Shown: positions 1 through 64,000 of the stretch, piece by piece
How the letters are laid out: each line of letters begins with the position of its first letter
How positions within the stretch are numbered: position 1 is the first letter of the stretch
NCBI RefSeq assembly: GCF_021631985.1
Contig: NZ_CP070225.1
Coordinates: 1,240,001-1,304,000 of the forward strand
Origin: Sandaracinus amylolyticus
Lineage (GTDB): Bacteria; Myxococcota_A; Polyangia; Polyangiales; Sandaracinaceae
Length of the DNA: 64,000 nucleotides
Reading direction: 5' to 3'
Position numbers and translations under genes: made by a program
Notes under the pieces: model-generated
Databases searched by the model: none
Told to the model about the DNA's origin: nothing
The model's input: the letters and a program-made list of their open reading frames with translations, nothing else

Positions 1-835
1 TGCGCTTGTCGACATCGCGGATGTGCTCGCGCAACGAGAGCATGTGACGTGCGAGCGAGCGAAGGAACGAGCGCTCCTGATCGTGCATCGACTCGCCGAG
101 CGAGCCGACGGCGCAGCCGACGATCTGCTCGATGCGCTCGAAGGAGAGCGCCGCGCGCGAGACGCGTCGGAGCAGCTCGACCGCATCGCCGCGTCTGGCG
201 CGGACCTCGGCAGGCCCGGGCATCTCGCAGAGCAAGTGCAGGTGCCACGCGGCGTCCATGTCGAGGTGCTGGGAGAGCTCGGGCCAGTGACGCGCGACGA
301 GCGCTTCGAGCCGTCCGTACGCGGTCTCGAAAGGTCGAGCGTAGAGGTCGCGCTCGTCGATCAGACTGCGCATCGCCCTCTGGACTGCGCTCCGCTCTTT
401 CCAGCGCTTCGAGATGCCTTGCGCGTGGAGATGCGCGAGCAGCGTGCACGCCTTGGCGTCGTGCAGGCTCGGCACTCCGTCGAGCAGCTCGGCTGCATCG
501 TGGACCTTCTTGGCGTCCACGCGGAACACGGGAATCTCGCGCAGCGTGAGCTGGTAGCGGAGCGCGTCGCCGTAGACGCCCGTCGGCTCCATCGCGACCT
601 CGAGCGCGACGCCGAGCTCGCGGAGACGGCAGAGCAGCTCGAGGAACAGTCGCGTCTGCTTCGGATGCTCGAAGCGCACGATCTCGACGCAGCGACCCGC
701 TGCGCTCGCGAAGCCAGCGAACATCTTCGTCTTCGCGAGGTCGATCGCGACGATGCAGCTCGCTCCGAGCGCACTGGCGAGCTTGCTCGCGTCGACGTGT
801 TGGATCTCGACGGTTCGATAGGTACGCTTGCCCAC
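1..835 (-). CDS. IS110-family transposase, N-terminal part (truncated by window start)
   Basis: The minus strand is open from position 835 to the window edge (278 codons), so the C-terminal half lies outside the window. The product has the N-terminal DEDD (RuvC-like) domain of IS110 transposases: VAIDLAKTKM (Asp near residue 32), AMEPTGVYGDALR (Glu near 83) and FRVDAKKVHDA...SLHDAKA (Asp near 126), followed by a helical linker. The GTG at 835 is chosen because AGGAGG lies nine bases upstream; an in-frame GTG at 853 is the alternative, and a stop lies at 869-871. Known of the family: IS110 enzymes recombine DNA without terminal inverted repeats and are guided by a bridge RNA from the non-coding end of the element. 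Completeness and activity cannot be judged. Confidence 0.9.
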   Translation of the reverse strand, partial: MGKRTYRTVEIQHVDASKLASALGASCIVAIDLAKTKMFAGFASAAGRCVEIVRFEHPKQTRLFLELLCRLRELGVALEVAMEPTGVYGDALRYQLTLREIPVFRVDAKKVHDAAELLDGVPSLHDAKACTLLAHLHAQGISKRWKERSAVQRAMRSLIDERDLYARPFETAYGRLEALVARHWPELSQHLDMDAAWHLHLLCEMPGPAEVRARRGDAVELLRRVSRAALSFERIEQIVGCAVGSLGESMHDQERSFLRSLARHMLSLREHIRDVDKR

Positions 836-882
836 GGGGACGACCTCCTGCACGGCAGTTTCGACTGTCTATTCGAGGCGTC

Positions 883-939
883 CCCAACTCTCCTACAGCC
901 GACTCGCGGGCTGCTGGACGAGAGGGTGAGAGAGTTGGG
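883..939. repeat. 10-bp inverted repeat beside IS110 transposase
   Basis: CCCAACTCTC at 883-892 is repeated exactly as its reverse complement GAGAGTTGGG at 930-939, giving a 57-base stem-loop in the non-coding flank just upstream of the minus-strand transposase start. In IS110-group elements this flank is where the structured bridge RNA is encoded, so the hairpin may be part of such an RNA or of the element end. Its role is inferred only from position and symmetry. Confidence 0.5.
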
Positions 940-1345
940 CAGCGGTGGGCGCATCGCGGCGCGCGCTTCGCGCTCTGCCACGATGCTGTCGTCAGCCTGT
1001 GGTCGGCCTCGGCGGCCCCCGTCGCACGAGGGCGTCGGACCCACCACCCGCGCCCGGTACCGCGGTTCTGCCGCCTCGCTGGGTTGGGCTGGAATGGCTC
1101 GCGACCGGTCCGCGCTCCGCCGCGGCCCGGACGCTCGCGCGTAGCACCGCGCGACGAAGTCGCGCGTGTGCGCGCTGCGCGCGGGAATTGGACGGCTCGC
1201 CCTGCGGGCATCGCGCTCGACTCGTGAGGGCTCGGATTTCGGCCCCTCGGATCCAGCTTCGAAGAGAAAGAGTCCGAGACGCCGAGACCCGTGCTGGACG
1301 CGCTGGGAACCGTCGCACCGTCGCCCGCCGAGCTCTTCGGCGCCG

Positions 1346-1543
1346 AGAACGCGATTCGGCGGCGCCAACTCGCCTCCAGCGCGCGCAGGAGGCGATCGGG
1401 GATTCCCCACACGCAGTCAGGCTGTAATTCGACGCGAGTGGGAGCCCGACGATCGGCTCCTGGGCTCGCAGGAGGCGATTTCGCGCTGCCAACTCGCCTC
1501 CAGCGCGCGCTGGAGACGATTTCGCGCCGCCGAATCGCGTTCT
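1346..1543. repeat. 198-bp palindromic repeat element (REP/BIME- or MITE-like)
   Basis: The ends are a perfect 20-bp inverted repeat: AGAACGCGATTCGGCGGCGC at 1346-1365 and its exact reverse complement at 1524-1543. Inside, a 23-base sequence beginning gccaactcgcctcc occurs twice as a direct repeat (1364-1386 and 1488-1510), and cgcaggaggcgat occurs twice (1384-1396 and 1467-1479). Each copy of the 23-mer leads into a hairpin; the one at 1496-1521 pairs 12 bases with one mismatch. No reading frame inside looks coding. The architecture resembles a non-autonomous mobile element or an extragenic palindrome cluster. Confidence 0.7.
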
Positions 1544-1579
1544 GCGGCCGAATTCGCGAGATCACGGCCGCGCACTCGG

Positions 1580-1670
1580 CGTTCCGGTCCCGCACCCGTT
1601 CCGGTCCCGCACCCGTCCGGTCGGCACCCGTTCGGGTCCCGTTCCCGTTCCCGAAAGCGACCCGGACCCC
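1580..1670. repeat. Short GC-rich tandem repeat tract
   Basis: A 17-bp unit (cgttccggtcccgcacc) occurs twice in perfect tandem at 1580-1596 and 1597-1613. It decays into shorter variants (cgtccggtcggcacc, cgttcgggtccc, gttccc twice). It lies about 60-140 bases upstream of the transporter start at 1724. It looks like a slippage-prone simple repeat; no function is visible. Confidence 0.6.
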
Positions 1671-1723
1671 GACCCCGACTCTGTTTGGCCGCATTCACGA
1701 AAGCCACTACAACTCGCCCCCTC

Positions 1724-3352
1724 ATGCAGGCCGTCTTCAGCGCCCGTGACGCTCTCTGGACCTGGGCCGTGCCCGTGGTCCTCGCGCTCGTGGGGCTCGT
1801 GCTCACCGTCGTCCTCCGCGCGCCCCAGCTGCTGCGCCTGCGCGAGGGCTTCCGCGCCGCGCTCGCGCAGGATCCGCGCGTCGAGGGCTCGATGCCGCCC
1901 GGCACGTCGGTGCTGCTCGGTACCGCGGCCACCTGGGGCGCCGCCGCCGCCGTCTCCGCGGCGACCGCGGTCGCGCTCGGCGGGCCCGGCGCCATCGCGT
2001 GGCTCTGGCTCTTCGGGCTCCTGATCGCGCCGCTCCGCTACGCCGAGGTCGTGCTCGCGCGCACTGCGCCGCCCGGCAAGGCCGGACAGGACGCGCACGG
2101 CAGCCTCGCCACGCGCCTCGCGAACGACTCCGCGCCCGCGCTCCGCGCGCTCGGGCTCGCGCTCGTCGTGCTCGTGCCGCTCGCCGCGTTCGCGTTCGTC
2201 GGCGGCGCGCACGGCGGCGCCGCGAGCGATGCCGCGGGCCAGCTCCTGCCGGGCAGCGAGACCTACGTCGGCATCGCCGTCGCGATCGTCGCCGCGCTCG
2301 CCGTGCTCCCCGCGCTCGGTCGCCCCGCGACGATGCCCGCGCAGGCGTCGGCCGTGATCGGCTGGCTCGCGCTCGCCGCGCTCGCCGCGCTCTTCGGCGT
2401 CGCGTTCGCCGCGCTCCTCCAGGATCCGGCGCGCGGCCTCGGCGCGATCCCGCGCGCGCTCGACGACGTGTTCTCGGGCGCCGAGAACGTCGGCGCGTTC
2501 TCCGGCGCGATGGTCGGCGAGATCGCCGGCGCCGCGCTCATCCACGTGCTCCCGCCGCTCGCCGCCACCACCGGCGTCGACGGCGCGATCCACGCCGCCG
2601 CGCGCGCGCCGACCACCCGCGGTCAGGCCGCGGCCGCGCTCTTCGGCCCGCTGATCCACGTCGTGCTCGCGACCATGCTCGCCTGCGCGTTCGTCGCGAC
2701 CGGCGCGTTCCATCGCCGCGTCGAGGGCTCGCGCGCGCTCGACGAGATCACGTTCTGGCGCTCCGGCTTCGACACCGTGAGCCAGCGCCGCGAGACCGAT
2801 CGCACCTTCACCGGCACGCTGCGCGTGATCGACGGCGGCGTGCTCGCGCGCCCGCTCGAGCTCGCGACCGAGCGCGGCATGATCACCGACCCCCGCTACG
2901 TCGGCGAGGACGGTCAGCCCGGCGACTTCGCGCTGCGCATCACCGACGGCCGCATCACCGCGCTGCTCGTCCCCGACGACGACGGCACGCTGCGCCAGGT
3001 CGAGCTCGCGCGCACGAGCCGCATCCGCGTGGAAGGCACGATGCTCCCGCGCGGCGGCACCCTCGTCGCGTCGGCGATGATGCGCGGTGGAGGCGACGTC
3101 GCGTCGCGCATCGCGCTCACCGCGCTGCTCCTGCTCGCGGCGCTCGGTGCCGCAGGGTGGGGCGTCGCCGCGGCGCGCAGCGTCCCGCGCGCGCTCGCGG
3201 TGCCCGCGGCGTTCCTGCCCGCGCTCGGCCTGCTCCTCGCGGCGACCGGCGTCGCGCCCTGGCTCGCGCCGGTCGGCTCGATCGTCGGAGCGCTGCTCGG
3301 GCTCGTCGCGGCGATCGGCGTGGTCGCGAAGGTCCGCGAGCTACGCGCCTGA
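1724..3352 (+). CDS. AGCS-like (sodium/alanine symporter family) membrane protein
   Basis: A 542-residue polytopic inner-membrane protein. After a first membrane helix (about residues 8-30) comes LLRLREGFRAAL and then GTAATWGAAAAVSAATAVA followed by GGPGAIAWLWLFG. This matches the conserved core of the alanine/glycine:cation symporter family, where GGPGAiFWMW is a signature. Several further hydrophobic segments follow. A stretch of about 110 residues near 330-440 is soluble and beta-rich in appearance, which is unusual for the family, and two to three more helices close the protein. The family imports small amino acids with sodium, but the divergence leaves substrate and even transport activity open. 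ATG 1724 starts directly before the first helix; no good ribosome binding site is visible. The 3' end overlaps the convergent gene by 12 bases. Confidence 0.7.
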   Translation: MQAVFSARDALWTWAVPVVLALVGLVLTVVLRAPQLLRLREGFRAALAQDPRVEGSMPPGTSVLLGTAATWGAAAAVSAATAVALGGPGAIAWLWLFGLLIAPLRYAEVVLARTAPPGKAGQDAHGSLATRLANDSAPALRALGLALVVLVPLAAFAFVGGAHGGAASDAAGQLLPGSETYVGIAVAIVAALAVLPALGRPATMPAQASAVIGWLALAALAALFGVAFAALLQDPARGLGAIPRALDDVFSGAENVGAFSGAMVGEIAGAALIHVLPPLAATTGVDGAIHAAARAPTTRGQAAAALFGPLIHVVLATMLACAFVATGAFHRRVEGSRALDEITFWRSGFDTVSQRRETDRTFTGTLRVIDGGVLARPLELATERGMITDPRYVGEDGQPGDFALRITDGRITALLVPDDDGTLRQVELARTSRIRVEGTMLPRGGTLVASAMMRGGGDVASRIALTALLLLAALGAAGWGVAAARSVPRALAVPAAFLPALGLLLAATGVAPWLAPVGSIVGALLGLVAAIGVVAKVRELRA

Positions 3353-4711
3353 GTCGGGCGCCCCACCGTCGAGCCGCCCGCGAGGCACGATCACGCGCAC
3401 CGTGCGCTCCACGAGATCGAGCCCGTCGCCCACGATGCGCACCGACACGCGGAACACCTGCTCGTAGTCGGCGGGCGGCACGGTCGAGTTCTGCAGCACG
3501 AGCTCGAAGCGCACCGACGTCCCCGGCCGCACGCCGGCGAAGGTGTCGGCGATCCCGTCGCCGCTCGGCCGGCGATCCTCCCGCGTGGGCGGCGCCGCGC
3601 CGCCCTCCACACGCGCCTCGATCGCCGCGACCGCCCGCACGAAGCCGAGCCCCGCGTCGTCGGTCTCGCCCCACACCTCGTTCCACTGCACGGTGTCGAG
3701 CAGATCGCCGATCGCATCGACCAGCGTCGACGAGAGCCCGCTCCCGTCGGGCTCGACGTCGAACACCAGCGGGCACGTGCCGTCGACCGTGTCCCGCAGC
3801 GCGCCCTCGATCCCCGTCGAGCAGCGCCCGTCGATCGGCGGCACCACCGCGCCGGTGCGCACCGCGAGCTGCTCGAGCTCGCCCCGCGGCGAGGGCCCCG
3901 ACGCGATCCCGATCACACGCGCCTCGATCGCGCGCAGCGCCTCCGCGGCCTGCGCCAGCGATCGTGTGCCCGGGAAGACCACCTCGTAGTCGCCGGGCTG
4001 ATGGCTCGGCGCGTCGGTCACGTGCACCACCACGCGCAGCGCACCCTGGCGGAACCCCGCGCCCCCCACCTCGCCGCCGCCCGGCGCGCTGCGATCGCGG
4101 AACGGCGCGACCAGCGCGCGCCCGTCGTGCGTGTAGCCCTCGCCGGTCGCGATCTGCCAGAGCGCCTCCGCGCCCGACTCCGGCTGGTCCCCGCCGTCCC
4201 CGAGGGGCGCGTCGAGCGACGCCAGCGCCGATCCCACCCGCGCGCGATCGGTCGTGATCGCCGTCACGAGCTGGAACGGACGATCGCTCTCGGTCCCGAA
4301 CGGCGCGGCGGGGAAGTCCTCGAAGCGCCCGACCCCGACCGCCACGCTCGGCACCCGCGCCGCGAGCGTGGGCACCACGCCGTCGATCAGATCGCGCTGG
4401 AGCGCGTCGATCTCCCCCTCGAAGCTGCCCGTCGTGTCGATCGACAGGAACACGTCGAGCGTGCCCAGGTCCGCTCCGATCTCGAGCGGCACGCGCGCCT
4501 CGGGCCCGCCGTAGGGCAGGGTGATCTCGAGATCTGCCGGGGGAAGCCGCGGTCCCCCGTCGGGCCGCCGGTACCCGCCGTCGATCTGCTCGACATCGCC
4601 GCCGTCCGGCCCGCGTGGGCCCGAGTCCCGCGTCGGCACCGCGGGCGCGCGCTCCTCGCAGCCCAGCAGCGCGAGGGCTCCCACGACGCACGCCGTCGTA
4701 CGCCATCGCAT
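3341..4711 (-). CDS. VWA-domain lipoprotein
   Basis: A 456-residue predicted lipoprotein. The N-terminus is a short signal with lipobox LLGC, followed by an Asp/Gly/Pro-rich linker typical of myxobacterial surface lipoproteins. The central part is a von Willebrand factor A-like domain: VFLSIDTTGSFEGEIDAL gives a MIDAS-like D-x-T-G-S, and a later VVVHVTDAPSH strand fits the fold. Such domains mediate metal-dependent protein adhesion. The C-terminal portion (WNEVWGETDDAG onward) resembles an all-beta domain. ATG 4711 is chosen because it sits immediately before the hydrophobic signal; the frame stays open far upstream without protein-like features. It is divergent from the FHA gene and overlaps the transporter gene tail to tail. 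Confidence 0.8.
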   Translation of the reverse strand: MRWRTTACVVGALALLGCEERAPAVPTRDSGPRGPDGGDVEQIDGGYRRPDGGPRLPPADLEITLPYGGPEARVPLEIGADLGTLDVFLSIDTTGSFEGEIDALQRDLIDGVVPTLAARVPSVAVGVGRFEDFPAAPFGTESDRPFQLVTAITTDRARVGSALASLDAPLGDGGDQPESGAEALWQIATGEGYTHDGRALVAPFRDRSAPGGGEVGGAGFRQGALRVVVHVTDAPSHQPGDYEVVFPGTRSLAQAAEALRAIEARVIGIASGPSPRGELEQLAVRTGAVVPPIDGRCSTGIEGALRDTVDGTCPLVFDVEPDGSGLSSTLVDAIGDLLDTVQWNEVWGETDDAGLGFVRAVAAIEARVEGGAAPPTREDRRPSGDGIADTFAGVRPGTSVRFELVLQNSTVPPADYEQVFRVSVRIVGDGLDLVERTVRVIVPRGRLDGGAPDSGA

Positions 4712-4791
4712 CGACGTCGTCAGCGTGTCATGGATCCCGACCTCACCCAAGCCTCGGTCCGACGCGAGGCTCCATCGATCGATTGCCGTCG

Positions 4792-4821
4792 TTGACACCC
4801 GAGCCGTGGAGCGACCATCCT
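4792..4821 (+). promoter_or_regulatory. Possible sigma-70 promoter for the FHA gene
   Basis: A perfect -35 hexamer TTGACA lies at 4792-4797. With an 18-base spacer the best -10 is CATCCT (4816-4821), a poor match. It sits in the 156-base divergent region, about 45 bases before ATG 4868. The call rests mainly on the -35. Confidence 0.3.
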
Positions 4822-4867
4822 TCCCATCCCAACCCCCTCCCCTCGGGTGAGCCCGTCCGTGGCCGGG

Positions 4868-6685
4868 ATGTACAAACTCGTCATCGCCGACGACGAAGGT
4901 AAGACGACCGTCGTCCCGCTGGTTCGTGACGAGATCACGATCGGCCGCAAGGAAGGCAATACGATTCGCCTGACCGAGCGGAACATCTCGCGTCGTCACG
5001 CGAAGCTCCGTAAGGCCAACGGCTCGTACCTCGTCGAGGACCTTTCCTCCTACAACGGCGTCAAGGTCAACGGCCGTCGCATCGGGAACGAGGCGACGCT
5101 CAAGGCCGGCGATCAGATCTCGATCGGCGACTACCAGCTCGCCCTGCAGCTCGACGACGGGGCGACCATCCCCGACACGACTGCGCCGATGGCCGCGCCG
5201 AACGGGGCCGCCGAGCCCGCGACGGCGATGCTCCAGTCGCCCGCGGTCGCGCCCGGTGCTCCGACGCTCCCTGCGGGCGGCGTGGGCACCCCGGCGATCG
5301 TCGTCGGTCCGCCGGCTCGCCTGGTGATGACGTCGCAGCCCGCGCCCGGCGCGGAGTTCGCGCTCGCCCGCCCGGTCACACGGATCGGCCGCGCCGAAGA
5401 GCTCGACGTGTGGATCAACCACCGCTCGATCTCGCGCGAGCACGCCGAGGTCACGAACGACGGCGGCGCGATCCGCATCAAGGATCTCGGCAGCGCGAAC
5501 GGCGTGCGCGTGAACGGGCGCGACGTGCAGCAGGCCGAGCTCAAGCCGGGCGACACGCTCGAGCTCGGGCAGGTGCGCTTCCGCTTCGTCGGCCCCGGCG
5601 AGCAGTTCGTCTTCGACGCCGCGCACACGATGCAGCTCGAGGCGGCCTCGCCCGATCGCGCGCCGAGCCGCGCGCCGATCTTCGTCGCGGCCGGCATCGT
5701 CGGCCTCGCGGTCGTGGGCGCGGTGGTGGTCGCGATCTCGGGCGGACAGCCCGCGTCGACCACCGCGACGCCGATCACCGAGCCGGTGAGCCCCAGCGTG
5801 CCCGCGGTGCACGGCGATCCCAGCACGAGCCCCGCGCTCGTCGCCGGCCCCTCGCCCGAGGAGCGCGTCGCCGCGGCGGTCGCCGCCTGCGTCGCCGCGC
5901 GCAACGGCGGCAACTTCGATCTCGCGCTCCAGCGCGCGGGCGAGGCGCTCGCGATCCTTCCTTCCGACGCGCGGGCCCTCGATTGTCAGGCGGGCGCGCA
6001 GCAGGATCGCGAGGAGTCCGACGCGTTCGCGCGCGGCGTCGCGCTGCGCAACCAGGGCAACCTTGAGGGCGCCTACCTCGAGTTCGACGCGCTCCCGCCC
6101 CAGAGCCCGTTCCGCACCCGGCCCGAGGTCGAGCAGACGATGCGCGACTTCGCCGACGCGACGCTCGAGCAGGCGCAGGACCAGCTCACCGAGGATCCCG
6201 AGGAAGCGCTGCGCCTCGCGCACACGGTCCTCAACATGGCCCAGCTCGAGCCCGCGACCCGTCGCGCCGCGGATGCGATCGCCCGTCGTGCCCGCCCGCG
6301 CGTCGCGGGCCGCGAGCGCCCCGTCACGCCGCCTCGTGATCGCGAGCCCCGCGATCCCCGAGGCACCAGCGGCGCGGTCACGGGTCGCGACTCCGGCACC
6401 TCGAGCAGCACCACCGTGACGCCGACGCCGACGCCCGAGTCGTCGGGCCAGACCCCGCTCGCCGCGGCGCGCGCATGTCTCGCGCGCGGCGACAACCAGT
6501 GCGCGGTGCGCGCGCTCGAGGGCCGCTCGCGCACGACCGACGAGTACCGACTGCTCGTCGAGACCTACCGCGCGATGGGCAACACGGGTCGCATGCTCGA
6601 CACGATGGAGCGCTACATCCAGCGCTTCCCCAGCGATCCGCGCACCCAGCAGTACCGCCAGATCCTGCTGCAGCACGGCCGCTGA
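4868..6685 (+). CDS. Double FHA-domain membrane protein with C-terminal TPR-like region
   Basis: A 605-residue protein. Two forkhead-associated domains bind phosphothreonine. The first (about residues 20-90) has IGRKEGN, SRRH (41-44) and SYNGVKVNG; the second (about 165-235) has RIGRAEELDV, SISREH and GSANGVRVNG. A single membrane helix follows near 272-292, so the FHA domains are cytoplasmic and the C-terminal half is probably periplasmic. That half looks like helical TPR-type repeats, with an Arg/Pro/Thr-rich linker and a final repeat ending in IQRFPSDPRTQQYRQIL. FHA proteins commonly read out Ser/Thr kinases, one of which lies at 48185-49489 in this window, but a link is only inference. 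ATG 4868 begins the first FHA strand; in-frame GTG 4847 is the alternative. Confidence 0.88.
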   Translation: MYKLVIADDEGKTTVVPLVRDEITIGRKEGNTIRLTERNISRRHAKLRKANGSYLVEDLSSYNGVKVNGRRIGNEATLKAGDQISIGDYQLALQLDDGATIPDTTAPMAAPNGAAEPATAMLQSPAVAPGAPTLPAGGVGTPAIVVGPPARLVMTSQPAPGAEFALARPVTRIGRAEELDVWINHRSISREHAEVTNDGGAIRIKDLGSANGVRVNGRDVQQAELKPGDTLELGQVRFRFVGPGEQFVFDAAHTMQLEAASPDRAPSRAPIFVAAGIVGLAVVGAVVVAISGGQPASTTATPITEPVSPSVPAVHGDPSTSPALVAGPSPEERVAAAVAACVAARNGGNFDLALQRAGEALAILPSDARALDCQAGAQQDREESDAFARGVALRNQGNLEGAYLEFDALPPQSPFRTRPEVEQTMRDFADATLEQAQDQLTEDPEEALRLAHTVLNMAQLEPATRRAADAIARRARPRVAGRERPVTPPRDREPRDPRGTSGAVTGRDSGTSSSTTVTPTPTPESSGQTPLAAARACLARGDNQCAVRALEGRSRTTDEYRLLVETYRAMGNTGRMLDTMERYIQRFPSDPRTQQYRQILLQHGR

Positions 6686-6889
6686 GTTTCCCCGGGGGGC
6701 TGCGCGCCCCCTGTCGACCCCCGAGCTGCGCGCGGGTCCCCACCCGCTTGCGAGCGCTCGGCGGCCCGATCGTCGATCTGCGCGGGCGGCCCGCGCGCGC
6801 TGTGATCGGGCCCTCGCCGCAGCGGCGCGAATCGTCCGCCGCTGTGCGCGTTCTGCGCGGTTTCACACGCGAAAACGGGCGACTCTTCG

Positions 6890-6918
6890 TTGACTCCGTC
6901 AAGGTCGTGCGCGAACAT
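6890..6918 (+). promoter_or_regulatory. Possible promoter for ompA-like gene
   Basis: TTGACT at 6890-6895 is a near-consensus -35. It is followed after 17 bases by GAACAT (6913-6918), a 3/6 match to the -10. The -35 is also half of a short palindrome, TTGAC-tcc-GTCAA. It lies about 50 bases before the start codons at 6963-6972. Confidence 0.35.
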
Positions 6919-6971
6919 CGCGCCGACCCGGATTTCCCCGGCTTTTTTCGGCTTCTGAGGAGATGATGCGC

Positions 6972-8999
<2,028 letters not shown>

Positions 9000-9051
9000 C
9001 CTTCTTGATCCCGCCCGGAGCAAGGGCGACACTTCGCGTCAGGAGGATGAT

Positions 9052-9074
9052 GGCCGGCTCCTTCAGAGCCGGCC
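9052..9074. terminator. Perfect 9-bp hairpin between ompA-like and DUF1232-like genes
   Basis: GGCCGGCTC (9052-9060) pairs exactly with GAGCCGGCC (9066-9074) across a 5-base loop, 53 bases after the ompA-like stop. No T-run follows. It may terminate the upstream transcript. It also ends only ten bases before ATG 9085, so it could hide that gene's ribosome binding region. Confidence 0.5.
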
Positions 9075-9084
9075 CTCCCGATCA

Positions 9085-9645
9085 ATGGCGGAGAACGGTT
9101 TCGCGGAAGCGATGCGGGAGGCGATCCTCTCGCTGCCCCAGGATCTCAAGGCGATGCTCCGGGTCATGGAGGACCCGGATCTCGATGACCAGGGGCGTGT
9201 CATCGCGAGCGGCGCGCTGCTGCACGTGCTCTCCGCGTCGAACGCGATCCCCGGCGTGAAGGGCACGCTGGCGCTCGTCGACGACGTGCTCGTGCTGCGG
9301 CTCGCGCTCGAGCGGATCGCGACGACCTCGCCCGAGGTCGTCACGCATCACCGCGAGGACGAGCCCGAGATCTTCGAGCCGTGGACGGTGCAGCTCGACG
9401 CGGCGCGCGCGTACCTCGGTGATCGCGGGGTCGCGGTGCTGCAGAAAGCAGTCGACGGGCTGCCGAAGATCACGTTCCAGGGTCACTCCGCGCGCGAGTG
9501 CGCGCGCGACCAGGACGCGGCGACCTGGCTCTACGACTCGGTGCACGAGGCGATCATCCAGCAGTTCGAGATCGCGCCCGACGAGGTCGCGCGCGCGGTG
9601 AAGAACGCGCACGAGATCCTGGCGAAGGTCTCGCAGCGGGCGTGA
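9085..9645 (+). CDS. DUF1232 (YkvA-like) family protein
   Basis: A 186-residue protein without signal peptide. The central segment GALLHVLSASNAIPGVKGTLALVDDVLVLRLALERI resembles the DUF1232/YkvA domain, whose hallmark is a hydrophobic segment with a Pro/Gly break, then (V/L)DD and a second hydrophobic helix. The rest is helical and charged. The family has no firmly established function and is usually membrane-associated. ATG 9085 opens the first predicted helix; no clear ribosome binding site precedes it, and a strong hairpin ends ten bases upstream. It is convergent with the next gene, with only six bases between the stops. Confidence 0.6.
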   Translation: MAENGFAEAMREAILSLPQDLKAMLRVMEDPDLDDQGRVIASGALLHVLSASNAIPGVKGTLALVDDVLVLRLALERIATTSPEVVTHHREDEPEIFEPWTVQLDAARAYLGDRGVAVLQKAVDGLPKITFQGHSARECARDQDAATWLYDSVHEAIIQQFEIAPDEVARAVKNAHEILAKVSQRA

Positions 9646-9651
9646 CCGCCG

Positions 9652-11337
9652 TCAGGCGGTCGCGGCGAGCGTGCTGACGCTGCGCGGCGCGGGCGCGGCT
9701 TCGATCGGGCAGGTCGCGAGCGCTTCGAGCACCGGCGCGAGCGTGCGCGCCAGGTCGGGCTCGATCGCGAGCTGACGTGCGATGCGGCGCGGCGCGCTCG
9801 CGATGCGCGCGTCGGGGAAGCGCTCCTCGAGCACACGATCGGCGGGGCTACCCTCGCGCGTGACCACGAGGAGCACCGCTTCGCTCGACCATCCGCCGCG
9901 ATCGGCGCGCGCGGCGCGCACGACGTCGAGCCGGAGCAGGCCCTTCGGCATCGCGGCGAGCACCACGCGCAGGCGCGCGTCCTGGGCCTCGCCGCGCACG
10001 TCGGTGTGGAGCACCGGACGCAGCGACCAGCGACGATCGTCCTCGAGATCGGCGCGCACCTGGGTCGCGAGCGCGAGCAGGTGCGCGAGCTCGACGTGCG
10101 CCGGTGCCGGACGGCTGCGGCGGGTGCCTCCGAGCAGCACGCTGGTCGCGAGCGCCGCGACGACGAGCGCGACGGGAAGCGGCACCGGGAGCACGCCGCG
10201 CGACCACGCGATCAGCGGCGCCGCGATCACCACGCCGAGGATCGTCGCGCCGGGCACGGTCGTGGGATCGAGGAGATCGAGCCGCGACGCGCGCAGCGCG
10301 CGACGAGCGCGCGTGTGATCGCCGGTCGTCGTCGGGCGGAACGAGCCGAGGCGCGGCGCGCGCGGCGGCTGCGCGCGACGATGGATCGCGCACACCGCGA
10401 CGATGCCCAGCAGCACGAGCGCGATCTCGATGTGCTCCTGGAGCAGCGCCGCCGCCGTCGCGAGCACGATGATCAGCCCCGCACGCGCACCGACTCCGAG
10501 CGGCACCAGCGCGCTCGGAGGCACCCGCGCATCGCGCTCGGCGCGCGCGACGACCAGCGACTTCGCGAGCGCGATCACCGCGAGCGCCAGCGCGAGCAGC
10601 GGCACGCCGATCGGCGTGCTCGGTGCGTCCATCGGCGGCGCGGGGCGCGCCCGGCGCGGCGTGGTGCTCGGCACGTGCAGCGAGGCGTCCATGCGCCCGG
10701 CGGGCAGCGCGAGCGTCACGACCCACTCGCGCGTCCGCGGCAGGTGCACGCGATGGAAGACCACGCGCGTGCCCGTCGCGCTCGGGCCGTGCGTCACCTC
10801 GACGGCGGGATCGTCCTCGTCGCGCACCGGCGTCGCGCCCTCGGGCGCATCGAGCGTGATCGCGACGTCGTCGAGCCCGTAACGCCAGCCGGGCAGCACC
10901 CAGCGCACCAGCACGGTGCCGTCCTCGCGCACCTCGGTCGCGCGGTGCGCGAGCGACGTGCGGTACACGACGGTCGCCACGTAGTCGCCGCGCCGCGGGG
11001 CGCTGCGACGACGGAACCCGAACACCACGCGCCCCTCGCCCTCGACGTCGATGCGCGGCTCGAGCAGCACGCCCTCGGTGTCGCGGAAGCTCGCGCGCTC
11101 GGGCTGCAGCTCGAGATCGGGATCGAGCCCGTCGAGCTCGAACGACTGCAGCCATCCGCCGTCGACGCGCACCTGCGCGACGAGCTCCACCTCGGCGCTC
11201 GCGTCGGGCGCGATCGTCACGTGCGCGGACACGCTGCGCACCGTCGCGTCGGTCCACGCGCGCGCCGCGCGCGGGCACACGAGCACGCCGAGGATCAGAG
11301 CGAGCGAGACGCCGGCTCGCACGAGCGGACGGACCAC
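9652..11337 (-). CDS. Exported/membrane protein of unknown function
   Basis: A 561-residue protein. A signal peptide (ending near RAARAW) is followed by about 190 residues of beta-rich extracytoplasmic sequence (VSAHVTIAPDASAEVELVAQ onward). Then come one helix near residues 235-260, a helical pair at about 285-330, another pair near 375-410, and a soluble C-terminal tail. An extracytoplasmic beta domain followed by several helices is reminiscent of DUF2207-type membrane proteins, but I see no decisive motif. The start is GTG 11337. It is the last gene of a minus-strand run, 43 bases after the site-2 protease gene, so probably cotranscribed with it. Confidence 0.65.
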   Translation of the reverse strand: MVRPLVRAGVSLALILGVLVCPRAARAWTDATVRSVSAHVTIAPDASAEVELVAQVRVDGGWLQSFELDGLDPDLELQPERASFRDTEGVLLEPRIDVEGEGRVVFGFRRRSAPRRGDYVATVVYRTSLAHRATEVREDGTVLVRWVLPGWRYGLDDVAITLDAPEGATPVRDEDDPAVEVTHGPSATGTRVVFHRVHLPRTREWVVTLALPAGRMDASLHVPSTTPRRARPAPPMDAPSTPIGVPLLALALAVIALAKSLVVARAERDARVPPSALVPLGVGARAGLIIVLATAAALLQEHIEIALVLLGIVAVCAIHRRAQPPRAPRLGSFRPTTTGDHTRARRALRASRLDLLDPTTVPGATILGVVIAAPLIAWSRGVLPVPLPVALVVAALATSVLLGGTRRSRPAPAHVELAHLLALATQVRADLEDDRRWSLRPVLHTDVRGEAQDARLRVVLAAMPKGLLRLDVVRAARADRGGWSSEAVLLVVTREGSPADRVLEERFPDARIASAPRRIARQLAIEPDLARTLAPVLEALATCPIEAAPAPRSVSTLAATA

Positions 11338-11380
11338 CCCGCGGGTGTACCAGCGGTCGGGGATTCCCCCGAAATTCTCG

Positions 11381-12322
11381 TCAGCCGGCGCGCATCCACG
11401 ACGGCATGAAGAGCAGCACGAAGAGCACGAGGCACCCGATCGCCACCACCCGCCGCGCCGGCGTCAGCGTGCCCGGCTCGAACGGCGGATGATCGATCCC
11501 CGAGAGCCACGACATCAGCCCGAGCACGAAGAACCACACGAGCCAGCTCACGCCCGCGAGCGCCGCGCCGATCAGCGGATCCCCGCGCTCGCCCGCCGCG
11601 AGGAGCGGGACCGCGTAGAAGAGCCCGGTCGCGATCGCGACGAAGGGCAGCACCACGAGCACCCCGCGCGCGATCCGGTCCTGCGTCTTGCCGAGCAGCG
11701 CGTAGGCGATGTGCCCGCCGTCGAGCTGCCCGAACGGCAGGAGGTTCATCATCGTGACCAGCAGCCCCGCCCATCCGGCGAACGCGGTCGACGAGAGCAT
11801 GATGTCGTGGCCCGCGGGGATCGGGCCCTTCAGCGCGTAGAGCAGCGCGAGGTAGAAGATCGAGCGCCCCTCGATCAGCATCCCGCCGCTCTCCGGAAGC
11901 GGCTGCACCGGCGACGTCGCGATCCCGTAGATCAAGACCGGCAGCGCGACCGCCATCCCGGCGAGCGGCCCCGCCGCGCCCACGTCGAGCAGCGCGTTGC
12001 GATCGCGGATCACGCCGCGCATCCGGATCACCGCGCCCATCGTGCCGAGCAGGAAGTACGTCGGCGGCATCGGGATGAAGAACGGCGGCGAGATGTCGAC
12101 CCGGTGCATCCGCCCGACGACGTAGTGGCCGAGCTCGTGCGCCAGCAGGATCGCCATCAGCGGCAGCGCGAAGTCCCATCCCGCGATCAGCTCGAGCGGG
12201 CGCTCCCAGGGATCGCTGCCGCCCATCAGCGCGCCCGCCCAGAGCGTCGACACGAACGTCAGCACGATCAGCGCGAGCGGCACGCGCCACTCCGCCCACC
12301 ACGTCCGCGCGATCTCGCTCAC
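11381..12322 (-). CDS. Site-2 protease family (M50) intramembrane metalloprotease
   Basis: A 313-residue polytopic membrane protein with both zinc-binding elements of M50 proteases: HELGH at residues 62-66 in a hydrophobic helix, and LLPFGQLDGGH near residue 200, whose Asp is the third zinc ligand. The family cleaves transmembrane helices, typically to release anti-sigma factors or clear signal peptides; the substrate here is unknown. The segment after HELGH (VDISPPFFIPMPP) and the GPLAGM stretch are typical of the group resembling plant EGY proteases. The GTG start at 12322 overlaps the upstream stop as GTGA, which argues for translational coupling to the SctL-like gene and excludes the longer in-frame start at 12412. 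Confidence 0.9.
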   Translation of the reverse strand: MSEIARTWWAEWRVPLALIVLTFVSTLWAGALMGGSDPWERPLELIAGWDFALPLMAILLAHELGHYVVGRMHRVDISPPFFIPMPPTYFLLGTMGAVIRMRGVIRDRNALLDVGAAGPLAGMAVALPVLIYGIATSPVQPLPESGGMLIEGRSIFYLALLYALKGPIPAGHDIMLSSTAFAGWAGLLVTMMNLLPFGQLDGGHIAYALLGKTQDRIARGVLVVLPFVAIATGLFYAVPLLAAGERGDPLIGAALAGVSWLVWFFVLGLMSWLSGIDHPPFEPGTLTPARRVVAIGCLVLFVLLFMPSWMRAG

Positions 12323-12894
12323 GGGCGCTCGCACCCGAGCATCCGCGCCATCGCGTCGATCCGCACTTCCACCCGCGCGTCCACGGTGCCGAGCTCGCTG
12401 CGCATCACGCACCCGCCGCGCGTGATCGACGCGTCCTCGATCACTCGCACTCCGGCGTCGATCGCTCCGTCGAGCACCCGCGCGTCCTCGGGGTGCACCC
12501 GCAGCTCGATCGCGCGGGCCCTTCGCGCTCGCGCGATCACGTCGCGCACGATCGTGATCACCCGCGACGGATCGATCGTGAGCGCCTCACCGACGATCCG
12601 CTCCGCCGCCGCGAGCGCAAGCGTCTGGGCGTCGCGCTCGATCCCCACCAGCGCGCCGTCGCGCGCCCGACGCGCCTCCACCAGCAGCGCCGCCGCCTGC
12701 GCGAGCCCGCTCGCCGCGCCCTCGGCCCGCGCCTCGGCGCGCAGCCGCTCGCACTCCGCGCGCGCGCCCTCGACCAGCGCCTCCGCCTCGCGCCGCGCCG
12801 CCTCGACGATGCGCTCGGCCTCGGCGCGCGCGTCCACCACCTCGGCGGGCACCACGCGCGGCGGCACGCCCGGCCCTCGGATCACCCGCGACAT
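12319..12894 (-). CDS. SctL/FliH-type stator-like protein (HrpE/YscL family)
   Basis: A 191-residue soluble protein. The N-terminal half is a long charged Ala/Glu/Arg coiled coil (about residues 20-90). The C-terminal half has DPSRVITIVRDVI and then GGCVMRSELGTVDARVEV followed by a short amphipathic tail. That ending (GGC-x-hydrophobic-x-(S/T)-x-x-G-x-(V/I)-DA) is the hallmark of the YscL/FliH family, which tethers and regulates the ATPase of type III secretion systems and flagella. No ATPase, needle or export-gate gene lies in this window. The related V/F-ATPase subunit E/b fold is an alternative. It overlaps the upstream gene by 13 bases and the downstream one by 4. Confidence 0.7.
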   Translation of the reverse strand: MSRVIRGPGVPPRVVPAEVVDARAEAERIVEAARREAEALVEGARAECERLRAEARAEGAASGLAQAAALLVEARRARDGALVGIERDAQTLALAAAERIVGEALTIDPSRVITIVRDVIARARRARAIELRVHPEDARVLDGAIDAGVRVIEDASITRGGCVMRSELGTVDARVEVRIDAMARMLGCERP

Positions 12895-13475
12895 CCACGC
12901 TCCCACAGCGCCGCGAGCTCGCGTCCCGCGCGTGCGCCTCGATCGTCCCCGCCCTCGCGCGCGCCGCGCTCCATCGCGCCGAGCGTCGCCTCCACGTCGC
13001 GCCCGGTCGCGATCGCGATGCGCACGAACGTCGCGCTCCGCTCGTCGCGCTCGATCGCGAGCACCGCGCCGCGCGCCCGATCCGCGGCCTCGTCGACCGG
13101 CGCGCCCGCGAGCCGTCGCAGCGTCGCCCGCAGCCCCGCGCTCGCCCGGAACCCCGGACGCGGCAGCGGCGCCCGCGCCATCCACGCCGCGCCGGTCGTG
13201 CGCGGCACCTCCGACGCGAGGATCGCCGCGCCCCGCGCCGGCAACATCGCGCCGGCGTCGATCGCCGGCCGCAGCCCCACCGCGATCGCACCGAGCGCGC
13301 GCTGCCGGCCGCGCGTGTCCGCGGCTCGGATCTCCTGCACCCGCGCGTCGAGCGAGCGCGCCAGCTCGGGCGCCAGCCCCGCCTCGGCGGCCTTTCCGCG
13401 GTCGCCCGTCAGCGTCGCCGCGAGCGCGAGACCGTCGAGGAACGAGGCGGAGGCCACGGGCCGTTGCCGTAGCAC
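12882..13475 (-). CDS. Hypothetical protein upstream of sctL-like gene
   Basis: A 197-residue Ala/Arg-rich protein, predicted mostly helical, without signal peptide or membrane helix. I recognise no family. Gene order (overlapping the SctL-like gene by 13 bases) would suit an SctK-like or other accessory subunit of a type III apparatus, but no sequence motif supports that. The start used is GTG 13475; a second in-frame GTG lies six codons on. The intergenic gap to the divergent gene at 13526 is 50 bases, so the promoters of both must lie there. Confidence 0.55.
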   Translation of the reverse strand: MLRQRPVASASFLDGLALAATLTGDRGKAAEAGLAPELARSLDARVQEIRAADTRGRQRALGAIAVGLRPAIDAGAMLPARGAAILASEVPRTTGAAWMARAPLPRPGFRASAGLRATLRRLAGAPVDEAADRARGAVLAIERDERSATFVRIAIATGRDVEATLGAMERGAREGGDDRGARAGRELAALWERGCRG

Positions 13476-13525
13476 GCACGACGCGGTCCCGCGACGCGGG
13501 CCTGCTGACGCGCGCGCCGCGGGCT

Positions 13526-14467
13526 ATGTTCGTCGTCGTGCAGCACGCCGCGCCGTTCCGCCGTCTCGCCGTCGTCCTCGGGGCGCTCGCGCTCGTCGGT
13601 GCCCCCGGCGCCGCGCTCGCCCAGGACGATCCCTGTGTCGACGACACCTCGCCCGCGCGTCGCCCGGTCGAGGTCACGCCGTCGGTCGGGGCGTTCAACG
13701 TCACGCTCGATGCGCCGATCGCGGTGCGTTACTCGCGGGGCTACTTCGGCCCCGATGGGCCGGGCGACGATCCCGCGACGCTCCTCCGCATCGTGCGCTG
13801 TCCCGCCGAGGCCGAGTGCTCCGCGGGCTGCTCCGCCGCCGACGGCGAGCCCGTGCCCGGCCGCGTCCAGGTGATCGGCGACCAGCTCTTCTTCTTCCCC
13901 GACGGCGGGTTCGAGCCCTCGAGGGCGTACGCGGGCCGCGCCGGCGGCGTCGACGAGTCGCTCGACTTCCGCTTCTGCACCGGGGTCACGGTCGACAACG
14001 GACCGCCGGTGCTCGGCGACTTCCTCGACGCGGAGCCCTCGGAGTCGACCGCGGCGTGCGTGCTGCCCGAGGGCGGTCGCCTGGTCGGCCTGCGCTGGGA
14101 GCAGGCGACCGACGACGGCCCGCCCGGCTCGATCGAGTACCTGCTCTACCTCACCCGCGCCGCCGGCATGGAGGCCCCCGAGCTGCGCGACCGCGTGCGG
14201 AACTACGCGAGCCGCGAGATCACCCTGAACCTCCGCCTCGACGCCCAGGAGACCAGCGAGCCGGTCTGCGTGCGCGTCTTCGCCGCGGACGGCGTCGGCA
14301 ACGTCTCGGACCCCTCCGAGGAGCGCTGCTTCGACCCCCTCACGGACGCCGCGTTCCAGCCCCTGTGCGCGGTCTCCGCTCCTGGCAGCGCCCGTGCCAT
14401 GCCCTGGATCTTCGCGGGTTTTGCCCTGGTTTTCGCGGTGTTCGTCGCCCGTCGTCGCGCGCGCTGA
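13526..14467 (+). CDS. Secreted protein with Ig/fibronectin-like domains and C-terminal membrane anchor
   Basis: A 313-residue protein. A signal peptide ends near ALA-QDD. The mature part contains two beta-sandwich-like segments: about residues 40-150 with VEVTPSVGAFNVTLDAPIAV, resembling Big/Ig domains, and about 155-270 with VGLRWEQATDDGPPGSIEYL and VCVRVFAADGVGN, typical of fibronectin-type repeats. Paired cysteines suggest disulphides. The C-terminus has a lone Cys, a hydrophobic helix and RRRAR, similar to a MYXO-CTERM sorting tail but lacking its usual Gly-Cys pair. Probably a surface-displayed structural or adhesive protein. ATG 13526 directly precedes the signal peptide. Confidence 0.7.
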   Translation: MFVVVQHAAPFRRLAVVLGALALVGAPGAALAQDDPCVDDTSPARRPVEVTPSVGAFNVTLDAPIAVRYSRGYFGPDGPGDDPATLLRIVRCPAEAECSAGCSAADGEPVPGRVQVIGDQLFFFPDGGFEPSRAYAGRAGGVDESLDFRFCTGVTVDNGPPVLGDFLDAEPSESTAACVLPEGGRLVGLRWEQATDDGPPGSIEYLLYLTRAAGMEAPELRDRVRNYASREITLNLRLDAQETSEPVCVRVFAADGVGNVSDPSEERCFDPLTDAAFQPLCAVSAPGSARAMPWIFAGFALVFAVFVARRRAR

Positions 14468-14516
14468 CGATCCTTGCGCGTGCATCCGGTGACGCTCCGG
14501 CGTGCCGCTTCTTACG

Positions 14517-14545
14517 TTGTTCCCCGGTTTTCGGTTGCCTAGAGT
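14517..14545 (+). promoter_or_regulatory. Putative sigma-70 promoter of the Cys-rich lipoprotein gene
   Basis: TTGTTC (14517-14522) and TAGAGT (14540-14545, a 4/6 match) are separated by exactly 17 bases, in a locally AT-richer patch between genes. The start codon at 14600 would lie about 50 bases downstream of the transcription start. Confidence 0.45.
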
Positions 14546-14599
14546 CCGGCCCCATCGCGGCGCGCCGTTCGCGCCGGCAGGGGATCGGACGAGGGCAAC

Positions 14600-15850
14600 A
14601 TGGTGGGGTACGGACGGCTCGGGACACTCGCGTGCGTGGTGGCGCTCCTCGGCAGCGTGGGCTGCGGTGATTCGCGGACCATCGACGACACCGACGCGGC
14701 GATCGTGATCAACCTCGACGGCGCGATGATCGACGCCGGGCAGGACGGGGGCCCGCCCAGCAACATCGGCGGCGCGTGCGCGGAGGACACCGACTGCACC
14801 GGCAGCGCGAACCGCTGCATCGCGGAGCCGGACTACTTCCCGGGCGGCTACTGCACGCTCGCCTGCAGCAGCGACGAAGAGTGCCCCGAGGGCTCCTACT
14901 GCTCCGACGTCTTCGGCAGCCAGGCGTTCTGCGTCGACTCGTGCGACGCGGCGGGGACCGACGAGTGCCGCGCCGGCTACGGCTGCACCATCGACGACCC
15001 GATGTACCCGATGCCGTTCTGCCTCGGCGGCTGCGAGGAGGACACCGACTGCCCGGACAGCCTCAAGTGCGATCCGGACGGCGGTGACCTCGGCGAGGGC
15101 AGCTGCTACGACGAGACCGCGAGCATCGGCGACGCGTGCGAGGACGGGACGAGCTGCCCGATGAGCGCGTACTGCCTGGCCGAGTCGTTCGGCGGGTGGC
15201 CCTCGGGCTCGTGCGTCGCGCTCGGGTGTGATCCCGCCGCGAGCGGCACCTGCGGCACCGACGCCCACTGTCTCCCCAGCGCGGGCGGCGGCGGCGGCCT
15301 CTGCGTCGACGCGTGCGCGGCCGACACCGACTGCCGCGCCGGCTACGTGTGCCGCGGCACCAGCACGTTCCCCGAGCGCCTGACCTGCCAAGCCGCGTGC
15401 AGCGACGCGGACTGCACCGGGGGTCGGGTGTGCAACGAGATCCTCGGCACCTGCCACGCTCCCTTCCCGGACGGCCAGCTCGGCCAGACCTGCTCGCGCT
15501 TCAGCGGCGGCTGTACGGGGGGCGTCTGCTACAGCGAGGGCCAGTACGGCTATCCGGGCGCGTACTGCGCGTTCGAGGGCTGCAACGTCGGCGACGACAC
15601 CACGTGCCCGGACAACGGGGTGTGCATCGCGGCGACCGAAGAGGGCGAGCCCAACGTCTGCTTCAAGCGCTGCGCCGCCAGCACCGACTGCCGGGAGGGC
15701 TACACCTGCCGCGACGTCGACGGCGAGGGCGAGGGCACGGTCGGCGCCTGCACCCCTCAGTGCACCGCGAACGACCAGTGCGCGAACGCGGATCGCGGCT
15801 TCACCTGCGATGTCGCGAGCGGACTCTGCGTGCGCCCCGCCGGGGGCTGA
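14600..15850 (+). CDS. Cysteine-rich lipoprotein with repeated EGF-like/TNFR-like modules
   Basis: A 416-residue lipoprotein: signal LACVVALLGSVGC ends in a lipobox, followed by a short Asp-rich linker. The rest is a chain of six to eight disulphide-rich modules. They are built on a recurrent pattern (C-x-x-D-x-D-C followed by x-G-x-x-C and a C-x-x-x-C pair), for example CAEDTDC, CSSDEEC, CEEDTDC, CAADTDC and CAASTDC. This is a common layout for myxobacterial surface proteins of unknown role, probably extracellular and possibly calcium- or ligand-binding. ATG 14600 is preceded by a GA-rich stretch (gacgaggg). A promoter-like pair at 14517-14545 and a terminator-like hairpin after the stop suggest a single-gene transcript. 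Confidence 0.75.
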   Translation: MVGYGRLGTLACVVALLGSVGCGDSRTIDDTDAAIVINLDGAMIDAGQDGGPPSNIGGACAEDTDCTGSANRCIAEPDYFPGGYCTLACSSDEECPEGSYCSDVFGSQAFCVDSCDAAGTDECRAGYGCTIDDPMYPMPFCLGGCEEDTDCPDSLKCDPDGGDLGEGSCYDETASIGDACEDGTSCPMSAYCLAESFGGWPSGSCVALGCDPAASGTCGTDAHCLPSAGGGGGLCVDACAADTDCRAGYVCRGTSTFPERLTCQAACSDADCTGGRVCNEILGTCHAPFPDGQLGQTCSRFSGGCTGGVCYSEGQYGYPGAYCAFEGCNVGDDTTCPDNGVCIAATEEGEPNVCFKRCAASTDCREGYTCRDVDGEGEGTVGACTPQCTANDQCANADRGFTCDVASGLCVRPAGG

Positions 15851-15872
15851 GCGTCGCGCCGACTCGGATCGC

Positions 15873-15915
15873 GAAGGAGGCCGGGCCGCTCACTGCGGCT
15901 CGGCCTTCCTCGTTT
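15873..15915 (+). terminator. Rho-independent-type terminator after the Cys-rich lipoprotein gene
   Basis: The segment aaggaggccgggccg pairs with cggctcggccttcct across a short loop (ctcactg), with G-U pairs and one A-C mismatch. The pyrimidine-rich tail cgtttc follows. It begins 22 bases after the stop at 15850. Confidence 0.65.
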
Positions 15916-15942
15916 CAGGGCGAACGTCCGCACCCAGGAGCG

Positions 15943-15971
15943 TTGGCGACTCGCGTTCGTCCGTCTAGCGT
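15943..15971 (+). promoter_or_regulatory. Possible promoter for the gene at 15994
   Basis: TTGGCG (15943-15948) and TAGCGT (15966-15971) are spaced by 17 bases, just after the terminator at 15873-15915. A strong ribosome binding site AGGAGG follows at 15982-15987. Confidence 0.35.
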
Positions 15972-15993
15972 CGGGGTCGTCAGGAGGTCTCGC

Positions 15994-16740
15994 ATGGCTC
16001 GTTCGCTCACCGCCACCGACGTCGTCCAGCTGCCCACGCTCAGCGCCGAGGACGCCTACACACTCGTCTCGCAGTTGCTGCACCAGGCCTCGCGGGCGCC
16101 GGCGCCCGCCTCGCTCGAGGAGCTCGTCATCGAGCTCGCATCGAGGCACTCGACGCTCCAGTCGCAGCTCGTCGCGCGCCGCGCGAAGCCCGGGGTCGAC
16201 ACCAAGATCGCGGTCGAGGCGGATCGCGCCGTCGACACCGCGTGGTCGGCGCTGCGCGACTGGCTCTCGGGCTGGGTGAAGCTCGGCGCGGCGGTGCCGC
16301 GCGCGACCGAGATCGCCGAGCTCGACTCGTTCCTGTTCGCCGACGGCCTCTCCTTCCTCACGTACCGCTTCGAGGCGGAGTGGGCCGAGTCCGAGACGCG
16401 CCTGACCGCGCTGCGCGCTCGCCGCAACGAGGAGCTGGTGCGCGCGCTCGGCGGCGCGCCGTTCCTCGACGTGCTCTTCGCGGCGCACGCGAGGTACGGC
16501 GAGGCGCTCGGCGTCGCCGGCGACACCGCGCCCGCCCCCAGCGATGCGAAGATCGGCGAGTCGCGCGACGCGATGCTCGACGCGCTCCGCGAGTACGTGG
16601 TCGCCGTGCTCGGCACCGTGCGTCGCAGCCGCCCCGCGACCTCCGAGCGCGCCGACCAGTTGCTCCGTCCGCTCGCCGAGTGGGAGGCGCGCCCGCGCAC
16701 GCCTGCTGCGCCCGGCGAGAAGCCCACGCCGACGACCTGA
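15994..16740 (+). CDS. Hypothetical helical protein
   Basis: A 248-residue soluble protein with no signal peptide, membrane helix or recognised domain. It is predicted largely alpha-helical (LEELVIELASRHSTLQSQLV, RFEAEWAESETRLTALRARR) with a flexible Pro/Thr-rich C-terminus. ATG 15994 is well supported by AGGAGG six bases upstream. The preceding terminator and the composition change downstream suggest it is transcribed alone. No function can be assigned. Confidence 0.65.
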   Translation: MARSLTATDVVQLPTLSAEDAYTLVSQLLHQASRAPAPASLEELVIELASRHSTLQSQLVARRAKPGVDTKIAVEADRAVDTAWSALRDWLSGWVKLGAAVPRATEIAELDSFLFADGLSFLTYRFEAEWAESETRLTALRARRNEELVRALGGAPFLDVLFAAHARYGEALGVAGDTAPAPSDAKIGESRDAMLDALREYVVAVLGTVRRSRPATSERADQLLRPLAEWEARPRTPAAPGEKPTPTT

Positions 16741-16760
16741 ACGACCTCCGACGGGCGCGC

Positions 16761-16883
16761 GAGGCAGATCGATCGCCGTCGCTTGGGGTGCCGAGGCCCC
16801 GATGACGCAGGTCGAACTGCCTCCGACTACCCCGCGGGGTGATTCGAGGCAGATCGAAGTGCCGTGCTTGGGGTGTCCAGGCC
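16761..16883. repeat. Two 38-bp imperfect direct repeats upstream of nuclease/STAND gene
   Basis: Copy 1 (16761-16798) and copy 2 (16846-16883) share gaggcagatcga at the start, gcttggggtg in the middle and aggcc at the end, 85 bases apart. They lie between the stop at 16740 and the start at 16991. They could be duplicated regulator sites or a duplication left by insertion of the neighbouring gene. Confidence 0.65.
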
Positions 16884-16990
16884 GCACTTGGGCAGATGGA
16901 TCTCCCTGGTTGTGGCCTGCACGCCCCAATGGGCCCGCGTCCGACGAGCGGGCCGGTCGCGATTCAACCTGCAAGACTCCTGCGACCGCC

Positions 16991-19900
16991 ATGACGCTGC
17001 GATGGGATGCGATCACCTCCGGCGAGACATTCCAGAGCCTCGCTGCCCAGATCGTCCGTCGCGTGGACGCACACGCGCACGTCTTCACGTGGCCCGGACC
17101 CGACGGCGGCCAGGACGCGAGGTCAGGCGACGGCGAGACGGTTTACCAGGCGAAGCACCATGCTCGGCCAGAGGCGAGGCACCCGCGTGAAGACGCGCTG
17201 AAGGAGCTTTCGAAGATCCGGGCGTACCGCGAGCCCACCCACCCGCGGCATCCGCAGTGGGCGTCGGTGCGGCGGTGGGTCCTGCTGACGAACGTCGCGA
17301 CGCAGGCCACGGAGGCGGAACGGTGGGACCGCGAGGTCGTCCCTGCATTCACGCGGGAAGGCCTCAACGTTGAGCTTTGGGGGGCGGAACGGCTCGAACA
17401 ACACGTCAGCGAGTTCCCGGCCCTCAAGCGCGCGTTCTTCGACGGCGAGACCCGCGCGTTCATCTCGCTCGGCGAAGCGTTGCACTACGCGCGCACGAGC
17501 GACCCGGCCGCACACGAGGGCGAGCTCCCGACGTTCCGGGGCCGCGACGAGCTCGTGACAGAGATCGTCGCGCGCTTCGCGACCGCACCGATCGTGCCCC
17601 TCGTCGCGCCAGCTGGTGTCGGGTCGAGCCGGCTTGCGCTGGCGGTCGCGATCGAGGCCGTCACCGCGGGTGTGGTACCAGCAGTCTACTTCGCGAATCC
17701 CGCGAACCTGGCAGCGGACACGCGCTGGTACGAGGCGTTCGTACCGGATCAGCCGATGCTCGTGGTGCTCGACGAGCTCGACGAGAACGACGGCCTGCGG
17801 AGCGTGAAGCGCATCCTGGAGGAGATGCGGACGCGCGCTCCTATGTGGAAGCTGCTCGTCGTCACGAAGACGCATCAGCAGCATCTGCGTACTGCGGTGT
17901 TCGTGCGCGCCGCCGACACGCTCGAGGTTCCGCCGCTGCAGGAAGATGCGACCGCGTCGTTAATCGACGAGATCGTGCGGCGGCGGGTTCCTGCGAACGC
18001 CCTTCTCGAGCGCCAGCTTGGCCGCGTCGCGCGAGCGGTCGCTCACGACTCCGAAGGATTCCCGGCGTGGGCGGTGTTGTCGGCGCTCACCGTGGCGAGT
18101 GGCGGGAGTCTCTCGCGTGTTCCGGGGTCACGTCGTGAGCAGGTCCAGACATACCTCCACACGATCCGCGAGCGCGTCTCTCGCGAGATGTCGAGCGGTC
18201 CGGCGGTCGTGCGTGTGCTCCGGGCGGTCGCCGCGCTCGGAACGCTCGATGCGCAGAGGGACGGGCACTCGTCGTGGGTCCGCGAGATGGCGAACGGGAT
18301 CTCCTCCGAGCAGCTGCGCGAGATCCTCGAAGCGCTCGAGCGCCTACGCGTCGTGCGACGGCGGGGCGTGAACCGCCGGCTGTGGTCAGTCGTACCTGCG
18401 GTGCTGTCCGACGCAGTTCTCGCGGAGTGGCTGACGGACGACGCCCGAACGCTCGCGCCGAACGCAAATGCGCTCGATCTCGTGACGTGGCTGCGGGAAG
18501 CGATCGCAAGCGGGCCGAATCCGCAGAGCCCAGTTGTGCCAGTGCTCCGAAGACTCGCACGCATGGCGTTCGTCGGAGCCGAGCACGCGCAGCCGATCTC
18601 CCACGCCATTCGCGGTCTGTTTCGAGATGCACGGGCGCGTGGCGAACAGGCGCTCGATCTCGAGTGGGTCATCGATCTTGCCGAGAACATCGCGCACTCG
18701 ATGCCCGGCATCGCGGTCGACCTCGCGCTTCACGTGCTTCGTGGCGGTACGTCGAACGAGAACATGCGCGTGCGATCGCGCGTTCCGTGGTTGCTCTTCC
18801 ACGCCGCCTGCGGTGCTCGAACAAGCGACGAGCGTCGAGAGGTCGTCGGCGCGCTCGAGCGCGCCGCCCACGCCGAAGCTCGTAGTCCGACTCGGAACGA
18901 GCAGGACGGCAAATCGGCTCCGCGCGTGATCAAGCGCATCCTGGATTCGATCGACGAGGTGGTCAGCGACTTCACCCTGGAGTTCGAAGCGATGATCGCG
19001 GCGATGCTCGCCGGCATGCCGCCCGACCCTGCACGCATCGACTCCGCCGCGTGGTTCATCGAGCCGCTCGTTCACGCGGAAGGTTTCACCACGCACTTCG
19101 AGCGCGACACATTCCACTACGGAACCTACCGCGTGCACCCCGAGAGCGAGCGCGCGAAGGCTCGGTGGCGAGTGCTCGATCGGCTGTGGGGGATCCTGGA
19201 GCACGAGCCCAGCAGTCCGTGGCGCCCGCTCGCATGGCGCATGCTCATCGCGAGCCGGAGCGCGATGCTGTTCGGGAGCGACGATCCACGAGATCGAACG
19301 CGCGCGCACCTACAACGCGCGGTCGGAATCCTGACTGCGCACCAAGCGCTCGGACTGGATGAGCTCCGCGCCGCGCGACGGACGTGGTCGTGGCATCTGG
19401 AGTACGGCGACGAGCCCGCGGAGAAGGCGCTCGCGGAGCAGTGCGAGGCGCACTACGTGCGAGCGGTCCGTGCAGACCCGGCCACGAACATTCTCCTCGG
19501 CGACGAGTTCCAGGCGGACTTGGAACCGGTTCGGACGGGCTCGGCGATCGACGTTGCGCAGATGTTCGCCGCGATTCTCGACGCGGCCGAGCGTCTCGAC
19601 GACGACTTCGCGTGGGCACGCGCCAGGAGGATCGCGGACTACGTGGGTGGTCTCCCTCGGGCCGAGTGTCGAGAGGCGTGGTTCCTGATTTCTCCGAGGG
19701 CGCACGCGGGCCCCCGGCATGCGGGCGTCGTGACCGAGTACCTCGGCGGCGTGCTCAGTGCGGCGCGACGGACGGGCGATCGGGCGATCGTGGATCTCTG
19801 GCGCGACGTGGATCTGCGAGCATCCGCGCTCGCGGTCGCGTCCAGAGCCGCGCTGTACGGCAACCGGCTCACGGTGGCCGCGGAGTTGGTCCAGGAAGAC

Positions 19901-20824
19901 CTCGCGTCGTTCAGCGAACGAGTAAGCGAGCTCGCGGCAAGCTATCCCCTCGAGACGTTCAGCGCGCTCGGCAGAATGGTGCGTTTGGGGTGCGCAGCCA
20001 ACCAACTGGTCGCGGACGCGTGGCTCGCGACGTCGGACGCAGTGCGAGCCCGCTGTTTCGCTGCGCTCGTCGAGGGGACGTATTCCGCGATCGCAACGGA
20101 CGAGACGGCTCGCACGTCCGCTCTGTCGACCTGGCTTCTCGACCAACTGGTGGAGGTGCCCGATCCGGACCACGTGTTCTCGGGGGCGAGCGACTGGCAT
20201 CTCGAGCAGGTTCTCGCGAAATGCGGGAGGCCCAGCGTGGAATGGGTGGCGACGTTCTTGGCCCAGCGCGCAGAGCGGTACGATCCCGATGGACACACGT
20301 ACGACGTGGTGCCCTACACGACGCCGCTTCACCACTTCGTCGACGTCACGGTCGTCGACCCGACCATCCTCACCACGGTGTTTCGGTACGTGGTCGGCGA
20401 GGCTCTCGTTCCGAAGTGGCTCTCTGCACTCGATCCATCCCGGAGCACGCTCATCGAGTTGATGGCCGCGGAGATTGATGCCGCCCGGACCCGGCCTGAA
20501 CAGCTTGCGCGAGCAGCTCGGTGGGCGCTCTGCTTTGTCGAGAACGGCGCCGAGTGGCGGCGCCTGGCCCAGAGGGCCGCTGGACACGCGTCCGCGTTCC
20601 CGAGCGACGACCGGGATCGCGTGTATCGGCAGATGGTTGACCGTCATCGCCTCTACACGAGCAAGTCGGGCGAGATCTCGCCCGCTCGTCTGCAGGAGCT
20701 GCGCGAGGCGCAGACTCGCCTGGACGAGGAACAGGACCCCGCGCTGCGCGACTACTGGCGCTGGCGATTGGAAGATGTGCGCGCGTCGATTGAGTACGAC
20801 CGCCAGGCTCTTGAAGAGCGCTAG
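16991..20824 (+). CDS. Mrr-like nuclease / STAND-like NTPase fusion, candidate anti-phage effector
   Basis: A 1277-residue soluble protein. Residues about 8-150 look like a PD-(D/E)xK Mrr/restriction-like domain: Glu12 in the first helix, GPDGGQD (Asp42) and VYQAKH (Gln53, Lys55). An NTPase-like module follows, with entry motif TFRGRDELV (181-189), P-loop position APAGVGSSR (206-214) and Walker B VVLDELDE (258-265). The P-loop lacks the catalytic Lys (normally GKT/GKS), so nucleotide binding may be weak or lost. The remaining ~900 residues are helical, as in STAND sensor domains. Nuclease plus STAND plus long sensor resembles the Avs-type phage-sensing architecture (inference). Codon use is less GC3-biased than neighbours and includes a TTA leucine, a sign of transfer. 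ATG 16991 precedes the nuclease helix; ATG 16802 is in frame but its extension is not protein-like. Confidence 0.78.
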   Translation: MTLRWDAITSGETFQSLAAQIVRRVDAHAHVFTWPGPDGGQDARSGDGETVYQAKHHARPEARHPREDALKELSKIRAYREPTHPRHPQWASVRRWVLLTNVATQATEAERWDREVVPAFTREGLNVELWGAERLEQHVSEFPALKRAFFDGETRAFISLGEALHYARTSDPAAHEGELPTFRGRDELVTEIVARFATAPIVPLVAPAGVGSSRLALAVAIEAVTAGVVPAVYFANPANLAADTRWYEAFVPDQPMLVVLDELDENDGLRSVKRILEEMRTRAPMWKLLVVTKTHQQHLRTAVFVRAADTLEVPPLQEDATASLIDEIVRRRVPANALLERQLGRVARAVAHDSEGFPAWAVLSALTVASGGSLSRVPGSRREQVQTYLHTIRERVSREMSSGPAVVRVLRAVAALGTLDAQRDGHSSWVREMANGISSEQLREILEALERLRVVRRRGVNRRLWSVVPAVLSDAVLAEWLTDDARTLAPNANALDLVTWLREAIASGPNPQSPVVPVLRRLARMAFVGAEHAQPISHAIRGLFRDARARGEQALDLEWVIDLAENIAHSMPGIAVDLALHVLRGGTSNENMRVRSRVPWLLFHAACGARTSDERREVVGALERAAHAEARSPTRNEQDGKSAPRVIKRILDSIDEVVSDFTLEFEAMIAAMLAGMPPDPARIDSAAWFIEPLVHAEGFTTHFERDTFHYGTYRVHPESERAKARWRVLDRLWGILEHEPSSPWRPLAWRMLIASRSAMLFGSDDPRDRTRAHLQRAVGILTAHQALGLDELRAARRTWSWHLEYGDEPAEKALAEQCEAHYVRAVRADPATNILLGDEFQADLEPVRTGSAIDVAQMFAAILDAAERLDDDFAWARARRIADYVGGLPRAECREAWFLISPRAHAGPRHAGVVTEYLGGVLSAARRTGDRAIVDLWRDVDLRASALAVASRAALYGNRLTVAAELVQEDLASFSERVSELAASYPLETFSALGRMVRLGCAANQLVADAWLATSDAVRARCFAALVEGTYSAIATDETARTSALSTWLLDQLVEVPDPDHVFSGASDWHLEQVLAKCGRPSVEWVATFLAQRAERYDPDGHTYDVVPYTTPLHHFVDVTVVDPTILTTVFRYVVGEALVPKWLSALDPSRSTLIELMAAEIDAARTRPEQLARAARWALCFVENGAEWRRLAQRAAGHASAFPSDDRDRVYRQMVDRHRLYTSKSGEISPARLQELREAQTRLDEEQDPALRDYWRWRLEDVRASIEYDRQALEER

Positions 20825-20873
20825 GCAGCGACGGCCTGCAATTCGGCCGCGATGCCCGAAGGGCGAGCCGGTC

Positions 20874-20918
20874 CGCGTGAGGACGCGAGCCCGCGAAGCG
20901 GACTCGCGTCGTCACGCG
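20874..20918. terminator. 16-bp stem-loop after the nuclease/STAND gene
   Basis: cgcgtgaggacgcgag (20874-20889) pairs with ctcgcgtcgtcacgcg (20903-20918), 15 of 16 positions matching, with a 13-base loop. It starts 50 bases after the stop codon. There is no T-tract, so a terminator role is inferred from position and stability. Confidence 0.5.
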
Positions 20919-21047
20919 TCCAGCCCACCCCACGAAGTACCGAGCGAGATCCCCCGCGCGCGGCCGAAGCCTTACCAGCCGGGGCGCGGGCAGGGGTCCC
21001 GCGCGCAGTTCCGCAGCGCCCACCAGCCTCCGCGACGCACCCGAATG

Positions 21048-21085
21048 CTCGTCGGTGCGAGGCGCGCAGCGCCTACACCGACGAG
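21048..21085. repeat. Near-perfect 38-base hairpin
   Basis: CTCGTCGGTG (21048-21057) pairs exactly with CACCGACGAG (21076-21085). An inner stem AGGCGC/GCGCCT (21060-21065 / 21069-21074) is closed by a 3-base loop, giving 16 base pairs interrupted by one small internal loop. It lies mid-intergenic, far from either gene. It could be a structured RNA element, a terminator or an extragenic palindrome. Confidence 0.6.
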
Positions 21086-21208
21086 AGCCCCGGCCATCGA
21101 CCGTCTCACCGCAAACAGGTCGGATCGCGAGGACTGTCCGAGCACGGGACCCCTGCCCGCGCCCCCACCGAAGCCTTTCCCCGCGCGGCCCCCTCCCTCA
21201 CCGTGCCG

Positions 21209-21236
21209 TTGACCCAACCCCCTCGGCTCGGATACG
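21209..21236 (+). promoter_or_regulatory. Possible promoter for the PP2C gene
   Basis: TTGACC at 21209-21214 is a good -35; a 16-base spacer leads to GATACG (21231-21236) as -10. The transcription start would fall only a few bases before ATG 21250, giving a very short or leaderless message. Confidence 0.4.
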
Positions 21237-21249
21237 AGATCCCACCCGC

Positions 21250-22557
21250 ATGAACGACGCCGTTGCGCCGCCTCAGCTCTCGTTCTGGCCGTCGACCGAC
21301 GTCGGCCGGGTGCGGGATCACAACGAGGACGCGTTCCTCGTGGACAAGAAGCTCCAGCTCTTCGTCGTCGCCGACGGAATGGGCGGGCACGCGGCGGGCG
21401 AGGTCGCGTCGAACCTCGCGTCGCGCACGGTGCGCGACGTGATCGCGGGCCAGCGCGAGGCGCTCGTCGAGTTCGAGCAGGGCCACGGCGGGACCACCCG
21501 CACCGACCTCCTCCGACTCATGGAGTCCGCGGTCCAGCAGGCCTGCTCCGCGGTCTACCAGGAGGGCGTGAAGGACGAGACCAAGCGCGGCATGGGGACC
21601 ACGCTCGACGCGCTGCTCCTCGTCGGCAACCGCGGGTTCATCGCCCACGTCGGCGACTCGCGGGTGTACCTCTATCGCCAGGGCTCGGTGCACCAGCTCA
21701 CCGAGGACCACTCGCTGATCAACGAGCTGCTCAAGCGCGGGCGCCTCTCGCGCGAGCAGATCGAGAAGCTCCAGTACAAGAACGCCGTCACCCGCGCGGT
21801 CGGCGTCTACGAGTCGGTCGAGGTCGACACCATCGACTTCGACGTGCTGAAGGGCGATCGCTTCCTCATCTGCAGCGACGGCCTGCACGGGTACTTCGAG
21901 GAGGCGGAGCTCGCGAAGCTCTTCGCCGAGACCCCCGAGGACCAGCTCTCGCAGCGCCTCGTCGAGCTCAGCAACGAGCGCGGCGGCAAGGACAACATCA
22001 CCGCGATCGTGGTGAAGGTCCCCGACGCCGAGGCGGGCGTCGATCGCCTCGCGCGCGAGGTGAACCTCAAGATGGAGGTTCTCCACCGCATGCCGCTCTT
22101 CCGGTTCCTGACCTACCAGGAGCTGGTGCGCGTCCTGAACATCACGCACGTGCGCACGTTCGAGCCGGGCGGCGAGATCGTCGGGCAGGGCAGCGACGGC
22201 GACGAGCTCTTCATCGTGCTCACCGGCAACGTGCAGGTGGAGTCGAGCGGCGCGCCGATCGCGTCGCTCGGGCCGGGTCAGCACTTCGGCGAGATGGCGC
22301 TGATCGACAAGGCGCCGCGCAGCGCCGACGTGCGCGCGATCGAGGCGAGCTCGCTGCTGACCATCCGCCGCCGCGACTTCTTCGACATCATCCGCAAGGA
22401 CCACGCGATCGCGGTGAAGCTGCTGTGGAGCTTCCTCGGCGTGATCAGCGAGCGCCTGCGCAACACGTCGCGCGAGCTCGGCGAGGCGCGCGAGGGCAAG
22501 CGCCCGCCGGACCTCGCGGACTCGATCCTGCGCGCGTTCGAGCACGAGGACTCGTGA
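21250..22557 (+). CDS. PP2C-type Ser/Thr phosphatase fused to a cyclic-nucleotide-binding domain
   Basis: A 435-residue cytoplasmic protein. Residues 10-265 are a PP2C (PPM) phosphatase with its metal-binding motifs: RDHNEDAF (22-29), VADGMGGHAAGE (40-51), HVGDSRVYLYR, CSDGLHGYF and GGKDNITAIVV. Residues about 275-395 are a cyclic-nucleotide-binding (Crp/PKA-type) domain: HRMPLFRFLTYQELVRVL, FGEMALIDKAPRSADVRA. The phosphatase removes phosphate from proteins modified by Hanks-type kinases. The sensor domain suggests control by cAMP, c-di-GMP or another nucleotide, though the phosphate-binding cassette has Ser in place of Arg-Thr-Ala-(T/S)-class residues, so the ligand is uncertain. ATG 21250 is the first in-frame start. 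The stop overlaps the next start as GTGA. Confidence 0.92.
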   Translation: MNDAVAPPQLSFWPSTDVGRVRDHNEDAFLVDKKLQLFVVADGMGGHAAGEVASNLASRTVRDVIAGQREALVEFEQGHGGTTRTDLLRLMESAVQQACSAVYQEGVKDETKRGMGTTLDALLLVGNRGFIAHVGDSRVYLYRQGSVHQLTEDHSLINELLKRGRLSREQIEKLQYKNAVTRAVGVYESVEVDTIDFDVLKGDRFLICSDGLHGYFEEAELAKLFAETPEDQLSQRLVELSNERGGKDNITAIVVKVPDAEAGVDRLAREVNLKMEVLHRMPLFRFLTYQELVRVLNITHVRTFEPGGEIVGQGSDGDELFIVLTGNVQVESSGAPIASLGPGQHFGEMALIDKAPRSADVRAIEASSLLTIRRRDFFDIIRKDHAIAVKLLWSFLGVISERLRNTSRELGEAREGKRPPDLADSILRAFEHEDS

Positions 22558-23576
22558 GGCGCTTCGCGCTCGCCGCGCTGCTGATCACGGCGTGCGGCGG
22601 CGGCGAGGACGAGCGTCCGCCGCGCAGCGCGAGCGCGCCGCAGGCCGCGGTGGAGCGACACGCGGGCGAGCCGGTCGAGGTGATCGGCACGCCGCCCGAT
22701 CAGCCTCCGGCGCGGCTCGCGCGGGCGACCGGCGACGTGCTGCGATCACGCGGTCCGATCGAGGCGGGCGCGCCGCTCGAGGCGGGCGACGGGCTGGTGG
22801 TGCGCGGGGAAGGGCGCGCCGACGTCGATCTCGGCGACGGCGGGCGGGTCTCGCTCGATCGCGACACCGAGATCCGCATCGGCGACGGCGGGCCCGCGCA
22901 GGTCGTGCTGCTCGAGGGCGGGCTGCACGCGGCGGTGCCCGCCGGTCCCGCGGGACCGCGCCCGCCGCTGCGGGTGGCGACGGCGCACGCGTCGATCGAT
23001 CTCGGCGGCAGCGGCGAGCTCTTCATCCTGGCGCGCCGCACCGGCACCTGGGTGGCGTCGCTCGCGGGGCTCTCGACGGTCGCGACCGGCGAGGTCGACG
23101 GGCGGCGGCGGCTGCGGGTGATCGAGCTGCCGCCGGGGCGCGCGATCTTCGTGGGCGCGCGGCTCGCCGAGCCCACCGACGGGCCGACCCGGCTCGACGA
23201 CGCGCGCACTGCGGCGGTGACGATCTTCGAGGGCGCGGCGGAGCCCGAGCCGGCGCGGCTGTCGCGCGAGCTCGACGACGCGGCGTCGCGCCTCGACGAG
23301 TCGCTGCTGTGGCTGGAGGCGGAGACGCGGCGCGGGCTCGACCTGACGACCCAGCACCGCGAGGCGGTGCGCGCGGGGCGCGCCGACGAGGGGATGCGCC
23401 TGCAGCGCGAGCTGGTGACCCACTCGCAGCAGCTCTACGCGCTGCGCCAGGTGGCGACGGCGCGGTGGGAGCGGCTGAGCTCGAGCGCGCTGGCGATCGC
23501 GCACGTGCCGGGCACGACGCCGGGGACCCAGGCGGAGGCGCGGCGGGATCGGGTGGCGAGCCTGCTCGGGCTGTGA
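22554..23576 (+). CDS. FecR-domain lipoprotein
   Basis: A 340-residue lipoprotein. The signal FALAALLITAC ends in a lipobox. Residues about 60-190 form a FecR-like beta domain: GDVLRSRGPIEAGAPLEAGD, then ADVDLGDGGRVSLDRDTEIRI, LLEGGLHAAVPAG, and a second half with SIDLGGSGELFIL. The C-terminal ~100 residues are helical. FecR-like domains sense or scaffold periplasmic signals, classically in cell-surface signalling. GTG 22554 overlaps the phosphatase stop (GTGA), so the two are translationally coupled; this implies that an envelope protein and a cytoplasmic phosphatase are made together. No sigma factor is adjacent, so the classical FecIR arrangement is absent. Confidence 0.75.
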   Translation: MRRFALAALLITACGGGEDERPPRSASAPQAAVERHAGEPVEVIGTPPDQPPARLARATGDVLRSRGPIEAGAPLEAGDGLVVRGEGRADVDLGDGGRVSLDRDTEIRIGDGGPAQVVLLEGGLHAAVPAGPAGPRPPLRVATAHASIDLGGSGELFILARRTGTWVASLAGLSTVATGEVDGRRRLRVIELPPGRAIFVGARLAEPTDGPTRLDDARTAAVTIFEGAAEPEPARLSRELDDAASRLDESLLWLEAETRRGLDLTTQHREAVRAGRADEGMRLQRELVTHSQQLYALRQVATARWERLSSSALAIAHVPGTTPGTQAEARRDRVASLLGL

Positions 23577-23590
23577 GGAGCTCGAGAGCC

Positions 23591-23800
23591 GACCACGACC
23601 ACGACCACGTTCACGTCGCCGACCACGTTCACGTCGCCGACCACGTTAACGTCGCCGACCACGTTAACGTCGCCGACCACGTTCACGTCGCCGACCACGT
23701 TCACGTCGACGACCACGTTCACGTCGACGACCACGACGTGAGCGTCGACGTGGTCGTGGTCGTGGTCGTGAACGGCGACGGCGACGGCGACGGCGACGAG
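23591..23800. repeat. 18-bp tandem repeat tract with inverted flank
   Basis: Three gaccac hexamers (23591-23608) lead into seven 18-bp units of the type gaccacgttcacgtcgcc from 23603 to 23728. Units 3 and 4 carry gttaac and the last two end in gtcgac. The tract then turns into its complement (gtggtcgtggtcgtgg near 23750-23768) and ends in four ggcgac hexamers (about 23774-23798). As DNA it can fold into a long hairpin. Read from GTG 23573, which overlaps the FecR stop as GTGA, it would encode His/Asp/Val repeats up to a stop at 23930-23932, but that frame collides with the better gene at 23851. Confidence 0.85.
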
Positions 23801-23850
23801 GACGAGACCGGCCGTTGCGATCCCCCACCCCCCGCCCGAGAGACCGACCC

Positions 23851-24009
23851 GTGTCCGAGTACGCCGACCAGATCCGACGCCGCGCCCGCATCGCGCGCCT
23901 GGGCCGCGGGCTCTTCCTGCTCTTCGCGCTGAGCGGCCTGATCGGCGGTGCGGTGCGGGGCTGCCGGGCCCTCCGCGCCCAGGAGGATCGCGTTCACGAA
24001 GCTCGGTGA
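23851..24009 (+). CDS. Small single-helix membrane protein
   Basis: A 52-residue product starting at GTG 23851: a charged N-terminus (SEYADQIRRRARIARLGRG), one hydrophobic helix (LFLLFALSGLIGGAV) and a basic tail. Codons are strongly G/C at the third position, as in neighbouring genes, which is why I treat it as real despite its size. No ribosome binding site is obvious. Function unknown. It follows the repeat tract and precedes the giant TPR operon. Confidence 0.5.
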   Translation: MSEYADQIRRRARIARLGRGLFLLFALSGLIGGAVRGCRALRAQEDRVHEAR

Positions 24010-24085
24010 GCCAGGCTGAGCTGCCCGCTCGGACAGGAGCCACCGCGGGCGCGTGATCGCGGTTCTGTTTTTCGTCCCCCGTCGG

Positions 24086-24091
24086 TATAGT
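24086..24091 (+). promoter_or_regulatory. Possible -10 element of the giant TPR operon
   Basis: TATAGT (5/6 match) lies at 24086-24091, 17 bases after the weak -35 TTCTGT (24063-24068), in a local T-rich patch. It would start transcription about 20 bases before ATG 24120. Confidence 0.4.
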
Positions 24092-24119
24092 GGCGTCCCG
24101 CTGTCCTCCCCGGGACACG

Positions 24120-27100
24120 ATGACGACGACCCAGCCTCCGATCACGCCCTCGAGCCGTCCCGGCGGCGGTCTCTCGCCCGATCCCGTCGACGCGCGCGTC
24201 GCGATGCTCCGGGCAGAGCTCGAAGCGGCGACCGATCGCGCGCAGAAGGCCGCGATCCAGTACGAGCTCGGCCACGTCACGGAGGTCGAGCTCGGACAGG
24301 AAGCGCAGGCGGTCCGCGAGTACCTCGCCGCGTACAACCTCGATCCCTCGTTCGCGCCGCCGCTCGTCGCGCTGGTGCGGATCTTCGAGCGACGTCGCTC
24401 GTTCAAGAACCTCGCGCGGCTCTACGAGGCCGAGACGAAGAGCGCGGCGAGCGCGGAGGAGCGCGCGTCCTCGCTCGTCGATCGTGCGGTGCTCGCCGAG
24501 GATCAGCTCGGCTCGCCGGATGCGGCGCGCGCGCTCTACGAGCAGGCAATCGCGGAGCACCCCGAGGGCGCGGCGCTGCCCGCGCTCTTCCTCGAGCGTC
24601 TGTTGCTCGCGCGCGGTGAGCGCGACGCGGCGACCGACGTGATCGCGACGCGCGCGGCGCAGGTCGCGGATCCGACGCTCAAGGGGATGCTGCTGATCGA
24701 AGTGGCGCGCGGGCGCGAGGAGCGCGGCGACGTCGACGGAGCGCTCGAGGCGGCGCGTCAGGCGGCGACGCTGCCGAGCGCGCGCTTCCGCTTCCTCGAG
24801 CACGTCGAGCGCATCGCGCGGCGTCATGCGCGGGTGCCGGAGATCGTCGCGGCGCTCGAGGGGCGCGCGGCGCTCGCGGCGCGGGCGGCGCGCGGTGAGG
24901 ACGGCACCGTCGCTTCGGGGGTCGGGGGATCGGGCGCGTTCTCGATCAAGCGCTTCGCCGACGAGGCGCGCGCGGCGGGTGAAGCGGCGGCGCTCTATCG
25001 CGAGGCGGCGCGCATCCGGATGCTGCACCTCCGCTCGCAGGACGGCACCGGCGACGCGCAGGGCGCGCTCGCCGCGCTCGGCAAGGCGATCCTGCTGCGC
25101 TCGGGCGACCTCGCGCTGCATCGCGATCGCATGCTCGCGGCGGAGCTCGCGGGCGATCTCGTCACCGCGGCCGACGAGGCGCGACGGCTGCTCGCGGCGG
25201 GCGTCGAGGGACGACACGCCGCGCCGCTGCACTTCCGGGTCGCCGAGGAGGCGCAGGCGCGCGGCGAGACCGACGAGGCGCGCGCCGCGCTGGCGGCGGC
25301 GCTCGAGGCCGATCCGCGATCCGCGGTGGTCGCGGCGATGCTCGAGGACCTGAGCGTCGCGGGCGCGCAGGCGGGCGACGGGCGGCTCGAGGGCTGGGTC
25401 GCGCGGCTCGCGGCGCGGGCCGAGTCGAGCGAGGGCGCGCTGCGGGCGCGCATCGCGTGGCAGGGCGCGCATCTCGCGGCGACGCGCATCCACGACGCGG
25501 AGCACGCGCGCTCGCTCTACGCGCTGGCGCTCGCCGCGGCGGACGACGCCACGAAGGCGACGATCGCGCGCGAGTGGCTCGGCGCGAGCCTGCGCCTCGG
25601 GCACGCGGCCGGCGCGCGCGATGCGGCGACGGCGCTGCTCGATCAGACGACGATCGACGACGAGGAGCGCAGCGCGATCCTGCGCGACCTGCACGAGCTC
25701 GAGCGCATGGTGCTCGAGGACGACGCGGCGGCGGACGCGACGCTCGATCGTGCGCTCCAGACGAGCGCGGCGGCGTGGGCGCCCGACGCGGCGCGCGTGC
25801 TCGCGGCGATGCGCGGCGACGGCGCGCTGCTCGCGCGGGCGCATCGCAAGCTCGCGGAGCGCGCGAGCGATCCCGACGCGGCGGCGGCGCATCTGTGCGC
25901 GGCGGCGCGCGCGCTGGTGCGGGTCGCGGCGTCGCGCGAGGGTGGGCTCGAGGCGTCGCGCGCCGAGCTCGAGGACGCGGCGACGCTGCTCGCCGACGCG
26001 CTCCAGCGGGTGCCCGGGCATCGCTACGCGGTCGCGCTGCTCGAAGAGGTCTACCGGGCGCGCGGCGACGCCGACGCGGTGGTGAAGCTGCTGCGCGAGG
26101 CCGCGGAGGCCGATCGTGCGGGGCGCGCGATGGAGACGCAGCTGCTCCTCGCGGGCGCGGCGGCCGAGGCGGCGGGTGACCACGCGCTCGCGCGCCGCAC
26201 CTACGAGGAGGCCGCGGAGCGCGATCCCTCGGCGATCGGTCCGCTCTTCGCGCTGCGCCGGCTCGCCGAGCTGCGCGAGGACGACGCGCTCCTGCGGCTC
26301 GCGCTGGAGCGGCTCTCGGACGTCGAGGTGGGCGCGGGCGCGCCGGGGCGCGCGACGCTGGAGCTGGGCGAGCACCAGCAGCTCGTCGCGAAGCAGCCGA
26401 GCCTGGCCGAGCCTCCGCTGCGGCTCGCGCTCGGGGTCGCGGATCTCGCGGCGCCGGCGGCGCTCGATCTCGCGCTGATGGGCCCTTCGTCGCCGGCGTC
26501 GATGCTCGACGGAACGCGCGAGCTCGTCGCGCGCGCCGAGGGCGATGCGCGGCTGGCGTGGCGTCGCGAGCTCGGCGGTCTGCAGCTCGATCTGCTCGGC
26601 GAGAGCGCGGCGGCGGAGGCGATCGCGGACGAGATCCTCGCGACCTCGTCCGACGAGCCCTGGGCGCTGCTCGCGAAGCTGCGCGCGACGTCCAGCGATC
26701 CGGCGCGCGCGGCGGATCGCGCGGCGGCGCTGCTGGCGCTCGCGGACGCGACGAGCGACGCCGACGCGTCGGCGGATCTGGTGGTGCACGCGCTGCGCGT
26801 CGCGGCGCTCGCGGGCCAGGCCTCGGACGATGCGATCCTGCGCGCGGTCGAGCTCGAGGACGCGCGGCCCGGATCGTTCGCCGCGGCGACGCTCGGGCTC
26901 GAGGCGCTGAGCGAGGCCGACGATCCCGGCGAGCGCGCGGACGCGCTGGGGCGCTGGGCGGTGCACGCGTCGCCGGAGTCGGCGCGCGCGACCCACGCGG
27001 CGCGGGCACGGGCCCTCGGGGCGGCGGGGCGCGGCGCGGAGGCGACGGACGCGCTGCGCGAGGTGCTCGCGAGCGATCCCGACGACCTCGCGTCGTGGGA

Positions 27101-29030
27101 GGCGCTGCGCGTCGCGGCGCGCGATGCCGAGCGCTGGATGGACGTGGTCGAGGCGTGTGATCGCCTCGCGGCGCAGGTCGACGGAGAGCTGCGCGCGACG
27201 CTGCTCGAGGAGGCCGCCGCGGTCCTGATGGACCAGACGGATCCCGAGGACGCCGAGGCGCTGGTCCAGGCCGAGCGCCGCCTGCGCGAGGCGCTCGAGA
27301 TCGACGGCGGCCGCGCGATCGCGTACGGGCGCCTCCACGATCTGCTCGCGGAGCGCGGCGACGACGCCGGGCTGCTCGAGCTGGTCCAGGCGCGCGCCGA
27401 TCGCACCGACGAGCCCGAGCAGCTCGCGCCGCTGTTCTACGAGCTGGCGCGCCTGCATCGCGGCCTCGGTCGTCGCGACGATGCGCTGGTGTCGCTCGAC
27501 AACCTGCTGATGCTCGAGCCCGAGCACGTCGGCGGTCTCGCGCTGCTGGTCGAGCTGCACGTGCAGCGCGAGGCGTGGCCCGAGGCGGTGCAGGCGCTGC
27601 GCACGCTCGCCGGTGCGAGCGACGTCCCGGCGAGCCAGCGCCGCATCGCGCGCCTCGGCGCGGCGGACTTCCTCGACAAGAAGATGGGCCAGCCGCTCGC
27701 AGCGGCCGACGAGCTCGAGGCGATCGACGCGCTCGGCCTCGCCGACCGCGCGCTCTTCGAGCGCATCGCGGATCTCTGCGAGCGCGGCGGGCGCATCGAT
27801 CGTGCGGTGAGCGTGCTCGGGAAGGCCGCGGCGGCATCGCGCGAGCCGGCGCAGCGCGCGGCGGCGGAGCGTCGCGCGGCGCGTCTCTGGGACGAGCGGC
27901 TCGGCGACGAGGACCAGGCGATCGCCGCGTACCGTCGCGCGCTCGACGCGGTGCCGACCGACGTCGACGCGGGCGGGGCGCTCGCGGTGCTGCTCGACGG
28001 GCCGAGCCGGATCGCGCTCTCGACGTCGTTCGAGCGCTCGGTGCGCGAGCTGCTCGAAGCCGACCCGACCGAGCCCGAGGCGCTGCGCATGCTCGCGACC
28101 GCGGCGCGGTGGCGCGGCGACAAGGTGCTCGAGACCGCGGTGCTCGGCGCGCTCGTCGCGATCGACGCGGCGAACGAGGACGAGCGCGAGCAGCTCGGCG
28201 AGGACACCGAGGTGCTCCGCCGCGTGAAGCCGGGCGCGTCGAAGCTCGGCGAGGCGCGCCTCGCGGAGCTGATGGTCGCGGGCGTGAGCGGCCCGGCGAT
28301 GGAGCTCGCGCTGCTCGCGACCGAGACGCTGATCGAGATGGATCGGCTCGAGCCCTCGTCGTTCGGTATGGGCCGCGGCGAGCTGCTGCGTGACCCGGCG
28401 ACGTCGCCGGCCGCGCAGGAGGTGCTCGGCATCGCGATGCTGCTCGGCGCGCCCCTGGGCGACGTGTGGGCGGGCGGGCGCGATCCCCAGCTGCTCGCGA
28501 TGATCGCGAGCTACAAGGGCAAGCCCGCGTGGCTGCTCGGCGGAGGCGTGGGGCCGCCGCTGACCTCGCTGCGTCGCTACGAGATCGGGCGCTCCGCGAT
28601 CGCGCTGCGGCTCGGCCTCGGGCCCTTCGTGACGCGCAGCGCGGACGCGACGGCGACCGCGCTCTTCGCGATCGCGTCGGCGGCGGGCGCGCCGCTCCCG
28701 GTGGGCGAGGGGCGCGCGGGCATGGCGGACGCGACGCGCGCCGCGACCAAGGCGATGTCGCGCCGGGTGCGCAAGGCCGCGCCCGAGGTGATCGCGAAGA
28801 TCGGCGAGGGTGGACGGCCGGTGCTCGCGTTCGCGTCGGCGCTGCACGCGAGCTTCGCGCGCGTCGGGCTCATCGTCGCGGGCGACCTGCACGGCGTGCT
28901 CGCGCTCGTGCTCGGCCGCGCGCCGGAGCGCGACGCGGTGCGCGCCAACGCGTCGGCGCTCGATCTCCTCCGGTTCTGGATCTCGCCCGCGGCGATCACC
29001 GCGCGGCGCGAGCTGGGTCTCGCTTCATGA
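24120..29030 (+). CDS. Giant TPR-repeat protein (1636 residues)
   Basis: An almost entirely helical Ala/Glu/Arg/Leu-rich protein without signal peptide or membrane helix. Many degenerate tetratricopeptide repeats run from about residue 30 to 1400, e.g. AQAVREYLAAYNLDPSFAPP and ALREVLASDPDDLASWEALR with the usual small/Ala and Pro positions. Near residue 1400 the pattern changes to LGEARLAELMVAGVSGPAME and a non-repeat domain (about 1440-1636) containing ALRLGLGPFVTRSADATATA and LAFASALHASFARVGLIVAG. That domain has a counterpart at the end of the next protein. TPR arrays scaffold protein complexes; the partner is unknown. ATG 24120 is chosen over in-frame GTG 24090 because it follows a TATAGT promoter element. 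The stop overlaps the next start (ATGA). Confidence 0.85.
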   Translation: MTTTQPPITPSSRPGGGLSPDPVDARVAMLRAELEAATDRAQKAAIQYELGHVTEVELGQEAQAVREYLAAYNLDPSFAPPLVALVRIFERRRSFKNLARLYEAETKSAASAEERASSLVDRAVLAEDQLGSPDAARALYEQAIAEHPEGAALPALFLERLLLARGERDAATDVIATRAAQVADPTLKGMLLIEVARGREERGDVDGALEAARQAATLPSARFRFLEHVERIARRHARVPEIVAALEGRAALAARAARGEDGTVASGVGGSGAFSIKRFADEARAAGEAAALYREAARIRMLHLRSQDGTGDAQGALAALGKAILLRSGDLALHRDRMLAAELAGDLVTAADEARRLLAAGVEGRHAAPLHFRVAEEAQARGETDEARAALAAALEADPRSAVVAAMLEDLSVAGAQAGDGRLEGWVARLAARAESSEGALRARIAWQGAHLAATRIHDAEHARSLYALALAAADDATKATIAREWLGASLRLGHAAGARDAATALLDQTTIDDEERSAILRDLHELERMVLEDDAAADATLDRALQTSAAAWAPDAARVLAAMRGDGALLARAHRKLAERASDPDAAAAHLCAAARALVRVAASREGGLEASRAELEDAATLLADALQRVPGHRYAVALLEEVYRARGDADAVVKLLREAAEADRAGRAMETQLLLAGAAAEAAGDHALARRTYEEAAERDPSAIGPLFALRRLAELREDDALLRLALERLSDVEVGAGAPGRATLELGEHQQLVAKQPSLAEPPLRLALGVADLAAPAALDLALMGPSSPASMLDGTRELVARAEGDARLAWRRELGGLQLDLLGESAAAEAIADEILATSSDEPWALLAKLRATSSDPARAADRAAALLALADATSDADASADLVVHALRVAALAGQASDDAILRAVELEDARPGSFAAATLGLEALSEADDPGERADALGRWAVHASPESARATHAARARALGAAGRGAEATDALREVLASDPDDLASWEALRVAARDAERWMDVVEACDRLAAQVDGELRATLLEEAAAVLMDQTDPEDAEALVQAERRLREALEIDGGRAIAYGRLHDLLAERGDDAGLLELVQARADRTDEPEQLAPLFYELARLHRGLGRRDDALVSLDNLLMLEPEHVGGLALLVELHVQREAWPEAVQALRTLAGASDVPASQRRIARLGAADFLDKKMGQPLAAADELEAIDALGLADRALFERIADLCERGGRIDRAVSVLGKAAAASREPAQRAAAERRAARLWDERLGDEDQAIAAYRRALDAVPTDVDAGGALAVLLDGPSRIALSTSFERSVRELLEADPTEPEALRMLATAARWRGDKVLETAVLGALVAIDAANEDEREQLGEDTEVLRRVKPGASKLGEARLAELMVAGVSGPAMELALLATETLIEMDRLEPSSFGMGRGELLRDPATSPAAQEVLGIAMLLGAPLGDVWAGGRDPQLLAMIASYKGKPAWLLGGGVGPPLTSLRRYEIGRSAIALRLGLGPFVTRSADATATALFAIASAAGAPLPVGEGRAGMADATRAATKAMSRRVRKAAPEVIAKIGEGGRPVLAFASALHASFARVGLIVAGDLHGVLALVLGRAPERDAVRANASALDLLRFWISPAAITARRELGLAS

Positions 29031-32000
29031 GCGGCACGGACGACAAGCGCGGCGCCGATATCGACTTCGACTGGGACGACGCGCTCGCCGACTGGGAGCG
29101 CGATCTCGACGACAAGTCCGAGGCGCGCTCGGGCCCGATGCCGCAGAAGCCCGCGGCCCCGCCGGCGAAGGACAAGGAGCCCGCGCGCGCGCTCTACCGG
29201 CCGCCGGATCCCAGCGAGTTCAAGCGCCCGGTGCCGCGCGGCGCGCCGCCCGCTCGCCCCGAGCCGCCGAGGCCGGCGCCGCCTCCGCCGCGGGTGCAGG
29301 AGCCGGTGCTCCCGCCCGCCGAGGACGTGCACGTCTCGTTCGACGACGACGACGACGACGAGCACACGCGCATCGCGTCGATCCCGAAGGAGCTGATCGC
29401 GTCGCTGGTGACCGCGCGCGAGCGCGAGGAGCCCTCGTCGGAGCAGCACCGGCTGAGCACGCGCCCGCCGCCGCCGGGGATGGCGACCTCGGAGGACTCG
29501 GTCGTGGTGCCGCCCGCGGCGCCGCCGCCGATCGATCTCGACCTCGACGACATGCTCGACGGGCTCGACCAGGACACGCGCGCGTATCCGGTCGACGTGC
29601 CGCGCTTCGTGAGCCCGATCCGCGGCCGCACGTCGGCGCCGCCGGGGCCGGCGTCGGTGCCGCCGCCCCCGTCGGAGGCCCCGTCGCCGCCGCCGATGGG
29701 CACGCCGACGGCGAGGCCGGGCGCGCCCGACGAGGACGCGCTCGCGCTGGCGCTCTCGTCGGCGCCGCCGGCGGCGCGCACGCCGACGCCGGAGGGCGCG
29801 CCGACGTCGTCGTCGCCGCCCCGCAAGTCGTTGCTGCCGTCGCCCGGCGATCTCTCGTGGGAGGAGATGCCGGAGCCGGCGCGGCCGACGCGCGAGCCGC
29901 TCGCGCTCGGCGACGCCGAGGGCGGCTTCGAGGACGTCACGACGCTGCACGCGCCGGGCGCGCGTGCGATCGCGCCGCCGCCTCCGCCCGAGCCTCCGCC
30001 GGCGCCCGTCGCCGCGACGCCTCCGCCGCCTCCCTCGTCGGGCTCGGCCGCGGCAGCGGCCCTGCGCGCCGCGGTCGCGGCCCGCAATGCCGGGGGGCCT
30101 CGCCCCTCGTCGCCCGAGGGAGCGCCCGACGCGGGCACGTCGTCGTCGACGCCGCCGAAGATGCCCCCGCTGCCGCGCCCCGGCGCTGCGGCGGCCCCTG
30201 GCAAGCCCGTCGTGCCGCTGCCGCGCCCGGGAGGGCTGCCGCCGGTCCCGCGGCCGCCGGGCGCGCGGGTGAGCGTCCCGCAGCCGGGCGCCCCGCGGGT
30301 CCCGCCGCCCGGCGGTGTCGCGGCGCCGCGGCCCCCGGTGGTGCCGCGTCCCGGCGCCGAGCCCGCTGCGGCGCCGCCCGCGCCCGAGCCGCAGGAGCAG
30401 GTGCTCGCGACGCCGGTCGCTTCGCCCGACGCCCGCGCCGCGGCGCCCGCGCTCGACGTGGGCGCGCCGGCGAGCGACGTGGTGGAGGTCTCCACGGCGG
30501 AGCGCCCGACGCCTGCGCCCGGCGCGCCGGTCGCCGACGACGACTTCGCGTTCCTCGACGCGCTCGAGGCGCCGGCCCCGAAGCCGGCGCCGGCGCCCGA
30601 GCCGGCCGACGCGTTCGGCGGCCTGGTGCCGGTCGACGAGGAGAGCGACGAGGAGCCGAGCGTCGCCGAGGTCTCGATCCGCGTGAGCGAGCCCGACCTC
30701 GTGGTCGCTCCTGCACGCGACGACGACGACGAGCCCGAGGTCGCGACGGTCGCCGCGGACGACGACGAGCCGGTGATCGCGGCGAGCGCCGCCGTCGTGA
30801 TCGACGAGGACGAGCCGGAGGCGCGCGTCTCCGAGCCCGCGCCTGCTGTGGCGCCTGCGCCCACCGCGCGCGATCGTGGTGCCGCCGCGGCGCGCCGCAC
30901 CGTTCGCTCGCGCAAGCCGCGCGTCGAGGTGTTCCCGCTGGTCGGCCGCGGCGCGGACGCGCTCGGCGCGCGCCGCGATCTCCTCCTGCGTCTCGCCGAG
31001 GGCCGCACCGGCAGCGCGCGCGCGCGGCTGCTCCTCGCGGCCGCCGAGATCGATCACCAGCTCGGCCGCGCCGACGACGCGCGCGAGCACACGCTCCTCG
31101 CGCGCGAGGCCGATGCGACGGACCCCGTCGTGGTCCGGGCCGCGCGCCGTGACGCGCTCGGCCGCGGCGCGTACGACGAGGCGGCCGCGCTGCTCGAGGC
31201 CGAGATCGCGCTGCCGCTCTCGCCCGCGGAGCGCGTGGCGGCGCTGCTCACGCTCGCCGAGGTGCGTCTCCAGCAGCTCGGCGACGCGTCGGGCGCGGAG
31301 CGCGCGGCGCTCGATGCGCTCGAGCTCGCGCCGCGCTCGGTCGCCGCATCGCTCGTGCTCGCGAGCGCCCGCGCGGCCTCGGGCGCCGGCTCGTCCGCGG
31401 TCGAGGCGCTCTCGCGCGCCGCCGATGCGTGGAGCGATCCGCGCGCGCGTGCTGCGCTCCGCGTGAGCGTGGCGCGTGATGCCGAGCGCGCCGGCGATCG
31501 CGCGCGGGCCGCGACGCTCCACGCCGCGGCGCGTACCGACGATCCCCAGGCGCTCGACGCGGCGCTCGGTGTCGCGCGCACCGAAGCGGGCGCTCCGCAG
31601 GCCGACGCGCTCGAGGCGCTCGGGCGACCGCTGCCCGAGGGCGTGCTGCGCGACGCGCTGCTCCGCCGCGCGTCGCTCGCGCTGCTGACGTCGACGGTCC
31701 GCGAGACCCGCGACGAAGCGCGCACCAGCGCCGCGCGTCGCGCGCTCGCGATGCTCGAGGACGCGCGCGCGCTCCCGGCGCTGCGCACCCGCGCGGCCGC
31801 GGCGTCGTACGTCGGCGACATCGACGTCGAGCTCTCCACGCTCGAGGCGTGGGCAGGCGCGAGCGGAGGCACCGATCGCGCGCTCGCGATGGTGCGCCTC
31901 GCCGAGAAGCACGGCGCGACCGGCGATCTGCCGGCGGCCGATGCGACGCTGCACGCGGCGGCGCTCGCCGACGCGTCGCTCTCGACGATCCGCATCGTGC

Positions 32001-35000
32001 GCGAGGTGCTCGCGCGCCGCGCCGGAAATCGCGCGCTGCTCGTCGAGGCGGTCGAGTCCGCGGGCGCGCTCGCGGCGGCCGCGAAGCTCGCGATCGATCC
32101 CGCGTCGACCGCGCGCGAGCGCGAGCTCGTGGGCGAGGCACGGCGCGCCGACGAAGCGCCGCTCTGCGCGGAGGTGCTCTGGCTCGATCTCGCGGCCGGC
32201 GCCGCGGACGCGACCGAGGTCGCGGCGGCGCTCCGTCACGAGGTCGATCGCACGCCGCCCGAGCGCCGCACCGGCGCGCTGCTCGCGCTCGCGGATCGCG
32301 CGCTCGAGGAGGGCGATGCCGAGGCCGCCGAGCGCACGCTGCGCGAGGCGCGTGATCTCGCGCCGGGCGACGCGACGGTGCTGCGCCCGCTCGGGCGTCT
32401 CGCGGCCGCGCGCTCGCCGCGCGATGCGGCGGCGCTCTGGCTCGAGGAGGCGACCGCGGCGACCGGCGCGCGCGCCGCGTTCGCCGCGACGGCCGCGGGC
32501 CTGCTGCTCGAGGTCGCCGAGGGCGACGCGATCGGCGCGTACCGCCGCGCCCTCGACGCGATGCCGGGCTACGGGCCCGCGTTGTGGTCGCTCGAGCCGG
32601 TCGCGCGCGCGGCGGGCGACGCGATCACGCTCGTCGACGTGCACGAGCAGGCCGCCGACGGCGCGCTCACCGAGGTCGACGCGGCCGCGAGCCTGGTGCG
32701 CGCCGCGCTGCTGCGCGCGGAGTCGGACCCCGCGTCCGCCAGCGCGCTCCTCGCGCGTGCTCGCGAGAAGACCCCGCACGACGCGGTGCTCGTCGATCTC
32801 GTGCTGCGCCTCGGCGATGCGCTCACGCCCGACGAGCGCGCGCAGCTGACGCTCTCGCTCGCCGAGGGCGCGCCGCGCGAGCTCGCGCGCGCCATCGAGC
32901 TCTCCGCCGCGGCGTCGCTCGAGGACGCGGGCGAGCCGGGGCGCGCTGCCGAGATCTATCGCGCGCTCGCGGAGCGCCATCCCAACGATCCGCTGATCGC
33001 GCTGCCGCTCGATCGCGCCGAGCTCCACGCGGGCGACACGTCGCGCGTGGCGGAGCGTCGCTTCGCCGCGGTGCGCGACGCCGCGGACGACGCACTGCGC
33101 GTGCTCGCGCTCGAGCGGCTCGCGGAGCTCGATCTCGAGGAGCGCGACGACGCGGCGAGCGGTGTGCTCTCGCTCGTGTCGATCCTCGAGGTCTCGCCGG
33201 GTCACGTGCCGAGCCTGCGCACGCTCGAGCGCTACTACCTCGAGCAGGATCGTCGCGAGGATCTCGCGGGCATCGAGGAGCGCCTCGCGATGCACCTCGA
33301 GACCCCGGAGGACGCCGCGGTGCACCTGCGCCTCGCGGCGCGCCTCAAGCTCGCGGGCGAGGGTGTGCCGGGCGACGCGGCCGACGCGGTGCTCGTGTCC
33401 GCCGCGCCGCGGGTGCGCATGAACGGATGGCTCGCACGGCGCATCGCCGCGGCCGCGCGCGCGGCGGGCGCGACGGAGCTCGAGACCAGCACGACGTCGG
33501 AGATCGCGTCGCGTCTGCCGACCGCGCTCGCGCGCACCGCGGGCGCGATGCGGGTGTCCGATCTGCGCGCGGCCGCCGGCGATCTCACGGGCGCTGCGAG
33601 CGCGCTCGCAGCGGCGCTCGAGGCCTCGCAGGATCATCCGTTCGCGGCGGAGCGTCTCGCGCGCTTGCGCGAGGGCGCCGGTGACGCGCGCGGAGCGGCC
33701 GAGGCGCTCGCGGTCGCGGCGCGCGCGGCGCACGTGCCGGGTCGCGCGGCGTCGCTCTGGTACCGCGCCGGCGTGCTCTGGCAGGACACGATCGGCGACG
33801 AGGATCGCGCGCTCGAGGCGCTCACCGAGGCGAGCAAGATCGACGTCGGGCACCTCGACGTGTTCGATCGCCTGCGCAACCTGCTCGAGCTGCGCGAGGA
33901 CCACGCCGCGCTCTCCGAGCTCGTCGCGCGTCGCACCGCGGCGGGCGGTGGTGATCCCGCGCTGCTCGTCGAGCTCCACGCGCTCCAGGCGAAGCTCAAG
34001 GAGAAGCTCGGCGATCGCGAGGGCGCGCGCGAGGCGCTGCGTGCGGTGCTCGCGCTCTCGCCCGAGATGCTCGACGCGCTGCGACGCCTCGCCGAGCTCT
34101 GCCTGGAGGACGAGGACTATCGCAACGCCGCCGAGGCGCTGATCCGCATCGCGCGCATCCGCAAGGATCGCGAGGAGCTGCGCTGGGTCTTCTTCACGCT
34201 CGGCGAGATCTACGACCGGCACATCCCGGACGTGAAGCGCGCCGAGGCGGCGTACCGCCGCGTGCTCAAGCTCGCGCCCGACGACGTGACCGCGATGGAG
34301 CGCCTCGCCGCGCTCTTCCGGCGCGACAACCAGCTGCAAGCCGCGGCCGAGCAGCTCGGCGAGCTCTCGCGCGTCGAGCCCGATCCCGACCGCGCGCGCG
34401 GGCACCAGCTCGCGCTCGCGCAGGTGCTCGAGCAGATGGGCGATCCCCGCCGCGCCGAGCAGGTGCTCGAGACCGCGCGTCGCGCCGCGCCGACCGAGCT
34501 CGTCGCGCTCAAGGCGCTCGCCGACTTCTACACGCGACAGCGCGCGATGCCCGCGCACGCAATGCACCTCAACCGCGCGGTCGCGGACTTCCGCCATGCG
34601 CTCGGCAACGATCTCGCCGATGCCGCGGCGTGGCTGGGGCTGGTCGAGGTGCTCGGGTGGCGTGGTCGCGGCGATGCGGCGCGCGTCGCGGCGGGCGCGG
34701 CGTTCGCGCTCGGCGTGACCGACCTCGAGATCTCGCGGCTCGTCGATGCGCAGGGCGGCGTGCCCGGCCTCGGCGCGGCGGCGGCCGATGCCGCGCTCGA
34801 CGATCTGCTCGCGCCGCAGGGCCTGCCGGGCGCGCTGCGCGCGGTGATGCGCGCGGCGGGCCCGGTGCTCGAGAAGGTGCTGCCCTTCGACCCCCGCGCG
34901 TACCGTGCCGAGAAGCTCGGCGCGCGCGACGGAGCGATCCGCGCCGCGGCGGTCGACGTCGCGAAGTGGTTCGGCATCCCCGACGTCGAGATCTGGATCA

Positions 35001-35593
35001 CCGCGGGCGCGCCGCGTGTGTGCGTGCCGGTCTCGAGCGGTCCGCCGGTCGCGCTGATGATCGGGCGTGACCTCCTCGCGGTCGACGATCGCGAGCGGCT
35101 CTTCGTGCTCGCGCGCGCGCTCAAGATCGCGAGCCTCGGGCTCTCGGTCGCGGTGCGCAGCCAGCCGCAGGAGCTCGTGCTCGCGCTGGCGGGGCTCGTG
35201 CACAACTTCGATCCTCACTACGCGCCGGGCGGCATCGATCCGGCAGCGCTCGGCGACTGGAGCAAGCGCGTCGCGCGTCAGCTCCCGCGCCGTCTCGCCG
35301 ACGAGCTCGGGCCCGTCGTGTTCGAGATGGCGGGCGCGACCGACTACGAGCCCACGCGCCTCGCGATGGCGGCGTCGGAGCTCGGGGATCGCGTCGCGCT
35401 GCTCGCGGGCGGATCGATCCCGGCCGGCCTCTCGGCGCTGCTGCGCCTGTCGGGCGAGAACGGTCTCGCGGAGTCGACGTCGACGCGCGTCGCGCAGCTG
35501 CGTCGCTTCCCCGAGGTGCTCTCGCTCGCGAGCTTCGCGGTGTCCGACGTCCACTTCGAGGCCCGACACCGCGCGGGCGCCGACAAGCTCTGA
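29027..35593 (+). CDS. Giant TPR-repeat protein with disordered N-terminus (2188 residues)
   Basis: Translationally coupled to the preceding gene by ATGA. Residues 1 to about 620 are low-complexity and Pro/Ala/Asp-rich, starting with DIDFDWDDALADWERDLDD and including DDDDDDEHT. Such acidic or proline-rich leaders are usual for disordered cytoplasmic adaptors. The following ~1300 residues are TPR-like helical repeats (e.g. AEAAYRRVLKLAPDDVTAME, ALRAVLALSPEMLDALRRLA). The last ~250 residues form a distinct domain with VALMIGRDLLAVDDRERLFV, LARALKIASLGLSVAV and LAMAASELGDRVALLAGGSI. That domain resembles the end of the upstream protein and, in its helical layout, M48-type domains, but no HExxH is present. 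It is probably a large cytoplasmic scaffold. Confidence 0.85.
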   Translation: MSGTDDKRGADIDFDWDDALADWERDLDDKSEARSGPMPQKPAAPPAKDKEPARALYRPPDPSEFKRPVPRGAPPARPEPPRPAPPPPRVQEPVLPPAEDVHVSFDDDDDDEHTRIASIPKELIASLVTAREREEPSSEQHRLSTRPPPPGMATSEDSVVVPPAAPPPIDLDLDDMLDGLDQDTRAYPVDVPRFVSPIRGRTSAPPGPASVPPPPSEAPSPPPMGTPTARPGAPDEDALALALSSAPPAARTPTPEGAPTSSSPPRKSLLPSPGDLSWEEMPEPARPTREPLALGDAEGGFEDVTTLHAPGARAIAPPPPPEPPPAPVAATPPPPPSSGSAAAAALRAAVAARNAGGPRPSSPEGAPDAGTSSSTPPKMPPLPRPGAAAAPGKPVVPLPRPGGLPPVPRPPGARVSVPQPGAPRVPPPGGVAAPRPPVVPRPGAEPAAAPPAPEPQEQVLATPVASPDARAAAPALDVGAPASDVVEVSTAERPTPAPGAPVADDDFAFLDALEAPAPKPAPAPEPADAFGGLVPVDEESDEEPSVAEVSIRVSEPDLVVAPARDDDDEPEVATVAADDDEPVIAASAAVVIDEDEPEARVSEPAPAVAPAPTARDRGAAAARRTVRSRKPRVEVFPLVGRGADALGARRDLLLRLAEGRTGSARARLLLAAAEIDHQLGRADDAREHTLLAREADATDPVVVRAARRDALGRGAYDEAAALLEAEIALPLSPAERVAALLTLAEVRLQQLGDASGAERAALDALELAPRSVAASLVLASARAASGAGSSAVEALSRAADAWSDPRARAALRVSVARDAERAGDRARAATLHAAARTDDPQALDAALGVARTEAGAPQADALEALGRPLPEGVLRDALLRRASLALLTSTVRETRDEARTSAARRALAMLEDARALPALRTRAAAASYVGDIDVELSTLEAWAGASGGTDRALAMVRLAEKHGATGDLPAADATLHAAALADASLSTIRIVREVLARRAGNRALLVEAVESAGALAAAAKLAIDPASTARERELVGEARRADEAPLCAEVLWLDLAAGAADATEVAAALRHEVDRTPPERRTGALLALADRALEEGDAEAAERTLREARDLAPGDATVLRPLGRLAAARSPRDAAALWLEEATAATGARAAFAATAAGLLLEVAEGDAIGAYRRALDAMPGYGPALWSLEPVARAAGDAITLVDVHEQAADGALTEVDAAASLVRAALLRAESDPASASALLARAREKTPHDAVLVDLVLRLGDALTPDERAQLTLSLAEGAPRELARAIELSAAASLEDAGEPGRAAEIYRALAERHPNDPLIALPLDRAELHAGDTSRVAERRFAAVRDAADDALRVLALERLAELDLEERDDAASGVLSLVSILEVSPGHVPSLRTLERYYLEQDRREDLAGIEERLAMHLETPEDAAVHLRLAARLKLAGEGVPGDAADAVLVSAAPRVRMNGWLARRIAAAARAAGATELETSTTSEIASRLPTALARTAGAMRVSDLRAAAGDLTGAASALAAALEASQDHPFAAERLARLREGAGDARGAAEALAVAARAAHVPGRAASLWYRAGVLWQDTIGDEDRALEALTEASKIDVGHLDVFDRLRNLLELREDHAALSELVARRTAAGGGDPALLVELHALQAKLKEKLGDREGAREALRAVLALSPEMLDALRRLAELCLEDEDYRNAAEALIRIARIRKDREELRWVFFTLGEIYDRHIPDVKRAEAAYRRVLKLAPDDVTAMERLAALFRRDNQLQAAAEQLGELSRVEPDPDRARGHQLALAQVLEQMGDPRRAEQVLETARRAAPTELVALKALADFYTRQRAMPAHAMHLNRAVADFRHALGNDLADAAAWLGLVEVLGWRGRGDAARVAAGAAFALGVTDLEISRLVDAQGGVPGLGAAAADAALDDLLAPQGLPGALRAVMRAAGPVLEKVLPFDPRAYRAEKLGARDGAIRAAAVDVAKWFGIPDVEIWITAGAPRVCVPVSSGPPVALMIGRDLLAVDDRERLFVLARALKIASLGLSVAVRSQPQELVLALAGLVHNFDPHYAPGGIDPAALGDWSKRVARQLPRRLADELGPVVFEMAGATDYEPTRLAMAASELGDRVALLAGGSIPAGLSALLRLSGENGLAESTSTRVAQLRRFPEVLSLASFAVSDVHFEARHRAGADKL

Positions 35594-35601
35594 GCGCGGC
35601 G

Positions 35602-36201
35602 ATGCGCATCGGGCTGCTCGGACCGACGGAAGACGACCAGGCGGGCTTCCGCGAGGCGGTGTCGTTCCTGCTGGCCGACGTCGAGGCCGATCAGATCGTC
35701 TATCTCGGTCGCGGCGAGTTCGCGGATCGCGCGATCGACGCGTGGGTGCGCGAGCTCGGCGGCGAGGACGCGGAGAGCGCGTTCCTCGCGCGCGCCGCGC
35801 ACCTCGCGACCGAGGGCTCGCCCGCGCAGATCGAGGCGCTGCTCGAGACCGACGCCGCGATCTCGCAGCTCGCGCGCATCCGCAAGATCCCGCCGCCGCC
35901 GTCGCGCGCGATCGAGATGCTCGACGACCGCGTCGTCCTCTTCGTGCACGACAAGAGCATCCTCGACGAGGAGGACATCGCGAACGCGCACCTCATCGTG
36001 TACGGGCGCGGCGCGGAGGCGGATCTGCGGCGCTTCGGCAAGCGCACGTTCTTCACGCCGGGGCCGCTCTCGGGCGGGCGGGTCGGCGTGCTCGAGTCGA
36101 GCGACGACGGCACCAGCGTCGCGCTCTACGATCTCTCGGGGATGCCGGTGTGGCGCGAGCCGATCGTCTCGCCCGGCTCCAAGGTGATCGTCGCGACATG
36201 A
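35602..36201 (+). CDS. Metallophosphoesterase-like protein lacking metal ligands
   Basis: A 199-residue cytoplasmic protein. The layout follows calcineurin-like (YfcE-type) phosphoesterases: an N-terminal strand MRIGLLGPTEDD where active enzymes have D-x-H, VYLGRGEF where they have GD, LIVYGRGAE where they have GHTH, and FFTPGPLSGGRVGVLE where they have NPGS-x-x-x-R. All expected metal ligands are replaced, so if the relationship holds this is a pseudoenzyme, probably binding rather than hydrolysing. This is inference from motif order; a different fold is possible. ATG 35602 lies eight bases after the giant TPR stop, and its stop overlaps the nadD start (ATGA). Confidence 0.6.
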   Translation: MRIGLLGPTEDDQAGFREAVSFLLADVEADQIVYLGRGEFADRAIDAWVRELGGEDAESAFLARAAHLATEGSPAQIEALLETDAAISQLARIRKIPPPPSRAIEMLDDRVVLFVHDKSILDEEDIANAHLIVYGRGAEADLRRFGKRTFFTPGPLSGGRVGVLESSDDGTSVALYDLSGMPVWREPIVSPGSKVIVAT

Positions 36202-36752
36202 GCGAGACGATCGGCGTGTTCGGCGGCAGCTTCGATCCCCCGCACTGCGGGCACGTGCTGCTCGCGACGTATGCGCTCTCGGCCGCGCCGATCGATCGAC
36301 TGCTCGTCGTGCCGACGTTCGCGCATCCGTTCGGCAAGCAGATGGCGCCCTACGAGCATCGCGTCGCGATGTGCGAGCGTGCGTTCGGTCTGCTGCGCGG
36401 CGCGGAGATCTCGCGCATCGAGGAGGAGCTCGGCGGCGCGAGCTACACGGTGCGCACGCTCGAGGCGCTCCACGCGCGACGTCCGGGGGTCACGTTGCGT
36501 CTGCTCGTCGGCGCCGACGTGCTCGGAGATCTCGAGAAGTGGAAGGACTTCGAGCGCGTGCGCGCGCTCGCGCCGCTCTTCGTGGTCGGGCGCAGCGGCT
36601 ACGCGCGCGAAGAAGGGATGGAGACGCCGGACCTCCCGGCGATCAGCTCGACGCGGGTGCGCGAGCAGCTGCGCGCGCACCGCACGATCGGCGGGCTCGT
36701 GCCGCGCGACGTGGCGCGCTACTGCGACGAGCACGGTCTCTATCGTGGCTGA
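36198..36752 (+). CDS. nadD: Nicotinate-nucleotide adenylyltransferase
   Basis: A 184-residue cytoplasmic enzyme that adenylates nicotinate mononucleotide to deamido-NAD, the penultimate step of NAD synthesis. The nucleotidyltransferase signature GGSFDPPHCGH is at residues 9-19 (HxGH motif). The middle contains LLVGADVLGDLEKWKDF, equivalent to the conserved GxDxLxxxxxW segment, and the end has ISSTRVREQL (the ISSTxxR motif). The length is normal for the family. ATG 36198 overlaps the preceding stop as ATGA, and the 3' end overlaps the next gene by eight bases. The operon places NAD synthesis with two giant TPR proteins, which is unexpected. Confidence 0.92.
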   Translation: MSETIGVFGGSFDPPHCGHVLLATYALSAAPIDRLLVVPTFAHPFGKQMAPYEHRVAMCERAFGLLRGAEISRIEEELGGASYTVRTLEALHARRPGVTLRLLVGADVLGDLEKWKDFERVRALAPLFVVGRSGYAREEGMETPDLPAISSTRVREQLRAHRTIGGLVPRDVARYCDEHGLYRG

Positions 36753-37575
36753 TCGCGTGGTCGTGATCGGGCGCGGGCGCCTCGGTGGGCGCGTCGCGCG
36801 CGCGGTCTCGGCGCAGCTCGTCGGCGGGCGCGAGCACTCGCTCGAGGTCGTGCGGGCCGCGGAGGTGATCGTGATCGCGGTGCCGGATCCCGCGATCGAG
36901 AGCGTCGCGGAGCGGATCGCGCCGGTGCTCGACGCGTCGCACGTCGTGCTGCACTGCGCGGGCAGCCGCGGGCGCGACGTGCTCGCGTCGTGCGCGGCGC
37001 GCGGCGCGTCGACGGGCGTGATGCATCCGCTGGTCGCGATCGCGAGCGAGGAGAGCGTGCTCGCGGACCGCACGTTCGTGATCGACGGAGATGCGCGCGC
37101 GATCGACGCGGCGTCGCGCATCGCGCGGGCGTGCGAGGCGCGGGTGATGATCGCGCCGCTGCACGGTGCTGCGTACCACGCTGCGGCAGCGCTGGTCGCG
37201 AACGGGAGCACCGCGCTCGCGGCGGTCGGCGTGTCGATCCTCGAGCGGCTCGGCGCGACGCGCGAGGACGCGGAGCGCGCGGTCGCCGGGCTGCTCGCGA
37301 GCGTCGCGCAGAACGTGGCGAGCGTCGGCGTCCCGCGCGCGCTGACCGGGCCGATCGCGCGCGGTGATGCGGGCACGGTCGGGCGACATCGCGAGGCGCT
37401 CGCGGAGATCGATCGCGAGGCGCTCGCCGCCTACGACGGAGTCGCGCCCGCGGTGCTCGACGTCGCGTCGCGCGCGGGGCTGGACCCGAAGGCGCGCCGC
37501 GCGATCCGCCGCGCGCTCAGCGGGCGATCCTCAGCGTCCCCTGCAGGATCTCGTCGGGCCCCGCGACGTCGGTGA
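36745..37575 (+). CDS. Rossmann-like / DUF2520 domain protein
   Basis: A 276-residue protein with an N-terminal NAD(P)-binding Rossmann segment (VVVIGRGRLGGRVARAV, GxGxxG-like) followed by AAEVIVIAVPDPAIESVAER and VVLHCAGSRGRDVL. The C-terminal helical domain (APLHGAAYHAAAALVANGST onward) matches the DUF2520 family, whose members resemble ketopantoate/6-phosphogluconate-type dehydrogenases but have no settled reaction. GTG 36745 is chosen; it overlaps the nadD stop by eight bases. The final 59 bases overlap the convergent lipoprotein gene, and the Ser/Arg-rich tail is encoded by that overlap. Confidence 0.8.
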   Translation: MADRVVVIGRGRLGGRVARAVSAQLVGGREHSLEVVRAAEVIVIAVPDPAIESVAERIAPVLDASHVVLHCAGSRGRDVLASCAARGASTGVMHPLVAIASEESVLADRTFVIDGDARAIDAASRIARACEARVMIAPLHGAAYHAAAALVANGSTALAAVGVSILERLGATREDAERAVAGLLASVAQNVASVGVPRALTGPIARGDAGTVGRHREALAEIDREALAAYDGVAPAVLDVASRAGLDPKARRAIRRALSGRSSASPAGSRRAPRRR

Positions 37576-38950
37576 GTCGGAGCACGACCGGCGTGTCGAG
37601 CGGGATCATGGGCTCGGCGGAGGCGAGCTCCTCGCACTCGGTGGTGCAGATCTCGCTGCAGCGCGCGGCTGCTTCTGCGACGCCCGCGACGCCCACGCCG
37701 ATGCGCAATCCTTCGCGCGGTTCGACCTGATACCGGTGCTCGGCCGCCTCGAGCCGCGCGTCGAGGTCGGGGGCGAGCCGTACGAACGGCACGTCGTCGG
37801 GGACTGCGATCGACTGTGGGCTGCACGCGAGCGTCGAGCTCGGCCGCGCATCGACGCTCACGCGCGCCAGCGTCGCGTCGTCGAGCACTCCGTCGCGCGG
37901 GCTCACGTGCGCGGCGATCGCGTACCGGCCCGGCATGAGACGCGTCACCCCGCTGGCGGTCGACTGGCCCTCGCCGAAGAACGCGACGATCCCCGTCCGG
38001 AGCTCGGACCCGAAGCACGGAATCACGCGAGCCGTCCCGCTTCGCCATGCCGACCCATCGGGCACCGTGAGCGATAGCTGCAGGTCCGTGGTCTCGGCGA
38101 CATCGAGGACGCCCGCATACGCCGTCGGTGCGGCGGCGAAATTCGGAAACCGGATGCGTTCCAGTCCGGCGATCAGCTCCACATCCATCACGGGCTGCGC
38201 CGGCGCGAGCCGGCACTCGGGCACCGCCTCGCAGATGCTTCCCCACGGCCGCGGCCCCTCGGCGACCCACGCGTCGACGAGCTGCTCGATGGGCTCGCCG
38301 GTCGCCTCCTCGAACCGCGCGTTCACGCGTCCGCCACCTGCGTCTTTCGGCAGCGCTCGATAGACGTAGAGCAGCGCGTCGAGCCCGTGCCGCTGGATCA
38401 CGAACCGCACGAACGACGCCGCGATCGGGTAGCGCGCGCGGGCGCTGTCTTCGGAACCGGCGAAGAACCGGTCATCATCGTCGAGCCAGCCGAGGAGAGC
38501 GCGATCGGGTGTGACCCGCTGATCGAAGCCGCTGTCCGGGCCGCACCCGATCGCCTCGGCCAGGCCCTCTTGGAGCACCGCGGGTGGCCGACCGATCCTG
38601 CTCGCGACCGCGTGGACGAGCTCGTGCGGGTAGTAGGTGATGTTCTGGTAGACCTTCGCGCCGTCGGCGCAGCCGACGATCTCCCAGTCGCTGGAGCGCC
38701 GACACACCGCGCGCACGTCGTCGGCCGTGTCGTGCACCACGACGGTCACGTGCGGATCGTCGACGCCGAGCATCTCCGCGTACGACACCACCGCGTGATC
38801 GAGCCACTCGATGAGGCCCTCGGGCGGCTCGATGTCGATGTGGAGATCGACGTGCTCGCTCGACGCGCGGAGAGGTGGATCGGGCGGTGCGCACGCGGCG
38901 AGCCCGGCAACGACCAACACCGATGTGACCGCGATCGTGCTCGGGTGCAT
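37517..38950 (-). CDS. Metalloprotease-like lipoprotein (HExxH...E)
   Basis: A 477-residue lipoprotein (signal with lipobox LAAC). The N-terminal half contains YYPHELVHAVASR (near residues 104-116) and LQEGLAEAIGCG about 15 residues later, a gluzincin-style HExxH plus downstream Glu. This is the pattern of peptidase-MA-like proteins. The rest of that half is helical (YPIAASFVRFVIQRHGLDAL), and the C-terminal ~200 residues are beta-rich (LDVAETTDLQLSLTVPDGSA). It could be a surface zinc protease; activity is not proven. ATG 38950 directly precedes the signal peptide. It overlaps the DUF2520 gene tail to tail by 59 bases. Confidence 0.72.
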   Translation of the reverse strand: MHPSTIAVTSVLVVAGLAACAPPDPPLRASSEHVDLHIDIEPPEGLIEWLDHAVVSYAEMLGVDDPHVTVVVHDTADDVRAVCRRSSDWEIVGCADGAKVYQNITYYPHELVHAVASRIGRPPAVLQEGLAEAIGCGPDSGFDQRVTPDRALLGWLDDDDRFFAGSEDSARARYPIAASFVRFVIQRHGLDALLYVYRALPKDAGGGRVNARFEEATGEPIEQLVDAWVAEGPRPWGSICEAVPECRLAPAQPVMDVELIAGLERIRFPNFAAAPTAYAGVLDVAETTDLQLSLTVPDGSAWRSGTARVIPCFGSELRTGIVAFFGEGQSTASGVTRLMPGRYAIAAHVSPRDGVLDDATLARVSVDARPSSTLACSPQSIAVPDDVPFVRLAPDLDARLEAAEHRYQVEPREGLRIGVGVAGVAEAAARCSEICTTECEELASAEPMIPLDTPVVLRLTDVAGPDEILQGTLRIAR

Positions 38951-39017
38951 GCCCGCTTCGCTTCGGACGGCGGCGTGCAGCGCGATGCATCGCGCGCTGC
39001 ACGCCGACCTCCAGTGA

Positions 39018-42000
39018 TCAGATCGGGAGCTCGGGCCCCGGCACGACGGGCGGCACGAGGAAGTACACGACGCGCGAGTCGAGCGGCGATCCGTCGCCGT
39101 GGACGGTGAGACGCGCCCGGAAGACGAGCGGCTCGGCCGTCGGCTCGACCGTGTCGTTCTGCCTGGGCACCACGTCCCAGCACACCGGCGTGCCCGGAAG
39201 GAGCGACGGGAACGCGTCGTCGTGGCCGTTCGCGTCGGTGTCCTCGGTCGGACGGATCGCGGTGCACGTCGGGTTGCTGGTGTTCACCTCGACGTGATCG
39301 ATGAACTGCAGCGCGTCGCCCGCGTCGTCGGGCTCGTCCGTGACCTCGATCGTCACGCGCAGCGGCACGCCCTCGACGACCTCGTTGATCGCGTTCGTCA
39401 CCGCCGGCACGACCGCGGAGTCCTGACCGTCGAAGACGAGCGGGGCGCCCGTCGACGAGAACGACCCGGACGCCCGAGCGAGATCCACGAGCGCCTGTCG
39501 CGCCGCGTTGCCCGACGTCCCGCTCCACACGCCGATCGTCGTGATGTCCGCGTACTGCAGCGCGGCGCCGGCCTGCGCCGCGGTCTCGATGCCGTCGCTG
39601 TCCTCGTCGGTGAAGATGACGAGGATCCGCTGCGCGTTGTCGCGGAACGCAGGGCAGCCGAGGCGCCCGAGCGCGGGCACCGCGCAGCCGCTCTCCACGC
39701 CCGGCGCGCCCGCCGGATCGGCGAGGCCCCACGCGGCGCGGAAGAGCGACTCGGTGCCACCGAACGTGCTGATGCTGAGCGATGCCGCGGTGCGCGCGGG
39801 ATCGTCCTGCAACGAGAGGAGGTTCTCGAGCTCCGCCTCGTAGATGCCCGCGCCCGTCCACGCGCTCGCGACGCACGAGCTGAACGAGGGGTCTTCGATG
39901 CACGCGCCCTCGACACTGCACGCCTGACCGCCGTCGCAGTCGCCGTCGCTGCGGCACGCGCGCCCGAAGCTCGTGCACGTCAGGTCGTTCGAGATCGCAC
40001 CGACGGCGCTCGCCAGCGCTTCGATCTCGCCGCTCATCGAGCCCGAGATGTCGAAGAGGAAGTACACGTCGACGAGCTGCAGCGTGGTGCGGAAGCGCAG
40101 CGTGTCGCGCGTGGGCGCGGGCGCTGCCTCGAAGGGCATGACGAACACGAAGTCGCCGCGGGTGCGCGGGCTGACGGCGCCGTCGGTGGGGTCGGTCCCG
40201 GCGCCGACCTCGATCAGATCGGGCACTCCGTCGTCGTCCGAGTCCTCTCTCGTCGGGTCGCTGCCGCGATCGTGCTCGCTCGCGTCGGCGAGGCCGTCGT
40301 TGTCGCTGTCGGTGTCGCGGAAGTCCGCGACTCCGTCGTCGTCGCTGTCGCGCGGCGGGCTGTAGATGTCGGGGTCGCCGGCCTCGACCGCGTCGGGAAT
40401 TCCGTCGTTGTCGGTGTCGTGATCCTCGAAGTCGAGCAGACCGTCGTGGTCGGTGTCGGCGTTCCACTCGTCGCCGTCGAGGATGCCGTCGTCGTCGCAG
40501 TCGGGGTCGTGATAGTTCGCGAGGACGTCGCCGTCGGTGTCGGCGGGCGGAAGGGCGACGTTCATCAGCTCGAGGACGTCGCGCACGAGATCGCCGTCGT
40601 CGTCGAGGTCCGCGTGATCGGGAGTGCCGTCGAGGTCGGTGTCGCCGCGTGACTCGAAGCCGTCGGGGATGCCGTTGTCGTCGGCGTCGCGATCGCGGAA
40701 GTCGGGCGTGCCGTCGGCGTCGGAGTCGACGGGCGGCGTCGCGCGATCCTCGTCGCCCGCTTCGACCGCGTCGGGGATCGTGTCGCCGTCCGAGTCGGGA
40801 TCGCTGGCGTCGGGGTTGCCGTCTTCGTCGGTGTCGACGCCCTCGCCCGCGCCTTCGTCGGCATCGGAGATCGTGTCGAAGTCGGAGTCGTCGCCGACCA
40901 CCACGCCGCCATCGCCGTCCGGCGTCGTGCCGCCGTCGGTGCACCCCACCGCGAGCGCCGCCGCCGCGACCATCGCGAGCGCCACCGCACGCCGCCGCGC
41001 GCGCCGCCACACCACGAGCCCGAGCGCGAGCACGCCTGCGAGCCACGCCGAGGACGCGCCGCGCGTCGCGCCCACGTCGACCGCGCAGCCGCCTCGCGAG
41101 GCGTTGTCCGGCGGGCCGCCGTCGAGCAGCGACATCCAGTCGGCGCCCGCGTCGGGGGTGCCCGCGTCGGGCAGCGCGTTCTCGATGTACTGCGTGTCGC
41201 CCACGATGAAGGAGCCGAAGCGCGGCGCGGTCTCGACGATTCCGTCGCTCACCCACGCCTGCCAGTACCAGAGCCCCGCCGAGAGCGGCTCGAGCGTCGT
41301 CCACGACGTCGTGTCGCCGCTCTGCTGCGCGACCTCGCCCGAGCCGATCACGCGCCCGGGATCGAACTGCGACTCGCGCGAGAGGCGGAAGAAGTACGCG
41401 AGCGGATCACCGTCGGGATCGACCGCGTTCTCGACGACCAGCGTGACGGGCTCGTCGGCGGCGAGGCGCTCGCGCGCGATCGGCGAGACCAGCACCGGCA
41501 CCGAGGGCGCCGTGTTGCGCGCGATCTCGATCGTCCACGACTGCGTGTCGACCGCGCCGTCGCCGTCGCTCGCACGCACGCTCACGTCGAACGCACGGCC
41601 GCGCTGATCGATGGTCGGCGTCCACGTGATGAGGCCGCCGACGATCTCCATCCCGGTCGGGCGCGCGGTCAGCGCGTAGGTGATGGGGTCGCGCTCGCCC
41701 GCGGGATCACTCGTGCGCAGCTCGTAGCGGTACTCGCGGCGCACTGCGCCGCTCGTGAGCGGGAAGCTCGTGATCTCCGGGCCCAGGTTCGCGACGGTGA
41801 TCGTGCGGTAGACCGTGGTGGTCTCCGTGCCGTCGCTCGCACGCACGCCGATGCGCACGCTCGAAGGGCCGTCGGTCGCGGTGGCCGGCAGCGTGAACGC
41901 GCTCGCGCCTGGGTGCTCGCCGAACACGTTGTCGAAGTTGGTGTCCCAGCTCCACGTCACCGGTGCGCCCTCGGGATCGGTCACGGTGACCTGCAGCGTG

Positions 42001-42185
42001 ACCTCGCGGCCTTCGTCGATCGCGGTCGGCGACGTGAACGCGATCACGGGCGGCGCGGCGAGCGCCTCCGAGGGCGTTGCTGCGAGCCCTCCCGTGACCA
42101 GCGCCGCGGCGCCCAGCACTCGAACGTCGATCATCGGTCTCCACCACTCGCGCATCGAGGTCTCCAGCGTCGTCCGCGAGCTCAC
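39018..42185 (-). CDS. VWA/Asp-rich repeat surface protein, apparently two proteins fused
   Basis: A 1055-residue reading frame. Part 1 (to about residue 400): signal peptide ending near EALAAPP, cadherin/Ig-like beta repeats, and then a MYXO-CTERM-like tail with Gly-Cys at 366-367, a hydrophobic helix and WRRARRR (393-399). Part 2 starts at Met405 with a full lipoprotein signal (AAAALAVGC, Cys415), followed by thrombospondin-3-like DxDxDGxxD repeats (about 425-650) and a VWA domain with MIDAS DISGSMS. A surface-sorting tail followed directly by a new lipobox is what two adjacent genes would look like without a stop between them. GTG 42185 overlaps the upstream stop (GTGA); ATG 42155, with GGAG nearby, is an alternative. 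Confidence 0.75.
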   Translation of the reverse strand: MSSRTTLETSMREWWRPMIDVRVLGAAALVTGGLAATPSEALAAPPVIAFTSPTAIDEGREVTLQVTVTDPEGAPVTWSWDTNFDNVFGEHPGASAFTLPATATDGPSSVRIGVRASDGTETTTVYRTITVANLGPEITSFPLTSGAVRREYRYELRTSDPAGERDPITYALTARPTGMEIVGGLITWTPTIDQRGRAFDVSVRASDGDGAVDTQSWTIEIARNTAPSVPVLVSPIARERLAADEPVTLVVENAVDPDGDPLAYFFRLSRESQFDPGRVIGSGEVAQQSGDTTSWTTLEPLSAGLWYWQAWVSDGIVETAPRFGSFIVGDTQYIENALPDAGTPDAGADWMSLLDGGPPDNASRGGCAVDVGATRGASSAWLAGVLALGLVVWRRARRRAVALAMVAAAALAVGCTDGGTTPDGDGGVVVGDDSDFDTISDADEGAGEGVDTDEDGNPDASDPDSDGDTIPDAVEAGDEDRATPPVDSDADGTPDFRDRDADDNGIPDGFESRGDTDLDGTPDHADLDDDGDLVRDVLELMNVALPPADTDGDVLANYHDPDCDDDGILDGDEWNADTDHDGLLDFEDHDTDNDGIPDAVEAGDPDIYSPPRDSDDDGVADFRDTDSDNDGLADASEHDRGSDPTREDSDDDGVPDLIEVGAGTDPTDGAVSPRTRGDFVFVMPFEAAPAPTRDTLRFRTTLQLVDVYFLFDISGSMSGEIEALASAVGAISNDLTCTSFGRACRSDGDCDGGQACSVEGACIEDPSFSSCVASAWTGAGIYEAELENLLSLQDDPARTAASLSISTFGGTESLFRAAWGLADPAGAPGVESGCAVPALGRLGCPAFRDNAQRILVIFTDEDSDGIETAAQAGAALQYADITTIGVWSGTSGNAARQALVDLARASGSFSSTGAPLVFDGQDSAVVPAVTNAINEVVEGVPLRVTIEVTDEPDDAGDALQFIDHVEVNTSNPTCTAIRPTEDTDANGHDDAFPSLLPGTPVCWDVVPRQNDTVEPTAEPLVFRARLTVHGDGSPLDSRVVYFLVPPVVPGPELPI

Positions 42186-42916
42186 TCGCAGCGGTTCTCG
42201 GCGTTGCAGTCGCCGCTCTCGCAGTCACCATCGGCTGCGCAGGTCGAGCCGGCGCGGCACCGCGGGCACAGCGACCCCCCGCAGTCGATGCCGGTCTCGT
42301 CCTGGTTCAGCGTGCGGTCGTTGCAGCTCGCCGCCAGGCACCGCCCGAGCACGCACCGCAGGCTCTCGCAGTCCTCGGCGAACGAGCAGATCGCTTCCGG
42401 CGGACAGCCGCCGCAGGGCCCGCCGCAGTCGGTGTCGCTCTCGCCCTGGTTGAGCAGGCCGTCGTCGCACGTCGCCGGGGCGCAGGTCGCGCCGGCGCCG
42501 CAGCGTCCGCTCTCGCACTCCGCGTTCGCCGAGCAGGGCTGGCCTGCGGGGCAGAGCCCGCACTCGCCGCCGCAGTCGACGCCTACTTCGGTTCCGTTCT
42601 CGACGCCGTCGTCGCAGCTCGCCTCGAGGCAGAAGCCGCGCTGACAGACGCCGTCCACGCAGTCACCCGCGGCGCGACACCCGCGACCCGACTCGCAGCG
42701 CACGCACTCGGGCCCGCCGCAGTCGACCGAGGTCTCCTGGCCGTCGAGGAGCTCGTTCGAGCACAGCGCGCCCGGCACGAACGCGTCTTCCATCTGCGCG
42801 TCGGGAGGCGCACCGGAGTCGGCGGCGGAGCCACCGCCGTCATCGCACGCGGCGAGGACGACGGCCATCACGAGGATCGCGCGGTGCGCGCGACCGAGAT
42901 CACCACGAGGCTGCAT
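42182..42916 (-). CDS. Cysteine-rich lipoprotein
   Basis: A 244-residue lipoprotein. Signal ILVMAVVLAAC carries the lipobox, followed by an Asp/Gly/Ala linker. The mature part is four to five repeats of the type CxDGxxNxxExxxDCGGxCxxC plus CxxxxxCxSxxC (for example SCDDGVENGTEVGVDCGGEC and TCDDGLLNQGESDTDCGGPC). These are disulphide-rich modules frequent on myxobacterial cell surfaces, with no known activity. ATG 42916 is chosen because it leads straight into the signal peptide and has GGAG about ten bases upstream; the frame is open to 42988 but that extension is arginine-rich and unlike a signal. The stop overlaps the next gene by GTGA. Confidence 0.78.
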   Translation of the reverse strand: MQPRGDLGRAHRAILVMAVVLAACDDGGGSAADSGAPPDAQMEDAFVPGALCSNELLDGQETSVDCGGPECVRCESGRGCRAAGDCVDGVCQRGFCLEASCDDGVENGTEVGVDCGGECGLCPAGQPCSANAECESGRCGAGATCAPATCDDGLLNQGESDTDCGGPCGGCPPEAICSFAEDCESLRCVLGRCLAASCNDRTLNQDETGIDCGGSLCPRCRAGSTCAADGDCESGDCNAENRCE

Positions 42917-42991
42917 CGAGAGGAAGCTCCTGTTGCGTCGAGCGGATGCCGCGGCCGCCGGTGAGAGCGAGCCGCGGCGAGACCTCACGCG

Positions 42992-45289
42992 TCACTGGAC
43001 CGAGATGAACTCGCGCGTGCCGTCGTCGAACGTCCACAGCACGCCTGCGGTGCTGTCGAACGTCATGCCGTAGTTCACGCCCGGGATCCCCGTGAACGGC
43101 CCGCCGAAGGGCGATGCGCCCGTGGGGCTGCAGACGAACTGGAGCTGGTCGGTGCCGTTCTGCAGGTAGAGCGCGTCGAACACGCCATCGCCGTCGATGT
43201 CGTCGCCGCGCAGCGCGTTCACGGTCGCGCCCACGTCGAGCGCGTTCGTGACGACCTCGGGCGCTCCGCCGGCGACGGGGATCCGGAAGATGTAGTCGCC
43301 GCCCGTCTCCGCGCATGCGATGTAGAAGTACGTCGAGTCGCGCGCGAGCCCGCTGCAGTCGCCGATCCGGCTGTCGACCAGCTGACGCTCACGCGTCGCG
43401 ACGACCGCCGGGGTCCCGGTCTGATCGAGATCGACCGACCAGATCTCGGTCGCAGTCAACGACGTGTCTTCCTCGGTGAGGAGGTACACCTTGTTGCCGT
43501 AGATCGCCGTCGCGCGGAAGTCGTCCGAGGGCTCCGGCGTGAAGACCGCGTAGTCCTGGATCGACCACGTCGCGCCACCGTCGCGCGAGATGCGGAAGAG
43601 GTGACCGTTCGTCTCGATGTTCGCCGCCGACGGCGCCTCGACGACGTAGATGTCGTCGCCGTCGATCGCCATCGCGTAGCCGAGGTGGGTCGCGGCGAGC
43701 GCGGCGAGCGCCTCGATGTCCTCCACGGGCCCACCACCACGCGGCATGCGGTAGAGGTTGCCGGTGCCCCCGACGTACATGTGGCTGTCGTCGAGCTCCA
43801 TGAAGTACTCGGTGAACGAGGCGAGACCGGTGGGAGTGCGCGCCGTCGAGGTGCCGAGGATGCCGCCGACGCCGGGCGCACAGGACGCCTCGGTCGCGGT
43901 CACTTCGACGATCATCGGGTTCGGGAGCGGGGCGCTCTCCGACGTGCTGTCGACGTCGACGACGTGCAGGTACACCGTCTGACCCGCCATCACGATCAGC
44001 GGATCGGTCGGGGTCGTCGTCCCGCTCGACGACGAGTACAGGCACCCGATCTCGGTGGCTTCGTCGCCGCAGCTCGTGGTGAGCCGCCCGGCGACGATCG
44101 AGCTCGCGCCCTTGCTGAGCGTGAACACGACCCGTTGCGTCGTGGGAGCCGTGTAGCTCATCACGATGTCGGGCCCGTGGAGCCCGTTGGTCGTGCTGGT
44201 CATGCACGCGGGCGGCTCACGCACGTAGTCGTTCGACGACGCTTCCCACACGAGCGTGTTCGTGCCCGCCGCGAGGACGAACGGAGCGCTGCAGGTGTCG
44301 CCGACTCCCGCGCCGACGCCCGTCGTCACGCAGGTCGCGCCGACGCACTCCTCGGTCGCGCCGCAGACGGTGCCGCACGCGCCGCAGTTCAGCTCGTCCG
44401 CGCCGAGGTTCGCCTCGCAGCCGTTGTCGCGCAGGCCGTCGCAGTCGTCGTGCCCCGCGTCGCAGCTCGCGATCGTGCACGCTCCCGCGGAGCAGGCAGC
44501 GACGCCGCCGGCGACCTCGCAGGTGAGCCCGCACGCGCCGCAGTTCTGCGCGTCGGTCGCGAGCGACGTCTCGCAGCCGTCGGTCGCGCTGCCGTTGCAG
44601 TCGCCCTGCAGCGCGTCGCACGCGAAGCGGCACTGCCCGGCGGCGCAGAACGGGGTGGCGCCGTCGACCGCGGCGCACGCGTTGCCGCAGGCTCCGCAGT
44701 GGTCGGGCGACGTCTGGGGCTGGACGCAGGAGCCGTCGCACGCGGTCAGCGACTCGCTGCACGTCGTCGTGCAGTCGCCCGCGTTGCAGACCGCGCCGGC
44801 CGCGCACGCGTTGCCGCACTCGCCGCAGTTCGCGTGGCTGCTCTGCAGATCCGCGCAGACGTCGCCGCACAGGATCTGGCCTGCGGGGCACGAGACCGTG
44901 CAGCTCCCGTCGACACAGATCTCGCCCGCGTCGCACGCCGTGCCGCACTCGCCGCAGTGCGCGCGATCGCTCGAGACATCGGCGCACACGTCGCCGCACT
45001 CGGTCTGGCTCGCCGGGCAGAGCACGTCGCACGCGCCGTCGACGCAGGCCTCGCCGGCTGCGCACGCGTTGCCGCAGCTGCCGCAGTTCGCGCGCGACCC
45101 GCTGGTGTCGACGCACTCGTCGCCGCAGAGCGTCGTGCCGTCGGTGCACTCGGGCGGACCCGAATCCGTGCGCGGCGTCTGCGCGTCGATCTCGACGTCG
45201 CCCGCGTCCGGCGTGGGATCGGCGTCGTCCCCACAGCCCGCGAGCGCGAGCGCCAGTGCCACACCGATCCAGAGCGTCCTTGCAAGCAT
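42992..45289 (-). CDS. Cys-repeat (Stig1-like) lipoprotein with beta-propeller-like C-terminus, copy 1
   Basis: A 765-residue lipoprotein (signal ending ALALAGC). Residues about 45-330 hold eight or more modules of the form CGxxCxDxxxxxxxCGxCGxxCxxGxxCxxGxC (for example DRAHCGECGTACDAGEICVD), resembling plant Stig1 domains. The middle (about 335-430) is a beta domain. The last ~330 residues have six or so repeats with a Gly-rich turn and an aromatic strand (YFMELDDSHMYVGGTGNLYR, GYAMAIDGDDIYVVEA), suggesting a propeller. It is homologous along its whole length to the next gene upstream; both end in (D/E)-F/L-(I/V)-SVQ. ATG 45289 precedes the signal, with GGAAG upstream; ATG 45313 is possible. 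Confidence 0.75.
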   Translation of the reverse strand: MLARTLWIGVALALALAGCGDDADPTPDAGDVEIDAQTPRTDSGPPECTDGTTLCGDECVDTSGSRANCGSCGNACAAGEACVDGACDVLCPASQTECGDVCADVSSDRAHCGECGTACDAGEICVDGSCTVSCPAGQILCGDVCADLQSSHANCGECGNACAAGAVCNAGDCTTTCSESLTACDGSCVQPQTSPDHCGACGNACAAVDGATPFCAAGQCRFACDALQGDCNGSATDGCETSLATDAQNCGACGLTCEVAGGVAACSAGACTIASCDAGHDDCDGLRDNGCEANLGADELNCGACGTVCGATEECVGATCVTTGVGAGVGDTCSAPFVLAAGTNTLVWEASSNDYVREPPACMTSTTNGLHGPDIVMSYTAPTTQRVVFTLSKGASSIVAGRLTTSCGDEATEIGCLYSSSSGTTTPTDPLIVMAGQTVYLHVVDVDSTSESAPLPNPMIVEVTATEASCAPGVGGILGTSTARTPTGLASFTEYFMELDDSHMYVGGTGNLYRMPRGGGPVEDIEALAALAATHLGYAMAIDGDDIYVVEAPSAANIETNGHLFRISRDGGATWSIQDYAVFTPEPSDDFRATAIYGNKVYLLTEEDTSLTATEIWSVDLDQTGTPAVVATRERQLVDSRIGDCSGLARDSTYFYIACAETGGDYIFRIPVAGGAPEVVTNALDVGATVNALRGDDIDGDGVFDALYLQNGTDQLQFVCSPTGASPFGGPFTGIPGVNYGMTFDSTAGVLWTFDDGTREFISVQ

Positions 45290-45318
45290 CGCTTCGCTTC
45301 CGTTCTCGCGCATGGCGT

Positions 45319-47928
45319 TCACTGCACCGACACGAGTTCGCGGGTGTCGTCGTCGTAGGCCCACAGGACTCCGCCGACGCGGTCGAACCCGAGGCCGTAG
45401 TTCCCGGACGTCGCCGTGCCGAAGCGCTGGAAGCGATCGGCGACGGGCGTCGCGCTCCCGGGGTTGCAGACGTAGTCGATCTGCTCGTAGTCGCTCAGGT
45501 GGTAGAGCGAGTCGAAGACGCCGTCTCCGTCGGCGTCGTGCCCGTGCAGCGCGCCCGCGCTCGAGTCGGGGGCGCTGATCGCCGGCGCCGTCGCGATCGT
45601 CGTCTTGGCGCCGCCGCCGACCGGGATGCGGACGATGCTGTCCGAGTCGTAACAAGACAGGTAGTAGAAGCTCGCGTCGCGCGCGATGGCGGTGCAGTCG
45701 CCTTCGTCGACTTCGAGCTCGAGCGTCGCGGGCGTGGGCAACGTCGTCGCGTTCGCGTCGACGGACCAGATCTCGGTCGGCTCACCCACGATGCCCTCCG
45801 CCGTCATCAGGTAGATGCGCCCGTTCCACGCGTTCAGAGCGCGGATCTCGTCACCCGGGGTGACGGGGAACGCGGCGTAGTCCTCGACGCGCCAGGTCGC
45901 CCCGCCGTCGCTCGAGATGCGGTAGAGGTGCTGGGTCGGGTACCGCGTGTTGTTGTCGACGACGAAGATGTTCTGGCCTTCGATGACCATCGAGTAGCCG
46001 ACGTTGTCGTCGACCAGGCCTGCGAGCGCCTCGACGTTCTCCGCCGGACCGCCCGCCTTGGGCCAACGCCAGAGGAACGACGTGCCTCCGACGTAGACGT
46101 AGCCGTTCGGATTGTTGTCCGCGACGACGTAGTACTCGGTGATCGCGGTGGTCAGTCCCGTCGGCATCCGCGAGAGGCTTTCGCCGAGCGCCCCGGCGCA
46201 GGCGAGCGGGCCCACCGTCACCTGCCAGGTCGGCGTCGGCGCGGCGACACGGGTCGAGCCGCAGGTGATGAGCTCCAGCCCGCTCCAGCTGATCGAGAGT
46301 GTCTCGCCGGCGGGGAACGCGACCCCCGGATCGATCGTCATGACGGTGGTCGTCGTGTCGAACGTCACCTGGGGCGCCGGCAGCGCGTACGAGAGCGACG
46401 TGCCCATGTTGCCGGTGATCGTGATGGTCCCTGCGGGCACGACGGGCGCGCGGAACTCGGCGGTGAACGTGGTGGCCTGACGCGTGGTCGCCGACCCGTT
46501 CGCCGGCGAGAGCGAGCGCATCGGCGGGACCGCGTTGCACGCGGTCGCGTCGAAGTCGATCGTGAGCGGGCGGGAGAGCGGGGCAGTCCCGCTGCTGGTG
46601 TCGATCAGATAGACGTACGCCGTCTGGCCGGCGCTCAGGACGGCGGAGCCGCCCATGAACGCCGAGGCGGAGTCGGAGATGCAGCCGACCTCGGGCGTGA
46701 GCGTGCCGCACGCGCCGGTCGAGACGACCGCCGCCCAGCGCACGTTGATGGGCTTCGCGATGCGCAGCGACACGAGCTCGTCGGTGGCGCCCGCGGTGTA
46801 GGTGAACACGACGTCGGGGCCCTCGAGCGTGTAGCTCGTGGGCACGCACGTGGGCCTGGCGGTGAGGTAGTCGGCGACCGTGGCCGTCCAGGTCACGTCG
46901 TGCACGCCCGGCGTGAGTGCGATCGGGTCGCTGCAGTTCTCGCCCGCGATCGCGACGCACACACCGGCCGCGCAGGTCTCGGTGCTCGCGCACGCGTTGT
47001 TGCACGCGCCGCAATTCTCGGTGTCGTTCGCGACGTTCACCTCGCACCCATTGCTCGCGGTCGCGTCGCAGTCGTCGAAGCCCGCGTCGCACGAGGCGAT
47101 CACGCACGCCGCGTCGGCGCAGCCGGCGGCCGCGTTCGCGAGCTCGCACGTGTTGCCGCAGGCGCCGCAGTTCGCGACGTCGGTCGCGAGCGGCGTCTCG
47201 CAGCCGTCGCCGGTCTCGCTCCCGATGTCCGCGTCGCAGTCGCCCTGCGTCGGCGCACAGACCGCACGGCAGGTGCCCGCGAGGCACGCGCCCGCGGCGC
47301 CATCGGGCGCGGCGCAGACGTTCCCGCACGCGCCGCAGTTCATCGGGTCGGTGCCGGTCGCGACGCACGCGCCGTCACACTCCATCAGGCCGCCGCCGCA
47401 GGTCGCTGCGCACGCGCCCTCGCTGCACACCTCACCGGCCTCGCATGCGTTGCCGCACTCGCCGCAGTGCGCGGGCTCCGAGCTCGTGTCGACGCAGGTC
47501 GTCCCGCAGAGCGTCTGGCCCGCGGGGCACGAGACCTCGCAGCTCCCGTCGACGCAGAGCTCGCCGGCATCGCAGCTCGTGCCGCACTCGCCGCAGTGAC
47601 GGCGATCGGTGTCGAGATCCGCGCAGACTCCGTCGCAAGCGCTCTGCGATGCCGGGCACACGATCGCGCACGAGCCCTCGACACACGCTTCGTCCGCTTC
47701 GCATGCATTGCCGCACTCACCGCAGTGAGTGCGCGAGCTCTCGGTGTCGACGCACGTGTCTCCGCACATCGACGTGCCCGGCGCACAGCCCGGCGGGCCC
47801 GCGTCCATCTGCGTCGTGGTGCCGCTGTCTGCGCCTGCGTCTTCGGGCGCTGACGAGTCGTCGTCGCCGCACCCTGCGAGGACGAGCGCTGCGAGCGCGA
47901 GAGTCGGAACGATGGAGCGTGCGTTCAT
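45319..47928 (-). CDS. Cys-repeat (Stig1-like) lipoprotein with beta-propeller-like C-terminus, copy 2
   Basis: An 869-residue paralogue of the adjacent gene. The signal TLALAALVLAGC has a lipobox. About eight Cys modules of the same CGxCGxxC type follow (for example SRTHCGECGNACEADEACVE). Then come two beta segments, including a Big/Ig-like insert near residues 470-580 (PVVPAGTITITGNMGTSLSY) that copy 1 lacks. The C-terminal repeat region has YYVVADNNPNGYVYVGGTSF, GYSMVIEGQNIFVVDNNTRY and the final LVSVQ. ATG 47928 starts the signal peptide. The gap to copy 1 is only 29 bases, so the two are probably cotranscribed. Function unknown; likely a surface adhesin or binding protein. Confidence 0.75.
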   Translation of the reverse strand: MNARSIVPTLALAALVLAGCGDDDSSAPEDAGADSGTTTQMDAGPPGCAPGTSMCGDTCVDTESSRTHCGECGNACEADEACVEGSCAIVCPASQSACDGVCADLDTDRRHCGECGTSCDAGELCVDGSCEVSCPAGQTLCGTTCVDTSSEPAHCGECGNACEAGEVCSEGACAATCGGGLMECDGACVATGTDPMNCGACGNVCAAPDGAAGACLAGTCRAVCAPTQGDCDADIGSETGDGCETPLATDVANCGACGNTCELANAAAGCADAACVIASCDAGFDDCDATASNGCEVNVANDTENCGACNNACASTETCAAGVCVAIAGENCSDPIALTPGVHDVTWTATVADYLTARPTCVPTSYTLEGPDVVFTYTAGATDELVSLRIAKPINVRWAAVVSTGACGTLTPEVGCISDSASAFMGGSAVLSAGQTAYVYLIDTSSGTAPLSRPLTIDFDATACNAVPPMRSLSPANGSATTRQATTFTAEFRAPVVPAGTITITGNMGTSLSYALPAPQVTFDTTTTVMTIDPGVAFPAGETLSISWSGLELITCGSTRVAAPTPTWQVTVGPLACAGALGESLSRMPTGLTTAITEYYVVADNNPNGYVYVGGTSFLWRWPKAGGPAENVEALAGLVDDNVGYSMVIEGQNIFVVDNNTRYPTQHLYRISSDGGATWRVEDYAAFPVTPGDEIRALNAWNGRIYLMTAEGIVGEPTEIWSVDANATTLPTPATLELEVDEGDCTAIARDASFYYLSCYDSDSIVRIPVGGGAKTTIATAPAISAPDSSAGALHGHDADGDGVFDSLYHLSDYEQIDYVCNPGSATPVADRFQRFGTATSGNYGLGFDRVGGVLWAYDDDTRELVSVQ

Positions 47929-47947
47929 GCTGCTGATCCGTCCGGGG

Positions 47948-48017
47948 GGGCGCAAAAAGTGCCCACCGGGTTCAGCAGTGGCGCGGCGTATTCCGGACGG
48001 CTCAAAAAAAATGAGCC
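47948..48017. repeat. Two hairpins with homopolymer A/T loops
   Basis: GGGCGC-AAAAA-GTGCCC (47948-47964) and GGCTCA-7A-TGAGCC (47999-48017) lie upstream of the minus-strand gene starting at 47928 and downstream of the kinase stop. The second has a perfect 6-bp stem. On the minus strand the loops are T-runs. They may terminate the kinase transcript or act as operators for the Cys-repeat gene. Confidence 0.55.
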
Positions 48018-48184
48018 GCCCTGACGGACGCCGGTACACGTACCCAACGCGTGCAGCTCTGATGCTCGCGCACGCTGTCGCGCGCTCACACACATCCGCT
48101 CGCGCGCGCAATGAAGCGCACACGCCTGCGAGCGACGGAGTCGCGCCGCCGGAAATGGAAACGAAACGGACTCGCGCGCTCGAC

Positions 48185-49489
48185 TCAGCGCGACATCAGC
48201 GCGATCAGCAGTGCGATCACGATCGTCGTGGCCGCGAGGGCGCCCACGACGAGCGCGCGCGAGCGACGCGGCGCGCCCACCGGACGCACGCTCGGCTCGC
48301 TCTCGGGCGCCGGCAGCGCCTTCGCCTCCGGCACCGTGTCCTCGTCGCGGCGGATGTTGCGATCCGTGTCGATCTCCGCGAGCGCCGGCGGCGCGGGCGG
48401 CATCGCGATCGGCTCGAGGCGCACCGGCGGGCCCAGCTCCAGCGCCCGCGCCGCGCGCTCCCGCGCGCGTCGCTCCTTCACGAACTCCTCGCCGAAGTGA
48501 TCGGTCAGGAACGCCCCGAACCGGATCTGCGACGCGAAGAGCCGCGCGCCGTGCGCGTACTCGTCGAGCTCCGCGCGCATCTCCGCCGCGGTCGCGTAGC
48601 GCGCGTCGCGATCCCTCGCGAGCGCGCGATCGAGGATCGCCTGCAGCTTCTCGGGCTGCGGCAGTCCGCGCTCCGGCAACGCCGGGATCTCCCCGCGCCG
48701 CGCGAGCTCGAGCATCTCCTCTTCGCTGCCGCGATAGAGCCGCCGCCCCGCGCAGAGCTCCCACGACAAGATGCCCGCCGCGAACACGTCGGCGCGCGCA
48801 TCGAGCGCTTCGCCATGCGCATGCTCGGGCGACATGTACGCGCTCTTGCCGACCACCTTCGCGTCGCCGCGGCGCTCTTCCTGTGCGCCGGCCGCGCGCG
48901 CGATGCCGAAGTCGCAGAGCTTCACCTCGCCCTCGAGCGACATCAGCACGTTCGAGGGCGACACGTCGCGATGCACGATGCCGAGCGCGCGCCCGCTCGC
49001 GTCCGTCGCGCGATGCGCGAAGTCGAGCGCGGCGAGCACCTCGCGCACGATGAAGAGCGCGAACTCCGCGGGCAGCGCGACCTTCGCGCGGCTGCATCGC
49101 GCGAGCAGCTGGTGGAGGTCGAACCCCTCCACGTACTCCATCGCCATGTAGAGCAGCCCGTCCTCGCGGCCGAGCTCGAGCACCTGCACGACGTTCGCGT
49201 GGCGCAGCCCCGCGCAGAGCTTCGCCTCCTCGATGAACATCCGCGCGAACGACTCGTCGCGCGAGAGCGCCTCGTGGATCTGCTTCACCACGACGAGCCG
49301 CTCGGCGCCGAGCTCGCTCGCCGCGCGCGCGAGGTAGATCTCCGCCATGCCGCCCTTGCCGATGCGATCGAAGAGCTGGTAGCGCCCGAAGCGCCGCGGC
49401 AGCACGGCGATCGCCGGTGCGACGGGAGCGCGCGCGGGAGACGGAGAAGGAGGCGCGGACTGCATCGAGGGAGCGTGTCCATGTGCCAT
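48185..49489 (-). CDS. Membrane-anchored eukaryotic-type Ser/Thr protein kinase
   Basis: A 434-residue Hanks-type kinase. A Pro/Ala-rich start is followed by the glycine loop GKGGMAEIYLA (44-54), catalytic Lys69 in VVVKQIHE, the catalytic loop IVHRDVSPSNVLM near residue 165, DFGIARA (magnesium binding) near 183, and SAYMSPEHAHGEALDARADV as the APE/substrate region. Residues about 300-405 form a disordered linker, and a single C-terminal helix (ALVVGALAATTIVIALLIAL) anchors it, so the kinase faces the cytoplasm with almost nothing outside. Such kinases phosphorylate FHA-bound partners and are reversed by PP2C phosphatases; both protein types are encoded in this window. The start is ATG 49489, with ATG 49465 as alternative. 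Divergent from the lipoprotein at 49566. Confidence 0.92.
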   Translation of the reverse strand: MAHGHAPSMQSAPPSPSPARAPVAPAIAVLPRRFGRYQLFDRIGKGGMAEIYLARAASELGAERLVVVKQIHEALSRDESFARMFIEEAKLCAGLRHANVVQVLELGREDGLLYMAMEYVEGFDLHQLLARCSRAKVALPAEFALFIVREVLAALDFAHRATDASGRALGIVHRDVSPSNVLMSLEGEVKLCDFGIARAAGAQEERRGDAKVVGKSAYMSPEHAHGEALDARADVFAAGILSWELCAGRRLYRGSEEEMLELARRGEIPALPERGLPQPEKLQAILDRALARDRDARYATAAEMRAELDEYAHGARLFASQIRFGAFLTDHFGEEFVKERRARERAARALELGPPVRLEPIAMPPAPPALAEIDTDRNIRRDEDTVPEAKALPAPESEPSVRPVGAPRRSRALVVGALAATTIVIALLIALMSR

Positions 49490-49565
49490 GACGCAGCGTT
49501 CCAGCGCAAGCACGCACGCTGCGCTCGACCTTCCCAAACGCGCGCTTCTGCGCGATGGTCGCGCC

Positions 49566-50165
49566 ATGTCGCGACGCGTGATCGGGCTCCTCCTCTCCTC
49601 GCTGCTCCTCGCGTGCGGCGGAGACGACGACGCGGTCGTTCCCGACGACGACGCTGGTGTCGTCACCGCGACGCCCCACGCGCGCATCGCGTGGCGAGTG
49701 CGCTGCGGCGGCGCGACCGGCTGCACCGACGACGCACCCGCGCGCATCGTCGACGCGGACGATGGCGAGGCGGGGCACTCGGTCGAGTGCGACGTCACGC
49801 CGATGGCCGACGGCAATCGTCGCTTCGTCGTCACGATCGGCACGCCGGAGGGCGCCGCGATGCGCGTCCGCGGAGCGACCATCGCGGCCGACGGCGATCG
49901 CATCATCGGCTCCAATTGCCGGCTCGAGGTCGACGAGCCCGACGACTTCGATCTCGAGGGCGCGTGCAGCTCGAACCCGCCGAGCGCCGATCGACCCTGC
50001 CAGATCCAGCGCATCGACATCACCGCCGAGCGCGCGGTGACCGCCGAGATTCGCTGCACCGACGTGCCGGCCGCCGGCAACCCGGGCGTGACCCGCGACG
50101 TCACCGACGACGACGTCGTCGCCGCGGTCGCCGAGCTCGAGCTCACTGGCTGCGCCGGGCTCTGA
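49566..50165 (+). CDS. Small lipoprotein of unknown function
   Basis: A 199-residue lipoprotein: signal VIGLLLSSLLLAC with lipobox, an acidic linker (GGDDDAVVPDDDAGVV), then a beta-rich domain of about 150 residues with six cysteines (RCGGATGC, VECDVTP, SNCRLEV, GACSSNPP), probably disulphide-bonded. No family is recognised. ATG 49566 is chosen because it begins the signal peptide; the open frame upstream encodes nothing signal-like. It shares a 76-base divergent promoter region with the kinase gene and is convergent with the diiron oxygenase gene. Confidence 0.65.
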   Translation: MSRRVIGLLLSSLLLACGGDDDAVVPDDDAGVVTATPHARIAWRVRCGGATGCTDDAPARIVDADDGEAGHSVECDVTPMADGNRRFVVTIGTPEGAAMRVRGATIAADGDRIIGSNCRLEVDEPDDFDLEGACSSNPPSADRPCQIQRIDITAERAVTAEIRCTDVPAAGNPGVTRDVTDDDVVAAVAELELTGCAGL

Positions 50166-50175
50166 TCCCGGCTCC

Positions 50176-50217
50176 GACTCACACCGGTGCGAGTCGCGAC
50201 TCACACCGGTGCGAGCT
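50176..50217. terminator. Tandem palindromes between convergent genes
   Basis: The 20-bp near-palindrome gactcacaccggtgcgagtc (50176-50195) is repeated as gactcacaccggtgcgagct (50198-50217), 22 bases apart. Each can form a hairpin around CACCGGTG. Their place between two converging genes (stops at 50165 and 50223) suggests a bidirectional terminator. Confidence 0.6.
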
Positions 50218-50222
50218 CGCCC

Positions 50223-51443
<1,221 letters not shown>

Positions 51444-51466
51444 GGGCGCTCTCCTTCTTTCTTCGA

Positions 51467-52213
51467 TCAACCGAGCGACGCGAAGAAGTCGCGGATCTTC
51501 GCGGTGTGGAAGCCCGTGAGGAACGTGTGCACGAGAGGCAGTGCCTTCTCGATCATCTGCGCGGCGCGCTCGGGCGGGAGCCGATCGATGCGGCTCGCGA
51601 GGAGCAACGTCTCGCGGTTGAAGAGGTCCTGCACGACCTCCTGGATCAGCGCGAGCTCCTCGACGCCGATGCCGAGCTCGCTCACGAACCCGAGGCGCAG
51701 GATCTCGGCCCAGCCCTGGAGGATCCACACGTCGCCCTCGGCGATCCACGTGCGGCCTTCCTCGATGCGCGCGCCGAGCACGCCGATCTCGATCATGCGA
51801 TCGAGATCGCTGCGCGGGACGCCGAGCCGCGCGATCACCTCGTCGGCGTCGACCGCGCTCTTCTCGCCCTCGCTCTCGCGACCGAGCGTGTCGAGGCGCT
51901 GCTTCACGCCGACGAGGAAGCCGCGCTGCGCCGCGGTGAACGCCGCGTCCTGATCGTCGAGCAGCGCCTTGATCGCCTTGAGCGGGAGGAAGCGCTCGTG
52001 CTGCAGCTTCTTGATCAGCTTGAGGCGCTCGACGTGCTCGTCGCCGTAGAACGCCATGTTGCGCCCGGTCTTGTGTCCCGCCGGGAGCAAGCCCTGCTGG
52101 ATGTAGAAGTGGATCGCCTGGCGCGGCAGACCGGTGAGGTCGCAGAGGTCCTTCATGCGCAGCGTCCAGCGCTGCGCGTCGGGCTCGCGGACGAGCTCGA
52201 TTCCTTCGTCCAT
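51467..52213 (-). CDS. MerR-family transcriptional regulator
   Basis: A 248-residue regulator. A winged helix-turn-helix of the MerR type occupies about residues 19-90: MKDLCDLTGLPRQAIHFYIQ, then GLLPAGHKTGRNMAFYGDEH and LKLIKKLQHERFLPLKAIKA. A dimerisation coiled coil follows, then an extended C-terminal effector region (about 130-248) without the cysteines of metal sensors, so it more likely senses an organic ligand or lipid. The start ATG 52213 overlaps the reductase stop by one base (TGATG), implying coupling. It probably controls its own operon through the palindromes at 53608-53660; MerR proteins usually bind an inverted repeat between -35 and -10. Confidence 0.88.
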   Translation of the reverse strand: MDEGIELVREPDAQRWTLRMKDLCDLTGLPRQAIHFYIQQGLLPAGHKTGRNMAFYGDEHVERLKLIKKLQHERFLPLKAIKALLDDQDAAFTAAQRGFLVGVKQRLDTLGRESEGEKSAVDADEVIARLGVPRSDLDRMIEIGVLGARIEEGRTWIAEGDVWILQGWAEILRLGFVSELGIGVEELALIQEVVQDLFNRETLLLASRIDRLPPERAAQMIEKALPLVHTFLTGFHTAKIRDFFASLG

Positions 52214-53601
52214 CACGTCGGCACCTCGATGGTGGTCGGACGCGTAGGATGCCCGACGCACGTGAGGACCCAACCCTCGGCGCGCTCCGCGTCGGAGAGA
52301 CAGTGCGGCTCGTCCATCCGGATCTCGCCCTCGACGACCTTGCACTTGCACGCGGCACATCCACCGATCGCGCACGAGAAGGGAAGGGCGACGCCGCTCT
52401 CCGTCGCGGCCTCGAGCACGGTGCGATCCGGCGCGACCGTGACCGCGACGTCGCGACCACGACGACGCACCGTCACGAGCTGCGGCGACGCGACCGGCGC
52501 AGCACGACGCTCCGCCGGCGACTGGAAGCGCTCCTCGTGGATGCGCGCGCGCTGCACGCCACGCGCGAGCAGCGCCTCGCGCACCGCGTCCATCATCGGC
52601 CCGGGCCCGCACACGAAGTACTCGGGGAGGTCGCGATCGAGCTCGAGCTCGCTCGCGATCGCATCGAACGTCGCGCGATCGAGCATCCCGCGCGGACCAC
52701 GATGCGCATCGCTCGGATCGGCGAGCACGTGCACCACGCGGAAGCGCTCGCTCGCGAGCGCGTCGATCGCGCTCCCGAAGATGACGTCGCCCTCGCTGCG
52801 GTTGCCGTAGATCAACGTCACGTGCGCGTCGGGATCACGCGCCAGCACCGTGCGCGCGATCGACCAGCACGGCGTGATCCCGCTGCCGCCCGCGATCAGC
52901 ACGAGGTGACGCGTCGTCGCGCTCGGCACGAACGTGCCCGAGGGACCGAGCACCTCGAGCACGTCGCCCTCGCGCAGCTGCTCGTGGAGGTGCGTCGAGA
53001 CGCGACCGCGCTCGATGCGCTTGCACGTGACCGCCGCGTATCCATCCGCCGGCGCGCTCGAGAGCGAGTACGCGCGGCGCACGACCTCGCGGCCCATCGG
53101 CACGTGCAGCGTGAGGAACTGACCGGCCTCGAACACGATCGGCGCGCCGTCGAGCGCCTCGAGACGGATCGTGATCGCGTCTCGCGTCTCGCGCGTCAGC
53201 TTCGCGACCTTCACGCGCCGCGGCGCGAGCGAGGGCGCGCTCGTCGTGCTCGGCGCGCGTCGCGCGCGTGCGATCGTCGGCGGCACGCGATCACCGCGGA
53301 AGTCGCGCGCGATCATCTCGACGTCGCGGCGTAGCGTCGCGTAGCTGCGCTTGAGCCCGCGCGTCGGCAGCAGCTCGAAGACCGGGTCGATCTCGGCGAG
53401 CGGCGTGGGCGCGAAGCCCGGTCGCGCCTGGCTCGAGAACGTCGGCTCGCGCACGCCGCGGAAGCCGTCGGCGATCGAGCGCGCGTCGAGGCGCAGCTGA
53501 TCGATCGCGGGGCGGAGCGCGCGCGGCGCGAGGCGCGCGAGGACGCTCGCCGCGACGTCGATGCCGTCGACCGAGCGCAATGGCCGCTTGCCGTGCTGCA
53601 T
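52213..53601 (-). CDS. Flavin/2Fe-2S ferredoxin oxidoreductase
   Basis: A 462-residue electron-transfer protein. An N-terminal ~135-residue helical leader is specific to this type. The FAD-binding barrel has RRAYSLSSAP, and the NAD(P)-binding domain has LIAGGSGITPCWSI and FVCGPGPMMDAV. The C-terminal plant-type [2Fe-2S] domain carries SCAIGGCAACKCKV plus a later Cys in VLTCVG (C-x4-C-x2-C...C). This order (FAD-NAD-FeS) is that of reductases serving oxygenases and membrane or acyl desaturases (HmpX/PaaE-like). It is the first gene of the operon, so it likely passes electrons from NAD(P)H to the diiron protein at 50223-51443. ATG 53601 directly follows the operator region. Confidence 0.9.
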   Translation of the reverse strand: MQHGKRPLRSVDGIDVAASVLARLAPRALRPAIDQLRLDARSIADGFRGVREPTFSSQARPGFAPTPLAEIDPVFELLPTRGLKRSYATLRRDVEMIARDFRGDRVPPTIARARRAPSTTSAPSLAPRRVKVAKLTRETRDAITIRLEALDGAPIVFEAGQFLTLHVPMGREVVRRAYSLSSAPADGYAAVTCKRIERGRVSTHLHEQLREGDVLEVLGPSGTFVPSATTRHLVLIAGGSGITPCWSIARTVLARDPDAHVTLIYGNRSEGDVIFGSAIDALASERFRVVHVLADPSDAHRGPRGMLDRATFDAIASELELDRDLPEYFVCGPGPMMDAVREALLARGVQRARIHEERFQSPAERRAAPVASPQLVTVRRRGRDVAVTVAPDRTVLEAATESGVALPFSCAIGGCAACKCKVVEGEIRMDEPHCLSDAERAEGWVLTCVGHPTRPTTIEVPT

Positions 53602-53607
53602 GGTCCG

Positions 53608-53660
53608 ACAGTGTCTCGTGTCACGTAGAGTGTCAAGTGGCACTTTACACATGACACTGT
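53608..53660. promoter_or_regulatory. Nested palindromic operator/promoter of the redox operon
   Basis: Outer arms ACAGTGTC (53608-53615) and GACACTGT (53653-53660) are exact reverse complements. Inside, 53630-53650 (gtgtcaagtggcactttacac) is a 21-bp palindrome with one mismatched pair. On the minus strand, TTGACA (53636-53631) is a consensus -35 for the reductase gene starting at 53601. The GTGTC/GACAC half-site occurs several times, as expected for a regulator binding several sites. The divergent gene at 53705 may share the control. Confidence 0.65.
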
Positions 53661-53704
53661 ACGGAGACTGCGCGAGTTCGACGGCGCGCCCATTTTCCCG
53701 CACG

Positions 53705-54790
53705 ATGAAGAACGTGAGCAGCACGCCGCGCGGCAGTTCGATCGCGGCGGTCGCCACGGCGACCAGCCTCTCGCTCCTCGTGATCGTCGCGAGCGCGCAG
53801 CGCGGCGACGCCCAGCTCGCCGACGCCTCGAGCGCCACGCGCGCCTCGTCCGCCTCGAGCGTCACGACCGCGCCGCGCGCGGCCGACCCCCTCGGCGCAT
53901 CACCCTCGCAGAGCACCTCGATCGGCGGCCCGTCGAGCGGCCGCGTCGAGGGCGCGATCGCGCTGCCCACCTCCGCGCCCGGCCTGCGCAGCAACCCGCT
54001 CCGCCCGAACCCCGACGCCGTCTACGGCACCGTCGAGCTCGTGCGCGCGCTCGTGCGCGCCGCTGCGGTCGTGCACGCGGAGATCCCCGGCGCCGACCTC
54101 GTGATCAACGACATCGGTCTGCCCAACGGCGGTCCGATCCCGCACCACGGATCGCACCAAGCGGGTCGCGACGTCGACGTGCTCTTCTACTATCTCGACG
54201 CCGACGGTGCGCCCTTCGCCGCGAAGGGGATCCCCGTCGATCCGCGCGGCCGCGGATGGGACTTCGCCGACCTCGCCGATCCGCGCGACGACGTGCGCGT
54301 GCGGCTCGACGTGCCGCGCACCTGGCGCTTCGTGCAAGCGCTCGTGCAGGACGATCTCGACGGCCAGGGCGCGCTCGTGCAGCGCGTGTTCGTCGCGGAG
54401 CACATCCGCACGATGCTGCTCGAGCAAGCCGAGCGCGCGCGCGCGCCGCGCGCGGTCCGCGATCGCTTCGCGGACCTCACGTGTCAGCCGAGCCATCCCC
54501 ACGACGATCACCTCCACGTCCGCTTCTTCTGCAGCACCGAGGATCTGCAGAACGGATGCGAGGACGGCGGGCCGATGTACCCGTGGCGCCGCCAGCAGCT
54601 GCGCGAGGCGCAGGTCGATCCGGTGCGAGCCCGCGCGCGCGCTCGCACCCGTGAGGATCGCGGCCGCACCACGTCGCAGCGCGAGGCCGCGACGCGCGCC
54701 GGCGAGATGCATCGTCGCGTGCGCGCGTTCCTCGACGAGCGCGCCACCTGGTCGGTGCAGCCCCATCCGGGGCGTCCGTTCTGTCGTTGA
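53705..54790 (+). CDS. MepA-like penicillin-insensitive murein endopeptidase (M74)
   Basis: A 361-residue exported protein. A signal peptide (SIAAVATATSLSLLVIVASA) is followed by an Ala/Ser linker and the catalytic domain. Zinc-binding elements of the LAS superfamily are visible: HHGSHQAGRDVDVLFY (about residues 146-161) and HPHDDHLHVRFFC (about 263-275), as in MepA (SHxxGxDxD and HDDHxHxR). The enzyme cleaves D-Ala-meso-DAP cross-links in peptidoglycan. The C-terminal ~70 residues are arginine-rich and probably disordered, an extra compared with MepA. ATG 53705 starts the signal; ATG 53651 is in frame but lies inside the operator. It is divergent from the redox operon. Confidence 0.85.
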   Translation: MKNVSSTPRGSSIAAVATATSLSLLVIVASAQRGDAQLADASSATRASSASSVTTAPRAADPLGASPSQSTSIGGPSSGRVEGAIALPTSAPGLRSNPLRPNPDAVYGTVELVRALVRAAAVVHAEIPGADLVINDIGLPNGGPIPHHGSHQAGRDVDVLFYYLDADGAPFAAKGIPVDPRGRGWDFADLADPRDDVRVRLDVPRTWRFVQALVQDDLDGQGALVQRVFVAEHIRTMLLEQAERARAPRAVRDRFADLTCQPSHPHDDHLHVRFFCSTEDLQNGCEDGGPMYPWRRQQLREAQVDPVRARARARTREDRGRTTSQREAATRAGEMHRRVRAFLDERATWSVQPHPGRPFCR

Positions 54791-54848
54791 GTCTTCGCCG
54801 GAGCGCTCGACCGGCGGGCGAGCCGATGTTCACCCGTTGAGTCTTCGC
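54785..54848. repeat. 14-bp direct repeat spanning the mepA-like stop codon
   Basis: cgttgagtcttcgc occurs at 54785-54798, where it includes the TGA stop, and again at 54835-54848. The copies are 50 bases apart and perfect. The second is downstream non-coding sequence. It looks like a short duplication. Confidence 0.6.
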
Positions 54849-54976
54849 GTCTCGCACGAGGCATCGAGACACGTGCCCGTTCGCGCTGTGCGCGCGAAAT
54901 CCGCGCGCGACACGCACGACCCGAGTGGCACCTGTGCTGCAGTGCCGCGCCGCACCCCCTTTCGCTGGAGGTGCGC

Positions 54977-55213
54977 ATGACCTGGGACGACATCGCAGCG
55001 CGTTGGCGGCAGCTCAAGGGACAGGTGAAGACCGAGTTCGGCAAGCTCGACGACGACACGTTCGATGCGATCGGCGGCGATCGCGAGCGGCTCGTCGCGG
55101 CGCTCGAGGAGAAGTACGGCTACCCGAAGGACCACGCGGTCCAGCGCGTCGAGTCGTGGGTGAGCCGGCTCGATCTGCGCTCGCGCCCGGTGTCGGCGAA
55201 CGCAGCGACGTGA
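54977..55213 (+). CDS. CsbD-family stress-response-like protein
   Basis: A 78-residue hydrophilic protein. MTWDDIAARWRQLKGQVK followed by TEFGKLDDDTFDAIGGDRER resembles the CsbD family (W-x-x-x-KGxVKexfGkLtdD). Members are small stress-induced proteins of unknown mechanism. The second half (LVAALEEKYGYPKDHAVQRV) fits the usual extended form. ATG 54977 is supported by GGAGG five bases upstream; GTG 54971 is in frame but overlaps that site. It stands alone between two intergenic gaps. Confidence 0.75.
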   Translation: MTWDDIAARWRQLKGQVKTEFGKLDDDTFDAIGGDRERLVAALEEKYGYPKDHAVQRVESWVSRLDLRSRPVSANAAT

Positions 55214-55271
55214 TCGCGCCCAACGTTCGCGGAACTGCCGAGGTCCCAAGCTGTCGGAGCACCTGCCGGCG

Positions 55272-56438
55272 ATGGACATCGATGGTAGATTCTCGACGGC
55301 CGTGGCCTCGGACGTGACGAAGGCGTTTCGCCTCCTGCCCTTCGAGCGCGTCCTCTGGACGGGCGGCCCACGTGTGGGCGTTCCGCGCGCGCGGGTGTGG
55401 ACGCTCGCGCCCGCGGGATCGCTGGTGATGACGGCGGTCGCGGCGCTCTTCGCGGCGCTGATGCGCATCGCCGGGCTCGGCGGATGGCAGGAGTCGGCGC
55501 TCGTCGCCTGCTACCTCGCGGTGTTCGCGATCGGCGGGCTGCTCGCGCCGCGCTATCTGCTCGATCCCTGCGAGTTCGCGGTCACCGATCGACGCGTGCT
55601 GTGGCGGCGCGGTCGCTCGGTGCGATCGATCGACCGCCACGCGATCACGTACGCGCGCGTGCGATGGCACCGCAGCATGCCCGGCGTCGGCAGCCTCGAG
55701 CTCGTGCGCGCCGTGCCCTTCGGTCCGCTCGCGCGCAGCCAGCGCCTCGTGATGCACGACCTCCACGCGCCCGATCGCGTGCTCGCGATCATCCGCGACG
55801 TCGAGCCCACCGAGAACACGGGCGACGATCAGATCGCGCTCACCGATCGCCTCGACGAGGGCGAGCAGGTCCTCTGGGGCGCAGGCCCCGAGGGCTTCCT
55901 GCTCGGGTGGCAGGACGTGCTGATCACGATCGGCGGCGCGGGCGTCGTCCTGATCGGCCTGCGCTACGGCGTGCTCGTCGGATCGATCCTGATGGACCTC
56001 GAGAAGGTCGGGCTCGCGGTGGGCTCGATGCCGTGGGTCTTCCTGTTCACCGCGACGATGCTGACCTTCGCGATGATCGTCGGCGTCGGCGGTGCGCTCG
56101 TGTGGTACGGCCTGGTCCGTGCGCGAGCGCAGGGCCGCGAGACCGAGTACATCGTGACCGATCGACGCCTCCTGATTCGTCGCGGTCGCACCGAGCTCTC
56201 ACTCGATCGCAAGCGCATCTTCGACGTCGCGGAGGCGCCCTCGTGGCGCGGCCTCCACAACGTGTTCCTGATCCTCGACGGGCCCGGCGCGCGCGCGCTC
56301 GGCGACACCGGCGCGCTCACCGGCCTCACGCCCCCGCGCGACGCGGTGCCGCCGGTGCTCTACGAGCTGCGCGACACCGAGCGTGTGCGCGACCTGCTCT
56401 CGTCGCGCGACGACACCCGCGACTCGCTCGCGGCGTGA
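55272..56438 (+). CDS. Membrane protein with two PH-like (bPH/DUF304-type) domains
   Basis: A 388-residue protein. Two hydrophobic helices (about residues 50-95) are followed by a PH-like domain with CEFAVTDRRVLWRRGRSVRS and SIDRHAITYARVRWHRSMPG. A second helix pair (about 210-275) then leads to a second domain with TEYIVTDRRLLIRRGRTELS and SLDRKRIFDVAEAPSWRGLH. The repeated (E/Y)-x-(V)TDRRxLxRRG motif is the hallmark of bacterial PH domains (DUF304), which sit at the membrane, with roles poorly known. The internal duplication is evident. ATG 55272 is the first in-frame start with protein-like sequence. Confidence 0.8.
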   Translation: MDIDGRFSTAVASDVTKAFRLLPFERVLWTGGPRVGVPRARVWTLAPAGSLVMTAVAALFAALMRIAGLGGWQESALVACYLAVFAIGGLLAPRYLLDPCEFAVTDRRVLWRRGRSVRSIDRHAITYARVRWHRSMPGVGSLELVRAVPFGPLARSQRLVMHDLHAPDRVLAIIRDVEPTENTGDDQIALTDRLDEGEQVLWGAGPEGFLLGWQDVLITIGGAGVVLIGLRYGVLVGSILMDLEKVGLAVGSMPWVFLFTATMLTFAMIVGVGGALVWYGLVRARAQGRETEYIVTDRRLLIRRGRTELSLDRKRIFDVAEAPSWRGLHNVFLILDGPGARALGDTGALTGLTPPRDAVPPVLYELRDTERVRDLLSSRDDTRDSLAA

Positions 56439-56468
56439 ATCGAGAGAGCGCGCGACCCGTCGCGACAT

Positions 56469-56490
56469 CGCGCGGTGGTACCATCGCGCG
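56469..56490. repeat. 22-bp palindrome upstream of DUF2135 lipoprotein gene
   Basis: The palindrome is centred on TGGTACCA, with CGCGCG arms and a single G/T mismatch pair. It ends 20 bases before ATG 56511, between the stop at 56438 and that start. It could be an operator or a small RNA hairpin near the ribosome binding site (GGAGG at about 56498-56502). Confidence 0.5.
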
Positions 56491-56510
56491 GACTCGCGGA
56501 GGCTCCACGC

Positions 56511-57158
56511 ATGCGTCTCGTTCGTTCGCTCGGCATCGTCACGCTCGGCATCGCGCTCGCTTCGATCTCGACTGGTTGCACGATCCGCGCGCGACGGCGC
56601 ATCGAGACCACACCGGTCACCGCGCGCATCGAGGTGACGCCGCCGCCCGCGACCGCGCAGGTGCAGGTGCAGGCGGCGCCGCCGCCGCAGGGCGTGACCG
56701 TGATCCAGGCGCAGTGCGCGCCGGGCGCGGCCGAGCAGTGCAACGGCCTCGACGACAACTGCGACGGTCGCATCGACGAGGGCTGCGGCTGGGAGAGCGG
56801 TCAGATCCAGATCACGCTCGCCTGGGGCACCGGCGCCGACATCGATCTCTACGTGACCGACCCGTACGGCGAGACGATCAGCTACCAGCGTCGCCAGTCG
56901 GCCTCGGGCGGCATCCTCGATCACGACGCGCGCGGCGCGTGCGTCGCGGGCGGCGACACGATCGAGAACGTGTACTGGAGCTCGCCCCAGCCGCCGCGCG
57001 GCTCGTACCAGGTCGAGCTGCACTACTGGGGCAACTGCGGCGCGGCGGGCCCGACGCCGGCGCAGGTCTCGATCTCGGTCGGTGGTCGCGTGATCGGCGT
57101 CTACAACGTGACGCTCTACGAGCGCCAGCGGATCCCGGTCGCCGTCTTCACGCTCTGA
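56511..57158 (+). CDS. DUF2135 (YfaP-like) lipoprotein with MopE-type motif
   Basis: A 215-residue lipoprotein (signal LGIALASISTGC). A Pro/Ala/Val linker is followed by CNGLDDNCDGRIDEGC, a MopE-like Cys/Asp motif typical of myxobacterial surface proteins. Then comes a ~110-residue beta domain with LAWGTGADIDLYVTDPYGET, ILDHDARGACVAGGDTIENV and YQVELHYWGNCG. That segment (DLDL-like start, DxDxxxG, GxYxVxVxYWG) matches DUF2135, a predicted carbohydrate- or protein-binding beta sandwich. ATG 56511 has GGAGG eight bases upstream. The next gene begins nine bases after the stop, so the two may be cotranscribed. Confidence 0.8.
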   Translation: MRLVRSLGIVTLGIALASISTGCTIRARRRIETTPVTARIEVTPPPATAQVQVQAAPPPQGVTVIQAQCAPGAAEQCNGLDDNCDGRIDEGCGWESGQIQITLAWGTGADIDLYVTDPYGETISYQRRQSASGGILDHDARGACVAGGDTIENVYWSSPQPPRGSYQVELHYWGNCGAAGPTPAQVSISVGGRVIGVYNVTLYERQRIPVAVFTL

Positions 57159-57167
57159 TCGATCGAC

Positions 57168-58643
57168 ATGACGCAGCGGCGGCTCGCCTACGTCGCTGCG
57201 ATCGCGACCGCCGCGCTCCTGATCGTCGCGGCGCTCGGTGCGATGCGCGGCGCGCGACCGAGCGACGTGGTGCTCGCAATCGCCACCGCGTTCGTGCCCT
57301 ATGCCGGGCTCGTGTGGTGGCACCTCGCGGACGACGCGCGACGCGCGACGCACATCGCGATCGCCATCGCGCTCGTCGCCGGGCTCGCCCTCGTGTGCGC
57401 GCCGCCGCTGCTCTCCGACGACGTCTATCGGTATCTCTGGGACGCGCGCGTGCTGCGCCACGGGATCGATCCCTACGCGTACCCGCCCACCGATCCCGCG
57501 CTGATCGATCTGCGCGACGCGCTCCACGCGCGCATCAACCATCCCGACCTGCCGACGATCTATCCGCCGCTCGCGCAGCTCGTCTTCGCGCTCGCCGACT
57601 CGATCGCGCACGCGCCGTGGTCGATGAAGCTCGTGGCGCTGATCGCGCACCTCGCGACCACGCTCGTCGTCGCGCGGCTCGCGCCCGATCGCGCACCGCT
57701 CCATGCGCTCAACCCGCTCGCGCTCGAGGAGGCTGCGCTCGGCGGTCACGTCGACGCGTTCGCGGGGCTCTTCCTCGCGCTCTCGGTGCTCGCGATGGCG
57801 CGCTCGGCATGGTCGCGCGCAGCGCTCGCGATCGCGTCGGCGACCGCGATCAAGCTCGTCGGGATGGTGCTCGTTCCGCTGCTCGCGCTCGCTCCGCGAG
57901 CGCGCGGTGGGATCGCGATCGCGATATCGATCACGCTCGGTGTGAGCGTGCTCGCGCCCGTCTCGCTCGCCGGACACGCGCGCGACGACACCAGCGGGCT
58001 CGGCCACTACGCACGTCGCTGGCGCGGCAACGAGGGCGGTTTCGTGCTGCTCGCGGAGGGCTCGGCGCTCGCGCTCGAAGGGCTCGGTCGCGTCTCCGGC
58101 GCGCCGCCCGGATGGATTCGTCTGCCCTTCCTCGCGCCGGTGATCGCGCGCGTGCGCGGCACCGCGCTCGACCCTCGCGCGACGATGCTCGCGCCGAAGA
58201 AAGAGGTGCAGCGACCGACCTCGTTCGAGACGCGCCACCTCGGTGATCTGCTCGCGCGCGCCCTCGCGCTGTTCATCGTGCTCGGCGTCGCGATCGCCCA
58301 CGTTCGTAAGAGATCCGCGCCCTTGCGTGCGGCGCGCGACGTCGTGCTCGCGCTGCTCCTCGTCGCGCCCCAAGTGCACCCTTGGTACCTCGTGTGGCTG
58401 CTGCCGCTCGAGGTCGCGAGCGGTCGCGCGACGGGGCTCGTGTGGTCGGCTTCGATGCTCGTCGCGTACGCGCCGATCGATGTCTGGCTCGTTTCGGGGA
58501 CGTGGCAGGAGGCACCGATCGCGCGCGCGGTCGAGTACGCGATCGTGATCGCCGTTCTGTGCTCCGAGCACACGTGGCGAAAAACGCGATCCGGCGGAGC
58601 GATTTCGCACGGCACCCCGTGTAGCGATCACTTGGACCCGTGA
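57168..58643 (+). CDS. Polytopic GT87/GT-C-type mannosyltransferase-like protein
   Basis: A 491-residue inner-membrane protein with about ten to twelve predicted helices. Between the second and third helix lies [27 protein letters not shown] and later [16 protein letters not shown]. These are characteristic of GT-C glycosyltransferases of the DUF2029/GT87 type, whose acidic DD motif in the first large loop takes part in transfer from polyprenyl-phosphate sugars. A second conserved spot is [20 protein letters not shown]. Acceptor and sugar are unknown; a role in cell-surface glycan or glycolipid assembly is likely. ATG 57168 follows the lipoprotein gene closely, and the sigma-factor gene starts 16 bases after the stop. 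Confidence 0.78.
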
Positions 58644-58649
58644 TATATC
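58641..58649 (+). promoter_or_regulatory. Extended -10 element before the sigma-factor gene
   Basis: TG-A-TATATC at 58641-58649 fits an extended -10 (TGnTATAAT). It overlaps the end of the glycosyltransferase gene, and no -35 is visible. Transcription would begin within about five bases of ATG 58660, giving an almost leaderless message. Confidence 0.4.
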
Positions 58650-58659
58650 CGCCGACTCG

Positions 58660-60321
58660 ATGGCGAACCGAAGCGTGTCGTTGGTCGCGTCGCTCTCGCA
58701 GAGCCGCTCCGTGTCCACCAGGGACGACGAGCTGGTGCCGTGGGACACGGAAGTAAGAAGGCGTGACGAACGAGCGAGCGATCGCTCGAGCGCGACCAGT
58801 CCACGCGCGAGCGAACATCGCGCGACGGTGCGCTTCGACGAACGACGCGTCGACGACGGGCGCGACGTGCGTCGCGACAGCGGCATCATGCTGCGCGGCG
58901 ACGTCTTCGAGCGGCTCGCGGATCAAGACCTCGGCATCGACACGACGCCGACGATCCCGCCGCCGGCTCCGCTGCCGCGCCCGAAAGATCTCGAGGACGC
59001 TGCGTTCTCCACCGACCCGCTGCGCATGTACCTGCGGCGCATGGGCGGCGTCTCGCTGCTCACGCGCGAGGGCGAGGTCGAGATGGCGCGCCGCATCGAG
59101 CGCGGCGAGATGCGCATCCTCGGGTCGCTGCGCGAGCCGGGGCTTCGTCTCGAGGAGCTCGATCAGCTCACCGGCAACGGCGGCAGCGACGACGAGGACG
59201 AGGCGCCGCGCGGCGGGCCCGCGGCGAGCAGCACGCGCACCGAGCTCGATCGCAAGGTGCTCGCGCGCGTGGTGCAGCGGCTCACGCAGATGGTGCGGCG
59301 TCTCGATCGCGCCGAGCAGGCGCTCGCGAACGCGCGCGAGCGCGGCGCCGGTCTCGATCCCGCGGAGCTCGTCCGCACGATGAGCGACATGCGCCAGAAG
59401 GGCGTGCGCCGTCGTCGTGTCGGCGGTCGCTTCGTCGCGCTCGAGGAGCTCGAGTCGGCGTCGGAGTCGATCAGCGAGGCGATGGCCGCGATCGGCGCGA
59501 TCGAAGAGGAGTCGGGTCTCTCGCGCGAGCGGCTGCGCCAGGTGCTGCGCGACGTGCGCGATGCGCAGCAGGAAGCAGAGATCGCGAAGGCCGAGATCGT
59601 CGAGGCGAACCTCCGCCTCGTGGTCTCGATCGCGAAGAAGTACACGAACCGCGGGCTCGCGTTCCTGGATCTGATCCAGGAGGGCAACATCGGCCTCATG
59701 CGCGCCGTCGACAAGTTCGACTATCGCCGCGGCTACAAGTTCAGCACCTACGCGACGTGGTGGATCCGCCAGGCGATCACCCGCGCGACCGCCGATCAGG
59801 CGCGCACGATCCGCGTGCCGGTGCACATGGTCGACGCGCTGCACCGCACGGTGCGCGCGACGCGCATCCTGGTGCAGGAGCTCGGTCGCGATCCGCATCC
59901 CGACGAGATCGCTGCGCGTCTCTATCCGCACCTCGACAAGGGCGCGGGCGTCGCGCGGGTGCTCGAGGTGCTCTCGATCGCGCGCGACACCATCTCGCTC
60001 GAGACGCCGGTCGGCGAGGACGACGATCACCACCTCGGCGATCTGATCGAGGACAAGAGCGCGAGCTCGCCGCTCGAGTCGGTCTCGGGGAACGACCTCG
60101 AGGAGCAGATGCAGAAGGCGCTCGAGACCCTCTCGGAGCGCGAGCAGGCGATCCTCAAGCTGCGCTTCGGCATCGGCACCGAGGCGCCGCGCACGCTCGA
60201 AGAGGTCGGCCAGGAGTTCGGCGTCACGCGCGAGCGGATCCGCCAGATCGAGGCCAAGGCGCTCGCGAAGCTGCGCAACCCGACGCGCAACGCGCAGCTC
60301 CGGGGCTTCCTCGACCAGTAG
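58660..60321 (+). CDS. rpoD: RNA polymerase sigma-70 factor, primary (RpoD-like)
   Basis: A 553-residue sigma factor with all core regions. Region 1.2: [20 protein letters not shown] (about 125-145). A non-conserved acidic insert follows (about 160-290). Region 2: [40 protein letters not shown] and [18 protein letters not shown] (-10 recognition). Region 3: [17 protein letters not shown]. Region 4: [16 protein letters not shown] plus [20 protein letters not shown] (-35 helix-turn-helix). The region 2.4 sequence and complete linker indicate the housekeeping type. Region 1.1 is absent or replaced by a basic/acidic leader, so an additional group 2 sigma cannot be excluded. ATG 58660 is the first start; Met at 58888 is possible. 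Confidence 0.85.
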
Positions 60322-60345
60322 AGTGGGCCTAGGGTCGGGCGAGCA

Positions 60346-60374
60346 TTGACGGCCGACTCCGGACGGTCCAACAC
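60346..60374 (+). promoter_or_regulatory. Possible promoter for the small membrane protein gene
   Basis: TTGACG (60346-60351) is followed, with a 17-18 base spacer, by the weak -10 AACACT (60369-60374 with one base of play). It lies between rpoD and ATG 60405. Confidence 0.3.
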
Positions 60375-60404
60375 TCGCGCCCGAAGGCACGCGGAGACAG
60401 CTCG

Positions 60405-60608
60405 ATGGACGACACCAAGAAGTTCGAAGATCGCCTCGCGAAGTACGACCAGGAGTGGAACGGTCCGAAGCTCCACGTGCTTCTGGTCGTGACGCTCGCC
60501 GTCGCGATCGCGGTCATCTACTTCATCGCGTCGGTGCGTAGCGGCGACTACGTGTGGGACCCCACGGCACACGACCCCGCGCACGAGATCGAGCCCTCGG
60601 GCTGGTGA
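60405..60608 (+). CDS. Small single-pass membrane protein
   Basis: A 67-residue product: a charged N-terminus (DDTKKFEDRLAKYDQEWNGP), one helix (LHVLLVVTLAVAIAVIYFIA) and a short periplasmic tail with Trp and Asp (GDYVWDPTAHDPAHEIEPSG). ATG 60405 has GGAG about nine bases upstream, and a perfect terminator follows, so this is a genuine gene. No family is recognised. Confidence 0.75.
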   Translation: MDDTKKFEDRLAKYDQEWNGPKLHVLLVVTLAVAIAVIYFIASVRSGDYVWDPTAHDPAHEIEPSGW

Positions 60609-60627
60609 GCTTCCCCCAGGGGATGCG

Positions 60628-60660
60628 AGAAGGGCGCTACGGATTCCGTAGCGCCCTTCT
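60628..60660. terminator. Perfect 15-bp bidirectional terminator
   Basis: AGAAGGGCGCTACGG (60628-60642) pairs exactly with CCGTAGCGCCCTTCT (60646-60660) across the loop att. The plus-strand tail is tcgtttcc. It lies between converging genes (stops at 60608 and 60673) and can serve both. Confidence 0.85.
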
Positions 60661-60672
60661 TCGTTTCCGTCG

Positions 60673-63378
60673 TCAGGGGCCGACGCGGAGCACGCGCAGC
60701 TCCGCGATGTTCACGCGCGCGAACGGGCCCTCGCGCCCTCCGACGTTCGCGGTGTACGTCGCGAAGTGCTGGAACGCGCTCATGTTCACCGTGTCGTCGT
60801 CGGCGCTGATCACGAAGCGATAGGTGCGCCCCGCCTCGAGCCGGACGCGCGCGAGCGTGCTCTCGCCCCAGCGATCCCACGCGCCCATGTGCGGCATCAC
60901 GAGCACGCCCTCGGCGACCATCGCGCCGGTGGTCGCGTCCTCGACGACGATGCGCTTCACCGCGGCGGTGATGCCGGTGTCGATGGGCCCGCCGTTGCCG
61001 TAGAGCGTCTGGAGGAAGTACTCGCCGGTCGCCGTCGGCGTGAAGCCGGACACCTCGATGCGGTGCCCGTCGTCGCCCCAGCCCTGGTGGTGGAAGCGGC
61101 CGTACTGGGTGATCGGCGAGCCGCCGGTCACGGTGAAGGTGCTCGCGTCGAAGATGCGCACGCGCTCGTTGCCCAGGCCCCAGTCGCAGCTCGGCGGCGA
61201 GTGCTGCGAGCACGTGCCCGACGACGAGAAGCATGCCTCGACGGCCCAGCAATGCGTCGTCGTCGCGCCGTCGGTCGCCTCGTCGAGGTACGACGTGCTC
61301 GTGCCCGCGAGCTCGTCGGCCACGCGCACGCCATCGCGATAGATCGCGACGCGCAGCGTGCTCGTGTCGTCGCCGCCGAGCGCGTACTGCACGCGCACGC
61401 GATCGCCCTCGCGCGCCAGGCCGGTGATCGTCGGCGTGCGCGGGCCGAAGATCGCGCGCCAGTCCGACGGGTCGTCGAGCGTCGTGATCTCGTGGCCGCC
61501 GCCGCTCGCCGCCGCGCGCAGCTCCACCTCGATCCGTGCGCGCTCGCCGAGCTCGTCCTCGGTGATCGCGCGCTCGCCGATCGCAGCACCGTCGAGCAGA
61601 ACGCGCGCGATCGCGTAGTTGCCCACGGTGCGCTCCTCGGGCAGTCGCACCACGACGTCGAGCACGTGACCGCGCCACACGACGTTGCGCAGCACGAGCG
61701 TGCGCGCGCTGTCGAAGAGCGTCTCGCGCATCGCGCGCGTGATCCATGGGCGTACGCGCAGTCCTTCGTCGCTGGCCTCGAGACCGAAGATCACGTGGTG
61801 GACCATCGCGAGGTAGCCCGCGACCGACCACAGCTGGCGCTGCGAGTTCACGACCGGGCCGCTCGTGACGCCCTCGGAGACGAACGGCGAGCCCGTCGCG
61901 ATCTCGAGGTTCTCCATGTTCGAGAGGTTCAGCGCCGCAGCGCGCATCAGCGAGCGCACCGCGCGATCACCGGCCGCGTCGTGATCGGCGTGACGCGCGG
62001 CGCGCAGCCAGTACGCGGTCACGAACGGCCACTCCGCGCGGTTGTGATAGATGCGCGTCAGCTGCTGCTGCGGGTGCACCACCGGCGCGGCGCCCGGGCC
62101 GAGGTGCGGATAGCTCGAGAGGATGCGATCCGCCTCGTCGCTCGTCGCGACGTCGCCGAGGATCGCGAGCGACTCGCCGAGCAGATCGAAGCGACGCACC
62201 GGCGAGGGATCGAGCTCGGTGGTGACGTAGGTCGAGAACATCCCTTCGTCGGCGAGCCAGAAGCGCGCGTGGATCGCGGCGCGCAGATCGCTCGCCCAGC
62301 CGCGCCATCGTGATGCGCTCGTGGTGTCGCCGGCGTCCTCGGCGAGCGCGGCCGCGAGCTCGATCGCGCGCAGGTGCAGCACGTTCGTCGAGAGCGTCTT
62401 GCTCATGCCGATGTGCGCGAGCGCGGGCGCGCCCGGCGCGTTGACCCATGCGGGATAGGTCTGCTCGCGCCAGTCGAGGAACGACTGCTCGCCGCGGTAG
62501 AGCCCGTCCTCGGGGTCGAAGATCGTGCCGCGATCGCGCTCGATGGTGCCGCGCAGCGCGCGCAGCGTGGTCTCCGCGAACGCGTCGTGATCGCCGGGCG
62601 TGATCCAGCGGAGCAGCTCCTCGGCGCCGAGCGCCCACGCGACGCGATCGGTCGAGATCGGCCACGAGCCGCCGGTGCCGGTGTCCTGCACGATCTCGGT
62701 GCGGCCACCGGCGCGGCGATCCGATACTTTGAACAGCAACGAGTTGCGCGCGCGGAGCGGATCGATCGCCGCGAGCCCGAGATCGACCGAGTACGCGGTG
62801 TCGCGGGTCCAGACGTAGTTCCAGATGCGCCCGGTCTCGAAGCAGCCCTCGGCACCGCAGGGCACCGAGGCGCCGTCGTCGAACGCGTAGTCGCGGATCG
62901 AGTCGACCGCGTTCTCGCGTGCCTCGTCGATCGCGAGCGCGTGCAGCGCGTCGAAGAGGTCGTTGCCGGTGCGCACCGAGGGCGAGGCTTCGCGCTCGGT
63001 GATCGTGCGCGGGCTCGGGATCGGCGGCGCGGCGGGCGAGTTGTCGCGGCGCACCGCGGTCGACGAGAGGTAGTACGTGCGCAGGCACGCATCGCGATCT
63101 TCGATCGTCACGCGCGCGGTGCCGAGCGTGTCGGTGAGCGAGGTGACGGTCTCGTCGCTCTCGAGCTCGGCGGTGAGGCAGCCGGGCGGTCCTGCGTCGA
63201 GCGGTCCGCCGTCGGTGCCCGCATCGAGCATCTCGATCGGTGCGTCGATCTGCGCGTCGCGTGGGACGCGCGCGTCGGGCGCGCCGGCGTCGCGCGCCGG
63301 CGCATCGTCATCGCCGCACGCGGCGAGGATCGCCAGCAAGACGATCGGTGGGAGGACGCGCGCGCTCGACAGCATCAT
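60673..63378 (-). CDS. Six-hairpin glycosidase-like lipoprotein
   Basis: A 901-residue lipoprotein (signal IVLLAILAAC, then an Asp/Ala/Gly linker). Residues about 140-560 are helical and resemble (alpha/alpha)6 six-hairpin glycosidases: GRIWNYVWTRDTAYSVDLGL, IVQDTGTGGSWPISTDRVAW, FLDWREQTYPAWVNAPGAPA and IYHNRAEWPFVTAYWLRAA carry conserved-looking acidic and aromatic residues. The C-terminal ~250 residues are beta-rich (ITGLAREGDRVRVQYALGGD; YRFVISADDDTVNMSAFQHF), possibly carbohydrate-binding. This probably degrades oligosaccharides at the cell surface; the exact GH family and substrate cannot be named. ATG 63378 (an in-frame ATG follows at 63375) has GAGG seven bases upstream. Confidence 0.75.
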   Translation of the reverse strand: MMLSSARVLPPIVLLAILAACGDDDAPARDAGAPDARVPRDAQIDAPIEMLDAGTDGGPLDAGPPGCLTAELESDETVTSLTDTLGTARVTIEDRDACLRTYYLSSTAVRRDNSPAAPPIPSPRTITEREASPSVRTGNDLFDALHALAIDEARENAVDSIRDYAFDDGASVPCGAEGCFETGRIWNYVWTRDTAYSVDLGLAAIDPLRARNSLLFKVSDRRAGGRTEIVQDTGTGGSWPISTDRVAWALGAEELLRWITPGDHDAFAETTLRALRGTIERDRGTIFDPEDGLYRGEQSFLDWREQTYPAWVNAPGAPALAHIGMSKTLSTNVLHLRAIELAAALAEDAGDTTSASRWRGWASDLRAAIHARFWLADEGMFSTYVTTELDPSPVRRFDLLGESLAILGDVATSDEADRILSSYPHLGPGAAPVVHPQQQLTRIYHNRAEWPFVTAYWLRAARHADHDAAGDRAVRSLMRAAALNLSNMENLEIATGSPFVSEGVTSGPVVNSQRQLWSVAGYLAMVHHVIFGLEASDEGLRVRPWITRAMRETLFDSARTLVLRNVVWRGHVLDVVVRLPEERTVGNYAIARVLLDGAAIGERAITEDELGERARIEVELRAAASGGGHEITTLDDPSDWRAIFGPRTPTITGLAREGDRVRVQYALGGDDTSTLRVAIYRDGVRVADELAGTSTSYLDEATDGATTTHCWAVEACFSSSGTCSQHSPPSCDWGLGNERVRIFDASTFTVTGGSPITQYGRFHHQGWGDDGHRIEVSGFTPTATGEYFLQTLYGNGGPIDTGITAAVKRIVVEDATTGAMVAEGVLVMPHMGAWDRWGESTLARVRLEAGRTYRFVISADDDTVNMSAFQHFATYTANVGGREGPFARVNIAELRVLRVGP

Positions 63379-63480
63379 GGGCTCACCTCACGAACGGGAC
63401 GGCGCTGGTGACTCAGGTGATCGTGACGGCGTCGAGCCTGCATGTTTCCGCGATGTTGCGCAAGCGATAGGCTCCTCGTG

Positions 63481-63795
63481 ATGAGCCCACGGGATCAGGC
63501 CATCTGCGTGTTGCTGGTGCCGGCGATGGTCGCGCCGCTCGTCCCCATCGTGCTCGGGCGGATGCGCGATCGAACGCGCGGCGCGACCCGCGCAGCGTGG
63601 ATGGGCGTGGCGTGGATCTGGTTCTTCTCGTGGCTGCTCGGGGACGCGACGGTGTTCGTGCTCTGGGGCCGCGAGATCGCGCTCCTCGCGATCGGGGGCA
63701 CGATGGTCGCGCTCGACGCCGTGTGCGTGGTGCTCTGGGCGCAGCTCGTCGTGGCATCGGCGTGGATCGCGCGACGCGTCGTGTTCGACCGCTGA
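63481..63795 (+). CDS. Small polytopic membrane protein
   Basis: A 104-residue product with three predicted helices: CVLLVPAMVAPLVPIVLG, MGVAWIWFFSWLLGDATVFV and LLAIGGTMVALDAVCVVLWA, separated by short charged loops. No family is recognised. ATG 63481 is chosen since the first helix follows directly; the frame is open to 63442 with a Cys-rich, unlikely leader. Convergent with the GreA-type gene, with nine bases between them. Confidence 0.6.
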   Translation: MSPRDQAICVLLVPAMVAPLVPIVLGRMRDRTRGATRAAWMGVAWIWFFSWLLGDATVFVLWGREIALLAIGGTMVALDAVCVVLWAQLVVASAWIARRVVFDR

Positions 63796-63804
63796 GACGC
63801 GTGC

Positions 63805-64000
63805 TCAGCGATAGATGACTTCGACGATCGTGAGCTTGCGGCGGCCGCGCGGGGTGTCGACCACGACCTCGTCGTCGACGCTCTTGCGCAGAAGCGCCGC
63901 GCCGATCGGCGAGCGATACGAGATGCGGCCGCGCTGCGCGTCGGTCTCGTGCTCGCCGACGAGCTGGTACGTGAGCGTCTCGCCCGCATCGTCCTCGAGC
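63805..64000 (-). CDS. greA: GreA/GreB-family transcription elongation factor, C-terminal part
   Basis: Only the last 64 codons are inside the window; the gene enters from the right edge on the minus strand. The sequence (TLTYQLVGEHETDAQRGRIS, YRSPIGAALLRKSVDDEVVV, TPRGRRKLTIVEVIYR) is the C-terminal FKBP-like domain of Gre factors, with the signature (I)SxxSPIGxALLGK...GD.V...P.G. Here Arg-Lys replaces Gly-Lys and DDEVVV replaces GDEV. Gre factors rescue backtracked RNA polymerase. GreA, GreB and the Rnk-like homologues cannot be told apart without the N-terminal coiled coil. Confidence 0.85.
   Translation of the reverse strand, partial: LEDDAGETLTYQLVGEHETDAQRGRISYRSPIGAALLRKSVDDEVVVDTPRGRRKLTIVEVIYR

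Follow-up and report, generated by a model that had tools for sequence, protein, structure and literature searches.

Can a nuclease-STAND protein still act when the P-loop of its switch has lost its lysine, and is that loss the mark of a family or of a single copy? The question is raised by one gene in a window of 64,000 nucleotides (the whole stretch analysed) from contig NZ_CP070225.1 of Sandaracinus amylolyticus. The gene runs from 16991 to 20824 on the + strand, like all features of the protein given below, and codes for a nuclease-STAND-sensor protein of 1277 aa. Its coordinates, open reading frame and motifs, as given in a preliminary description of the locus, were borne out by re-reading the DNA, the frame being open end to end over 1277 codons. 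An alternative in-frame ATG lies at 16544; the start at 16991 agrees with the homologue alignment, and no homologue aligns upstream of it.

As for composition, the GC3 of the gene is 0.81 vs. 0.88–0.96 in 29 of the 32 other frames of the window (called by a simple script), and one TTA codon is present, so that both peculiarities reported earlier were found again. The gene is absent from the corresponding site of a sister genome and, since that site is empty, it was probably acquired horizontally, which supports the transfer already suggested. In line with an Avs-like nature, restriction-modification genes adjoin two of the ten homologue loci with scanned neighbours.

The first 158 residues (16991 to 17464) form, according to alignment and fold, an Mrr-like PD-(D/E)xK nuclease domain; the nuclease of Avs4 is Mrr-like too. 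Asp42, Gln53 and Lys55 (the D...QxK active-site residues) are kept and occur without exception in the 13 nuclease domains aligned, of which three come from plasmid proteins matching Pfam Mrr_cat, whereas Glu12, previously listed with them, shows no conservation. A Glu follows Phe14 in ten of the 13 domains, where the window protein has Gln15, and the Pfam search of the window protein gave no Mrr_cat match. In the plasmid proteins, annotated as 'restriction endonuclease' (Mrr_cat-nSTAND3), a STAND NTPase likewise comes after an Mrr-like nuclease, and the Asp, Gln and Lys are shared, but their NTPase is of the nSTAND3 type and, at 756–782 aa, they are too short for a long C-terminal region.

The STAND NTPase core (residues 180–330; 17528 to 17980) was recognised by its Pfam nSTAND1 match (E 5e-4, below the curated cut-off) and its fold, and is degenerate in the column test given below. 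At the P-loop position (residues 206–214; 17606 to 17632), where homologues have GxxGxGK(S/T)R, the codons GCG CCA GCT GGT GTC GGG TCG AGC CGG read APAGVGSSR, confirming the missing lysine; the intact P-loop (Gx4GK[S/T]) that serves as a criterion for Avs4/AVAST proteins is therefore lacking. Three further conserved P-loop residues are altered (G206A, G208A and T213S), which makes four in all. A simple sequencing slip was ruled out, as the frame is open and two whole codons differ. Walker B (MLVVLDEL, residues 256–263; 17756 to 17779) was found intact in the sequence, as VVLDELDE had been described, with Asp261 and Glu262 kept. The helical and winged-helix-like part of the module (residues 331–500; 17981 to 18490) keeps Pro358-Ala-Trp360. 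Gly209, Gly211 and Arg214 are also kept; at sensor 1, a lysine stands where homologues have arginine.

The structure model of residues 1–520 (pLDDT 82) contains both a nuclease and a STAND fold, and its top Foldseek match is Avs4 (8dgf_A, E 1.1e-8), an entry whose PDB title has Avs4 bound to phage portal. NRC1, NRC2, NLRC4, Avs5 and Apaf-1 match the model at Z 14.0–15.7, pointing to a NACHT/NB-ARC-like fold with its winged-helix part. Together with the Mrr_cat intermediates, the model supports the nuclease-STAND fusion and the Avs-like nature proposed before for this N-terminal part. The remainder (residues 501–1277; 18491 to 20821) is a sensor-like region defined by alignment, in which 27 of 37 conserved columns are kept. 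Avs4 (AVAST type 4, PDB 8dgf) has the same order of nuclease, STAND module and long C-terminal region, but most homologues of the window gene have a HEPN-like partner, and the window copy has a degenerate P-loop. No match naming Avs was obtained in PDB sequences, Pfam, PADLOC or NCBIfam: PADLOC gave nothing for the window protein up to E 1 and weak matches, to other models only, for all 11 proteins of alignment A1, while the PDB sequence search gave no match with the window protein alone and weak generic ones, mostly ATPases, with A1 (best E 0.0048).

Homologues of the window protein share about 28% identity with it among the matches listed, and no close relative of the gene was found in the sets searched. 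The contig scan with the window protein as single query gave no relative; phage records gave none with this query and one weak match with L017, and plasmid records one and six, respectively. Among viral contigs, A1 matched a single partial relative and the Spirulina protein none. GK(S/T)R is present in all 12 homologues covering the P-loop, the lysine being missing in the window copy only. The A1 scan pattern contained GK[TS]R, which biases it towards intact P-loops, and its relatives are those among the matches listed; the genome scans with P0001 were made without this bias. Two fragments on two contigs of one genome, L003 and L024, perhaps pieces of one gene, were kept separate. The frame of L022, whose P-loop is intact, is closed within the NTPase by a TAA that lies some 170 bases from the end of the contig, and L022 was counted for the P-loop only; its genome (G118) has no partner. 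A Nostoc azollae plasmid copy is broken over many frames.

These counts do not support the earlier idea of a family switching without ATP hydrolysis, and a family that lacks the lysine is ruled out; judged on alignments, an intact-P-loop family with one switch-degenerate orphan fits better. It had also been held that intact GK(S/T) motifs throughout the homologues would mark this copy as simply decayed. The motifs are intact in 12 of 12, but simple decay is not established, since it is mainly the NTPase module that has diverged, with the nuclease conserved. A same-genome paralogue supplying an intact switch was ruled out as well, the sole match up to E 10 being the window gene.

This concentration was measured in several ways. 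The window copy deviates at 2 of 35 conserved nuclease columns vs. 12 of 25 in the NTPase (Fisher p 3e-4), or 8 of 21 when the P-loop columns are removed (p 0.004); the test did not include L022, L023, the Nostoc copy or L026 (a near-duplicate of L027). The NTPase and the sensor (10 of 37) do not differ significantly (p 0.11). Compared with L017, the window protein is 47% identical over the nuclease and 22.5% over the NTPase. In a tree without the partial L003 and L010, the share of the total length held by the window copy is 0.16 for the nuclease, 0.15 for the sensor, 0.24 for the NTPase and 0.21 for the part after the NTPase; with a bootstrap of 40, the nuclease (0.12–0.20) and NTPase (0.195–0.31) intervals just overlap. 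L019, with an intact P-loop, is also skewed towards the NTPase (8 of 24 vs. 4 of 36 nuclease columns changed, p 0.05), so that part of the divergence of the window copy may predate the loss of the lysine.

Of the 12 homologues whose 3' end can be read, 11 are followed by a gene that codes for about 270 residues with an RNxxxH (HEPN-like) motif and starts in an ATGA overlap, seen in ten of ten script-printed pairs and in an eleventh read separately. The motif (R171-N172-x3-H176) is invariant in 10 of 10 and agrees with the HEPN Rx4-6H motif as defined in PMC3710099. The partner model (pLDDT 69.4) is mostly helical; its fold search gave no clear match and no HEPN entry among the matches listed, and Pfam and NCBIfam gave no HEPN match. 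Judging by gene order and motif, the family is a two-gene unit with a translationally coupled HEPN-like protein; no description of such a nuclease-STAND/HEPN-like pair was found in the literature searched, and one could still be in print. Where the partner should start behind the window gene (20825 to 21054, strand not assigned), none was found: the partner HMM gave nothing at E up to 10 in the six frames of the whole window, and the search of the genome gave none either, with G054 and G021 matching as positive controls.

With the nuclease kept and both the ATP-binding residues and the partner lost, either a function free of the ATP switch or early decay is to be considered. We favour, with a probability of about 0.47, the reading that the gene came by horizontal transfer and belongs to an Avs4-like two-gene family, has no partner and a degenerate P-loop, and is most likely active without canonical ATP hydrolysis. 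By analogy with Avs proteins, intact members would detect a phage protein through their C-terminal region; with ATP bound, the STAND module could oligomerise, after which DNA would be cut by the N-terminal nuclease. In the window copy, the switch has drifted and lost residues that bind phosphate, but the nuclease has remained under constraint; for this reason the protein most likely still acts, as a nuclease gated by a ligand or a partner and no longer dependent on canonical ATP hydrolysis. A defence role, phage sensing, DNA cleavage and the remaining activity are what we infer here. That ligand binding alone gates the DNA nuclease, in a functional sensor that has shed both switch and HEPN-like partner, is plausible but more tentative.

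It is also possible, if doubtful, that the transferred gene lost its partner and P-loop, is now non-functional and has not yet gained a stop. Losing both together is what early decay would look like, and the lysine kept by all 12 homologues is absent here along with three other conserved P-loop residues. In Avs5, alanine in place of the P-loop glycine or lysine abolishes immunity (PMC12931631), so that the loss seen here could equally mean lost function. Decay is known in the family, as in L022 and the Nostoc plasmid copy. Uniform drift should nevertheless affect both domains, and conserved columns are kept at 33 of 35 in the nuclease vs. 13 of 25 in the NTPase. The 1277 codons without stop or frameshift, with codon-position bias maintained along the gene, also speak against decay; stop codons are slow to arise in GC-rich DNA, so the open frame is weak evidence. 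That the deviant P-loop still binds nucleotide through Arg214, Ser212 or Ser213, with near-normal switching, is unlikely. The retained Gly209, Gly211, Arg214, Asp261, Glu262 and Pro358, the mild sensor-1 change and a model that preserves strand 201–205, the loop and helix 212–225 would agree with it, but Arg214 occurs in all aligned homologues, and hence is not a new substitute, and the loop has no upstream lysine. In its favour too, STAND proteins of the SAMD9 family, bacterial members included, carry glycine instead of the P-loop lysine (PMC5445408), but they do so throughout the family and have another domain order, while here one copy is affected. A catalytically inactive module is also known from a bacterial conflict system, the iSTAND of vWA-MoxR systems (PMC7159879), which comes with vWA and MoxR genes; neither was seen among the scanned frames of the window. 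Very unlikely, and compatible with the other readings, is that the partner is unrelated to the homologues' function and its absence here is meaningless: L019 has an intact GKT and also lacks it, and the partner's fold search gave nothing convincing, but set against this are the ATGA overlaps and its occurrence in 7 of 377 genomes of the phylum, each time behind a gene of the nuclease-STAND family.

For the family, the intact members look like a two-effector defence unit, in which translational coupling joins a DNA nuclease to a putative RNase, and they are natural relatives with which the window copy can be compared. If functional, this copy would show that a bacterial Avs-like sensor can control its nuclease with no need of the ATP switch on which Avs5 depends. 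If ligand binding alone gates the nuclease, it would be a bacterial parallel to P-loop-independent NLRs, arisen from an apparently undescribed two-gene nuclease-STAND/HEPN-like defence system.

The reading frame at 16991-20824 (+) is uninterrupted for 1277 codons, and its codon-position GC (0.73/0.50/0.81) shows a bias kept along the whole gene. In an AlphaFold2 model of residues 1-520, computed with 10 sequences (mean pLDDT 82.3, pTM 0.81), an N-terminal alpha/beta domain is followed by the STAND core (NTPase, residues 180-330), in which a strand (201-205), a loop and a helix (212-225) make up the P-loop position and Walker B falls on a strand (257-263); what follows is mostly helical with a small strand pair. 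Foldseek ranked Avs4 with phage portal first among PDB entries (8dgf_A; TM 0.29 by query and rmsd 16.4 across 554 columns, E 1.1e-8), and VIA-align gave Z 14.0 to 15.7 for NRC1, NRC2, NLRC4, Avs5 and Apaf-1, and Z 12.6 (rmsd 20.5) for Avs4. As modelled, the likeness to Avs4 is one of common domain order, not of a single rigid superposition. The protein is hardly visible to sequence profiles, with nSTAND1 under the cut-off in Pfam (E 5e-4) and no match in PADLOC or NCBIfam. In the 11-member set of family proteins, PADLOC matched PDC-S73 weakly in four (best 1.5e-5), and five had a weak match to an Aga model (best 8.1e-5).

Among 192 other relative genomes, 4 gave a homologue of the protein (E up to 1e-5); so did 7 of 376 others in the phylum draw, 8 of 288 others in the class draw and 3 of 182 others in the order, these sets overlapping. 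A further homologue, from Spirulina sp. CCY15215, was among the matches listed. Two further genome groups and a class search with the homologue L019 as query yielded no additional homologues. Identity to the window protein is about 25-29% on long stretches and at most 41% on short ones, the other members being mostly nearer one another than the window copy. Two haloarchaeal plasmid proteins of about 1260 residues (L053:4443-8225 and L054:4515-8282) align with the family HMM in the STAND module and the part after it (E 4e-33 and 3e-29 from a five-sequence search), with no match at the nuclease.

Ten loci (L010, L017, L018, L020, L021, L024, L025, L026, L027 and L029) have a partner gene directly 3' of the family gene, coding for 266 to 319 residues; in all ten, its ATG and the family-gene stop overlap as ATGA; an eleventh, read by eye at L069 of genome G354, has the same arrangement. 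R171, N172 and H176 are invariant in the 10 aligned partners (RNxxxH), a spacing that fits the Rx4-6H motif given for HEPN RNases (PMC3710099). The partner is called HEPN-like because of this motif and its helical make-up, since Pfam, PADLOC and NCBIfam have no covering family (stray weak matches only) and a fold search with a low-confidence model gave no convincing match. It occurs in 7 of 377 phylum genomes, always behind the family gene, and the pair is probably, as read from sequence, an undescribed two-gene defence system. No partner was matched in the window (E up to 10) or in its genome, while the positive controls G054 and G021 were recovered. L019 is the sole other readable 3' end without it, with two non-significant matches at the locus (E 4 and 5.3) and none in its genome (G429); none was found in G118, where the family gene is cut. 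Since a weakly supported split in the tree (77) puts the window copy and L019 together on one side, a single loss in their common lineage is possible. Downstream of the L069 partner (G354:C179, reverse strand, ~1900-3558), frames resembling parts of an IS66-type transposase were seen by eye. On the mobilizable cyanobacterial plasmid pAzo01 of 'Nostoc azollae', both family genes are broken over many frames (L038 and L068, at the two record ends).

The lysine-less P-loop APAGVGSSR of the preliminary description was confirmed: relative to the majority, the window copy carries G206A, G208A, K212S and T213S and retains Gly209, Gly211 and Arg214. Walker B is intact as claimed (Asp261-Glu262) and Pro358 is kept; at sensor-1, 9 of the 11 homologues shown have an arginine and the window copy a lysine. 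The proposal of a whole family without this lysine, switching without ATP hydrolysis, is refuted by GK(T/S)R in all 12 P-loop-covering homologues (L003, L010, L017, L018, L019, L020, L021, L022, L025, L026, L027 and L029). The loss is thus unique within the sampled family, yet parallels exist, since altered STAND switches are described for SAMD9 (PMC5445408) and iSTAND (PMC7159879) and P-loop-independent functions for plant ADR1-L2 (PMC3636237). Concerning the nuclease, Asp42, Gln53 and Lys55 of the suggested catalytic set are invariant in 13/13 aligned domains, three plasmid proteins with Pfam Mrr_cat matches included, while Glu12 is not conserved; a Glu follows Phe14 in 10/13, replaced by Gln15 in the window protein; L019 has Asn there, and L021 Gln.

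Two close readings of the window copy were weighed: a nuclease no longer switched by ATP, and a gene in early decay. Where conservation among the other members reaches 90% or more, the window copy deviates in 2 of 35 nuclease columns, 12 of 25 NTPase columns, 7 of 19 columns of the part that follows (residues 331-500) and 10 of 37 sensor columns (residues 501-1277). Nuclease and NTPase differ (p 3e-4), also when the four P-loop columns are taken out (p 0.004). The branch of the window copy takes 0.16, 0.24, 0.21 and 0.15 of the total length of a fixed tree in these four parts, and the nuclease and NTPase intervals from 40 bootstrap replicates each barely overlap. Uniform drift fits such domain-specific divergence badly, and the non-ATP-switched nuclease is the preferred reading, since it is the nuclease domain that has remained constrained. 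Early decay stays close. Decay is known in the family from L022 (G118), which ends at a TAA within the NTPase with its P-loop intact, and from the pAzo01 copy; the window gene resembles neither. NTPase and sensor, moreover, do not differ significantly (p 0.11), and L019, which keeps GKT, shows the same bias in milder form (4/36 nuclease vs 8/24 NTPase), so that some NTPase divergence can be older than the lysine loss.

In the sister genome G001, whose flanking blocks are 86-95% identical to the window, some 0.7 kb lacking the gene stands in place of the 4.1 kb between 16698 and 20843, and the nine same-genus and same-family genomes listed gave no homologue. The simplest reading is therefore that the window lineage gained the gene, in line with the horizontal transfer suggested earlier. 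Beside the gene lies a variable site, where G001 (L047, ~6558-10057) has an extra 3.5 kb against 75 bases at window 15835-15910; a frame in it, some 700 residues long, looks RCC1-like by eye. Upstream, at 16740-16960, short repeated phrases (gaggcagatcga, cttggggtg) were seen by eye, possibly a dispersed intergenic repeat. On the question of defence islands, raised in the preliminary description, a neighbour scan covered 20 chosen proteins from 10 homologue loci: restriction-modification genes lie alongside two, L018 directly following Methylase_S, SLFN and HsdR-type genes and L026 having MmeI-type and helicase genes, and none was among the chosen proteins of the other eight. No defence gene was seen among the window frames scanned.

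Avs1-4 nucleases are described as cutting phage and host DNA upon sensing phage packaging proteins, and Avs5 as requiring its P-loop glycine and lysine (PMC12931631). By analogy, intact family members would probably act in an Avs-like manner, cutting DNA on sensing a phage protein, with the HEPN-like partner as a second effector or regulator; in the window copy, on the favoured of the two close readings, the nuclease would no longer be ATP-switched. The intact two-gene family may outweigh the window copy in value.

Follow-up and report, generated by a model that had tools for sequence, protein, structure and literature searches.

What GltI does is among the least understood aspects of gliding in myxobacteria. 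In M. xanthus this protein, also named AgmK, is a TPR protein of 4,132 residues without a signal peptide, and its gene lies in the order gltG-gltH-gltI-gltJ (PMC3169522). Another large TPR protein of myxobacteria, SgmX, is an MglA-GTP effector in motility and comprises 1,060 residues, with TPRs at both ends (PMC7519303). Here we describe a locus of the soil-dwelling myxobacterium Sandaracinus amylolyticus that encodes two further TPR proteins of great length, which end in a common domain that is also carried by a giant protein encoded at the GltI position of the same genome.

The genome comprises 10.96 Mb in two contigs. The window, that is, the whole stretch of DNA analysed, is 64,000 nucleotides long, and positions refer to it unless the genome is named. 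The two genes and their junction are as follows.

24120 to 29030, forward strand: TPR1, open reading frame for a TPR protein of 1636 residues (Pfam TPR_8, 8.6e-13; orthologues in 24 relatives)
29027 to 35593, forward strand: TPR2, open reading frame for a TPR protein of 2188 residues with a disordered leader (Pfam TPR_19, 4.2e-8)
29027 to 29030, forward strand: ATGA, in which the TPR1 stop and the TPR2 start overlap, read from the sequence (14 of 24 relatives have this -1 overlap)

TPR families are the sole Pfam matches of both proteins, and searches with Pfam and NCBIfam-type models found no catalytic or sensory domain in either. Neither has an evident signal peptide, and this, together with the TPR arrays and the disordered leader, makes it likely that they are cytoplasmic scaffold proteins, as a preliminary description of this DNA had proposed. 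That description had also placed two reading frames of these lengths here, joined by ATGA and translationally coupled, and it had made its case depend on conserved gene order. All of this is borne out. In the 24 loci of the order in which both genes could be delimited, TPR1 and TPR2 are always adjacent and codirectional; the junction falls within -5 to +7 nt in 22 of them, and a four-base overlap (ATGA or GTGA) is present in 14. The C-terminal region of TPR2 is matched in 54 of the 57 genomes of the order, and TPR1-TPR2 pairs are also present in two further families of the class (loci L138 and L140). The conserved, coupled pair may stand for a cytoplasmic complex, so far unstudied, that nearly the whole order possesses.

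The two proteins are paralogues that end in one common, uncatalogued domain.

28236 to 29027, forward strand: TPR1 C-terminal domain of about 265 residues (AlphaFold pLDDT 92.7, pTM 0.89; E 5.5e-31 against the TPR2 domain by hhalign)
34739 to 35590, forward strand: TPR2 C-terminal domain of about 284 residues (AlphaFold pLDDT 94.8, pTM 0.92, for the 398-aa end of the protein)

The domain has no Pfam entry, and searches gave neither a Pfam match nor a match among PDB sequences. Direct BLASTP between TPR1 and TPR2 gives no significant match, the best one (E 0.073) lying in the repeats, and the likeness of the C-termini is therefore not demonstrable from the two sequences alone. It is demonstrated by HHalign of the two family profiles, built from the last 330 residues of orthologues from roughly two dozen of the order's genomes, which align over 324 columns with 99.9% probability and the E value given above. 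Searched separately, both C-termini match a third protein, at 3791346-3792464 of the same genome, and the third paralogue clade (TPR3) gives HHalign values against TPR1 and against TPR2 that are similar to those between the pair. A common C-terminal tail, roughly DLLxFxxSxxxxxLRxxLG, is found in all clades, and the TPR1, TPR2, TPR3 and giant sequences form separate clusters in a tree. Plain sequence comparison understates the observation. The preliminary description, which had looked to profile alignment of the C-termini for a decision, was right about shared homology and fell short on size, the domain comprising about 280 and not about 200 residues; the two stretches that it quoted both lie in one helix region, slightly shifted in register. 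As an aside, BLASTP of TPR1 against TPR2 by itself would have wrongly suggested no kinship.

The AlphaFold models of the two C-termini have the same topology, consisting of a helix, three strands, a helix and a helical bundle. The list of PDB matches to the model of the TPR2 end was filled by TPR helices, and the TPR1 domain was therefore modelled in isolation (278 aa). Its best three VIA matches are all M48 metallopeptidases, namely 3c37 (Z 5.4), ZMPSTE24 (Z 5.1) and BepA (Z 5.0), with the next match at Z 3.3. The M48 matches cover 147-167 residues at rmsd 5.1-6.6, the Z values are middling, and the Foldseek E for 3c37 is 3.7. The HExxH motif is present in none of the 105 C-terminal domains checked. 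The helix expected to carry it has the sequence LARALKIA in TPR2 and IGRSAIAL in TPR1, and one of the giants has LVAKSMVLA there; the position of the first His is usually occupied by Arg or Lys in the TPR2, TPR3 and giant clades. No M48 model was matched among the hits of 27 domain members, nor was M48 found among PDB sequences, and a search of the literature turned up nothing relevant on pseudopeptidases of a TPR/M48 family in Myxococcota. Given the middling Z values and a Foldseek E that is not significant, we consider the M48 relationship likely but unproven, the models pointing to a degenerate, pseudopeptidase-like M48 (gluzincin) fold. The earlier hunch of such a fold, for which a Foldseek comparison had been suggested, is therefore backed by the three leading VIA matches but gains nothing from Foldseek or from sequence.

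Beyond the pair, the domain is widespread. With a profile built from the C-termini of the giants and a limit of E 1e-8, matches were obtained in 115 of 219 Myxococcota genomes, over half of those sampled. The genome studied here encodes seven members, namely the pair itself and five proteins at 3.79, 2.00, 0.21, 2.70 and 9.42 Mb. HMMs built from TPR1, TPR2 or TPR3 alone match the C-termini of the giants at about 1e-9 to 1e-26, and in this genome one joint profile picks up the 2.70-Mb giant as well as TPR1 and TPR2. By the measure of these profile matches, TPR1 and TPR2 belong to a predicted, uncatalogued superfamily that spans the Myxococcota and has the protein at the GltI position among its members.

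The assignment of that position rests on the surroundings of the 2.70-Mb member, a TPR giant of 3,357 residues. Directly 5' of it is a small TPR gene, and before that a GltG-family gene, whose product (691 aa, with an FHA domain) matches NF033760 over model positions 3-649 of 650 with 436.7 bits, below the 650-bit cut-off; the GltG-like and GltJ-like matches described here all lie below the NCBIfam equivalog cut-offs. In each of the 15 giant-bearing loci retrieved, the small TPR gene is directly 5' of the giant; eight of these stretches reach further, and all eight have a strong GltG-like gene beyond the small one. On the 3' side, a GltJ-like gene encoding a Zn-ribbon and GYF protein follows the giant in two members of the phylum, and the GltJ model was matched above its cut-off in none of 141 sampled genomes. 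Set against the M. xanthus order gltG-gltH-gltI-gltJ, the giant holds the GltI position; it is likened to GltI by gene position, size and TPRs, and the domain is known from the giants studied here. TPR1-TPR2 is a coupled variant inside the superfamily that includes this protein. No Glt or Agl genes adjoin the pair itself, the GltG-family gene adjoining the giant instead, and neither 1636 nor 2188 residues reaches the length of GltI orthologues (about 3,400-4,200 aa). The idea that the pair is a split GltI, their summed length being close to that of a giant, was rejected: TPR1 and TPR2 each have a C-terminal domain of their own, whereas the giants have one, at the end.

TPR2 differs from its partner in its N-terminal extension.

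29027 to 30886, forward strand: TPR2 leader, about 620 residues, Pro-rich and acidic (length varies among relatives)
29063 to 29107, forward strand: DFDWDDALADWERDL, a conserved acidic Trp motif at the leader's N-terminus (9 of 24 orthologues have a W-motif)

The disordered leader with its acidic and proline runs is real, as first described, and its measured length among relatives ranges from about 50 to 810 residues. The W-motif count refers to the first 50 residues of the TPR2 orthologues; shuffled sequences gave a mean of 0.05, a figure that overstates the strength of the signal because the patterns were written after the sequences had been viewed. None was found in residues 51-150. The motif is a candidate partner-binding site. 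A role of the leader as a GYF ligand was dropped: PPG-hydrophobic motifs number 4 against 1.6 expected and are not conserved.

Kinship with the GltI-position giant makes a motility, polarity or adhesion machine the most likely setting for the pair. With a probability of about 0.5, we propose that TPR1-TPR2 is a Polyangia scaffold paralogue pair of the GltI-position superfamily, serving as the cytoplasmic platform of an envelope-associated machine of this kind. In essence, two paralogous, cytoplasmic TPR superhelix scaffolds would be produced by coupled translation from one mRNA, and they probably act together in one complex. We infer that the helix-beta-beta-beta-helix and helical-bundle domain may be a docking or oligomerisation cap, not a protease, and the acidic leader of TPR2, with its N-terminal Trp motif, would recruit partners.

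Three neighbouring genes follow the pair.

35602 to 36201, forward strand: neighbouring conserved gene for a 199-aa protein, weakly phosphoesterase-like (no Pfam hit; orthologues in 13 loci)
36198 to 36752, forward strand: neighbouring gene for NadD, nicotinate-nucleotide adenylyltransferase (TIGR00482, 140.7 bits, cut-off 112.45)
36745 to 37575, forward strand: neighbouring gene for a DUF2520/Rossmann protein (PF10728, 6.9e-24)

The preliminary description saw one run of overlaps from the pair into the 199-aa gene and NadD. The junctions at 36198 and 36745 do overlap, but 8 nt separate TPR2 from the 199-aa gene. The latter had been called a phosphoesterase-like pseudoenzyme. Its phosphoesterase signal is faint (MJ0936 match at E 0.68; Metallophos_2 in one of 13 members, at 0.079), and among the metal-binding motifs sought in the family alignment (DxH, GD, GNH and GHxH) no conserved DxH or GHxH was found; we treat it as a neighbour with such a signal. 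If the whole run were a NAD-metabolism unit, a scaffold made in fixed ratio with NadD would organise NAD synthesis. Of 27 order-level loci, 15, from five families (f1, f3, f4, f9 and f10), do have NadD 3' of the pair, with the 199-aa gene between in 13 of the 15, but NadD was not found beside the pair in families f5, f7 and f12, and in one f7 genome coaE (dephospho-CoA kinase) takes its place. The genes of the giant TPR paralogues, too, are followed by assorted housekeeping genes (rsmI, tsaE-carB), and this variety suggests co-directional neighbours and not one functional unit. The proposed link to NAD synthesis was consequently abandoned as the core function: NadD is probably just a neighbour, and a NAD-organising role for the pair is very improbable.

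Upstream of the pair, a PP2C phosphatase with a cyclic-nucleotide-binding domain (NF033484, 243.7 bits) would suit a regulatory or signalling hub, for example of Ser/Thr phosphorylation or a second messenger, in place of a structural scaffold, and the third paralogue clade adjoins response-regulator/DUF4388 proteins. We think such a hub unlikely, as TPR1 and TPR2 lack any catalytic or sensory domain and a PP2C gene next to the pair was detected in just two cases, the nearest relative and, in the opposite orientation, one f7 locus, many stretches ending before it. It is likewise doubtful that the pair is a general scaffold of envelope biogenesis and protein quality like the M48-TPR proteins of the BepA/YfgC type, with a dead peptidase domain that binds clients. 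BepA is among the three best structural matches, and a fourth paralogue in the genome adjoins a gene for an S49 (SppA-like) peptidase. However, BepA is periplasmic, whereas the pair has no evident signal peptide; HExxH is lost, the order of domains is reversed, and no conserved chaperone or protease gene adjoins the pair.

The preferred reading of the pair as a platform for motility, polarity or adhesion can be widened, more tentatively: it is possible that giant cytoplasmic TPR scaffolds with a dead metallopeptidase cap serve several envelope machines, of which GltI would be one and TPR1-TPR2 another, unrecognised, in nearly all Polyangiales. Shared by the GltI-position giants with at least three further clades of TPR proteins, the domain is a concrete, testable module, for which we propose action through docking by a dead peptidase-like fold.

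How, then, does the pair compare with described systems? The downstream gene, scoring above the TIGR00482 cut-off, is an ordinary NadD, and it adjoins TPR1-TPR2 in part of the order only. The M48 metallopeptidases 3c37, ZMPSTE24 and BepA head the structural matches to the TPR1 domain modelled in isolation, whereas the domain of TPR1 and TPR2 has neither HExxH nor a Pfam M48 match. BepA also combines M48 and TPRs in one protein, but in TPR1 and TPR2 the domain is C-terminal, after the TPRs. SgmX resembles the pair in being a large, likely cytoplasmic TPR protein of myxobacteria; it differs in length and in its placement of TPRs, and neither TPR1 nor TPR2 has its model, NF052243, among the matches up to E 1. 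GltI is a very large TPR protein without a signal peptide, as are TPR1 and TPR2, its counterpart here being a giant paralogue that follows a GltG-family gene as GltI does and shares its C-terminal domain with the pair. TPR1 and TPR2, in contrast, are about half the size and form a coupled pair outside any Glt cluster.

The genes TPR1 and TPR2 are each faced by a long antisense reading frame. These frames are most likely artefacts of high GC content, because the conserved proteins are those encoded on the forward strand. They are listed here with features upstream of TPR1 and two further occurrences, in the same genome, of the C-terminal domain common to TPR1 and TPR2.

Window 16544-20821: 1426-residue protein; nSTAND NTPase match weak, under the cut-off
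Window 21250-22557: PP2C phosphatase (Stp1/IreP) and cyclic-nucleotide-binding domain in one fusion protein
Window 23994-28892, reverse strand: antisense frame, 1632 residues
Window 28577-35569, reverse strand: antisense frame, 2330 residues
L125 15378-19901 (at 2.01 Mb): fourth paralogue with the C-terminal domain
G000:C1:9417915-9418754: C-terminal domain copy in an open frame of just 628 residues

The phosphatase fusion gene is followed, with an overlap of a few bases, by a lipoprotein-like gene, and short, tandem-like repeats (GACCACGTTCACGTCGCC and GTGGTCGTG) lie at window 23590-23790, 5′ of TPR1.

The fourth paralogue adjoins an S49 peptidase and a TPR-bearing protein, the latter with weak Zn-ribbon and GYF matches, and the 628-residue frame is this genome's sole small member. 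A response regulator carrying DUF4388 comes after members of TPR3, the third clade of paralogues (L067 2280-3653; L071 13838-15127).

A TPR1-TPR2 pair is also present at G161:C1:248107-254618 (L141), in a genome labeled just 'same phylum'. This pair groups inside a clade of family f12, a placement that may reflect transfer, contamination, or a problem of taxonomy.
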